Below are positions 1 to 41,033 of a stretch of 41,033 nt of DNA, one piece after another. The stretch's first letter is position 1; the number at the start of each line of letters is the position of its first letter. The notes beneath the pieces were generated by a model, which made no database searches, was not told the origin of the DNA, and saw only the letters and a program-made list of their open reading frames with translations. Origin of the DNA: a virus. The stretch spans positions 1 to 41,033 of the IMG/VR virus record IMGVR_UViG_3300021425_000071. The stretch is one strand, 5' to 3'. Both the position numbers and the translations under genes were made by a program.

Positions 1-1997
1 TCGCCATCTGTGTAAGCTGCGAGACCTGCAATGTCACCATTTAATGGTACCCAGCGATATACGTCGTTGTACTTGTCGTACATGTACTTGTATCCGCCAT
101 CTAGAACACCGTATGAAGTTGATCGGCAAGCGTTTCTAAATTCAACTACGTCTGCAGCGATATCGCTAACGTTGTCAACCACATCTCCACGCTCTGGCGA
201 GATGAATACAACGCAATCTTTACGAGATTCAGCAATGTTATCTACAATGTAGTTGGGTAGTGTTTGACCGTGTGCACCGCCACGAGCCTTACCTGCCATG
301 ACTAGTGAGATATCAACATCTTCGGCTGACTTAAATACGTCGTATGCGCGAAGGATATCACCGAGAGGAGCTGAAGTTTCAGTACCGTTATCTCGGCCAC
401 TAGCGAATGACAATGTTGAAGGATCATTGTTGGTTGAAGATGCAACGCTAATCGCAGGAGCAGAAGCTGCGCCAGTACGATCATTCGCCCACCAGACATA
501 CTGAGATCGGCTGTTGATCGCATCTTTATAGTAAAGAGATGAACCTTGCTCGTCTTTTGCGTCTGTTGCACGAGATAGTGAGTTGAATACTTCAAGTACA
601 GTGCCGGGGACACCTGAAATCAATCCATCTTCATCGAGAACAACTACGTGAACCTGATCTTTACCAGTTCCGCCTTTCTCTGCAACATACTCTGAAGTGC
701 CGGGCGCTCCATCTACAAGATCCCAATGTTGCCATAGTCGTGTGAATGTAGCATTTGCACCTGCAGTTGATGCAATTGAAACGTCTTCAGTAGTAGTCAA
801 TGGCGTAGTAAATGTAAGTACACCTGATGAAGTGTTTGAAGTAGTATCGATACCTGAGATTTCGAGGTACTGTTCGCCGATTGTAGTATTACCAACCAGA
901 ATCTTATCGCCTACTGCCAATTGAGCAGTTACATCAGTGATAAGTGAATCAGCGCCGTCAGTAGTAATAGTACCATTTGATGCACCAATTTCAATCGCCA
1001 GTACAGTTGCAGCACCTTGAGCGACAGTTACGGTGGATGAGAAAGCATTCGCTGAATCGCAAACTGAAATCTGTAAGCTGTTTCCAAGAGAACCGGGATA
1101 CTTAGCAATCCACTCTACACTATCATCGAATGAAGCAAGAGCACCGTCGTAGGTGTCTTCGTTCTTAACGATGTTAGATGCAAGTGAAGCAGCTCGAACG
1201 CTTGAGTTAGCAACAGCGTTGAATGAATAGTCGGCATCGTGGAATTCGAGAATTGTTGAACCAGTTCCACCGGAGAAAGTCTCGCCGGTCATAGTGATTC
1301 GTGTTGAACCGGAGCGTGTTAGCGTCATTGTGCCGCTACCAGTATCACCGAATACAACAATATCACCTGTAGAACCTTGTGAAGTAGTTAACTGGAAGTC
1401 ACCAGCGTTTACGTTAATGACGTAAAGTTCAGCTGATGGGCCAGTTCCGCCACCAAGTACAGTAGGTAATGCGTTATCTGATGTAGCAGTGACTTTCTCG
1501 CCTTCGCGAAGAACAGTCAAAGTTTGATCAATCTTATTACCAACTGTGTCGATATTGGTTTGAGTAATAGCTTCGACTTGATCTGAAGCATCAACAGTGA
1601 CAACAGCTTCAGCAACGTCAGAGCCACGAGCAGCAACTACATCGCCAGTCGAAACACCTGTTGAATCGCTATCTGCAACTACAAAGTAGTCAGCACCGTC
1701 GACAGTAAATACTGAAAGACGAATATCAGAACCGAATGAGTGATGAGCTCGTGAAATATACAAGCTGTTACTGTAAGACAAAAAGCTAGCGGCTGTCATG
1801 AATGTTTCAAAATTACCAGCATTTGGCTTGCCAAACTGCGCTACCATGTCGTCTTCGCCTGTAACTAGTACGGGCTTATCTACCGGACCCCACTGAAATA
1901 CGCCCGCAATGGCGCCATCAGTTGTAGCCACGGCAGGGATTACAGTCGTCAAATCGATTTCTGTAGTATTAACGCCTGGGCTTAATTGAAAAGGCAT
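1..1997 (-). CDS. 18: Tail sheath protein, gp18-like (C-terminus beyond window)
   Basis: This is the contractile tail sheath subunit, which polymerises round the tail tube and contracts to drive DNA injection. The frame is open from the ATG at 1997 to the window edge, giving 665 visible residues and no stop. The N-terminus (SPGVNTTEIDLT, then GVFQWGPVDKP) and the later segment YKYMYDKYNDVYRWVPL followed by DIAGLAAYTDG match T4 gp18 landmarks closely. In T4 the latter segment lies near residue 480 of 659. Here it ends at 665, so the variable middle is about 180 residues longer, and I expect roughly another 175 residues outside the window. The middle is rich in Thr, Ser, Gly and Val, as expected of surface beta domains. 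The start has a good ribosome site (AGGGAGA, about 7 bases before ATG) and a TATAAATA late-promoter box 48 bases upstream. It follows the terminase genes, as in T4. Confidence 0.95.
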   Translation of the reverse strand, partial: MPFQLSPGVNTTEIDLTTVIPAVATTDGAIAGVFQWGPVDKPVLVTGEDDMVAQFGKPNAGNFETFMTAASFLSYSNSLYISRAHHSFGSDIRLSVFTVDGADYFVVADSDSTGVSTGDVVAARGSDVAEAVVTVDASDQVEAITQTNIDTVGNKIDQTLTVLREGEKVTATSDNALPTVLGGGTGPSAELYVINVNAGDFQLTTSQGSTGDIVVFGDTGSGTMTLTRSGSTRITMTGETFSGGTGSTILEFHDADYSFNAVANSSVRAASLASNIVKNEDTYDGALASFDDSVEWIAKYPGSLGNSLQISVCDSANAFSSTVTVAQGAATVLAIEIGASNGTITTDGADSLITDVTAQLAVGDKILVGNTTIGEQYLEISGIDTTSNTSSGVLTFTTPLTTTEDVSIASTAGANATFTRLWQHWDLVDGAPGTSEYVAEKGGTGKDQVHVVVLDEDGLISGVPGTVLEVFNSLSRATDAKDEQGSSLYYKDAINSRSQYVWWANDRTGAASAPAISVASSTNNDPSTLSFASGRDNGTETSAPLGDILRAYDVFKSAEDVDISLVMAGKARGGAHGQTLPNYIVDNIAESRKDCVVFISPERGDVVDNVSDIAADVVEFRNACRSTSYGVLDGGYKYMYDKYNDVYRWVPLNGDIAGLAAYTDG

Positions 1998-2045
1998 ATT
2001 TGTTTCTCCCTGTAAAAATTTTAAATATAATCTAGATCGTACATT

Positions 2046-2053
2046 TATTTATA
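2046..2053 (-). promoter_or_regulatory. T4-type late promoter box (TATAAATA) for gp18
   Basis: An exact TATAAATA on the minus strand sits in the 73-base gap between the terminase stop and the gp18 start, 48 bases before the ATG. T4 late promoters consist of this single box, recognised by gp55-type sigma with gp33/gp45. The position allows a leader of about 40 bases containing the AGGGAGA ribosome site. I see nothing else convincing in this gap and no clear terminator hairpin. Confidence 0.8.
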
Positions 2054-2070
2054 ACAAACAACATTTCTAA

Positions 2071-3723
2071 TTAGCGCAGCCAACCCCAGTCGTCGTCGCC
2101 TTTCACAGTCACAGGCACCTTATCTTCGTAGTTTTCATGCCCGGAATCTATCAAACCGAAGGGCGTCAATTCACTAAAAACTTTCTCTTCGTTCATTTCC
2201 TTCAGATTTATGACCGTATTTATATCAGTCAATTCTTTGAAGTATCTTTGATTTGTGAGCCATCCAAAGAGTACTAAACACATTGTTAAATCATCATGAT
2301 TGCCGGGTTCGGCCTCATATGATGTGCCTTTCGCACTAAAGGTAGATAGCTCTTTAATCGTTTCGAAGTCATTTACTATAAGCTGATTTTGTTCGATTAA
2401 CAGTTTTAGCATTGAACAGCCTAAAGCCTTCACAGGTTTAGTCGTCCTTATACCTTTATCTGCCCTTCCATTAAAACCAGCAACACCAGATATTAATCTT
2501 TTACCTTCTCGGCCGTTATTTTCCGTTAATAGCATGTTCTCATATTCATATTCTTCAAATAATATACCTGCTACTTGATCACCAATATCATTAATTTCTA
2601 CCATAACTGAAGCTTGATTATAAAACATAGCTGCTCTATGAACAGCTGCAGTATAATCAACCGGTGTTATCATATTATTTCTGTACGTACAAACTTGTCT
2701 ATACGGCATTTTAGTGGTATCGATTACTTGAAATGCTGAATAGTCAAGTCCTTTGCCGCGACTAACATCGACGGTTATGACGTACTTTTTTTCTGCTTCA
2801 GGTTCTTCGTATATCGTGACTCCGCCAATCGTTCTTAGTGGATCATGATATACCAATTCTTTGAGTTTCCAACCAGCGATTAATGTACCACTACTCCCTA
2901 AGAATTCACACTCCATCTCCTGTGCAAACTTTTCTGAGTCGAAATCCATCGATGCTAGTGTTTCTTGTCTCCATTTTTCATCTCTGCCGGGCACATCATT
3001 CCACATAACCTGAACAAACTGATATCCATTTTTACCAGACTTTGCGCCTTCACATGTTTTGTAAAAATGATTTAGACCGTTAGGTGTTGATGTGAGAAGA
3101 ATTTTTGTTGTTTTACCAGATGATATCGTTGGATATACCGCTGCGAAGAATTCATCCCATCCTTCAACGAACGCGGTCTCATCGATGTATAGAAAGGATA
3201 CAGACTTACCACGAATAGCCGATGATGATGTGGCTGCCGCTATAATCTTCGATCCATTTTCAAATTCTACTGAACCTTTGTTCCATTCGATGACACCTTG
3301 CTGTAGCCATTTTGGTAAGGCTTCATATGCTGTTTTGATTCTGTCAAGAATTTCTCTTGCTGAGTCTCCTTTATTAGCAAGAAGAGCAACAAGCTTGTGG
3401 TCATTAAAGAGTATATAGTGGAGGATAAGGCATACAGCAGTAGTAGTCTTACCCGCCTGACGTGAGGTGACAACACATGTTCTCCTATTTTTAGTTGTTT
3501 TCCTGATAATATCTTTTTGATATTTGTACAACTTGATAGGAATAAGACCATGATCAACGTGTACAATCTGAATATATTGTTGAGAGAAGTAGATAGGATC
3601 TTTTGAACACTTGACAAATTCTTGAACCATTTCTTCGGTCCATTCAATGTCAACGCCTTTTCTTTTTAGATTAGCATTACCGAGATATGCTCGGTAATCC
3701 TTGATATCTGTAATATCACTCAT
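2071..3723 (-). CDS. 17: Terminase large subunit (packaging ATPase/nuclease), gp17-like
   Basis: This is the motor subunit that cuts concatemeric DNA and pumps it into the prohead. At 550 residues it is somewhat shorter than T4 gp17 (610). The N-terminal ATPase shows a Walker A motif SRQAGKTT at residues 87-94 and a Walker B/catalytic segment FLYIDETAF at 177-185, with Asp181-Glu182. A coupling-type motif TSTPNG lies near 211-216. The C-terminal RNase H-like nuclease has ITVDVSRGKGLDYS with Asp319, a second acidic segment MVEINDIGD around 374-382, and GNHDDL with Asp477/478, giving the expected acidic triad. It starts by ATGAGTGA overlap with the stop of the small subunit, implying translational coupling. 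It is followed by gp18 after a late promoter. Confidence 0.97.
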   Translation of the reverse strand: MSDITDIKDYRAYLGNANLKRKGVDIEWTEEMVQEFVKCSKDPIYFSQQYIQIVHVDHGLIPIKLYKYQKDIIRKTTKNRRTCVVTSRQAGKTTTAVCLILHYILFNDHKLVALLANKGDSAREILDRIKTAYEALPKWLQQGVIEWNKGSVEFENGSKIIAAATSSSAIRGKSVSFLYIDETAFVEGWDEFFAAVYPTISSGKTTKILLTSTPNGLNHFYKTCEGAKSGKNGYQFVQVMWNDVPGRDEKWRQETLASMDFDSEKFAQEMECEFLGSSGTLIAGWKLKELVYHDPLRTIGGVTIYEEPEAEKKYVITVDVSRGKGLDYSAFQVIDTTKMPYRQVCTYRNNMITPVDYTAAVHRAAMFYNQASVMVEINDIGDQVAGILFEEYEYENMLLTENNGREGKRLISGVAGFNGRADKGIRTTKPVKALGCSMLKLLIEQNQLIVNDFETIKELSTFSAKGTSYEAEPGNHDDLTMCLVLFGWLTNQRYFKELTDINTVINLKEMNEEKVFSELTPFGLIDSGHENYEDKVPVTVKGDDDWGWLR

Positions 3724-4141
3724 CGTCGTCTTTATTCAACAATTTTAGTAGATCGCTTGTACTTCCAACATATAAGTTGTTGTTTACGGTGTTTTCAGTA
3801 GGAGTTTCGCCTGTAATCTTCTGCTTCTTAGCATGCATTTCAAGCAAATCTTTATTGATGTCACCCATTGTCTTCAGCATATTTGCTAATACTTCATATG
3901 CTCGAGGGTGTTGTGATTGATCTGCGACGGCCAATAATTCGTCAATGGCGCTATGACCTTTTTCTATAAGATCATAAAAATTCTGCCTGATATACTTGGT
4001 ATCGTTTTCGAATTCTTTATCTGATTCTAAACTTGGTCTATAAGTTGTAGGTAATGGCGCGTCTTCTTTTTGGACGATTTCAGTACCATTCATATTTAAA
4101 ACGTCATTCAATATATCATGCTTCATGTCATCTTTACTCAT
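3716..4141 (-). CDS. 16: Terminase small subunit, gp16-like
   Basis: This is the DNA-recognition and regulatory subunit of the packaging terminase, acting with the large subunit encoded just downstream. The 141 residues compare with 164 in T4. The diagnostic segment is HPRAYEVLANMLKTM followed by NKDLLEMHAKKQKIT (roughly residues 78-108), which parallels the T4 gp16 helices (PRHMEVFATLM and NREILKLHK). The N-terminus is acidic and probably flexible, and the C-terminus ends in an acidic run (DDDE). The central helices would form the oligomerisation coiled coil. The start overlaps the gp15 stop by 8 bases and its own stop overlaps the gp17 start by 8 bases, so gp15, gp16 and gp17 look translationally coupled. 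Confidence 0.93.
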   Translation of the reverse strand: MSKDDMKHDILNDVLNMNGTEIVQKEDAPLPTTYRPSLESDKEFENDTKYIRQNFYDLIEKGHSAIDELLAVADQSQHPRAYEVLANMLKTMGDINKDLLEMHAKKQKITGETPTENTVNNNLYVGSTSDLLKLLNKDDDE

Positions 4142-5231
4142 ATTCTTGTCGCTGCGTAAACGATATTATACCGTAATTGTCATCTACTGATATTGTATTA
4201 GCAGCTACACTTACAATATCTGGCGCCGAAATTGTAACGACAGGCGTTTGGGTATAGTTAGTGCCTACCTCAACCATCTCGATGCTAGCAATGGTGCCAT
4301 TTTCTGCCACATTTACCGTTGCCGTAGCATTTATTAATGGAGCGCCGCCTTCGGTAATTGTAACAGTTGCGGTCGAATAGCCAGCGCCAGAATTAATAAT
4401 GGTTATGTCAGAAACCGTGCCTTCATTTACTGTTGCGATAGCAGTTGCCTGTACTGGATTTTCAGTAACTGGATTGCCTTCGCTATCGAGTCCTACAGTA
4501 TTTATGTATCGTTCAACAGCTGATTCTGGTGGCAATTCTACGGCATCGATTGCATCTTCATATAGTGATGCATCAAACACTTGAGTATTGGCCAGCTTGA
4601 TGATTTCTTTCTTATATACAGGACCAAAGAAAAATCCTTTCATTGTAAAATCAAGTGTCCATATAAGGGCACGGCGCTCTTCGAATGATCCTTCATATAC
4701 GTCATCTTGTGATGATCCAGTTAAAACAACAGGCACATCGAGCGTGACATCCGGATCGTCAATCAATTGAACTGTAGATGTCCACTCTGGCGTAAAGTAT
4801 GGTAATATTTGCTCGATGATTCTTGTACCATCTGTTGTATTTTTAACAAAGATAGAAAGACTGAATGAGATATCATACGGTACAGGATTGTACATGTAAT
4901 CATTTTTGTCTGAATCAGTAGCGTTTGCTGTCTTAACAAAATGTTTACGAGTTGGTAATTTTCTTTCTGGTGCATAATTAAATCCTGTTATCTCAAATCC
5001 CATTCGAGGTAATACAACAGAAAATGGTTGCTGTAATGGATCGCGTTGACTTTCTATGCCCTCGATTCTTGCTAAAAACTTTTCGCGAGGACCATAAGCT
5101 AACGGTACCTTTATAGACTGTTTCACATTTCCATCTTCATCTTCACGATTGATCCACACATCATTGAAGAGTGTGCCAAATAAAATGACATATCTACGAA
5201 GTGTGTCGTGATAAAAAGTACGTCCGAACAT
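4134..5231 (-). CDS. 15: Tail terminator / sheath stabilisation protein, gp15-like, with C-terminal extension
   Basis: gp15 caps the completed tail tube and sheath and forms the interface with the neck. The first 220 or so residues match T4 gp15: MFGRTFYHDTLRRYVILFG at the N-terminus, VPLAYGPREKFLARI near 42-56, and IIEQILPYFTPEW near 138-150. T4 gp15 is 272 residues and this protein is 365. The extra part (about 255-340) holds two related beta-type repeats of about 40 residues: TVSDITIINSGAGYSTATV at 272-290 and TIASIEMVEVGTNYTQTPVV at 313-332. Such GxGYxxxPxVxI repeats are common in phage tail proteins. The start shares one base with the gp14 stop (TAATG). The core call is secure and the role of the extension is unknown. 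Confidence 0.93.
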   Translation of the reverse strand: MFGRTFYHDTLRRYVILFGTLFNDVWINREDEDGNVKQSIKVPLAYGPREKFLARIEGIESQRDPLQQPFSVVLPRMGFEITGFNYAPERKLPTRKHFVKTANATDSDKNDYMYNPVPYDISFSLSIFVKNTTDGTRIIEQILPYFTPEWTSTVQLIDDPDVTLDVPVVLTGSSQDDVYEGSFEERRALIWTLDFTMKGFFFGPVYKKEIIKLANTQVFDASLYEDAIDAVELPPESAVERYINTVGLDSEGNPVTENPVQATAIATVNEGTVSDITIINSGAGYSTATVTITEGGAPLINATATVNVAENGTIASIEMVEVGTNYTQTPVVTISAPDIVSVAANTISVDDNYGIISFTQRQEYE

Positions 5232-5962
5232 TAATATCTACCTTGTTCACTGAATGGATCTCTTTCAGTAAAGTCCACAAATGAATCTGCATCCAACTGA
5301 AATTCTGAGTTTGTTGAGAATGGATCATCCGGATTCCAATCGCTATCTACACCTTCTGGTCTGCCAGTTGCCTCATTTATAATGACATTATTATTTGCAT
5401 CTCGCATCAAGCCATCGGCTTCAGTCGCAGCCAATGTATATTCGACTTCGAGATTATCGATCTGCGGTACACCGGTGTTTAGATCTTCGCTGCTATATTC
5501 GAACAATTCACATCTTAGATCATACATCTGCAATGATCCCATCTGATAAAAGACAGGCTCATGCTCTACAAACTTGATCACATAGACTTTGTTAGTAAGA
5601 GGCATGAATATGAGGTCGCCTTCAAGAGGACGTTCACTATTTTCTACATCTCCAATCGTTTCTTGATATACTTTTCTTGCTATGGTGAATGTGATCTCGT
5701 CTCGAATCTGAATATTGAATTTAGAAAGGAAATCTCCTTCTCCTTCAAAACCTTCTACATTCTTTATATACATTTCTACCTGATACGAATCATTATATTG
5801 AGACAGCGTATCTTCATGAAGTATATCATCTTTTGACACAACAGTACGTGGACAATACCATATATCATGACCGTATATGCGTATTGACTCGATGACCAGA
5901 TCTTCTATAAGATTCTGTTCAGCCGTGTTTGTAAAATTATTGAAATATATATTCGTTGCCAC
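5231..5962 (-). CDS. 14: Neck protein, gp14-like (GTG start preferred)
   Basis: gp14 is a neck (head completion) protein that with gp13 forms the connector between head and tail. The 243-residue product from the GTG at 5962 begins MATNIYFNNFTNTAEQNLIE, as marine T4-like gp14 proteins typically do, followed by IESIRIYGHDIWYCPRT. It continues with YIKNVEGFEGEGDFLSKF and IRDEITFTIARK, all characteristic of this family. An upstream TTG at 5971 is in frame, but it sits one base from the AGGA ribosome site, whereas the GTG is ten bases from it, so the GTG is the better start. The stop overlaps the gp15 start by one base. A 48-base gap to gp13 holds no obvious promoter. Confidence 0.92.
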   Translation of the reverse strand: MATNIYFNNFTNTAEQNLIEDLVIESIRIYGHDIWYCPRTVVSKDDILHEDTLSQYNDSYQVEMYIKNVEGFEGEGDFLSKFNIQIRDEITFTIARKVYQETIGDVENSERPLEGDLIFMPLTNKVYVIKFVEHEPVFYQMGSLQMYDLRCELFEYSSEDLNTGVPQIDNLEVEYTLAATEADGLMRDANNNVIINEATGRPEGVDSDWNPDDPFSTNSEFQLDADSFVDFTERDPFSEQGRY

Positions 5963-6010
5963 TGTGTACAAATCCTGTGTTATGTCTTATAATGCCATTG
6001 TGGCCAACAA

Positions 6011-6757
6011 CTATCCGATCATATCCATAACCGGTAAGCTGTAATTAGTAACCATCTCTTCTTCTAATTTACTAATCTCAGCTTGAGCTTCGTCATATAT
6101 CTGTCTACCATTAAATGTTACTCCGCCGGGAAGTTGCAGACCTTCAAACTTAGTAAGGTTTGTTCCCCATTGTCTTTTAATCAATTGCGAAGTGTAATAT
6201 TGTAGCCATCTATCTGCCCACACATCTGTAAATGCATCCGGATTCACGACTTCATATGCTTCGAGAACAATGAAATTTCCATTAGGTGGAAGATCGCCGG
6301 TAGTTTCATCGAAGTGTACACGATTCCTGTGACGATTGAATCTAATCTGTGGACGCCCTACTAACAACTCAGAGACAAGGGCAAGATGTTCCATTGTCAT
6401 ATAGTAATCTACTAAAGCCACATTCGTTAGCGTATACAGATCATTCAGTGCGATCTGGTATCGAATGTTAAAGATGTCGCCAGATGATGTGTTAGGATCA
6501 CCGATAGGAAAAGCTCGAACAACACCAATGATGTTATCAGGCAAGTCAAAATACTTTTGCTCGCGAATGGTGTCGTTCATCTCAATTTTGTAATATGTTT
6601 TATCTGTTCCATCAAAATGGTAATCATAATAAAAACGTAAAGCTTGATCTATTCTATCTTCAGCTTGCAGATCATCAACATTTATTTCGATTACTGGCTT
6701 ACCGAGAGAACGAAGACAATACTCCTTAAATTCTTCTCGAGATGTTGGTACAGCCAT
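6011..6757 (-). CDS. 13: Neck protein, gp13-like
   Basis: gp13 is the partner neck protein that seals the packaged head before tail joining. The 248 residues are shorter than T4 gp13 (309), as is usual in marine relatives. Recognisable segments are SREEFKEYCLRSLGKPVIEI at the N-terminus with NVDDLQAEDRIDQALRFYYD immediately after, and WADRWLQYYTSQLIKRQWG with LPGGVTFNGRQIYDEA in the C-terminal third. The start has a good ribosome site (GAGGAT, about 7 bases before the ATG). It is preceded by a TATAAATA-like box, so gp13 may head the gp13-gp17 transcription unit. Confidence 0.93.
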   Translation of the reverse strand: MAVPTSREEFKEYCLRSLGKPVIEINVDDLQAEDRIDQALRFYYDYHFDGTDKTYYKIEMNDTIREQKYFDLPDNIIGVVRAFPIGDPNTSSGDIFNIRYQIALNDLYTLTNVALVDYYMTMEHLALVSELLVGRPQIRFNRHRNRVHFDETTGDLPPNGNFIVLEAYEVVNPDAFTDVWADRWLQYYTSQLIKRQWGTNLTKFEGLQLPGGVTFNGRQIYDEAQAEISKLEEEMVTNYSLPVMDMIG

Positions 6758-6785
6758 GGGATATCCTCGTAACGTTTTATTATTT

Positions 6786-6793
6786 TATTTATG
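6786..6793 (-). promoter_or_regulatory. Probable late promoter box (CATAAATA, one mismatch) for gp13
   Basis: Minus-strand CATAAATA differs at the first base from the T4 late box TATAAATA. It lies in the 36-base gap between the repeat protein stop and the gp13 start, 28 bases before the ATG. Position and direction fit a promoter for the gp13-gp17 unit. The mismatch makes it less certain than the exact boxes. Confidence 0.5.
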
Positions 6794-9700
6794 CTATGCT
6801 ACTTTCGACGATATGATTAATTCTGATTCCATTGTCGAATTAACGGTTTTTATTGCTTCGGCATCTTTAATTATGATGCCCGGTCCATCTTCTATTACAA
6901 TACTTATTGTTTCGACTTGATCGACGTTCTTGATTGTAATGACTTGATTTACTTTTAATATAGAACCAACACCAACAACAGTAGATGGTCCTGATACTAC
7001 AGATTCATTGGTGCCAGTATCTGCGTCTGAAAGTAAAGTCGAATTGCTCGATACTAAGAAGCCTTCACCTACGATATCACGGGCGACTTTAGATCTAAAG
7101 ATACTGATACCGGATACAAGCGAACCTGTACCTTTTCTCTCGACAATACCATTTGGATAGATTGCACTATTACCAGAGACAAGCGCACCAGATATAACCT
7201 TGACCGTTTTGCTACCTGAACCTGCAAGACTGCTCGAAGCTTGAAGATTAGTGGTAACCTCGATCGTTCTTACACCAGAACCTGATAATGTGTTTGTTTT
7301 CTGTGGTAAGTTAGTGGTTGCAGTTAATCCTCTGTTCGCGGTACCAGATACCGATGTCTCAATTTGTGGTACACCAGAGATTAACTTGACTTCGCGTTCA
7401 ACAGGAGCAGGTGATTGTACAACCGAATCGTTTCGAGGTAATTCTGTTGACGTCGATCTGATTTCTCTAAGTGCAGTACCAGCAACAGATGAATTTGATA
7501 TTGTAATATCGATTGGATCAACAATAACAGTACGCAAGCCAGAAGCATTTAATGTAGATTCGAGTTCAGGTAGATGGCCCGGACCTGCAATAAATCTAAA
7601 TCCTGAACCAGATACTGATGCCGTGGTAGTAAACGTTGCTGATATGTTGAAGTTTTTAGCACCTTCACCACTTACTGACGCAAACGTTGGAGATATACCT
7701 GATACTAATTTGACTTCGCGCTCACCAACGGCTGGCGATACGACTGAAGATGGAGCAGCTTGTACATTAAATACTATCGCTGTCGGTCCTTTCGCGCCCG
7801 AACCAGAAACTTCTGATGCATCAAGTACGAGATCTGCACTTACAGATACAATAATTCGATCAGCATCATTATCAATCGACGATTCACCAATTACTGAACC
7901 TGAACCAGATATTGATCTTAAGCCTTGACCATCTAATGTAGCTACAGGTTGTGATAGCGATATGAACTTAACTTCGCGTATACCAGAACCTGAAGCTTGA
8001 GATATACCTGCAATAAGATCTGCAGACTCCGCTGTCTTTTCAGCTTCACCGACTCCAGATATGCTACTATTATTTTGTGGTAATGTTGTAAATTCGCTGA
8101 CAATTTGGCGAATAGCATCGCCAGTTAATTCGTTTCCGACTGCTGTAAATTGACCCGATCCAGTAATAGTTCTGAGACCTTGACCTGCAAACTCAGCTGA
8201 TGTTGGCGAGATACCTGATACAAGTGTAACTTCACGTTCACCATCAGTTGAAGACACACTACTATTATTTTGAGGCAGCACGCCTGTACCAGTAATATCT
8301 CTATCACCGATACCAGCTAGCGATGCAGTAGGTTGTGGAAGCGAGTCAAATCCGGTGATTATGCGTTCAACAGCACCATCTAATGTCGATGTGGTTTCAA
8401 GTGTATTTGTATCACTTATAATAGTTCTTAAACCAGCACCATCTACATTTGCTGCGGTTGGTGATATACCTGATACAACCTTGACCTCACGCTCAGCTGG
8501 TACAGGAGATTGTACGGATGAATTACCTGATACTATAGAACCAGTACCTAGCGGTCCGCGTGCACCATCACCAAGAAGCGATGAATTATTTTGTGGTAAG
8601 TTACCAGTCGATGTAATAATACGTTCGACCACGCCGTCTAGGTTGGCAGCTGCAACAACGCTACCAGTACCAACAGTTTGTCTTATACCTTCACCATCAA
8701 CTTGAGCGCTTGTTGGTGATATGCCAGATACGACGGTAATTTCTCTCTCGCCGTCAGTTGAAGTCAGGCTGCTATTATTTTGTGGTAATGCGCCACTACC
8801 TTCAATGACTCTTTCAGCGATACCGGCAATTGATGAGTTGGCAGATACTAATGTATTTGTACCTGTCGTAATTATTCTTTCAGCAATACCATCGATTGAT
8901 GTGGTTGTGATCAGTGATCCACTACCCGGTACAGTTCGAACACCATTACTTGATATAGAGCCTGTAGTTGTCAGTGAAATAGGATCACTGACAATCTCTC
9001 TGATACCATCACCGGAGATTGATGAGTTAGCAGAAACAACATTGCCAAATGCAGTCTTTCCTGCTTGTCCATTACCTAAGAGTGAAGACGTTTCAGATTC
9101 AACATTATTTGTGCCAGTAACAACTGTTCGTAAACCTTCACCGCTTATCGATACTTCAACTTGTGGCACACCGGAAATAAGCTTGACTTCGCGCTCAGCC
9201 GGTACTGGTGATTGTACTGATCCTGTTGTTGTGAGTGTAGCAGAACCAACTATGGTACGCGTACCGGTCGAAGAAACACTAGCTTCGGTTGTCAATGTTG
9301 GTGTAGAGACTATCGTTCGTAAACCAGTACCGACTGCAGAATCATCTGTAGCAGTAAGATTACCAGCGACAGTTATAGATCTTTCACCTACACTCGATAT
9401 GCTTGAATTAGCTGAATCTAGTGATCCGACTACAGTTACAGATCTCTCACCTTCGCTGAATATCGAGACGAATGTATTTAACGTCGCAGAACCTGTTACG
9501 ATTCTTTCACCGACGCTCGATATCGAGCTATTTGCTGCTTGAAGTGTAGAGAATGTTGAAGCTGGTCCTGCAAATGCCAGTCCGAAGACACTTGAAACAT
9601 CAGATTCTAAATTGCCCGAAGATGATACAATTTCTCGTTCACCTACACCAGATGTAGATGCAGTGGTAATAAGTGTTGAATCGCTGTCAATCAAGCGTGT

Positions 9701-11146
9701 CGATGTGCCAGTTATAGACGAATTATCAGCTACAACGGATGAGGTACCTGTGATTATTCTTTCACCGACACCGGCTAATTCATTTGTTTCTTGCGGCAGC
9801 GAACCTGAACCAGTGATGCTTCTTTCGCTAACAGAACTAATAGCTGAATTTGCAGATAGCACCGAACCTGATGATATAACAGTTCGTAAGCCAATACCTG
9901 ATAGAGTATTTGTTTCAACCGGCAGCTCGCCTGTGCCAGTAATTAATCTCTCACCGGAACCAGAAAGTGAAGCAGATGTGGTAAGAGAAACCGAACCAGA
10001 GATTTCTCGTTCTGCAATACCTGAGAGTGTATTAGTCTTTTGAGGTAAAGAACTCGTGCCAGTAATCGTACGTTCAGCAATACCTGCAAGTGTTACTTCA
10101 GGAGTTGGTAAATGGCCGGGACCAGATATAGTTCTTTCAGCTATGGAAGAAAGTGCAGCCGTTGTAATAAGTGTACCGGTACCAACTCTTTCTATTATAC
10201 CAGAACTTGTAGCGCTGCTATTTGCTAATGATAATGAGCCGCTGGCCGTAATAACACGCTCACCAACACCAGCCAGTGTGTTAGTCTTTTGTGGTAGATT
10301 GCCACTTCCGGAAGCGCTTTTCTCACCTAAACCTGATAGGCTGTGATCGCCTTGTTGAATATTACTAGATGAGGTTATTATTCTTTCGCCGGCACCAGCA
10401 ATGCTGTTATTGGCTGATACAATTGATCCATTTCCTACTAGACCGTGTTGACCAGTGCCTGATACCGTATTGGTTTTTTGTGGTAGCTGACCGACAGCAA
10501 CCGAAGCTCGTTCGCCGATACCAGCCAAGGTGTTGGTTTTCTGTGGTAATGAACCTGCACCTGACGCACCTCTTTCACCAACACCAACAAGCTGATTGGT
10601 CTCCTGTGGCAGAGATCCAGTACCTGTAATTGATCTTTTTACTGAACTCGATATTGATGAGTTTGCAGATACTAGATTTCCAGCGCCAACTTTAGTAACT
10701 CTGCGTTCACCGACACCAACAACTTGATTCGTCTCCTGTGGCATCGAACCAGAACCGACTACAGTTCTTTCACCGGTGCTCGCAATAAAGTTGTTAGATT
10801 TTGTGACGGAACCAGAACCACTGATAGTTCTTTCGCCAACACTAGAGATTGAACTGTTTGCAGATACAATAGAACCTACAGCAATTCTATTTGTTTTACC
10901 AGAACCAGATAGAGAAACGGTGACCTGTGGTACACCTGATAATACTTTAACTTCACGTTCACCATCAGCATTTGATAGACTAGAATTTGCTGATACGAGT
11001 GAGCCAGTAGCTGGAGCTTTACGTTCACCGACGCCTGATAATGAAGATGCGCCAATACCAGCTACACCTTCCAGCTCTTCGGTTTTTCTTACATAGCCAA
11101 CCGCTACATAATCGTCAACATGGTAGATTGTGCGTACTAATGCCAT
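6794..11146 (-). CDS. Giant repetitive virion protein (21-residue repeats), probable fibre or whisker
   Basis: A 1450-residue protein I cannot assign to a named family. After a unique head of about 25 residues (MALVRTIYHVDDYVAVGYVR) it is almost entirely tandem repeats of 21 residues, typified by GVGERxITGSGSLPQETNTLA. Variants carry SANSSIS, TTASVS or LPQNNSSL. At least eight units contain a longer variant, EREVKLVSGISPT or EREVKLISGVPQ. A non-repetitive tail of about 70 residues (ITIKNVDQVETISIVIEDGPG and on) ends the protein. Composition is Ser/Thr/Gly/Val-rich with no Cys and almost no aromatics, suggesting an extended beta fibre. It sits immediately upstream of gp13, where T4 keeps its short tail fibre and fibritin genes, so a neck whisker or tail fibre is plausible. 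The start has AGAGGTT about 5-6 bases upstream. Confidence 0.75.
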   Translation of the reverse strand: MALVRTIYHVDDYVAVGYVRKTEELEGVAGIGASSLSGVGERKAPATGSLVSANSSLSNADGEREVKVLSGVPQVTVSLSGSGKTNRIAVGSIVSANSSISSVGERTISGSGSVTKSNNFIASTGERTVVGSGSMPQETNQVVGVGERRVTKVGAGNLVSANSSISSSVKRSITGTGSLPQETNQLVGVGERGASGAGSLPQKTNTLAGIGERASVAVGQLPQKTNTVSGTGQHGLVGNGSIVSANNSIAGAGERIITSSSNIQQGDHSLSGLGEKSASGSGNLPQKTNTLAGVGERVITASGSLSLANSSATSSGIIERVGTGTLITTAALSSIAERTISGPGHLPTPEVTLAGIAERTITGTSSLPQKTNTLSGIAEREISGSVSLTTSASLSGSGERLITGTGELPVETNTLSGIGLRTVISSGSVLSANSAISSVSERSITGSGSLPQETNELAGVGERIITGTSSVVADNSSITGTSTRLIDSDSTLITTASTSGVGEREIVSSSGNLESDVSSVFGLAFAGPASTFSTLQAANSSISSVGERIVTGSATLNTFVSIFSEGERSVTVVGSLDSANSSISSVGERSITVAGNLTATDDSAVGTGLRTIVSTPTLTTEASVSSTGTRTIVGSATLTTTGSVQSPVPAEREVKLISGVPQVEVSISGEGLRTVVTGTNNVESETSSLLGNGQAGKTAFGNVVSANSSISGDGIREIVSDPISLTTTGSISSNGVRTVPGSGSLITTTSIDGIAERIITTGTNTLVSANSSIAGIAERVIEGSGALPQNNSSLTSTDGEREITVVSGISPTSAQVDGEGIRQTVGTGSVVAAANLDGVVERIITSTGNLPQNNSSLLGDGARGPLGTGSIVSGNSSVQSPVPAEREVKVVSGISPTAANVDGAGLRTIISDTNTLETTSTLDGAVERIITGFDSLPQPTASLAGIGDRDITGTGVLPQNNSSVSSTDGEREVTLVSGISPTSAEFAGQGLRTITGSGQFTAVGNELTGDAIRQIVSEFTTLPQNNSSISGVGEAEKTAESADLIAGISQASGSGIREVKFISLSQPVATLDGQGLRSISGSGSVIGESSIDNDADRIIVSVSADLVLDASEVSGSGAKGPTAIVFNVQAAPSSVVSPAVGEREVKLVSGISPTFASVSGEGAKNFNISATFTTTASVSGSGFRFIAGPGHLPELESTLNASGLRTVIVDPIDITISNSSVAGTALREIRSTSTELPRNDSVVQSPAPVEREVKLISGVPQIETSVSGTANRGLTATTNLPQKTNTLSGSGVRTIEVTTNLQASSSLAGSGSKTVKVISGALVSGNSAIYPNGIVERKGTGSLVSGISIFRSKVARDIVGEGFLVSSNSTLLSDADTGTNESVVSGPSTVVGVGSILKVNQVITIKNVDQVETISIVIEDGPGIIIKDAEAIKTVNSTMESELIISSKVA
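7022..11068 (-). repeat. Coding tandem repeat, about 63-base unit (21 residues)
   Basis: The repeat tract corresponds roughly to residues 27-1375 of the giant repetitive protein. Units keep a 21-residue phase over long stretches; for example GVGERGASGAGSLPQKTNTLA is followed by GIGERASVAVGQLPQKTNTVS. The DNA copies are diverged, so the tract is conserved as protein rather than as perfect satellite DNA. Boundaries are approximate. Confidence 0.8.
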
Positions 11147-11168
11147 TGATAACCTCTACGCACAACAA

Positions 11169-11187
11169 ATGGGCCACGAAGGCCCAT
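11169..11187 (-). terminator. Hairpin, possible transcription terminator
   Basis: A perfect 7-base inverted repeat ATGGGCC/GGCCCAT has a 5-base loop that reads TTCGT on the minus strand, between the 131-residue protein gene and the giant repeat gene. T4-like terminators often use TTCG loops. The following bases are TTTGTTGTG, only a weak T tract, so termination may be partial, or the element may stabilise mRNA ends. Confidence 0.5.
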
Positions 11188-11209
11188 TCGAGTTTTCAGT
11201 TTACCATTC

Positions 11210-11233
11210 GGGTAACTGAAAGAGTAGTTACCC
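11210..11233 (-). other. Second inverted repeat in the same intergenic gap
   Basis: GGGTAACT and AGTTACCC form a perfect 8-base stem around an 8-base loop. The left arm can instead pair with a segment on its other side (CAGTTTACC near 11197-11205, with one bulged base), so two mutually exclusive hairpins are possible just downstream of the 131-residue protein gene. No function is assigned. Confidence 0.5.
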
Positions 11234-11248
11234 AGGAAAGTCACTAGT

Positions 11249-11644
11249 TTATACTGGAGCGGTGTACTGTAGTGAGCTTACTGACAAAGTATCGCCAGTA
11301 CCGAGGGTTGTAGATGAAAGCTGGATAGAACCAGTACCTACGTCATCGGATGTTACGTCACCTTCGAATACAATAACATCGTTCGAATCAGTTACTTCGA
11401 AGAAAGTAACAGTACCGGCTGATGTGTTTGTGTCAGAAGTGATAGCAGCTGCGTCTGCTCGGCCAGCAACTGAAGCACCAGCGTTTCCAAATGCAGGATC
11501 GCTAAATGTCAATGTCGCCAGAAGAGATCCACCATCTGATGTGTAAAACTTCAATTTACCAGCACCGGCACCGGCGTCGATACGATCTACTACTGTATCA
11601 GCGATCGCGTTCCGAACCGCTGTTGGATGGTTTAATGTTGCCAT
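11249..11644 (-). CDS. Phage virion-associated beta protein, function unknown
   Basis: A 131-residue protein starting MATLNHPTAVRNAIADTVVD and ending LSSTTLGTGDTLSVSSLQYTAP in its last third. From memory this pattern recurs in many phage structural regions as a small uncharacterised protein. The helical N-terminus (HPTAVRNAIADTVVDRID) is followed by a predicted all-beta part with LKFYTSDGGSLLATLTFSDPA. No catalytic motif or membrane segment is visible. The ribosome site AGGAGA lies 8 bases before the ATG. The start is overlapped by a small upstream gene in another frame. It is followed by two hairpins, so this may be the end of a transcription unit. Confidence 0.75.
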   Translation of the reverse strand: MATLNHPTAVRNAIADTVVDRIDAGAGAGKLKFYTSDGGSLLATLTFSDPAFGNAGASVAGRADAAAITSDTNTSAGTVTFFEVTDSNDVIVFEGDVTSDDVGTGSIQLSSTTLGTGDTLSVSSLQYTAPV

Positions 11645-11771
11645 GAGATTTATCTCCTGTTGATATTCTCTTACCGTTTAAAACTAATTTTTCGACTGAG
11701 CCGTCAGGCTTCTTAATTTCTAAAACACCAGATAAGCCCGTGCCTACTTGATGATCATTCACCTTAGTCAT
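11598..11771 (-). CDS. Small 57-residue protein, unknown function
   Basis: This short frame fills the otherwise empty gap between the 212- and 131-residue genes. It begins MTKVNDHQVGTGLSGVLEIK, continues KPDGSVEKLVLNGKRIS, and ends NSGSERDR followed by TGA. The composition (alternating charged and hydrophobic, beta-hairpin-like with PDGS and NGK turns) looks like a real protein. It overlaps the first 47 bases of the 131-residue gene in a different frame. A TATAAATA box lies 12 bases before the ATG and only a weak GGTG could serve as ribosome site. The C-terminal third lies in the overlap and may be less constrained. I recognise no family. Confidence 0.55.
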   Translation of the reverse strand: MTKVNDHQVGTGLSGVLEIKKPDGSVEKLVLNGKRISTGDKSHGNIKPSNSGSERDR

Positions 11772-11783
11772 TTATTCACCATT

Positions 11784-11791
11784 TATTTATA
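11784..11791 (-). promoter_or_regulatory. Late promoter box (TATAAATA)
   Basis: An exact minus-strand TATAAATA lies directly after the stop of the 212-residue gene. It is 12 bases before the small 57-residue gene and 139 bases before the 131-residue gene. It would give a very short leader for the small gene and a normal one for the next. Confidence 0.65.
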
Positions 11792-12430
11792 TTAGCTAGC
11801 GTTTCTAACCGCCAATGTTATCATATAATATGTAGTACCGCCTTTATTTATGACTTGAATTGTGTAGACGTCAATATCATTAGGGCCTGTAGATTCTGGT
11901 GGTTCTACATTCTCAGCCCAAGAAACGCCGCCCGGCCATGAGATAGCTCTGTTACCCGTACCATCTTGTTGATGTACAAACATGATAGTCTGTGTTTGAT
12001 CAGAAGCTGGTCCATTGCTAAATGTAACAGTTGTTGTACCTGCTCCTGCTGTATGCCAAAACATAGAACCTTGATCTAAGTCTATCGATACTGATGTGCC
12101 AGATGTTGTGTTTAGATTTTCTCGAGTTGGTCCGCCGGTTTCAATAACGCCACCAAACGGTGCTAATCTAACTGTGCCATCGGCATCTGCTTCAATAACT
12201 GGTATACCTGAACCATCTGCTGCACTAAAAACTGTGCCAGATAAATCGTTACTTATTGAAAATAGCTGGCCAGCTGAGCCACTAAAATCAAGAGTAGAAG
12301 TGGTCCCATCGTCTGTTACTGACAACGTAATAGGGTCACCGGATGTAGCACCACTCTTAAACTGTATCGATGGATCCGAAGAAGTGCCAGTTTGTGGAGT
12401 AATTAAAATGTCTTTATCTGAATCAGCCAT
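11792..12430 (-). CDS. Tail-fibre-like virion protein with WAENVEPP C-terminal domain
   Basis: A 212-residue structural protein. The N-terminal half (DILITPQTGTSSDPSIQFKS, then SVTDDGTTSTLDFSGSAGQL) has the look of phage fibre shaft repeats. The C-terminal half contains SWAENVEPPES and VYTIQVINKG, ending TLAVRNAS. That C-terminal domain recurs in the 384-residue protein at 24354-25508 (WAESVEPPAS, YNFIVIN, SLSIRNAG), so the two are paralogous at their ends. No enzymatic motif is present. It lies directly after the LamG trio and starts 8 bases after the preceding stop. A TATAAATA box lies between the two genes and a GGAG lies 13 bases before the ATG. Confidence 0.75.
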   Translation of the reverse strand: MADSDKDILITPQTGTSSDPSIQFKSGATSGDPITLSVTDDGTTSTLDFSGSAGQLFSISNDLSGTVFSAADGSGIPVIEADADGTVRLAPFGGVIETGGPTRENLNTTSGTSVSIDLDQGSMFWHTAGAGTTTVTFSNGPASDQTQTIMFVHQQDGTGNRAISWPGGVSWAENVEPPESTGPNDIDVYTIQVINKGGTTYYMITLAVRNAS

Positions 12431-12435
12431 GCTTT

Positions 12436-12443
12436 TATTTATA
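12436..12443 (-). promoter_or_regulatory. TATAAATA box overlapping a stop codon and abutting a start
   Basis: The exact late box on the minus strand includes the TAA stop of the 465-residue gene and ends 5 bases before the ATG of the 212-residue gene. If used, the transcript would be nearly leaderless for that gene and would lose the GGAG ribosome site that lies upstream of the box. It could instead serve later genes or be coincidental. Confidence 0.45.
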
Positions 12444-13836
12444 CTCCGTATTGTCCACGAGATGCTTGGTAATTTTGATAAACTTCTTTTGCAGTTAATA
12501 CTCGATTGTAAGCTCTCATTGCTCCAATCTTGCCGTTGAAATTTCGATTGTTGTCGACATTATTACCACCAATCGCAAGACCACCTGAACCTGTTGCGGT
12601 TGTAGTCGTTGCAGTTTGAGTCGTCGATGCTACTTGTACACCGTTCTTATATATTTTTTGACCACTCGTGCCATCCCACGTGCATGCAAAATGTACCCAA
12701 TTAGTATCCTGCTCACCACTAAAAAATGATGAGAAAGTAAGTTGCTTTAATCCAGCTGCTGTATATGCATTAAATGCTAAATATGGATTAGTGCCCGGTG
12801 TTTGACTAACATGGATAATACATGATGCACCATACTGAAGAATATAAGGGAATGAGTTATTTTGTGATGAATTCACTTGTACCCATCCGTCAAAACTCAT
12901 TGCTCCACCGGCTGTGATCTGAGCATCTGATGATTGGACACCGTTTATTTTGCTATTTAATGTGTTATCAAATGCAAATGCTTCTCGTCGATTATCAATC
13001 TCGAATGATAGATTGCTGACAGTCAGATCGTTTTTACGTGTAATATCGACTACTGATTCTGATGTTGTTCTTGTTGCATTATATGTTTTAGCACCAGTTG
13101 GTATCACATATTTCGATGGATGATTGCCAACTTCGATTTGAAAATTAGCGACCTTTAAAATACCACGACCTAGATACATGCCATAATTATACATCGACCA
13201 AGTCGCATCTAATCCACGATTAGCACTGATCGTAAAGATACCCCAGCATCGTTCCCATGTATACGCCTTTGTATTATAAGCTGTATCACCTGCCTGATTT
13301 GATAGGCCATCGTGAAACGCGTTCTGTGTTCCTGTAGTATTCTGTCCATATAAACCACAGTTCGCAGACTTACTTATACTAGTCGTCCATTGATCCCATG
13401 ATATCACGTATTGATCACCGAGTCCTAATCCACATTTTGTCGGTGTATTCACGGCACTGTTTAAACCACCGCCGGCGTACAACCATGAACCATCTCCAAT
13501 GTCTCTCATGATCTGTACGGGATATCCTAACTCTTCATCATATATCCAATGACCATGATACGTCTGCTTCCAGTTCTGAACGCCGGTATTATTCTTAGAT
13601 GAAATGTTTGAGCCGACTCGATTATAAACTTTAATTGCATCTTGATGATTTACTGACCATCTGCCGGGACTTGATACTGAACTCGAATAATCTGTCCATG
13701 CATCAGATTGTGTAGGATTTCTATCTGCGTTTAATTGTTCTTGTATATTTGTCGCAGGTGCACCACGAAATGACTTATCATTCCACATATCCATGAATAG
13801 AATACAATTTTTTGTAGCTACAGCATTGCCAGCCAT
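12439..13836 (-). CDS. Virion protein with C-terminal LamG/concanavalin-like domain
   Basis: A 465-residue probable adhesin. The N-terminal part (about 1-265) is a Trp-, Tyr- and Asn-rich region with motifs such as WERCWGIFTISANRG and VANFQIEVGNHPSKYVIPTG, resembling the carbohydrate-binding-like domains found in phage fibres. The C-terminal part (about 280-455) is a LamG-type jelly roll: FAFDNTLNSKINGV, MSFDGWVQV, WVHFACTWDGTSGQKIYKNG, and finally FNGKIGAMRAYNRVLTAKEV. The last phrase is the hallmark ending of LamG_3 domains. It is the last of three consecutive LamG genes and shares one base with its upstream neighbour. Binding to a host surface glycan is inferred from the fold only. Confidence 0.82.
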   Translation of the reverse strand: MAGNAVATKNCILFMDMWNDKSFRGAPATNIQEQLNADRNPTQSDAWTDYSSSVSSPGRWSVNHQDAIKVYNRVGSNISSKNNTGVQNWKQTYHGHWIYDEELGYPVQIMRDIGDGSWLYAGGGLNSAVNTPTKCGLGLGDQYVISWDQWTTSISKSANCGLYGQNTTGTQNAFHDGLSNQAGDTAYNTKAYTWERCWGIFTISANRGLDATWSMYNYGMYLGRGILKVANFQIEVGNHPSKYVIPTGAKTYNATRTTSESVVDITRKNDLTVSNLSFEIDNRREAFAFDNTLNSKINGVQSSDAQITAGGAMSFDGWVQVNSSQNNSFPYILQYGASCIIHVSQTPGTNPYLAFNAYTAAGLKQLTFSSFFSGEQDTNWVHFACTWDGTSGQKIYKNGVQVASTTQTATTTTATGSGGLAIGGNNVDNNRNFNGKIGAMRAYNRVLTAKEVYQNYQASRGQYGV

Positions 13837-14744
13837 TACATTCTACCCTTCAGTGCGAGGTGAATATTTTTGATATCCACTTGATTAAGTGCAGTTTGCC
13901 AGATACCGACCCATGCAATATCGCCAGTAAAGTATGCAGTAGGTGTACCACTCTGATTATCGTAACCAATCGTAAGAGGCCAGTCATTAGCACCATTACC
14001 CACAGTACCAGTGCCCGATGTGATAAACTCTCCATCTACATATATTTCTGTTTTCGTATTACCGACTTTTGTTTTAGCCCGTGAACCAGATACCCATGTA
14101 CCCGGATTACTGCCTTGTGCATATGAAATAGATGTTGTATTCGCAGCAGTCAATGCATAAGTTCCATTGTAGCCTGATGGATTACTTCCTGTGACTGTAA
14201 CTCTATCGTTGAGCGGACCAGATGCATCATATGTAAATGTACCTGATGCGTTATTGAGTAATAATGTCGTTGTACCACTCGTATGAGATCCACCTGTTAC
14301 GGCCAAATCTGCAGGCTGTCTGGCAACATATGGTATTACCATTGTTACGTTAGCCCACTCGTTAAAAGTTTTAGTATATGATGCTGATGAATAACAATAA
14401 GCAGTATAGGTCGCACCATTATACCAGATACCAAATTCTGGTCCAAAGTTATCCGTGATTAAAGCTTTGTTTGTGTTTCCTTGATTAGATGTTGGTCGTA
14501 CTAACATACTCACAGTCGTAGAATGATTATCGACTGTAAAATTATTTGGCGTAGTCGGGCTACCTATTGCGCCGCTTGTCGTGCCATTAAAGCTAAGCCA
14601 ACCACCTGCATTATATGTTGTATTAGACAGAGTAAAGTTATTACCATTTCCAGATAGATCTGTCCACGTAGTGCCAGTGCCCGGGTAACTGTTCGTATTA
14701 CGAGCATCTAATAAGCAGCGTAGCCATTTTGTTGGTATCGCCAT
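13836..14744 (-). CDS. LamG-type lectin-fold virion protein with an inserted domain
   Basis: A 302-residue protein starting MAIPTKWLRCLLDARNTNSY. It shows the LamG signature in two halves: WTDLSGNGNNFTLSN and GGWLSFNG early, NEWANVTMVI at about 128-137, then TEIYVDGEFITSG at 232-244 and YFTGDIAWVGIWQTAL at 271-286. Between the two halves (about 144-228) lies an extra segment with VTVTGSNPSGYNGTYALTA and ISYAQGSNPGTW. That pattern is common in phage tail beta domains and looks inserted into a loop of the jelly roll. It shares single bases with both neighbouring genes (TAATG-type junctions). Surface glycan binding is inferred. Confidence 0.82.
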   Translation of the reverse strand: MAIPTKWLRCLLDARNTNSYPGTGTTWTDLSGNGNNFTLSNTTYNAGGWLSFNGTTSGAIGSPTTPNNFTVDNHSTTVSMLVRPTSNQGNTNKALITDNFGPEFGIWYNGATYTAYCYSSASYTKTFNEWANVTMVIPYVARQPADLAVTGGSHTSGTTTLLLNNASGTFTYDASGPLNDRVTVTGSNPSGYNGTYALTAANTTSISYAQGSNPGTWVSGSRAKTKVGNTKTEIYVDGEFITSGTGTVGNGANDWPLTIGYDNQSGTPTAYFTGDIAWVGIWQTALNQVDIKNIHLALKGRM

Positions 14745-15358
14745 TATTGTCCAAACCTCGATGCATTTAAATTATATAGATCAGATACTTCTGAATCTTC
14801 TAATTGCCGTGAATACAGATATGCTGGTCCAATATATCCTAACCAATAAAAACTAGATCCTGTATATGGATTGCCAATACTATCGAATATGAATTCTGAG
14901 CTATCAGTCTCAGCAACGTTAGCAACTGGAGATCCTTGCAACCATGTTTTTCTTGTGCCGGGCTTCATACTGTAAGCAAGAAAAGTCCAAGCTCCTCGTC
15001 GATTTGCCATTATTAAATCACCAACACTTACGTTAGCATTATTATGCACTCGTAATCTATATGAAGTTGTATCATCACGGTGATAGAAACGATTATTGGT
15101 ACCACCGTTTTGACCGAATGTCATATTGTAGTTAGTACCTGTTGATGTATCGTAAAACCAATATGCTACAGTCCATTCTGTTAATGTTACAGATGGAAAA
15201 CGAATGATAGACGAGGTACCATTAAATTCATAATATTTTTGAGTAGTGCCTACAGAATTTCCAATCGTAACATTTGATTTTGTACCGACTTGTTTACCTG
15301 TCTGAGGATCGAAGGCATAAACTAAATCCGGTATTTTCGGACCGTATACGGTACTCAT
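14744..15358 (-). CDS. LamG-type lectin-fold virion protein (compact)
   Basis: A 204-residue protein that is essentially one LamG/concanavalin-like domain. It opens with VYAFDPQTGKQVG and YYEFNGTSSIIRFPS, has the core segment WTVAYWFYDTSTGTNYNM, and ends with the typical YWLGYIGPAYLYSRQLEDSE followed by VSDLYN. The segment RGAWTFLAYSMKPGTRKTWLQ is the usual central strand pair. No shaft or anchor is obvious, so it may assemble onto another fibre. It is the first of three LamG genes, is coupled to the upstream fibre gene by a one-base overlap, and is followed by a one-base overlap with the next LamG gene. Confidence 0.82.
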   Translation of the reverse strand: MSTVYGPKIPDLVYAFDPQTGKQVGTKSNVTIGNSVGTTQKYYEFNGTSSIIRFPSVTLTEWTVAYWFYDTSTGTNYNMTFGQNGGTNNRFYHRDDTTSYRLRVHNNANVSVGDLIMANRRGAWTFLAYSMKPGTRKTWLQGSPVANVAETDSSEFIFDSIGNPYTGSSFYWLGYIGPAYLYSRQLEDSEVSDLYNLNASRFGQ

Positions 15359-17535
15359 TAGTACTCTACCGTGAGCTTATCGATGTCTTTACGCTCTGCA
15401 AATACGTGATAGTAGCATTCGAATATAGATGGAATAGCTTCGATGTAAACTTTATTATCTTCTACTTTATCTACCCACATAATGACGTTCGAACCAATAG
15501 GTGTAAGTGACACGGTAATAGTATCTTCATGGACAAGACCAGTCCAATAGTCTGGCAACTCGATTACTTTGGTGTTGCTCAATTTACCTCTTACATAGAC
15601 ACCATTTTCTGGTCCTTCCAAAGACCCATAGCGCAATCGCATATTTTCTTTTGTTGGGTGTTCAATGTCAAATGACTTAGATGTTGCAGTGAGTGTACCA
15701 GTAATATCAACATTCGCAGCAAATGTAGCATCACTAGTATCATGCGCCAAAGTGAATGCACCCGTGCCGCCGTTATATCTAAATGATAATAACCCATTTT
15801 GGTGATCAAGCTCCCAGTAATTATTACTAAACGTTGTATCGGTCAAACGCATCTGTACATTTGTGTGTCGTACATCTAATATACCGACAACAGTAGTATT
15901 TGCATTAAATGTCTTAGCACCGGTAAATGTTTGTGAACCAGAAAGATGTGCGGTATCAGCATCCAAATAAGCAGAAGCAATAACACTACCTTGCCATGTA
16001 CCAGTTCCAATTGTACCAAGCTTAGTGATAGAAGTCAGACTGGATGGTGTAATAGCACGAGTTGTATCTGTGCCTGCTGTAACTTCAGAAGGGCCTGCTA
16101 TTTCGATAATACCTTTTACGGATGTTGTTGCATCTGGTTCATCACCAGTGTTTGTACCACTTTGGTTTTCTAGGTAAGCTGTACTAATAATACCGCCCTG
16201 CCAAGTACCAGATGAAATAGTACCTACTGTAACAACATTTGCTGAACCAGTAAATCCAGCAATACCTGCAGGAGTAACCGCACGGGTTGTATCTGTTCCA
16301 GCATTAACTTCGGTTACAGTTGCTAATTCTACAATACCTCTAGCTGTAGCAGATGCATTAGGTTCGTCACCTGTATTTGTACCACTGAGATTAGAACCAC
16401 CAACAGTTCCTCCGGCTACTATATTGCCGGGGAACGATGAGTTGCCATTTGAGTCATTGAGTGTTAATGTTTGTACTGTACCAGCCCAGTTACCATTTAC
16501 ACTGTCAACCCAATTGTTTGATGATGAGTTAATCTGCACACCGTTTTCAGCATTCATATAAATGATTTCGGCGTTTTGTACAACACCAGCTGAAGAAATA
16601 GTACCTCTAGACTCACCTGCATTTAAGACTAATTGTTGATTTGATAAACAAGACACTTCGCTTGTTTGTACTTCACTAACAGATGTATTACCTACAGATA
16701 AAATTGCCTCATTTGGTTTATAGCGAAGTAATCCACTACTCTTACCGGTTTGGGCTCCAGTCGCTGAATTGACAAAAGTAACATATCTACTACTTGATGA
16801 TGTATCGTTTGCAATGCTTTGTAGAGTATCGGTATTATTATCTGCCGGCAGTGTAACAGTTTTAGTATTTACGGCTGTAATATGACCATTTGCATTTGAA
16901 CTTACAGAATCGATTGCTGTAAACGTGCCACCGGCAGTCGCAGTTTGTGTAGAGGTATTATTAGTACGAGTAGGTTGAGGGTGTACGTAATTAATAGTAC
17001 CAGCAGCATCGACCCCGATTTCAGCCAACGACCAAGAAACGCTTGCGGTACCGTTTACTGTTTTTCCGGTGCCGCCAATTGTTAACGTTCGATCTGTTGT
17101 CCATCTATCGGCGTTTGGATGGTAGTTATCTGCAAAGATTCTTTGTGCTACAAAGTTTGCGCCTGCTGCATTTCCGGTAGATGTATAAACTTGACCGGCG
17201 CCGTCTACTTTAAATCTCCAATCGGTAAGATTGCTATCACCAACATAGAAAATATCATTTGATGATCCAACATCCATATCATCTGACACTGCTATCCAGA
17301 CAAAGCCTTGGTTCGATGTCGATTCGGCAAATTGGATAAATTGTGTGTCATTGCCACCCGATGGAGCGGGTGAAGTGATTTTAGCTAAACCATCACCCTC
17401 TTTAGTAAGTGTTAAACCAACAAAACTTGGGTTGTCACCTGATTCGTACTTATCGTTATTGAGGTTGGTAAAGTTGTTATCCAACTCTTGAAATGTAAGA
17501 GCATCATTGCCTACGCGTAGGTTGATTGTTGACAT
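15358..17535 (-). CDS. Tail fibre protein with conserved C-terminal cap
   Basis: A 725-residue fibre. The N-terminus (LRVGNDALTFQELDNNFTNL) is the usual attachment-type start of marine phage fibres. The shaft contains two related modules with SGTNTGDEPNA/SGTNTGDEPDA, TEVNAGTDTTRAVTP/SEVTAGTDTTRAITP and GTISSGTWQGG/GTIGTGTWQGS, around residues 385-545. The last 106 residues (620-725) start KSFDIEHPTKENMRLRYGSL and run through EGPENGVYVRGKL, IELPDYWTGLVHEDTITV and ERKDIDKLTVEY. This is a widely shared terminal domain of marine phage fibres, probably a trimerisation or receptor-proximal cap. It heads the LamG group and begins one base after the 115-residue gene's stop. Host recognition is inferred. 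Confidence 0.88.
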   Translation of the reverse strand: MSTINLRVGNDALTFQELDNNFTNLNNDKYESGDNPSFVGLTLTKEGDGLAKITSPAPSGGNDTQFIQFAESTSNQGFVWIAVSDDMDVGSSNDIFYVGDSNLTDWRFKVDGAGQVYTSTGNAAGANFVAQRIFADNYHPNADRWTTDRTLTIGGTGKTVNGTASVSWSLAEIGVDAAGTINYVHPQPTRTNNTSTQTATAGGTFTAIDSVSSNANGHITAVNTKTVTLPADNNTDTLQSIANDTSSSSRYVTFVNSATGAQTGKSSGLLRYKPNEAILSVGNTSVSEVQTSEVSCLSNQQLVLNAGESRGTISSAGVVQNAEIIYMNAENGVQINSSSNNWVDSVNGNWAGTVQTLTLNDSNGNSSFPGNIVAGGTVGGSNLSGTNTGDEPNASATARGIVELATVTEVNAGTDTTRAVTPAGIAGFTGSANVVTVGTISSGTWQGGIISTAYLENQSGTNTGDEPDATTSVKGIIEIAGPSEVTAGTDTTRAITPSSLTSITKLGTIGTGTWQGSVIASAYLDADTAHLSGSQTFTGAKTFNANTTVVGILDVRHTNVQMRLTDTTFSNNYWELDHQNGLLSFRYNGGTGAFTLAHDTSDATFAANVDITGTLTATSKSFDIEHPTKENMRLRYGSLEGPENGVYVRGKLSNTKVIELPDYWTGLVHEDTITVSLTPIGSNVIMWVDKVEDNKVYIEAIPSIFECYYHVFAERKDIDKLTVEY

Positions 17536-17536
17536 C

Positions 17537-17884
17537 TTACTCTCCTACAGAAGTCGCACTAGGTTTTACGAATATTTTTCCATCTAGTACTTTTGTTATA
17601 TTAACATCTCCATTGTCATACATTAACACATCATATACATAACGTAAGCTAGTATCTAATGTTGATGTAATAGCAGATGATAACGACAGTTGTATAGAAC
17701 CAGCTGCAGCGTCGATAACGGTGACTGTAAAATCAGTAGAATCGGTATCGTTATATCTTTTTTTGAATGATGCTGCGAAGTATTTTGTAGTCAAATCTAA
17801 AGCTGCATCATTACTATCAAGCAAGTTCAGCTTGATAGTAAAATCGGTATTTTGATCTATGGTTAGATCTTCAGTGCGCGCCAT
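17537..17884 (-). CDS. Small Ig-like phage baseplate/virion protein (BppU N-terminal-like)
   Basis: A 115-residue protein beginning ARTEDLTIDQNTDFTIKLNL, with SIQLSLSSAITSTLD and RYVYDVLMYDNGDVNITKVLDG toward the end. This order (a 'DQGxDF' start, a T-rich Ig-like core, then RYVYDVE..V.rVLeG) is that of the small beta-sandwich seen as the N-terminal domain of baseplate upper proteins and as stand-alone phage virion proteins. It probably links fibre components to the baseplate. The ribosome site AGGGT lies about 10 bases before the ATG. A TATAAATA box 24 bases upstream separates it from the oxygenase cassette. Confidence 0.72.
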   Translation of the reverse strand: MARTEDLTIDQNTDFTIKLNLLDSNDAALDLTTKYFAASFKKRYNDTDSTDFTVTVIDAAAGSIQLSLSSAITSTLDTSLRYVYDVLMYDNGDVNITKVLDGKIFVKPSATSVGE

Positions 17885-17908
17885 AGGTGTACCCTATTAT
17901 TTTAATTT

Positions 17909-17916
17909 TATTTATA
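17909..17916 (-). promoter_or_regulatory. Late promoter box (TATAAATA) downstream of the oxygenase cassette
   Basis: An exact minus-strand box lies directly after the stop of the 206-residue oxygenase gene and 24 bases before the 115-residue gene, with normal spacing to the ribosome site. A second exact box at 17979-17986 lies inside the 3' end of the oxygenase gene (codons for DINN) and may be coincidental or an extra start. Confidence 0.7.
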
Positions 17917-18537
17917 CTAAGAGCGAGCTGCGCTCGAACAGAAATTAGCCGCGAGTGAAATTCTAGGCTCGACTGAATTATTTATATCAACTCGATGTGA
18001 CAGATGTCCTGTAAAAAAGTATGCTTCCCGTTCTTGTGGTGCTTTGCCCGCGCCCATTCTAATACGAGGATTATCATCTCCTAAAAATTCAGATCCACCT
18101 TTTTCGAGTTCGTTTCTCAATATTGTTCTAGACAATTGATCATTTGGTTCAAATTCAATATGGGCTGAAGGTTCAGGCGCCTGTAAATAATAACAACTAG
18201 ATAGCACGGAGCCGGCGTGATTATGATTTACGTTATAATCACCGGAATTATTTACATTAATCCATATACCAGCGCTGACCATATTCTTCATATCAAAGCT
18301 ATAATACTCATATAAAATTTGATGGGCCGTGGCATGCAGTCTATCATTCAAATAATCTATAGCTTCACACTCATCGCGTTGAACATGATATTGCCACCCA
18401 CCTTTATTAGAAATGACTACACCTTTCTCTTCTCTACTCATAAGAAAGTTTATATAGTCGTGTATTTCTTGATGATTTATATCGTCATATACTTCTTTAA
18501 AAATACTTTCAATGAAAATGTCTTCTACTTCTATCAT
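17917..18537 (-). CDS. 2OG-Fe(II) oxygenase-like protein (HxH...H...R type)
   Basis: A 206-residue protein with the signature of small 2-oxoglutarate/Fe(II)-dependent oxygenases of the TIGR02466 type. It has AGIWINVNNSGDYNVNHNHA with His105 and His107, then SVLSSCYYLQAPEPSAHIEF, then a distal AYFFTGHLSHRV with His181, and EPRISLAANF with Arg192 as the likely 2-oxoglutarate-binding Arg. These enzymes couple decarboxylation of 2-oxoglutarate to hydroxylation of a substrate, and phage members have unknown substrates. It is the last gene of a five-gene overlapping cassette lying between fibre genes, and its start overlaps the preceding gene's stop. Modification of a virion protein is an inference from context. 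Confidence 0.8.
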   Translation of the reverse strand: MIEVEDIFIESIFKEVYDDINHQEIHDYINFLMSREEKGVVISNKGGWQYHVQRDECEAIDYLNDRLHATAHQILYEYYSFDMKNMVSAGIWINVNNSGDYNVNHNHAGSVLSSCYYLQAPEPSAHIEFEPNDQLSRTILRNELEKGGSEFLGDDNPRIRMGAGKAPQEREAYFFTGHLSHRVDINNSVEPRISLAANFCSSAARS

Positions 18538-19349
18538 AATGTTGGATTATAACTCGACTGAGGTCCTTTGTATATTAGAGGAAAATTAATATGCATTCTT
18601 TCTTCCACACCTTTTTCATAAAACATTTTTCTTTCAGGTATGTATAGTAAGTCGCCTGGGTTTACTTCTATGGTTTCTTCGACTTCAAGATTATCAAAAA
18701 ATATTACTCGTTTTTCTTTTGTCCAGTCAAATGGTAGATTCTTATCAACTAAACCACTGACACGATTTTTGTATATGACAAACTCTGATGTGCCTACTGT
18801 TTGTAAGTAAAATGAATTATAATTTTCACCTCGAGGATGACCAGATATTTCATTCTCTTTTATGAAAGTCGCATGCGCAGCACCTTTTTCTGGTGTTACA
18901 AACGCCGGCCACACCCCAAAGATATCTACATCGAGTGTAAAGGTGTCTAATAAAGCATTACTCATATCACGCGATAGATTATTATATTTTTCATAATTAT
19001 AAATTCTAAGCGTGTTCTTATCTTTTAAATAATCTAATGGACGTTTCCTACCCATCCCTTCCATTCTTTGTCGCGACTTATAATTCTGCACGCCATTCTC
19101 ATCTATGTCTTTCTTTTTATTTTTATAAGCAAGATCATTAAATGATATCTTTAGTGACGACGCTGTATCACCCCATTCCATAATAGGCAATACATGACAA
19201 TCATAATAATTACATTCACCGAAACATTCATAAAAATACATATGATTTAAAAATTGGTCAGGAAATGAAGTAAAGTTTTTAATTAGATACGGTCTATCAT
19301 TAAAGCTTGTAGCAATTTTAATTTCTTCTAGAGCTTCTGTGTTTATCAT
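18534..19349 (-). CDS. Cupin/JmjC-like protein, possibly lacking metal ligands
   Basis: A 271-residue protein whose C-terminal half resembles the cupin-like/JmjC hydroxylase fold. ISGHPRGENYNSFYLQTVGT (168-187) mirrors the 'H-x-D...fllQ..G' strand. VNPGDLLYIPERKMFYEKGV (229-248) mirrors the 'pGDllYiPxxxxH' strand, and RMHINFPL follows. In typical family members a His lies after the IP turn. Here that stretch reads ERKMFYE, and the proximal motif has Arg where Asp is expected, so the metal site may be altered or the protein non-catalytic. The N-terminal half (Tyr- and Cys-containing, YECFGECNYYDCH) is unassigned. It is coupled by 4-base overlaps to both neighbours in the oxygenase cassette. 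The fold is a moderate-confidence reading. Confidence 0.5.
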   Translation of the reverse strand: MINTEALEEIKIATSFNDRPYLIKNFTSFPDQFLNHMYFYECFGECNYYDCHVLPIMEWGDTASSLKISFNDLAYKNKKKDIDENGVQNYKSRQRMEGMGRKRPLDYLKDKNTLRIYNYEKYNNLSRDMSNALLDTFTLDVDIFGVWPAFVTPEKGAAHATFIKENEISGHPRGENYNSFYLQTVGTSEFVIYKNRVSGLVDKNLPFDWTKEKRVIFFDNLEVEETIEVNPGDLLYIPERKMFYEKGVEERMHINFPLIYKGPQSSYNPTL

Positions 19350-20125
19350 TTATCCCACCGATCAATCGTAAATCTGTTTCTTCTATGTACCATTTTTCTA
19401 TAAAATTGTTTAGCATTAGACAGCGCACCAGTATAGAATTTTGTTTCACCTAAACTATCGTGTGTATAGTATGCCTTCCAATCTCTTTTAATCATAGGTA
19501 TCATATGTAAAATAGGAGTACCCGGTTTAATTGTAAACTTACCTTCTTTTTTACATGAGAATATAAAATTCATTGTAGAAAATCCATTCTCATAATCAAC
19601 TATGCCGGGATATACATAAAAGTCTTCTGAAATATTACTATGATATACAGGAGGCTGAACCATTAGCGAACAGCCTTTATTAATTATTGCCCATGGCGTA
19701 CTAATATGCATTGGTGTAGGATTGCTGTCTCGATGCTCGGCGATACCATGGGCTATTTTTTCTGACATGCCAGATGCACTTTTTATCCATTGCTCGTCGA
19801 TGTGTTTATTGTGATCAAGCTTATATGGACATTCTTGATTAACAGGGGTTGGCCATTCACCTTTATCTCGATGGCCATAATACATCATGGTATTTTTTCC
19901 ATCACAATGCACTTCAATTTCACACCAAGCTAGCATTAACCAGCCTTGATTTTTATAGTCGTACATGCCGGGACAATCTACAAGATGTGGTCGCCCATAT
20001 TTTTCTCTTTGAAAACTTTCATACGGCGCTTTAAATTTATTTGCTGCTACAATCGGCCATGTTCCCCAAACAGAACCCCACATATCATTAAAGACGAACT
20101 CTTCATTATGATTCTTTTTCCACAT
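19346..20125 (-). CDS. DUF6065-like protein (divergent paralogue)
   Basis: A 259-residue protein related to the 236-residue neighbour upstream. Both share the C-terminal order W-x-I..., a GIVD/GVVD motif, an N-F segment, and a final 'GTPxxxxIPxxKR' motif. Here these are STPWAIINKGCSLMVQPPVY, YPGIVDYENGFSTMNFIF, and IKPGTPILHMIPMIKRDWKA. The N-terminal part is different, with several Trp and His residues (WGSVWGTWPIVAANKF; MMYYGHRDKGEWPTP). From memory the family corresponds to DUF6065, often found in marine T4-like phages with unknown function. Its start shares one base with the previous stop and its end overlaps the cupin-like gene by 4 bases. Confidence 0.65.
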   Translation of the reverse strand: MWKKNHNEEFVFNDMWGSVWGTWPIVAANKFKAPYESFQREKYGRPHLVDCPGMYDYKNQGWLMLAWCEIEVHCDGKNTMMYYGHRDKGEWPTPVNQECPYKLDHNKHIDEQWIKSASGMSEKIAHGIAEHRDSNPTPMHISTPWAIINKGCSLMVQPPVYHSNISEDFYVYPGIVDYENGFSTMNFIFSCKKEGKFTIKPGTPILHMIPMIKRDWKAYYTHDSLGETKFYTGALSNAKQFYRKMVHRRNRFTIDRWDK

Positions 20126-20835
20126 TATCTAACTTCTCTTAATTCTTGAGTGTATACGCCCGTTCTTGTTCCTTGCGCCTTTTCAAGTATATCTCTTTTT
20201 CTTTCTTCGCGATCTGTAGCTGTTCTGATTTTAGCATCCATCTTATTTCTTTTGAATGGAATAACTTGCACTAATGGCGTACCTGCTTTTAAAGTTATAT
20301 CTGCATTTGGCGTATTCCAAACAGCTGGAAAATTAATAGTATTCATATATGTGTCGGTATCAACAACACCACTCAAACATGTAAAATCAGATTGCACTGA
20401 ATTTGGCATTGCTTGAAATAAACATGACCAGCCGGGTTTAGTTTTGATTCGCCAATGATTAATAAACTTCAACGGATCTTGTTTAAAGCCCGGCCATTTT
20501 TCAGATGCAATTTGATCCCACGCGTGGCCTTGTACGGCTTGTATTTGATTGCCTTCTCTTCCTGCAGCCTGAATTATAGAACAATCGTCATTTGTAATTA
20601 CATGTACATCACTTTGTAATGGAATCACCCAACCAAGAGTCATAGCATCTAGCATAGGTAAACATTTTTTAGCCGTAAATAATGGGAACCCACCTTGATC
20701 ACGAATATTTTTTGTAACAGGTATTTTCTTAAACCATTCTGGCACATGCTTTTGCATTCTAGATGGTTCAATGAGTGCGCCATATAAATGCTCTGATGTA
20801 TAAAACTCTAGACCGGGATCATTATTAAAAATCAT
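20125..20835 (-). CDS. DUF6065-like protein
   Basis: A 236-residue protein of the family I know as DUF6065 (name from memory). Diagnostic segments are MQKHVPEWFKKIPV near residue 27-40, TAKKCLPMLDAMTLGWVIPL at about 54-73, WRIKTKPGWSCLFQAMPN, LSGVVDTDTYMNTINFPAVW, and KAGTPLVQVIPFKRNKMDAK. The family has no established biochemical role. Its strand-rich C-terminal half with conserved G-V-V-D-T-D and final I-P-F-K-R resembles a cupin-type sandwich, but I see no His/Asp metal triad. It follows the 186-residue oxygenase by a 4-base ATGA overlap and precedes its own divergent paralogue, so the cassette includes a tandem duplication. Confidence 0.72.
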   Translation of the reverse strand: MIFNNDPGLEFYTSEHLYGALIEPSRMQKHVPEWFKKIPVTKNIRDQGGFPLFTAKKCLPMLDAMTLGWVIPLQSDVHVITNDDCSIIQAAGREGNQIQAVQGHAWDQIASEKWPGFKQDPLKFINHWRIKTKPGWSCLFQAMPNSVQSDFTCLSGVVDTDTYMNTINFPAVWNTPNADITLKAGTPLVQVIPFKRNKMDAKIRTATDREERKRDILEKAQGTRTGVYTQELREVR

Positions 20836-21392
20836 AGTTGTGATTTACCCCATGCATTGTTCAATAGAAATCTTGCTTCGCCACTCGTCACTGGTTCTAT
20901 TCCCCATGTAACATGTGAATCAAAGAATACCGTTTGGCCGGCCTTTAAATTTATAATTTGCGGTTGCAGAGTTCCATCGATATCAATTTTTAATTCGCCA
21001 CCTTCATATTCGTTATTATTTGATAGACAGCTAAGCATCGTAATCTTACGATCTTGTTTTCTATAGCCAGATAATCGTATTTCACGATGAGGTTTGATAT
21101 GATCTTGAGCAGTTGAAGTAAGTCGAGCGTACATGAATTTTTCAAGAGATTCTATATCATACAAAAAAGCTTCATAATTTATTGTAGAGATAAGAGAATG
21201 AAAGGGATCATACACAATTTTATTTGTATTCATGTCTGATTCTAGATATCCTAAATCACATGCAAATTCGCTTTCTGGATCTCTAGGTTGAAAACCGATA
21301 ATCTTCTCAAAGAATCGTATTTTATCTACGGTGTCAACAAGATTATCGACAATTACGAAACGAGAAAGTTCCGTGGATGGAGCTAATAACAT
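20832..21392 (-). CDS. 2OG-Fe(II) oxygenase-like protein (prolyl-hydroxylase/PiuC type)
   Basis: A 186-residue protein with a compact 2-oxoglutarate/Fe(II) oxygenase double-stranded helix. The proximal motif is His102-Arg-Glu104 within IKPHREIRLSG (HxE in place of the usual HxD), followed by RKITMLSCLSNNNEYEGGEL with the hallmark 'YeGGeL'. The distal strand is LKAGQTVFFDSHVTWGIEPV with His160, and GEARFLLNNAW carries Arg174. This is the pattern of prolyl-4-hydroxylase-like and PiuC-like enzymes. It is the first gene of the five-gene cassette, with a good ribosome site (GAGGTT, 6-7 bases before ATG) and a TATAAATA box 39 bases upstream. It directly follows the gene for the Tyr/Pro-repeat fibre. 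Confidence 0.8.
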   Translation of the reverse strand: MLLAPSTELSRFVIVDNLVDTVDKIRFFEKIIGFQPRDPESEFACDLGYLESDMNTNKIVYDPFHSLISTINYEAFLYDIESLEKFMYARLTSTAQDHIKPHREIRLSGYRKQDRKITMLSCLSNNNEYEGGELKIDIDGTLQPQIINLKAGQTVFFDSHVTWGIEPVTSGEARFLLNNAWGKSQL

Positions 21393-21414
21393 AATGTAAC
21401 CTCATTATAAAGTT

Positions 21415-24336
21415 TTAACCAGTGTACTTTATATTTATAAACCCTCTATTAGCTGCTGTATTGTTACCTGCTGGCGAGTTACCTACGGAAACATTAAGTT
21501 GTGTTCCATCTACACCATCGACTTTAGTTGGATCAAATATCTTTCTGTTTGAAGTCTGAGCTGTGCGAATTACATAGTTTGTGATATTTGGTTGTGCACC
21601 GGCAGCAGTAAACGATACAGAATAACCGTCTGCTGTTACCCATGAAACAACACTATCGGTTCCAGCAGTACCAGCTGTAACTCTATCCGGATAGTTAGTT
21701 ATACGAGATGGATATTGTGTATATTGTATAGTAGAATATGCATTCTCAAAGAATGTACGCGATGGATATTGTGTATATGCTACTGTTGTATATGCATTCT
21801 CGAAAGTATTTCTTGCAGGATATATCGTAGATAATGTATATGAATCTTTAAAGAATGATCTTGTTGGATACGAGGTATTGATCTGAGTTGTATATGCAGC
21901 ATTAAATCTCTGTGGAAATGCCGTATTTACCTGTGTATTATAAGCAGCTTTATTAAATCTGGTTGGATATTGTGTGTATGCTACAGTAGAATAAGCAGCT
22001 TTATTAAATCTTGTTGGGTATGAGGTATTGACCTGTGTAGTATAGGCATTCTTTTGTACATCAGCACCGTATGCAGTATTAACCTGAGTTGTGTATGCAT
22101 TTTTCTGCACACGCTGAGGATATGAAGTATTGACCTGAGTTGTATACGCTGACTTTTGGAATCGCTGCGGATAAGCAGTGTTTACCTGAGTGGTGTATGC
22201 TCCTTTTGCAAATCTCTGTGGATACTGTGTATATTGTACAGTATTATAAGCAGCTTTACTATATCGAATAGGATATGAAGTATTAACCTGAGTAGTATAA
22301 GCATTCTTTTGTACATCAGCTGGATATTGCGTATTTTGTACAGTAGAATAAGCAGCTTTTTGGAACCGTTCTGGGTAGTTAGTTGTTTGTGATGTGTTAT
22401 ACGCAGCTTTATTAAACCGTGCAGGATAGTTAGTGGTAGCTGATGTGTTATACGCGGCTTTATTAAACCGTGCAGGATAAGCCGTATTAACCTGAGTTGT
22501 ATACGCACTTTTATTAAATCGAGCAGGATAAGCAGTGTTTACCTGAGTAGTATAAGCTGCTTTCTCTTGGTCGGCAGTATATGCGGTATTGACTACTGTA
22601 GAATAAGCATTCTTTGCTACATCAGCACCATATGCTGTTGTTTGTACAGTAGAATAAGCATTCTTTGCTACGGCTGCTGGATAAGCAGTATTGACTACTG
22701 TAGAATAAGCATTCTTTGCTACATCAGCACCATATGCGGTATTGGTTACTGTAGAATATGCAGCCTTATTAAACCGTGCAGGATAATCTGTATTTACTGC
22801 TAAATTATAACTACCTTTATTAAATCTTGCTGGATACTGTGTGGTGACAGTCGCATTATATGCTGATTTTTGCCAACGCGTTGGTCCTGAAACAAATCCT
22901 GTCAGAACATAAGTTTGGTTACTCGAACTTAGTTGATATTGCTGGAAAGAGTAAGCAGCTTTTTGAGTACGAGCTGGATATGACGTTACGACAGATGTCG
23001 AATATGAAAATTTCTGAACTTCAGAGTTGTAGAACAAATATGTTACAGTAGAATAAGCATTCTTTTGAACATCAGCAGGATAGTTAGTAATGGCTGATGT
23101 GTTATACGCAGCTTTATTAAACCGTGCAGGATAGTTAGTGGTAGCTGATGTGTTATACGCGGCTTTATTAAACCGTGCAGGATAATTAGTGGTGACTGAT
23201 GTATTGTATGCAGCCTTGTTAAACCGCGCGGGATAGTTAGTGGTGGACGATGTATTGTATGCAGCCTTAGTAAATCGTGCAGGATATTGTGTATATGCTA
23301 CGGTGTTATATGCATTCTTTGCTACATCAGCTGGATATTGTGTATACTGCACAGTATTATATGCATTCTTTTCCACGTCAGCGCCGTATGCAGTATTAGT
23401 TACCGTAGAATAAGCATTCTTTGCTACATCAGCACCATATGCGGTATTGGTTACTGTAGAATATGCTGCTTTTGATGTACGAGCAGGATAGTTAGTGATG
23501 GTCGATGTAGTATATGCGGCCTTAGAATATCGAATAGGATATTGCGTGTATGCTACAGTCGTATAAGCATTCTTTTGAACGTCGGCACCATAAGCCGTAT
23601 TGACCTGTGTATTATATGCGGCTTTCTGAGTACGAGCAGGATACTGCGTATATGCTACAGTCGTATAAGCATTTTTTTGGTTTCGCTGTGGATACTGCGT
23701 ATATGCTACAGTAGTATAAGCTGACTTAGCGTATCTAATTGGATATTGCGTATACTGTACGGTATTATAAGCGGCTTTATTAAATCTGGTTGGATATTGT
23801 GTATATGCTACAGTAGAATAAGCATTCTTTTGAACGTCAGCAGGATAAGCAGTGTTTACCTGAGTGGTATAGGCATTCTTCGCAACGTCAGCAGGATATG
23901 CAGTGAATTGTACAGTATTATATGCATTCTTTTGCACACGCGATGGATACTGCGTATATGCTACAGTAGTATAAGCATTCTCAAAAGTATTCCTAGCTGG
24001 ATATATTGTAGATAACGTATATGAATCTTTAAAGAATGTTCTTGTTGGATACGAGGTATTGATCTGAGTTGTATATACATCCTTAAAGAAAGTACGCGAA
24101 GGATACGAAGTAATGTTTGACGTTGTATAAGCGTTCTTTGTAATTGAATATGCAGGATCTAGTATTGGCGCGCTAGCGGCTCCACCCCTTGCAGTAATTT
24201 CAATTACTTGCTTTCCATAAGGCACAGAAATAGGAGTTGCATCAGTTGTACCTGACGCAGCATCTTTGAATCGTGTTTCATCAAATGTTTGTGCCCAGGT
24301 TTTATCAATAAAACCCTTACCGCCACCTACTGGCAT
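21415..24336 (-). CDS. Tyr/Pro/Lys-rich 17-residue repeat fibre protein
   Basis: A 973-residue protein with no family I can name. Residues 1-68 are unique (MPVGGGKGFIDKTWAQTFDE at the start) and 882-973 form a different C-terminal domain. Between them lie about 47 tandem units of 17 residues, typified by AYTTQVNTAYPADVQKN or AYNTSATTNYPARFNKA. Nearly every unit keeps Tyr at positions 2 and 10, Pro or Gly at 11 and Lys at 16, and Arg (or Asp) at 13. A few units are 16 or 18 long, and one is expanded to 31 (about unit 24, with SSSNQTYVLTGFV). No Cys is present in the array. An extended fibre or adhesin is likely. The ribosome site AAAGGAA lies 8 bases before ATG. The gene immediately precedes the oxygenase cassette. 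Confidence 0.8.
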   Translation of the reverse strand: MPVGGGKGFIDKTWAQTFDETRFKDAASGTTDATPISVPYGKQVIEITARGGAASAPILDPAYSITKNAYTTSNITSYPSRTFFKDVYTTQINTSYPTRTFFKDSYTLSTIYPARNTFENAYTTVAYTQYPSRVQKNAYNTVQFTAYPADVAKNAYTTQVNTAYPADVQKNAYSTVAYTQYPTRFNKAAYNTVQYTQYPIRYAKSAYTTVAYTQYPQRNQKNAYTTVAYTQYPARTQKAAYNTQVNTAYGADVQKNAYTTVAYTQYPIRYSKAAYTTSTITNYPARTSKAAYSTVTNTAYGADVAKNAYSTVTNTAYGADVEKNAYNTVQYTQYPADVAKNAYNTVAYTQYPARFTKAAYNTSSTTNYPARFNKAAYNTSVTTNYPARFNKAAYNTSATTNYPARFNKAAYNTSAITNYPADVQKNAYSTVTYLFYNSEVQKFSYSTSVVTSYPARTQKAAYSFQQYQLSSSNQTYVLTGFVSGPTRWQKSAYNATVTTQYPARFNKGSYNLAVNTDYPARFNKAAYSTVTNTAYGADVAKNAYSTVVNTAYPAAVAKNAYSTVQTTAYGADVAKNAYSTVVNTAYTADQEKAAYTTQVNTAYPARFNKSAYTTQVNTAYPARFNKAAYNTSATTNYPARFNKAAYNTSQTTNYPERFQKAAYSTVQNTQYPADVQKNAYTTQVNTSYPIRYSKAAYNTVQYTQYPQRFAKGAYTTQVNTAYPQRFQKSAYTTQVNTSYPQRVQKNAYTTQVNTAYGADVQKNAYTTQVNTSYPTRFNKAAYSTVAYTQYPTRFNKAAYNTQVNTAFPQRFNAAYTTQINTSYPTRSFFKDSYTLSTIYPARNTFENAYTTVAYTQYPSRTFFENAYSTIQYTQYPSRITNYPDRVTAGTAGTDSVVSWVTADGYSVSFTAAGAQPNITNYVIRTAQTSNRKIFDPTKVDGVDGTQLNVSVGNSPAGNNTAANRGFINIKYTG
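21432..21439 (-). promoter_or_regulatory. Late promoter box (TATAAATA) for the oxygenase cassette
   Basis: An exact minus-strand box sits within the last codons of the repeat-fibre gene, 39 bases before the first oxygenase ATG. The downstream leader contains the GAGGTT ribosome site. Together with the box at 17909-17916 it brackets the cassette as an independently expressed late unit. Confidence 0.65.
21694..24132 (-). repeat. Coding tandem array, 51-base unit, about 47 copies
   Basis: This is the DNA of the 17-residue repeat array. Some units are synonymously diverged and others nearly identical. The longest perfect duplication I found is 91 bases, at 22390-22480 and 23095-23185, spanning nearly two units. 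The two ends of the array carry the same unusual three-unit block (with FFKDSYTLSTIYPARNTFEN), which is absent from the middle. Confidence 0.85.
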
Positions 24337-24353
24337 ACTACATTTCCTTTATA

Positions 24354-25508
24354 TTATTGTGCCCAACCAGCATTGCGGATTGAAAGCGAACCATAAATTT
24401 TGCCATTAATCACAATAAAATTATATATGTCGTAACCTGCTGATGCTGGTGGCTCAACGCTTTCAGCCCAATATATTGCATCATCTTCTCCAGAGCCCGG
24501 CCATGTTGCTTCTCTAGCAGTTCCATTATTATTTATAACCAATGTGAATGCTGATGTTCCATTTGTCGGTAAGTTGGTAAAGTCTACTGAATATGCTCCT
24601 GATGGAGTAAATTCAACAACTGATCCTACGTTACAATCAATTGTAACAGCGGTACCGCCCGGAGCGGTTGAAGTAGTTTCAATAAAATAATCTTCGACAG
24701 TAAGCCGTCGAGCCGTAATATCTGTCGATACATCTAAAGCGCCTGATACGAATACACCACTATTATTTGCTACAAATCTCTGGGATCCGTTAGTAACAAT
24801 ACGGGCCGAATCATTAGAATTAAATTGGAAATAAGTATTATTATCGCCGACATGACTAATACTATTTGCTACAGTGATATCAGTAACATTGATTAGATTA
24901 TTGTTGTAAAAATTGGCGTTGGTCGTCGAAAAATTATAATTATCGGCACCACCTAGAACAAATTTAATATTGTCTGAGCTTGTATTTGACCAAGTACCCG
25001 AACCAGTATAGTCAATTTGACCTAATACGATTGCACTTCCACCGGATGCTTTCTCACCAGCGGCTTCTACAACATGTGTATATACGAAGTTAGCCCCAAT
25101 TGAGCCGTTTGGTTTACTAGAATTAGATTGAAACTCTGAAGCAGCGGCTCCGCCGGTTACATCTCTAACTGCAATACCTGAGCCGGCTTGAATTGATAGC
25201 ACAGTAGTATTGGCTCGAGCAACATTTACGTTACCAGCAGTAATATCAATTTGATTTGTCGTAAATCCGATCGTGGTATCGGCGTCGCCGATGTGAGTAA
25301 TATTAGTGCCAACGTATATGCCACCTGTAACTTGTGCATTGCCATTTACATCAAGCGGATATGATGGTGTTGAATCGTTGATGCCAACACGATCATTGAC
25401 ACTATCTACAAAAAGAGTATCTGAATCAACGGCAAGATTTGCCCCCACGGTCATTTGACCTGTGACTTCTAATCCATCTAACGCATCAAATTTCTGTGAA
25501 GTTGCCAT
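24354..25508 (-). CDS. Tail-fibre-like virion protein with WAESVEPP C-terminal domain
   Basis: A 384-residue fibre-type protein. It starts with ATSQKFDALDGLEVTGQMTV and the sequence DRVGINDSTPSYPLDVNGNA, the 'vgIntttPsypLdVnG' phrase typical of phage fibre shafts. It repeats the phrase SHVGDNNTYFQFNSND/THIGDADTTIGFTTNQ. The C-terminal domain (about 280-384) has GTAVTIDCNVGSVVEFTPSG, IYWAESVEPPAS and GSLSIRNAGWAQ, paralogous to the end of the 212-residue protein at 11792. No enzyme motif is visible. An exact TATAAATA at 24530-24537 lies inside this gene, 193 bases before the repeat-fibre start. It could be an internal late promoter or chance. Confidence 0.8.
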   Translation of the reverse strand: MATSQKFDALDGLEVTGQMTVGANLAVDSDTLFVDSVNDRVGINDSTPSYPLDVNGNAQVTGGIYVGTNITHIGDADTTIGFTTNQIDITAGNVNVARANTTVLSIQAGSGIAVRDVTGGAAASEFQSNSSKPNGSIGANFVYTHVVEAAGEKASGGSAIVLGQIDYTGSGTWSNTSSDNIKFVLGGADNYNFSTTNANFYNNNLINVTDITVANSISHVGDNNTYFQFNSNDSARIVTNGSQRFVANNSGVFVSGALDVSTDITARRLTVEDYFIETTSTAPGGTAVTIDCNVGSVVEFTPSGAYSVDFTNLPTNGTSAFTLVINNNGTAREATWPGSGEDDAIYWAESVEPPASAGYDIYNFIVINGKIYGSLSIRNAGWAQ

Positions 25509-25518
25509 CTATCTTCTC

Positions 25519-25926
25519 TTATAGTTTAAAAATACCTGAACTGCTCCATGTAATATCTATATTAGAACCGTCAGGCGTAATAGGAAAACCAGTGATATTG
25601 GTGTCTAACCAACAAACCAGCCGCGATGTAGTTGTGACTCCGGTATCTATCCATATCAATAGTGCTTCAGACTCTGCACCTGTAACGCTTGAAAAAACAA
25701 GATCGTCTGCATTTAAAACACCATCTACGAGTGTTTTATTCGCAAGAGTTACAGTTGAAAGAATACCACCAGTAGAATTTAAGTCGCTATAGAATTCGTC
25801 AGTACTATCAAATAATGTGATATCTGAATTTACAAGAGACACTTTCACCGTTTCTGTCAACAAGTTAGTATTTGTTGCAGTCGTCAATATTTCTTCTTTG
25901 TATTTATCGTATATTGCGTTTGCCAT
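25519..25926 (-). CDS. Conserved small phage virion protein, function unknown
   Basis: A 135-residue protein beginning MANAIYDKYKEEILTTATN, with TVTLANKTLVDGVLNADDLV in the middle and SRLVCWLDTNITGFPITPDG followed by NIDITWSSSGIFKL at the end. This order is one I recognise from many phage structural regions ('MANALYDkgRe.fl...v.G.f.A.dv.f..v.g..seai.iy...G...sr.ia.id..tglPvtpnG..i.i.w....ifkL'). It is a small beta protein presumed virion-associated. It is linked to the upstream giant fibre by a one-base overlap and to the next gene by a 10-base gap. Confidence 0.72.
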   Translation of the reverse strand: MANAIYDKYKEEILTTATNTNLLTETVKVSLVNSDITLFDSTDEFYSDLNSTGGILSTVTLANKTLVDGVLNADDLVFSSVTGAESEALLIWIDTGVTTTSRLVCWLDTNITGFPITPDGSNIDITWSSSGIFKL

Positions 25927-28900
25927 TATACACCATTATCCCTAGTTTCTATCTTAAGTACGTTAAATCTGTGAATTGCAGAAGCTGTAGCTGCAGGACA
26001 TGTCGCCATCAAATCAATGTGCGTGTTATTACTTGCTAGCTCTGGAACAACTTCTACCGTGCCCATACCATTTTCAACTTCACCATATCGAGTGTAGAAA
26101 ATCTTTGTATCGGCGCCAGTGTCAGTAGTAATAACGTTGATTTCAACAGCGTATCCTTTTGTATCGTCGTTAGTGACTTCACCGTGTACAAAATACTTAT
26201 ATCCACGTGTTTGTTCAATTGGGAAGCTATCGATCATCGTAGATGCTGTTGTTGTAACATCACCACCCGTACCGGTAAATGCCACGCCGTTCGCTTCAAG
26301 CGAGGTCACTTCAAGATTTAATATTGTGGCCGTATTGGATACACTGAAATCTACAGCGGATACTGTTTGCGCTGTAATATTATCTGGTAGAGTAATCTCC
26401 GTATTGACAATTAAGTTGTCGACATATAATGCATTGTCAGCTGGATTATATAAGAATGTAGAATCAGCATACAAATCACGGAATTGGCCGGTATTAGATG
26501 CAAAGGTTACTCTAAAGTCAGTATCAGTGGATGAGTCGGTAACAGCCGGCTGTGTAGCAGTAGCAGCTGTACCACTCGTATTCGATGTAAGCTCAGCATC
26601 AATTCTAGCAGCGTCAACAGTGCCGGTAGTAATTGCGGTGCCATTTAGATCAGTAAGCTGTGAACCGTTGCCAATAAAGTGTGATGCTGAAGTGTTACCG
26701 GTAATTGCCGTATTGCCTGAAACTGTAAGGTCGCCGGTAAATGTACCATTATTTCCACTAAATGCGCCGCCACTATAGATGTCATTCCATACGAGGGTGG
26801 ACGAACCAAGATCACGCGTATTGTTCGCGTTTGGTACAATACTAGTTCTTACGCGACCATTGAAGTCAATATTGTCGCTAGCGGCATTACCAAGATCGAC
26901 TGTACCATTGAGTGATGTTGAACCTGTTACTGTCAGATTTGTCGTTACGCCAAGAGCTCCAGTGATACTTGCACCAGATGATGTAGTTGATACACGCGCT
27001 GTGCCGGCATGATACATGATAGCAGCGCCATTGGCTACACCGGTGAAGTAGTTACCACCATCAGTATTTTCTAATGCAACACTGTTTGCCTGTAAGTTAA
27101 AATTGCCTGAACCAGATTCGGTAATGTATGAGTTAGCACCATCATTGTACAGCTGCATGGTTGTACCAAGCTGAATGATTTCGTCATCACCAACTGTAAC
27201 ACCGTCGGCAATCAATGTACCTGTAAGTGTTGCGCCTGTATTAGTGGTTGCAAGTTTCTCCGAATTATTGAAGTACAGTGTAACGCCACCGTCTAAATCA
27301 GCGGTTAGATAATCTTCGTTCGTTGTACTTCGTAATGTGAGACCATCTGCTTTTACAAACAACTCACCAGTAGTGTTTTCAATAAATGAATTTGTACCAT
27401 TGTGATACAAAGACATGTCAGCGCCGGTACCAAATGTCGCAAAGTTGTTATCGTCAAAGTTTAATGTGTTGGCTGACTTATCCCACGTAAGAGTGTCTGC
27501 GCCCGTAGAACCTTGAATATCAATATCGTTTTCGAGACTAGTAACACCACCAACTGTTAGAGCCGATGATACATCCAATGAACCATTTACATTTACACCT
27601 GCGAGATCTGTTTCTAACTTATATGCACCAGCATAATAGAGTCTAACAGTACCACCTGCTACACCTGTAACGAAATCATCGCCACCTGTATCTTCTAAAA
27701 TAAGATTATTTGCTTGTACAGTTAATGATCCGCTACCAGTTTCGTTAATATAAGATGTTGAGCCGTCATTGTACAACTGCATGGTTGTACCAAGTTGAAT
27801 AATCTCATTGTCACCAACAGTAACACCATCGGCAATTAATGTGCCAGTAAGTGTAGCACCTGTATTGGTAGTAATAAATTTCTGTGAATTATCAAAGTAG
27901 AGTGTAACAGCACCATTTTGTACAAAGCGCGCCATTGTTTCAGTATTCGCCGAATCTTTAAAGATAATGTCGTTTGAAAGTACTCGTAATGCGCCTGTAC
28001 CGGTATCGGAGATGAATGAATGATCTCCATCGTGGTAGATAGAAAGATCAGAATCATTGCCGAATGTAGCAAAGTTATTGTCGTCGAAGTTAAGAGTATT
28101 GGATGACTTGGTCCAAGTGAGAGTATCAGTATCATTAGAACCTTGAATGTTAATACTACCTTCGAAGTCAGAGGTAGATTGCACTCGTAGTGTATCTGTG
28201 TTTGCTTGGCCTTCAAGATCAACACCAATACTAGTTGTTGTTAATTTCGTTGCACCATAATGGAAAAGTTTAACTGATCCTGTACTACCATCTGCTTGGA
28301 AATATACTGCTTGGGAACCTGAACCATCATCTGTTTGAATAATTACGTCAGCATCATTGGAAGCGTTTCTAATTACAAGATTACCGGTTTTATTATCAAT
28401 TCGTGAATCAGAAGCGTCATGATACAGCTCTAAATCTTGAGCATTACCGAGTTGTAACTTCTCATTATCACCTGCAACAAAACCATCAGCAACTGTATTA
28501 CCTGTAACAGTAATACCGCCGTCATCTGTTGACATTCGTACTGTGCCGTTGTAAGAAATATCAGCACCAGCACCATCGGTAAATTTGGCAATCGTTGTAC
28601 CATCGCTGACATCACGAATCGCTACAACACTACCATCAATGTTTAGTTGACCAGTACCTTGTTCTTTGATAAACGAGTTTGTGCCATCGTGATAAAGCTG
28701 TAGATCGCTACTTGTACCGAATGTAGCATAGTTATCATCATTAAAGTTTAATGTATTCGCTGACTTATCCCAATCTAGCGCTTCGTTACTATCAGAACCT
28801 TCGATACTGATATCATTCTCAAACAATGACGTACCACGTACTCGCAATGTATTTGTATTAGCGAGATCGGTGATGTGAATCTGATTGTTATTTGCAGTTA

Positions 28901-31814
28901 ATGCAACACTATCGTCAGGTGAATAAATTTCTACGCCAGTTCCATCGGTACCTACAAGATAACGTGTATCATCGGTAGCTCTTAGTACTAAGTTTGTACC
29001 TTCGATGAATAGGTTGCCTGTTCCTGAATCTGCTATCCATGATGCTGTACCGCTGTGCCATATTTGTAGGTCTGCACTATCACCAAAACGTAATCTTGCT
29101 TCGTCCACAAAATTCATTCTGCTATTGGATGCATCCCATGTAACTTCTACAGTACCAGTACCATCTTCAATTGCAACGTCGCCTTGTACTCGAAGTGTAT
29201 CAGTATTGGCCTCACCTTCAATATCAACACCGATGTCTGTTGTAGTCAGTCGTGCAATATTACCGTTATCGCTGACGCCGTCGCCGGCAAAGAAAATACT
29301 AACGCTACCATCGTCGACTGCTGTAATATAATTGCTACCGTCTTGAGCTTCGATGTTGATGTTAGTACCTGATATGTTCAGATTACCAGCACCAGATTCT
29401 GCAATATATGAACTATTATCTGCGCTACTATGCCAGATCTGTAGATCTACACCATTACCAAATCTTGCTCGAGCATTATCATTCCAATCAAGTACTCGCG
29501 ATGCCGAATTCCACTCTAACGCAGCTTCGTTTGGACTAATTGCATCTGACTCAAACGTTGCGTTGGCTTGAACACGCAATGTATCGGTGTTTGCTTCGCC
29601 TTCAATGTCAACACCAAGGTTTGTAGTATCTAATCGCTGACTATTATTAAAGTAAAGAGTTACGCCATCATCTTGAATCGCACGAATTAGATTTTCGTTG
29701 CCAGCTGCATTTCTAACAATGAAGGTATTTGTATCTAAGTAGACATTACCGACGCCGGCAGTGTCTTGCATATATGTGTGAGATCCATCGTGGTGAATCT
29801 TAAAGTCGCCAGATGTACCAAACTCAAGATATGTGTTATCATCGAAGTTCATTGTATTTGACAATGATGTCCATTCGATGTTGTTAGCATTGAGTGTTGT
29901 TGTTATACCGTCTGTAGAACCATCGAAGCGAACATCGCCTTCAACACGTAGTGTATCAGTGTTGGCTTCACCATGAATCTCTACGCCGGGCACTTCACCG
30001 ACTTGTGAACCAGTCGTTTCTAATCTTGCTGTACCATTATTGTATAGTACAACTTCACTTGATCCGTCATTATTAGCAGTAATAAAGCTAACAGTGCCGG
30101 GCTCGTTAGTAAGATTGAATCCTTCGTGTACAAAGATGTTTAGATCTTTATCACCAGAAACAATAATACCATCGGTTCCGTCAGTGTAAATTTGGAAATT
30201 ATAATCGGCGATTGCTTCGCCGCCGGTATATGGATATGTGCCACCCATCAACAGCTTGTTATTGTCGAAGATGACAGTATTATCTTTTACTACAACATCG
30301 CCATCAACTTCAATACCATGTGTATTTGTAGATAGTCTTACGTTACCTTCGTAGTAAAGTTTGACAGTGCTATTGTCAGCAACATCTGCTGAGATATACA
30401 ATTCGCCGCCTGTCTCTGATTTCATTTCCACAATGTTGGAAATAACATTTAGATCAGTTCTGGCTCGAATATCTTGATTATCTGTATTAGAGTATGCACG
30501 ACCTGCAGCAGTATAGAACATCTCCCAGTCATCGCTATCACCGAATGTGGCTTTAACTGAATCACGGTAATTCCATACTTCGTTTGTTGCATCCCAATGA
30601 ACACTGTTCGAGTTTAAAGTATCGTTGTCAAAGTTTGCATCTTGACGTACACGCAATGTAGTCGTATTCGCTTCACCAAAGATTTCTACACCCGGAACTT
30701 CACCAGCCTGTGCACCGGTTGTTTCGAGGCGAGCAGTACCGTTATTATAAAGAACAACTTCGCTTGAGCCATCGTTATTAGCTGTGATGAAGTTTATCGT
30801 GCCGGGTTCATTTGTAAGATTGAATCCTTCATGAACAAAGATATTGAGATCTTTGTCACCAGATACAATAATACCGTCAGTGCCGTCTGTATAAATTTGA
30901 AAGTTATATGATGCAATATCCTGTGTGCCGTCATATGGATATGTGTTACCCATCATGATTCGGCCACCATCAAACATAACAAGATCGTCTTGTACAATGG
31001 CATCGCCTGTGACTACAATACCATGTGTGTTCGTGGCGAGTCTTTCGTTACCTTCATAGTATAGCTTGACTGTGCTGTTATCTGCAACGTCAGCTGAGAT
31101 ATAAAGTTCTGAGCCTATATCTGACTTCAGCTCAAAGTTGTCTGTGATAAAGTTGACGTCAGTATTTGCACGGATGTTCATATTCTCCGTGTTGACATAC
31201 ATTCGATTATCTGCATCAACAAATAAGAATTCTGCTTGTCCTGTACCGCCTACAACTTCTGAGCCTGCGTTCTTACCAAAGACAGCTCTTACGTTGTTAT
31301 TGAAACTAAGAATATTGTCTGCATCTTCCCAATGCATCTTTGGATTTGTGTTAGAACCACCGTTACCTACAAATAAGACATCATGCCGCGCTTCAATATT
31401 TTGCTCAACAATAAGACCATAAGTAGAATCGACATAGACCTCAACTGATTCATCTGTGTACGTGGTATTGGAAACGATGTATAATGTATCAGCAGTGATT
31501 GTATTAGAAGCATTATTCCATACACCACCTCTTAATCCACCAAAGTTACCATTGGCGAAAACATTATCGTCTGATCCATCATTTTCACCATCGTTCAATA
31601 CGACCATCGTATTAGCAGTAAATTGGCCAAATAGTGTAGCATTTCCAAATGTCATTGAACCGCCGGGAAGCGAGTTAGCCGTCATGACTGAGGTAATACT
31701 TGGCGCTGTATTTGCACCTCGCATAAGCAAGATTAGCTCATTGGTTTTTGTTAACCAATCACTAAATGTTGCATTTGCTGAATTTAATTCATCGAAACCT
31801 GAAAGTAGCGCCAT
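25926..31814 (-). CDS. Giant modular tail fibre (1962 residues)
   Basis: A long fibre with at least ten copies of a marine-phage shaft module: LTWDKSANTLNFDDNNFATF, then a strand such as LSIYHDGDHSFISDTGTGAL, then AVTLYFDNSQK and TNTGATLTG. Variants read LQIWHSGTASWIADSGTGN and MQLYNDGANSYITESGSGN. Two early modules (within 29930-31200) are near-identical in protein but differ at many synonymous sites. The C-terminal region switches to NTSASHFIGNGSQLTDLNGT and TTGTVDAARIDAELTSNTSG, a collagen-free trimeric fibre signature. It ends in a beta head: SMIDSFPIEQTRGYKYFVHG could be written MIDSFPIEQTRGYKYFV, then TRYGEVENGMGTVEVVPEL. It likely forms a long receptor-binding fibre. It is coupled by one-base overlaps to the genes on either side. 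Confidence 0.87.
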   Translation of the reverse strand: MALLSGFDELNSANATFSDWLTKTNELILLMRGANTAPSITSVMTANSLPGGSMTFGNATLFGQFTANTMVVLNDGENDGSDDNVFANGNFGGLRGGVWNNASNTITADTLYIVSNTTYTDESVEVYVDSTYGLIVEQNIEARHDVLFVGNGGSNTNPKMHWEDADNILSFNNNVRAVFGKNAGSEVVGGTGQAEFLFVDADNRMYVNTENMNIRANTDVNFITDNFELKSDIGSELYISADVADNSTVKLYYEGNERLATNTHGIVVTGDAIVQDDLVMFDGGRIMMGNTYPYDGTQDIASYNFQIYTDGTDGIIVSGDKDLNIFVHEGFNLTNEPGTINFITANNDGSSEVVLYNNGTARLETTGAQAGEVPGVEIFGEANTTTLRVRQDANFDNDTLNSNSVHWDATNEVWNYRDSVKATFGDSDDWEMFYTAAGRAYSNTDNQDIRARTDLNVISNIVEMKSETGGELYISADVADNSTVKLYYEGNVRLSTNTHGIEVDGDVVVKDNTVIFDNNKLLMGGTYPYTGGEAIADYNFQIYTDGTDGIIVSGDKDLNIFVHEGFNLTNEPGTVSFITANNDGSSEVVLYNNGTARLETTGSQVGEVPGVEIHGEANTDTLRVEGDVRFDGSTDGITTTLNANNIEWTSLSNTMNFDDNTYLEFGTSGDFKIHHDGSHTYMQDTAGVGNVYLDTNTFIVRNAAGNENLIRAIQDDGVTLYFNNSQRLDTTNLGVDIEGEANTDTLRVQANATFESDAISPNEAALEWNSASRVLDWNDNARARFGNGVDLQIWHSSADNSSYIAESGAGNLNISGTNINIEAQDGSNYITAVDDGSVSIFFAGDGVSDNGNIARLTTTDIGVDIEGEANTDTLRVQGDVAIEDGTGTVEVTWDASNSRMNFVDEARLRFGDSADLQIWHSGTASWIADSGTGNLFIEGTNLVLRATDDTRYLVGTDGTGVEIYSPDDSVALTANNNQIHITDLANTNTLRVRGTSLFENDISIEGSDSNEALDWDKSANTLNFNDDNYATFGTSSDLQLYHDGTNSFIKEQGTGQLNIDGSVVAIRDVSDGTTIAKFTDGAGADISYNGTVRMSTDDGGITVTGNTVADGFVAGDNEKLQLGNAQDLELYHDASDSRIDNKTGNLVIRNASNDADVIIQTDDGSGSQAVYFQADGSTGSVKLFHYGATKLTTTSIGVDLEGQANTDTLRVQSTSDFEGSINIQGSNDTDTLTWTKSSNTLNFDDNNFATFGNDSDLSIYHDGDHSFISDTGTGALRVLSNDIIFKDSANTETMARFVQNGAVTLYFDNSQKFITTNTGATLTGTLIADGVTVGDNEIIQLGTTMQLYNDGSTSYINETGSGSLTVQANNLILEDTGGDDFVTGVAGGTVRLYYAGAYKLETDLAGVNVNGSLDVSSALTVGGVTSLENDIDIQGSTGADTLTWDKSANTLNFDDNNFATFGTGADMSLYHNGTNSFIENTTGELFVKADGLTLRSTTNEDYLTADLDGGVTLYFNNSEKLATTNTGATLTGTLIADGVTVGDDEIIQLGTTMQLYNDGANSYITESGSGNFNLQANSVALENTDGGNYFTGVANGAAIMYHAGTARVSTTSSGASITGALGVTTNLTVTGSTSLNGTVDLGNAASDNIDFNGRVRTSIVPNANNTRDLGSSTLVWNDIYSGGAFSGNNGTFTGDLTVSGNTAITGNTSASHFIGNGSQLTDLNGTAITTGTVDAARIDAELTSNTSGTAATATQPAVTDSSTDTDFRVTFASNTGQFRDLYADSTFLYNPADNALYVDNLIVNTEITLPDNITAQTVSAVDFSVSNTATILNLEVTSLEANGVAFTGTGGDVTTTASTMIDSFPIEQTRGYKYFVHGEVTNDDTKGYAVEINVITTDTGADTKIFYTRYGEVENGMGTVEVVPELASNNTHIDLMATCPAATASAIHRFNVLKIETRDNGV
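29930..31200 (-). repeat. Old internal duplication in the giant fibre gene
   Basis: Two modules about 700 bases apart (approximately 30640-31200 and 29930-30490) encode nearly the same protein: ISADVADNSTVKLYYEGN, then QIYTDGTDGIIVSGDKDLNI, then FVHEGFNLTNEPGT. The DNA differs at many third positions (for example the two DNA versions of VSGDKDLNI), so the duplication is old and the protein is under purifying selection. Boundaries are approximate. Confidence 0.75.
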
Positions 31815-32005
31815 TATTTGATCCTAGCATTAAGTTCTTCTATGAGGGTCATAATCTTGGTCACCTGTGTTTCTAATTGAGTGATCCTATTCGACATGTC
31901 TCTTGCTTGTTTTAGTTTTTCGCGTTCTTGCTTAAATTTTTGATAATCTGTACTTGAATTATTTATATAAGTATTTTGATCAACCTTAGTCAATCCATCA
32001 TTCAT
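31814..32005 (-). CDS. Small coiled-coil protein
   Basis: A 63-residue protein, MNDGLTKVDQNTYINNSSTD followed by a charged helical part (FKQEREKLKQARDMSNRITQ, then LETQVTKIMTLIEELNARIK). Residues 23-63 show heptad-like spacing of Leu/Ile/Met/Val and are predicted to be a coiled coil. There is no transmembrane segment. It sits between two large structural genes with one-base overlaps at both ends, so an assembly or trimerisation helper or small baseplate component is likely. Function is not known. An exact TATAAATA lies inside it at 31960-31967, 145 bases before the giant fibre start. Confidence 0.75.
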   Translation of the reverse strand: MNDGLTKVDQNTYINNSSTDYQKFKQEREKLKQARDMSNRITQLETQVTKIMTLIEELNARIK

Positions 32006-34794
32006 TAGGCTGTAACTCCAATCAATCTAAAATCATCAACTCTTGGCGTAAGTTTTCTGTTTTCTGCCAATAAAACAATCTTAATGGCAACAGTGTTATA
32101 GTTATCATATGACTCGCCATTTGCACCAAAGTATCGAACAATGCCGTCATTCTGTGGATTATGGAAAGCTGTTTGCTCAGTTTCTAAAGTATCGATCTTG
32201 AAACCTGTACCAACAATACTATTATTACTGACCGTTTCATTAACAGTAATTTGATCATTACCGATATCGATATTTTGAATAGAATAAACACTATAATTAG
32301 TCGGGAACAATGGACTATATAACTTAATAGTTTGACCAACCGAGAATGCAGCTACGTTAGACGAAGATGAACCTGTGATCACGGCACTATCTAAAGTTGT
32401 CGTAAATTCACCGGCAGCAGTGTCTAATGTAGGTGGTGATGCAGGGAATGAGTACTCATATTCTCTGTAATCGTTAAGCGAACCGGCCGCACTAAATCCA
32501 TTTAAGTTACTAATTTGTTCTAGCTTTGTCCAGTATTTATCATCAAACTCAGCAGAATCACTAGAGTTTAATATCTTTGCATATACTTCGACATCAGTTT
32601 GTCGAGGCTTAAATGCGCTTAATATAACTCGTACGTCTTCAGCTTCTTGTCCATTAAAATCTAACTTCTTAGAAATATGCTTGGTCAATGCGTTACCATT
32701 ATTAGTGTGCTCATTAGTAGAATCATTGTTTATTTTAAATCTATGAGCAACAACCTGAAACTGACCAATATCCAATGAAGGAGCTTCGAATACCTTTGTA
32801 TTTGCACCTGTGTATGAGAAGTTCATTTTTAATACTGAAGACTTCGTATCAGTAGACGGATTATGCATATCAGTAGCGTCTAATACTTCAAGAGATTTTG
32901 ACATTACTAAGCCAGCATAATCGAGTTTGTTAGGACCATTTAGATACATTAATGGTGATGTCGTATCTAGAGAGAAGTTACCAGTACCTGATTCGATACT
33001 TCCTGAATCCAACTCTGAGAATTGGTGTGAAGTAGTAATCTTAAAATCATCAGGCATCTCACCGACAAATGATGGTCTAAATACACTTACATCCAATACG
33101 TCCAAGTAATCAATTACACCAGAATCTCGAGATTCTACACCTCGAATAGTATCACCGGGCGCAAATCGCATTGTATTATCTGCGAGGTATTGATCAATTG
33201 ATACAGATGAGTGTTCCAATCTTAAAAATTTAAAATCAAGATCGAAGTGATCAATCTGGCCAACGACTGTATTTCGTACAGTACCAGACATGCTTGTTTC
33301 AGCATACTCGTTGACATAAACACGGCGTGTGGTAGGTGTAAATGACGTCGCATCAACTGTAAATACTTGAACCTGTGTATCATCTACAGAACTCTCTACA
33401 ATAAGAACATCACCATCAAGCAGCGTAGAATAATCTCCAGTATTACCATTGTCAATGTACTTTCTACCAGCAACAATTGTAGCTGTACCTGTTAATGGCG
33501 TATTTTCTTTGTATACAACTTCGCCGGGCATCCATTCTGTGTCAGCCGCCGCTGTTAATTGTACAAATTCGTAATCGCCATTAATCATTTGTATACTAGT
33601 ATCGCCTACGGAATACTCTGCAACGTTAACTTTAAATTTGAGATCTAAGTCTTGATCTGGCTGCCATTTCTTTTCTCGACGAGTTACGCCAGAACCGGGC
33701 GTTGTAGATGTTCTCGCTGGATAGTAATCACCTTGATGACGCTTAGAAGAACCTGAAGATCGTCTTTCAGTCTTATCACCGTTTACAAGTAATAGATCAC
33801 CCTTTTGACTAAACCAGAATACATACTCTTCGCTTTCCGGAACAACAGCAATAGCATAAGACTTATTTGTTTCAACTGTAACTGGTGATTGAAAATCAAA
33901 TCGAGTACCAGTTGTAGCGAGTGGAGATGCATCGACATCGCGCCATTCAACGGTTGATACACCTTCTTGGAAAACTGAACCAACGCGTGGACTTCCATCT
34001 GCATTTGTTTCCATAAGTGATACTGTAATACCGGGCAATTCTGTACCAGATTTATTGGATCTTTTATTAGGCTTACGACGCAGATATAAAATTACGTCTG
34101 TAATATCTACATGCTTTGCTCCGCCAACTGACTTGGAATTGATATAGAATGTTTGATAAAATGTACCAGATACTTCTTGTGGCGATTTGATTTTCTTCTT
34201 ACGAATAGGTGGAAAGAAACACGGTATCAATACACCGGGCGGTAAAGCATTTGTACCTTTATTAACACCTTGATCAGCTACCGTTGATGATTCGTAATCA
34301 AACTTTACTTGTTTAATTTTGTCTGTTGTATACGGATTTGTAATTTGTCCAGCTTCAATCAAACAGACTCTGTCTCTACCTACGTCGTTTTCTTTTGTTC
34401 GCAACTTAAACTGTGACCAACAAGTACGAGTTGGCCTTTTAGTTTGTGGGTTAGCTGGTATATCGATTGCGTCTGAACCGAAAGGCAAACAGGAGAAAAC
34501 AATCTCGCCTTTTTCATCTGACTTTAGATACTCATATACACGATTACCAAACGGCCTTGGATTGTTTTTTATGGATTCCCCTATTGGTCTGGCTGTGTGT
34601 TGAATGTCTTCAAAATCACGGCCGGGAAAATTATCCAAGCATACCTTGTATCGTGTATTAGGCTTGCATCCACGGGCTTTAATAGCCATTTGTCGTGGAC
34701 GCATTGGCAGTCTAACAGCTTCCGGAAGAGCGAAGAAGTTATCATCCTTCCTCTTCAATCTTGCCATATTATTTCGTAAGCGTTTACGGGCCAT
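32005..34794 (-). CDS. Virion structural protein (baseplate/tail, marine T4-like type)
   Basis: A 929-residue structural protein. The N-terminus is basic (MARKRLRNNMARLKRKDDNF), followed by LPMRPRQMAIKARGCKPNTR and KVCLDNFPGRDFEDI, a tail-protein Ig-like start. A middle domain (about 200-350) reads GTFYQTFYINSKSVGGAKHV, ITDVILYLRRKPNKRS and VTVETNKSYAIAVVPESEEY, a jelly-roll pattern found repeatedly in phage baseplate and fibre proteins. The C-terminal part includes VAHRFKINNDS and EDVRVILSAFKPRQTDVEVY, with a final VAIKIVLLAENRKLTPRVDD. It has no enzyme motif. It lies between the huge baseplate protein and the coiled-coil protein, 15 bases after the former's stop with an AGAGA ribosome site. 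It may attach the fibres to the baseplate, by position only. Confidence 0.75.
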   Translation of the reverse strand: MARKRLRNNMARLKRKDDNFFALPEAVRLPMRPRQMAIKARGCKPNTRYKVCLDNFPGRDFEDIQHTARPIGESIKNNPRPFGNRVYEYLKSDEKGEIVFSCLPFGSDAIDIPANPQTKRPTRTCWSQFKLRTKENDVGRDRVCLIEAGQITNPYTTDKIKQVKFDYESSTVADQGVNKGTNALPPGVLIPCFFPPIRKKKIKSPQEVSGTFYQTFYINSKSVGGAKHVDITDVILYLRRKPNKRSNKSGTELPGITVSLMETNADGSPRVGSVFQEGVSTVEWRDVDASPLATTGTRFDFQSPVTVETNKSYAIAVVPESEEYVFWFSQKGDLLLVNGDKTERRSSGSSKRHQGDYYPARTSTTPGSGVTRREKKWQPDQDLDLKFKVNVAEYSVGDTSIQMINGDYEFVQLTAAADTEWMPGEVVYKENTPLTGTATIVAGRKYIDNGNTGDYSTLLDGDVLIVESSVDDTQVQVFTVDATSFTPTTRRVYVNEYAETSMSGTVRNTVVGQIDHFDLDFKFLRLEHSSVSIDQYLADNTMRFAPGDTIRGVESRDSGVIDYLDVLDVSVFRPSFVGEMPDDFKITTSHQFSELDSGSIESGTGNFSLDTTSPLMYLNGPNKLDYAGLVMSKSLEVLDATDMHNPSTDTKSSVLKMNFSYTGANTKVFEAPSLDIGQFQVVAHRFKINNDSTNEHTNNGNALTKHISKKLDFNGQEAEDVRVILSAFKPRQTDVEVYAKILNSSDSAEFDDKYWTKLEQISNLNGFSAAGSLNDYREYEYSFPASPPTLDTAAGEFTTTLDSAVITGSSSSNVAAFSVGQTIKLYSPLFPTNYSVYSIQNIDIGNDQITVNETVSNNSIVGTGFKIDTLETEQTAFHNPQNDGIVRYFGANGESYDNYNTVAIKIVLLAENRKLTPRVDDFRLIGVTA

Positions 34795-34809
34795 ATCTAT
34801 TTCTCTAAA

Positions 34810-37800
34810 TTACGTTGAACGTCCTAAGCGGAGTCGATTAAATGTAAACAACTTGTTGTGTACTACTAAATTGTTTGCTGTGTAAGTATTGTCATTGTCT
34901 ACTTTGAAGTTGTAAACTTTATCAGTAGAATTATACTTATCAATATTTACCACAATCTCAGAAGCAACTAAACTTTCAGGACCTGTGATAGAAACAATTT
35001 CATCACCTATTTCTAATTGACCAACATTTAGATCTGGGTGATGCTCATTTGATGTTACAGGGTTAACTGCTTTCCAACCTTCTGTAGTAAGTATTGGGTG
35101 ATAATCTGTAAGATGCAATCCATTGACATTAGCCATAGGTCGAAGATCTTCAGCAATATCATATACTTCATCAACAGTATTATGTACACCTTCTGCACCC
35201 ATCACTATATCGCCGACTTCAATATCTTCTACATTCTTGTAGCTATAGTCGTGCAACATAATTTTTGTTCCAGCTTGGAAACAACCAGAGCCAGCGCCAG
35301 TAAAGTTGTTTGGAGTGCTTACTGGTGGTGCAGCTGCTGGAGTTACGGGCACTGTTGGAACGATAGGCGGCGGAGTTATCTTAATGAAATCCAGTCGCTT
35401 ATCCGGAGATTGACCTGCGTGTATCGTATCATTCGGCCTTACCCATACGTCAGCCTCAACTGGCTCAGTCCTAATGATAGGCTCGGATGGCGCAGGTGGC
35501 GGCAACACTGGTGGCTGCGGTACCGGTGGCTTGACTGGTGGTTTCGGTGGAGGTACTGGCGCTGGAGTTGGATCGTTATCTTGAATTGTTATTAAGCAAG
35601 AACTTGAACCAACGGTAGCATTAGTTGCTCCAGTTAGATTTAGTCTAAACGTTTCAGCACTCTCATCTATTGTATCATCAGTAATTGGTATAGAAATATT
35701 AGTAGTAAGCTGACCGGCAGTAATAGTTGCTGTACCTGACGTCGGCGTAAAGTCGCTGCCAGATGTAGCACCACCACTTGTTGTTTGATAGTTAATAGTA
35801 ACGTTACTAGCAGAAATGCCCGAAAGAGTAATTGGTACGTTTAGTGTACCGCCTCCTTCGTTGATCGCACGAGATTTTGGTATCGATACAATTGGTGTAC
35901 TAGTTGTATCAGTGATTGAAACAACACCAACTGAATCTGTAATAGTACCTTGCGAAGCACTACTTATCGTAACGTTGAATGTTTGTGTACCTTCGTTTGA
36001 AACTCCATCGGCCAAAGCTTGCACTGAAATTTTTCCAGTTTGCTGGCCTTTTGGAATTCTTAGAGTTCCAGATTCGGCGACATAATCATTGCCGGCAGTA
36101 GCTGTGCCACCACCCATAGAATAATTAACCGTAGTATCTGAACGATTCTTTCTACTCAAGTAAACTTCAACTTCACCTGTTTCACCTTCTCTAATAACCG
36201 CATCACTAATTGTAATATTAGCAGGCGGTGGCGGCAACACCGGTGGTTTCGGTGGAGGTAATACAGGTGGCTCAGGTATAACAATTACCGGTGGTCGCAC
36301 TGGTGGGTGCACTACAACAGGATCTTTTGGTGGCGTTGGTTCTGGTATAATTACGCACCCATCATCGTTATCTGGTGGATCCATTGGTCCGCACACAACA
36401 GGTGGTGGACGAATAATTACTGGTGGCGGTAAAATTACACAAACCGGTGGTTTTACTGGTGGCGGTGGAGAATATCTGCATACTTCGACGTTATTAACAT
36501 CGGACTCAGAAACTCTAATATCACACTTACCAGTAGTTGAAGAACGCTTACCAGTGTAAACATACGTCGTCAAAGTTTTATCTGGAGTTTTACTACAAAC
36601 AGTCTTAGCCACTGTACCAGATGCAGGACACGCCGGCGTAACTGGTGGTTGTGGTGGTTCTGGCTCTGGTTGTGGTGGGTCTGGCTGTGGAGCCGGAGGA
36701 CCGCCGGGAGATCCAATTACTGGTGGTGGCAATATTGGCGGTAATTTAATAATTGGTTCAACATAACCACACTCTTTTGAGTTTCTTACGGTATCTTTTG
36801 TTGATCCATAATTGCCGTCTGCTCGATAAACGATCAAGTCTGTACCACTACACTTCTTATATAAGAATGTACCACGAGGCTTAGCTGGTGGTCGAACATT
36901 TACTTCGTTGGCTCCAGTATCAAATATCGGATCGGCACTTGTAATAGCCGGATATGTAATTTGGAAATTAAATACTGCATCACCCTTTAATGCTCTAACG
37001 GTGATATATGTGCCTTGTGTGTGATTATATGCAGCAGTTGCCTGATATGCACCAGTAAAGGTGTTATATGTAATAGAACCAGAATCAGTTGTAAATGTCA
37101 GCTGACCTGCTGAAGCCTTTGGAAGCGCCCATGGGTTAATATCTCTGCTGTATACAATATTCTTACTATTTTTTACAGGATAATTTTTTCGATACAACTC
37201 GCCATATTTGTTTGGAGTGATATCAGTAGGCGTCGATGAAGCTGAGCTCCACAATACAGTACCACTCTCAAATCCAGCTGTTGGCGGTGTCTTTGATTGA
37301 ATAATTTCAAAGCCAACTTTACCAGTTGGTACAAAAAATCTAACAAATATTAGTCTTTGCTTATTATCGCTAAATGTTGGTGCAACTACTGTTGCTTCTT
37401 CCCATACATTTTGCAATTGTGAATATGGAGCAGTAGAATCACCAATGCTCTTCATATTTCTGTTATTTGTAAATTTATCGCGATATCTAATTTTAGGCAA
37501 CTGAGGCTCAGGAACATATGGACCATAAGTGGCATACGCTTGATTCACAATCGTCTTACGCTTATATGGGAACTTAGCCTGTCCGCCATTTGCATAGATC
37601 TGAGAATTTTTATCTAACTTATATCGTAATGTACTGGTGCTTTTTGATGGCTGTAGTACATATTCGTAAATAGATGCATCGTACTCTGGCGAAGATAGAT
37701 TCGATAGATTAAAGTCTTCGAAATTATCAACAAAGAAACCAAACTTATATCTTTCCAATGATGAATCAATTGAACTCGGCATCTTGCGGTTCTTCACTGA

Positions 37801-40800
37801 CTCTTCTAGATCACTGATATTTTGAACGTTTTCCAATGCTTCAATACGACGCTCAAGGCTAGAAATTTCTTGCATTGTGTAGCCTTCATTTTGGCTAGCA
37901 ACTGCATTTACTTTGACTAGATACTTGTTCTCGCGAATTGAGTTTGTTTCTCTACCATTTATTACACCAACATCAGCAATCTCTTTTAGCTGTGTTGATT
38001 GAACCTGAGGGAAACTTGGATATGCTGGTACGTCAGCTCGGTAAAGCATGATTGAGTTTGGATCATTAGCTACTTTAGTCGTACCACTTGTAATTGTAAA
38101 ATCACCATCGACATCGACATAAATTTCATCTTGCCGTGGTAAATTATATGTAATATCGAATATCACATCACCTTCAGGTCGTGGGAATTGCAATCCTGTT
38201 GCACCTGTAAAGGCAACTACGTCACTTGGATCGGTTGTAATGCCAGCGTCAGTAGGATCGGTGATATCTGCCGCAGTTTGATCAACAAATGGTCTAAAGT
38301 CTAAAGATTCTCGTAGATCATATATTTCGCCTGAACCAACGCTAATGATTGGAACTTCGATGTTGTGTACAACAGTACCATTTGATGTTAATTCGGACAG
38401 CGTCTTTTCGTCATCGATAGGATATGAGTCAATTGTCTTTAGACCACCACGAGCCGTTGGATTGAAGTAATCAACCTCAACAAGAATTGTACCGGCCAAT
38501 GTAGTAGACGCATCATCTGTTCGGAAGAGTTTACCAAGACCCCAATAGTTTGCAGTTTGACCAGAATCTACATAAAATTCACTCGTAATATCAGCATCAC
38601 TTGTAGTTGTACCATTATATACTTTGCGTAGTCTAAAGATGCCGGGAATACCAAGACTTCTTGGTGTATTACCTTTGAATGCACCCGCTGTCGTTAATCT
38701 AACGAATCTGCTACGTCGCGGTGTCATTGATACTTCAGCAACGTTACTGTATTTTTGCAAATAAACTACAGTAGCACCATTTGAAATCTGACCGCCATTT
38801 ACACCAGATAAACCTAAGTCAATGACAAGAGATGTATATGGTGATGGACATGTTGCAGTAAATCGTGATACAGGTACATTTACAGGATGTACTCTATATA
38901 GTGCTTCGCTTGATTGGCCGGGATAATCGGCAACATTTGTTCGCACTTTTACTTTAACTGCGTCAGCACCAACAATTGCTTGAATCTGTGCTTTCTTACC
39001 GGCTGCACCTTGGAACCAATCACCAACTTCTAAACCACCAAAGATGCCGGATGAAGCTGTAAGTTTGATATTGCCCTCGGAATCAGCTCCGGCGCTATCA
39101 ACTGTTAGAGCTGAAGTACCAAATGCTACCGTATCTCTAACATCAGAATCAGTAGGTATGATAATGACTTCACTTCGCTGAACTGTAGTTAATGTGTCAA
39201 TGTATGGGAATGTTGCCGTACCTTGAGCGCTTACAGAGATTTGACCAGTAGCACCAATTAAAAGATCGTCAGAAGCAGTTCGATATGTGTATTCTATATT
39301 TGATAAACCAGATCCACTATATACAACAGGCTTACTTGTTGAGATAAGCAATGACTGATTAAGTGGAGATTTTACTTCGGCTAACTGCGTATATGTAAGA
39401 GGTACAATGTCGCCATTCTCATCAAGTTGATTTGCTTCTGAGCGTAATGTTCTTAATACAAATTCGTTACCTGAAGACAACACAAGATCGGCAGCTGCTT
39501 CCAATGAACCTTCGACTGCATAAATGGATCGAACATCACGCTTGAAGTTCTTACCAGCATTCATACTAATATCAAACAGATATAGTCTATATTGACCTTC
39601 TATTGTGCCTTGAATTCCTTGCTCGTAAGTAACCGAACGCACTCTTGCGGTACCGACTAGTGATCCTTCCTGCGAAGGAGCTGGAGTTTCGGCATCAAGG
39701 AATGTACCGGCTGTATCTCGTAATTCTATCGAGTCAGCATTTTTAAAATTAAGCGCACCAACTAAATTATTGACTATAATATAGTTTCCGTAGTCTAAAT
39801 CCTGACCAACCGCGGTTTCTGACTTTGTTTCAGTACCTTTTGCTACGGTTTTAGCAAAGTTTTGTACTGTTTTGACTCTGTAACCATTTACATAGGCATG
39901 ACCCGGGTCAATGACGTACGTAAATGACTCATCGCTGTCTGTAAAGTCATTTGCCGATCTTGTTACAATCTTGAATGGATCAAGTGTATAGTTTCCTGAC
40001 TCTTCATACGTTCTCTGAGCAATCATTTCGCCTAATTGAGCATATTGAGTCATTTCGTTCAATGAATATGGACGACCTTCGGAAAACTTAACTAAAGGCA
40101 AATATGCTGGGTCACTTTCTTCTTCGGTAGTCGTTCTAGAGACTAACGTTGGAGTCAATTTTAGCCTGTTAGCGCCCGGCGCACCTTCATTTGAGAAACC
40201 GCGCGCATTATCGTACAATGTTGAGTCAGTAAAGACATTTGTGATTGATTCTGTTGTTGAAAAACCTACAGAAAGATCGGAAGGCGTATTTGAATACTTG
40301 GAAGCAACAATAAATTGTGCATCCGACGCCATGAAGTGACCTTTTTGATAAATTTGACCTTCACTAACCTTAACACCGAATCCATATCCAATCGGATCGG
40401 TAAATTGTGCGCCAGTACCAACTCGAACCTGCGTTACATAGTCCTGAGCCTGTAAATCAAGCTGACCAACTTGTAAAGTGGTCGCCGTTGTTGAATAAAT
40501 GCCAACAAATGGCAAAATATCGTATTCGATACCGCCTGTTGAGATGTCTGCTGAAGCAATTGAACCGGTTCGTGACGTTGTAATCTTACCTGTCGCGCCT
40601 TCACCGCGAAATCTCGTCAATGTAGCTTCATTACCGCTCGTCAAACCGATCAAAGTACCTGCTTCTTCGAGATTTTCCCAATATGTGGCGTTTGGAGATG
40701 GTGCCATATCGCTATCAAGAGGTTTGATGCGCAATAATACGCTATTATCTTCGTCTATATCTTCTGGAGTGTCATAAATTTGCACTCGAACAGTCGGAGA

Positions 40801-41033
40801 AACGACATTATCAACAAGAGTTTCACCATCGATAAATGGTGAGCTAAAACCGCCTTCGCTATTAGTCGCATTTGCTACTTCAATAGCTGATAATATGATA
40901 ACAGTGTCTGAGTTTGAGAATCCGGACGATGGATCGTTAACAATAATGTCATGCAAGCGATCGTCGCCTGAATAAATGCGCAATACTTCGTTCTCAACAA
41001 AGCTATCTACGTCTCCGTTGGTGCCGCCTGAGA
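34810..41033 (-). CDS. Giant baseplate/tail structural protein with Calx-beta and Hint domains (5' end outside window)
   Basis: The frame is open to the window edge (2073 visible residues). A TTG at 40981-40983 is in frame but not a credible start, because coding continues upstream (SGGTNGDVDSFVENEVLRIY). The first two-thirds resemble large marine T4-like baseplate proteins with a DUF4815-like segment, YVIDPGHAYVNGYRVKTVQN, encoded near 39900. Then follow three Pro-rich linkers (35290-35570, 36220-36475, 36630-36750), two Cys-containing small repeats (near 36470-36630 and 36755-36890), and two Calx-beta-like domains (about 35570-36222, with NEGTQTFNVTISSA and DESAETFRLNLTGA). Last comes a 143-residue Hint domain and 14 final residues. 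It is probably part of the baseplate or a baseplate-anchored fibre. Confidence 0.8.
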   Translation of the reverse strand, partial: SGGTNGDVDSFVENEVLRIYSGDDRLHDIIVNDPSSGFSNSDTVIILSAIEVANATNSEGGFSSPFIDGETLVDNVVSPTVRVQIYDTPEDIDEDNSVLLRIKPLDSDMAPSPNATYWENLEEAGTLIGLTSGNEATLTRFRGEGATGKITTSRTGSIASADISTGGIEYDILPFVGIYSTTATTLQVGQLDLQAQDYVTQVRVGTGAQFTDPIGYGFGVKVSEGQIYQKGHFMASDAQFIVASKYSNTPSDLSVGFSTTESITNVFTDSTLYDNARGFSNEGAPGANRLKLTPTLVSRTTTEEESDPAYLPLVKFSEGRPYSLNEMTQYAQLGEMIAQRTYEESGNYTLDPFKIVTRSANDFTDSDESFTYVIDPGHAYVNGYRVKTVQNFAKTVAKGTETKSETAVGQDLDYGNYIIVNNLVGALNFKNADSIELRDTAGTFLDAETPAPSQEGSLVGTARVRSVTYEQGIQGTIEGQYRLYLFDISMNAGKNFKRDVRSIYAVEGSLEAAADLVLSSGNEFVLRTLRSEANQLDENGDIVPLTYTQLAEVKSPLNQSLLISTSKPVVYSGSGLSNIEYTYRTASDDLLIGATGQISVSAQGTATFPYIDTLTTVQRSEVIIIPTDSDVRDTVAFGTSALTVDSAGADSEGNIKLTASSGIFGGLEVGDWFQGAAGKKAQIQAIVGADAVKVKVRTNVADYPGQSSEALYRVHPVNVPVSRFTATCPSPYTSLVIDLGLSGVNGGQISNGATVVYLQKYSNVAEVSMTPRRSRFVRLTTAGAFKGNTPRSLGIPGIFRLRKVYNGTTTSDADITSEFYVDSGQTANYWGLGKLFRTDDASTTLAGTILVEVDYFNPTARGGLKTIDSYPIDDEKTLSELTSNGTVVHNIEVPIISVGSGEIYDLRESLDFRPFVDQTAADITDPTDAGITTDPSDVVAFTGATGLQFPRPEGDVIFDITYNLPRQDEIYVDVDGDFTITSGTTKVANDPNSIMLYRADVPAYPSFPQVQSTQLKEIADVGVINGRETNSIRENKYLVKVNAVASQNEGYTMQEISSLERRIEALENVQNISDLEESVKNRKMPSSIDSSLERYKFGFFVDNFEDFNLSNLSSPEYDASIYEYVLQPSKSTSTLRYKLDKNSQIYANGGQAKFPYKRKTIVNQAYATYGPYVPEPQLPKIRYRDKFTNNRNMKSIGDSTAPYSQLQNVWEEATVVAPTFSDNKQRLIFVRFFVPTGKVGFEIIQSKTPPTAGFESGTVLWSSASSTPTDITPNKYGELYRKNYPVKNSKNIVYSRDINPWALPKASAGQLTFTTDSGSITYNTFTGAYQATAAYNHTQGTYITVRALKGDAVFNFQITYPAITSADPIFDTGANEVNVRPPAKPRGTFLYKKCSGTDLIVYRADGNYGSTKDTVRNSKECGYVEPIIKLPPILPPPVIGSPGGPPAPQPDPPQPEPEPPQPPVTPACPASGTVAKTVCSKTPDKTLTTYVYTGKRSSTTGKCDIRVSESDVNNVEVCRYSPPPPVKPPVCVILPPPVIIRPPPVVCGPMDPPDNDDGCVIIPEPTPPKDPVVVHPPVRPPVIVIPEPPVLPPPKPPVLPPPPANITISDAVIREGETGEVEVYLSRKNRSDTTVNYSMGGGTATAGNDYVAESGTLRIPKGQQTGKISVQALADGVSNEGTQTFNVTISSASQGTITDSVGVVSITDTTSTPIVSIPKSRAINEGGGTLNVPITLSGISASNVTINYQTTSGGATSGSDFTPTSGTATITAGQLTTNISIPITDDTIDESAETFRLNLTGATNATVGSSSCLITIQDNDPTPAPVPPPKPPVKPPVPQPPVLPPPAPSEPIIRTEPVEADVWVRPNDTIHAGQSPDKRLDFIKITPPPIVPTVPVTPAAAPPVSTPNNFTGAGSGCFQAGTKIMLHDYSYKNVEDIEVGDIVMGAEGVHNTVDEVYDIAEDLRPMANVNGLHLTDYHPILTTEGWKAVNPVTSNEHHPDLNVGQLEIGDEIVSITGPESLVASEIVVNIDKYNSTDKVYNFKVDNDNTYTANNLVVHNKLFTFNRLRLGRST
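34855..35283 (-). other. Hint (bacterial intein-like) domain at the C-terminus of the baseplate protein
   Basis: The domain spans 143 residues from Cys1 (CFQAGTKIMLHDYSYKNVED) to a terminal VVHN. Intein landmarks are visible: block A CFQAGTKI with IEVGDIV, block B LHLTDYHPILTTEGWK with Thr59-x-x-His62, and blocks F/G VYNFKVDNDNTYTANN then LVVHN. The residue after Asn143 is Lys, not Cys/Ser/Thr, and only 14 residues follow (KLFTFNRLRLGRST). That is the arrangement of bacterial intein-like domains that cleave rather than splice. There is no endonuclease insert. Self-cleavage is inferred. Confidence 0.82.

Follow-up and report, generated by a model that had tools for sequence, protein, structure and literature searches.

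Constant ends and changing Tyr/Pro repeats in an apparently undescribed family of phage fibre-cluster proteins

What kind of protein is built from dozens of copies of a short, Tyr-rich unit, and what could such a protein do for a phage? The question is raised by one gene in a 41,033-base virus record from IMG/VR, the whole of which was analysed and is referred to here as the window. The window encodes terminase, head-closure/neck and tail-sheath-stabilizer proteins together with a fibre cluster, and its source is a T4-superfamily phage. The terminase matches 2,533 phage records, and the 12 matches listed include Sinorhizobium phages phiN3, phiM12, phiM7 and phiM19 (57–59%), a Rhizobium phage (55%), a Pseudoalteromonas phage (52%), Pelagibacter phage Mosig (49%) and two Methylophilales phages Melnitz (49%). 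Because of these listed matches, our guess is that the host is an alphaproteobacterium; a search of cellular genome contigs with the caps and the oxygenase described below confirmed no match. An Rfam scan of the window gave 0 matches, and a promoter and terminator scan gave nothing above shuffles.

The repeat array and its codons

The repeat protein comprises an N-terminal cap, a long array and a C-terminal cap (Table 1). Within its core, identity at a lag of 17 residues is 0.53, compared with 0.10 in 1000 shuffles (sd 0.01, maximum 0.145). Unit starts were set by an AY-type anchor, with the end of the last unit fixed at 17 residues by the script, and this cut divides residues 69–882 into 47 units, of which 39 have exactly 17 residues, four have 18, three have 16 and one has 31. 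The first-pass annotation had described about 47 consecutive 17-residue units at 21694–24132, few of them breaking phase, and the measured array agrees with that description in number, regularity and extent. Among the exact-17 units, Tyr10 is present in 39/39, Thr8 and Lys16 each in 38/39 and Thr4 in 37/39, while Tyr2 is present in 39/39 by construction, as the anchor requires it. Position 13 is Arg in 25/39 and Asp in 12/39. The pattern originally proposed, with Tyr at 2 and 10, Lys at 16 and Arg or Asp at 13, is therefore recovered in full, and the Pro proposed for position 11 is recovered in part, since it alternates with Gly (Pro 31/39, Gly 6/39, one or the other 37/39). Gly11 occurs solely in units with Asp13 and Asn17 (6/6), and two main kinds of unit can be distinguished, a Pro-Arg kind ending in Ala (16/39) and a Gly/Pro-Asp kind ending in Asn (11/39). 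AY and YP are separated by 7 residues in 42/44 cases, and the loop after YPxR/D mostly has 4 residues (35/41).

Codon usage bears on how this regularity is kept. The probability that two units share a codon was compared with the same measure in nine other ORFs of the window. It is near background at Ala1 (0.32 versus 0.32), Lys (0.49 versus 0.51), Arg (0.22 versus 0.28), Pro (0.42 versus 0.38) and Thr8 (0.28 versus 0.33), and above background, the codons being less varied, at Tyr (0.77–0.81 versus 0.58), Thr4 (0.42 versus 0.33) and Ala12 (0.40 versus 0.32). Because residues are fixed at positions where codons vary, the motif appears to be maintained by selection at the protein level, Tyr codons excepted. 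Adjacent units also resemble each other more than units in general (0.64 versus about 0.55), and since the codons for Tyr, Ala12 and Thr4 are also less varied, some recent local duplication of units is likely.

Table 1. Features of the fibre cluster, in window coordinates
Feature	Coordinates	Strand	Basis
Protein of 1962 aa with tail-fibre/virion PHROG matches	25926..31814	-	PHROG
phrog_644 protein; several homologues annotated minor tail subunit/minor tail protein	25519..25926	-	
Sericin-like fibre-cluster protein, directly upstream of the repeat protein (phrog_5906, tail fibre phrog_18345)	24354..25508	-	
Repeat protein, 973 aa (N cap, 47-unit array, C cap)	21415..24336	-	ORF, lag identity, unit cut
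Conserved N-terminal cap, residues 1-68	24133..24336	-	Alignment and identities between lineages
Array, 47 units, mostly 17 residues	21691..24132	-	AY-anchored unit cut
Conserved C-terminal cap, last 91 residues, ending RGFINIKYTG	21415..21690	-	Alignment
2OG-Fe(II) oxygenase homologue (2OG-FeII_Oxy_3), PiuC-like by family profile	20832..21392	-	
DUF6065/phrog_7084 protein, no function assigned	20125..20835	-	
Second phrog_7084 protein	19346..20125	-	
JmjC/FIH-like cupin	18534..19349	-	Pfam/profile, ligand alignment
2OG-FeII_Oxy_5 protein	17917..18537	-	Profile, ligand alignment
Tail-fibre-assembly-like small protein (phrog_1084/phrog_3304)	17537..17884	-	PHROG

A family with constant caps

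Searches against described proteins returned little. With tblastn against 50,697 phage records, no convincing relative of the window protein was found using the whole protein (E ≤ 1e-5) or its C-terminal 200 residues (E ≤ 1), and no relative was found using the caps from contig L012 or the relative from L015 (E ≤ 1); the low-complexity filter was on in these searches, which therefore test the array itself poorly. Searching Pfam with the window protein at E ≤ 0.001 gave no family, and searching it at E ≤ 1 with three family members gave none at the curated cut-off; PDB sequences gave no match at E ≤ 1. Weak matches over the whole protein to PHROGs with no assigned function, and with no single stretch passing, were obtained for the window protein (phrog_6071, E 8.1e-5) and for the L012 protein (phrog_33395, 3.1e-6; phrog_38087, 2.2e-4), and one stretch of the C cap matches phrog_38538 at E 0.01; we judge these matches to be compositional. 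In the literature covered, which left most subscription papers and preprints outside its scope, no listed paper dealt with this family or with hydroxylation of a phage fibre, as judged by title and the opening of the abstract. The first-pass suggestion that the unit departs from most known phage fibres is in keeping with the phage records, Pfam, PDB sequences and PHROGs, in none of which a described fibre family matched.

Relatives were found among uncultured viruses. Protein, pattern and cap searches of IMG/VR returned ten contigs, and a search with the oxygenase returned the same ten and two more. These 12 contigs include a near twin of the window (99.93% over 14,919 bases) and represent six lineages besides the window's, or seven counting it, where a lineage is defined as lying below 60% oxygenase identity. 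The contigs L012–L014 are near-identical to one another, L034, L036 and L037 are close (oxygenase 79–92%), and L046 and L047 are alike. A DNA pattern scan of viral contigs produced 17 stretches, of which ten were read, the other seven being on contigs already known; the repeat family is present in four of the ten and absent from six. One contig outside the family, L019, carries a short TYPAR-like repeat of its own.

Alignment of these proteins reveals a family that consists of two constant caps and a rapidly changing Tyr/Pro repeat between them. The N cap is 41–73% identical between lineages over its first 60 residues and follows a pattern common to all relatives (e.g., MP-GGGK-F-D-TWA...PYG-Q-IEI-ARGG; the L047 sequence starts inside the cap), and the C cap ends in a variant of GFINIKY in all of them, the loosest being PFVNVKY (L015). 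Between the caps, units have 15 and 14 residues in L012 and mostly 16–17 in L015, L033, L034, L036 and L037, while L035 has a degenerate repeat with 5 YPxR and L046/L047 use another motif, roughly 18 residues long and of the PYSFATTGTKPVTSVF type. A spacing of 5 from AY to YP is the commonest in the seven relatives tabulated (39/41 in L012), and the loop after YPxR/D has 3 or 4 residues in L012 and 5 or 6 in most other relatives. The features constant across the family are Tyr and Pro, with Pro beside Tyr in all lineages, and this Tyr-Pro array is kept between the caps throughout, even though oxygenase identity between lineages is 30–58%. Pro content is 4.9% in the window array versus 8.7–12.5% in relatives. 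Lysine is not a family feature, as its share of residues is 5.1% in the window protein, 3.3% for the L012 group, 4% for L046/L047 and no higher than 1.4% in six others.

Composition had earlier drawn a comparison with mussel foot proteins, which carry a decapeptide repeat. The likeness in Tyr, Lys, Pro and Thr holds for the window protein as an analogy, but its lysine component is not kept in the family and the period is 17 rather than ten; the window protein also has no Pfam or PDB sequence match, in libraries that may not hold mussel foot proteins.

The alignment also offers a clue to the fold of the unit. Because the segment from AY to YP steps by two residues and the loop segment by one, the unit would be expected to form a beta-strand whose faces alternate, followed by a flexible turn. 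AlphaFold monomer models have a mean pLDDT of 32.6 for window residues 1–320 and 38.7 for the L033 protein, and they disagree, with one strand per unit in the former and two in the latter, both at low confidence. In the L033 model, residues ~30–90 and 425–490 are strand-rich and reach block means of at least 70. Comparisons of that model by Foldseek (best E 3.1 against PDB and 0.16 against BFVD) and VIA-align 2 (Z ≥ 2 in 2/53 chains, both 2.2) gave values that are meaningless at this model confidence.

The fibre cluster and its 2OG oxygenase homologues

Gene order was compared in the window and 11 contigs, of which L047 begins within the repeat protein. The order is constant, running from a large fibre protein through phrog_644, the sericin-like protein, the repeat protein and 2OG-FeII_Oxy_3 to one or two phrog_7084 proteins, a JmjC-like protein, 2OG-FeII_Oxy_5 and a fibre-assembly-like protein; some contigs have additional small genes. 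This place in the fibre cluster suggests that the repeat protein may be located in the virion. In the cyanophages S-CAM22 and P-SSM7, a gene for a glycine-rich protein comes after the sericin-like gene and the next annotated genes encode short hypothetical proteins; the comparable slot may therefore hold another repeat-rich protein there, on a sericin-like match that spans just 16–21% of the window's sericin-like protein. DUF6065 was also considered as a marker of similar modules elsewhere. It matches 51 phage records, and in the two inspected, those of haloarchaeal viruses HSTV-2 and HF1, the annotation tables list neither a fibre gene nor an oxygenase gene next to it.

The Oxy_3 gene lies directly downstream of the repeat gene in 12/12 sequences read (the window and 11 contigs, the remaining contig being the window's twin), separated by −1 to 43 nt, and the JmjC-like and Oxy_5 genes are seen in 11/12, as the L033 contig ends before them. 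The metal ligands have been lost in two of the window's three oxygenases, Oxy_3 and the JmjC-like protein. Oxy_3 in the window has H-x-E, Trp at the site of the distal His and a displaced Arg, so that no intact HxD...H...R enzyme of this kind adjoins the repeat there; it still scores above the Pfam cut-off (33 versus 27 bits), and this copy is probably inactive. In all eight distinct relatives aligned, the Oxy_3 ligands are intact. The closest solved relatives of the Oxy_3 family profile are the PiuC hydroxylases (E 2.9e-10), which are tied to iron-siderophore uptake. The JmjC-like HxD...H is intact in L015, L034, L036, L037 and L046, lacks its distal His in L035 and is lost altogether in the window and L012, leaving a whole copy in three of the six lineages where the gene is seen. 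Its profile matches YxbC and a putative asparaginyl hydroxylase (1.5e-5), FIH (about 1e-4) and NO66 (0.002), with a weak match to JMJD5 (0.06). Oxy_5 carries HxH...H...R, with HxH and not the usual HxD, which is invariant in 7/7 sequences aligned, including the window, and its profile matches two uncharacterised solved proteins.

Outside the family, 278 of 50,697 phage records, from cyanophages for the most part, contain relatives of the L012 Oxy_3, and no repeat relative was found in the same collection. Marine virus AG-345-E15, the sole match of the window Oxy_3, has no repeat protein upstream in the one such neighbourhood inspected, and in Pelagibacter phage Mosig a glycine-rich protein is encoded close to four genes that carry a 2OG-Fe(II) oxygenase annotation. 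Genes for 2OG-Fe(II) oxygenases are frequent in marine phages, and their substrates are, to our knowledge, mostly unknown. Viral use of prolyl 4-hydroxylase 'remains cryptic', with a chlorovirus enzyme cited (PMC9301287), and the 2OG-Fe oxygenase of phage Melnitz is counted among replication genes (PMC9004378).

A possible contact surface, shaft or enzyme substrate

What, then, might the protein do? We lean, with slightly more belief than doubt, toward a fibre-cluster protein whose constant caps enclose a fast-changing aromatic Tyr-Pro array that serves as an elongated shaft or a multivalent receptor-contacting surface. On this reading the two caps would anchor and seal the protein, and short beta-strand-plus-loop units built on Tyr-Pro would make up the shaft or present the aromatic surface. 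Unit sequence, loop length and copy number would change fast, much like the variable segments of glycine-rich tail adhesins, and, more speculatively, the neighbouring 2OG oxygenase homologues could hydroxylate the array in some lineages. The data establish the repeat, the conservation of the caps, the turnover of the units, selection on the protein and a constant set of neighbouring genes, while beta-strand structure, a place on the virion and adhesion are inferences. Weighing against this reading are the low confidence and mutual disagreement of the two models, the lack of a profile match between the caps and glycine-rich fibre proteins in a comparison of few sequences, the signs of recent duplication, the degenerate pattern of L035 and a gene order that may reflect joint inheritance. 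Glycine-rich tail adhesins, found in haloarchaeal hafunaviruses as well, are reported to carry hypervariable segments and to determine host range (PMC8651126). Our family shares with gp38-type adhesins a hypervariable middle between constant ends, but those adhesins are glycine-rich whereas the window repeat is Tyr/Pro; Gly makes up 2.9% of the window protein versus 38% and 35% of the S-CAM22 and P-SSM7 proteins. This Gly content and the period of 17 likewise set it apart from collagen-like fibres, as Gly-X-Y triplets are absent. The known kind here is the phage fibre or adhesin with a variable middle, and the new element is apparently this Tyr/Pro-repeat family. The first-pass proposal of a new phage adhesin or fibre-shaft class stands in part, as regards a distinct family (12 uncultured contigs), the absence of a described match and a location in a T4-superfamily fibre cluster, with adhesion itself a candidate function. 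If it is a fibre or adhesin, with a repeat that varies while both ends stay the same, it would be a natural case of modular fibre evolution.

An idea formed by eye, that the caps are two halves of a glycine-rich fibre domain, found no support from hhalign, which gave a probability of 0.1% for the caps against three glycine-rich proteins, on alignments of few sequences (Neff about 2.2 and 1.6). The end motifs compared by eye were GGFINIKYT (L046) and GGSGIVVVQF (Mosig).

A purely structural role seems unlikely, if still credible. Here the array would be a triple beta-spiral shaft, a trimer with its turn at Pro/Gly 11 and no receptor contact. Such shafts, known from adenovirus fibre and reovirus sigma1, have a Pro or a Gly at a set place in the turn and a variable loop, and the window protein would resemble them in its short, putative beta unit, in Pro or Gly at position 11, a presumed turn, in 37/39 units, and in loops that vary while strand parity stays constant. 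The low-confidence window model, with one strand per 17-residue unit, points the same way. However, the unit of 17 is very Tyr-rich and gave no structure or sequence match, its sequence changes faster than would be expected of a passive shaft, the L046 motif is different, and the models fall below useful confidence, that of L033 having two strands per unit.

Somewhat less likely again is that the array is chiefly a substrate, with phage 2OG oxygenases hydroxylating the repeat Pro (or Tyr, Lys, Arg) so that the fibre matures or stiffens. The adjacency of Oxy_3 to the repeat gene in 12/12, two of the contigs having been found from the oxygenase alone, speaks for this, as do the intact Oxy_3 ligands in eight distinct relatives, the likeness of the JmjC-like profile to a putative asparaginyl hydroxylase, FIH and NO66, and the presence of Pro next to Tyr in every lineage. 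The lineage with a degenerate Oxy_3 also has the lowest Pro content, although this is a single case. A precedent is the chlorovirus PBCV-1, whose prolyl 4-hydroxylase is cited as hydroxylating viral peptides (PMC9301287). Both are viruses with a hydroxylase-like enzyme and Pro-containing repeats, but the window is from a phage, its enzyme looks degenerate and the link to a substrate is putative. Against hydroxylation stand the loss of metal ligands from the window Oxy_3 and JmjC copies, the JmjC losses in L012 and, for the distal His, in L035, the many phage Oxy_3 relatives in a collection with no repeat relative, the AG-345-E15 neighbourhood, the PiuC affinity, and the placing of the Mosig oxygenase genes near a glycine-rich protein. 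Moreover, because the gene order is common to the whole cluster, the neighbours may be merely inherited together, and enzyme-repeat adjacency is not independent evidence. Even so, a repeat protein beside one to three 2OG oxygenases in every contig found is a concrete candidate substrate.

An extended version, which we hold to be quite doubtful, is that these phages mature a Tyr/Pro-repeat fibre with up to three hydroxylases of their own, repeat chemistry and enzyme set co-evolving, and that the window represents a lineage that lost two of them and is now Lys-rich and Pro-poor. Finally, a recently duplicated low-complexity tract without function would account for the likeness of adjacent units and the less varied Tyr, Ala12 and Thr4 codons, but it is very improbable given the near-background codon spread at the conserved Lys16, Arg13, Ala1, Pro11 and Thr8 and the retention of a Tyr-Pro array between the caps across such divergent lineages.

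Genes following the oxygenase in the fibre cluster

In five IMG/VR contigs carrying relatives of the repeat protein, two small overlapping ORFs resembling membrane proteins or lipoproteins separate the Oxy_3 oxygenase gene from the second phrog_7084 gene; one reads MPYLIL...GGAWYYYTDTQ and the other lies in a second frame, an arrangement that we take to be a putative spanin pair from its appearance. No such pair was found at the corresponding place in the window. Haloarchaeal tailed viruses account for 49 of the 51 phage records matching the DUF6065/phrog_7084 protein (20125-20835, minus strand), at 33-38% among the 25 matches listed, and no named fibre or oxygenase gene adjoins the relative in the two such viruses examined (HSTV-2 and HF1).

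Coordinates of the features discussed
Feature	Sequence	Position	Strand	Context
Small ORF pair	L015	12855-13632		between Oxy_3 and second phrog_7084 gene
Small ORF pair	L034	11936-12704		same
Small ORF pair	L035	11943-12717		same
Small ORF pair	L036	8997-9774		same
Small ORF pair	L037	5892-6660		same
Four annotated 2OG-Fe(II) oxygenases	Mosig (L039)	7381-11236, 11707-13257		near glycine-rich protein
DUF4815/Calx-beta protein, 2057 aa	window	34810-40983	-	Hint/intein-like domain in C-terminal ~160 residues

Oxygenase annotations in Pelagibacter phage Mosig

The four oxygenase annotations of Mosig are interspersed with genes labelled "ferrochelatase" and "endonuclease V". Because Oxy_3 proteins also match PHROGs bearing these names, both labels may be mis-annotations.

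Other structural proteins and repeat segments

The Hint/intein-like domain of the DUF4815/Calx-beta protein starts with CFQAGT and ends in VVHN plus a lysine. Inspection by eye shows a similar HHN tail on two ORFs that are truncated where the locus begins, one in L015 (3-338) and one in L035 (1-465), and none at the equivalent ORF ends of L033 and L034. Within the structural region, a 1450-aa ORF (6794-11146, minus strand) had no PHROG match at E<=0.001.

Contig L019, from the DNA pattern scan, holds a 105-codon open frame of TYPAR/TYAAR-like five-residue repeats (7509-7564 region, minus strand), unrelated to the window's repeat family. A further Pro-rich segment within the fibre cluster is the Pro/Arg/Tyr-rich C-terminal tail (TSPPSRTTPNN...PTRPTRRTPPP) of the L033 protein at 2-1795, upstream of "929".
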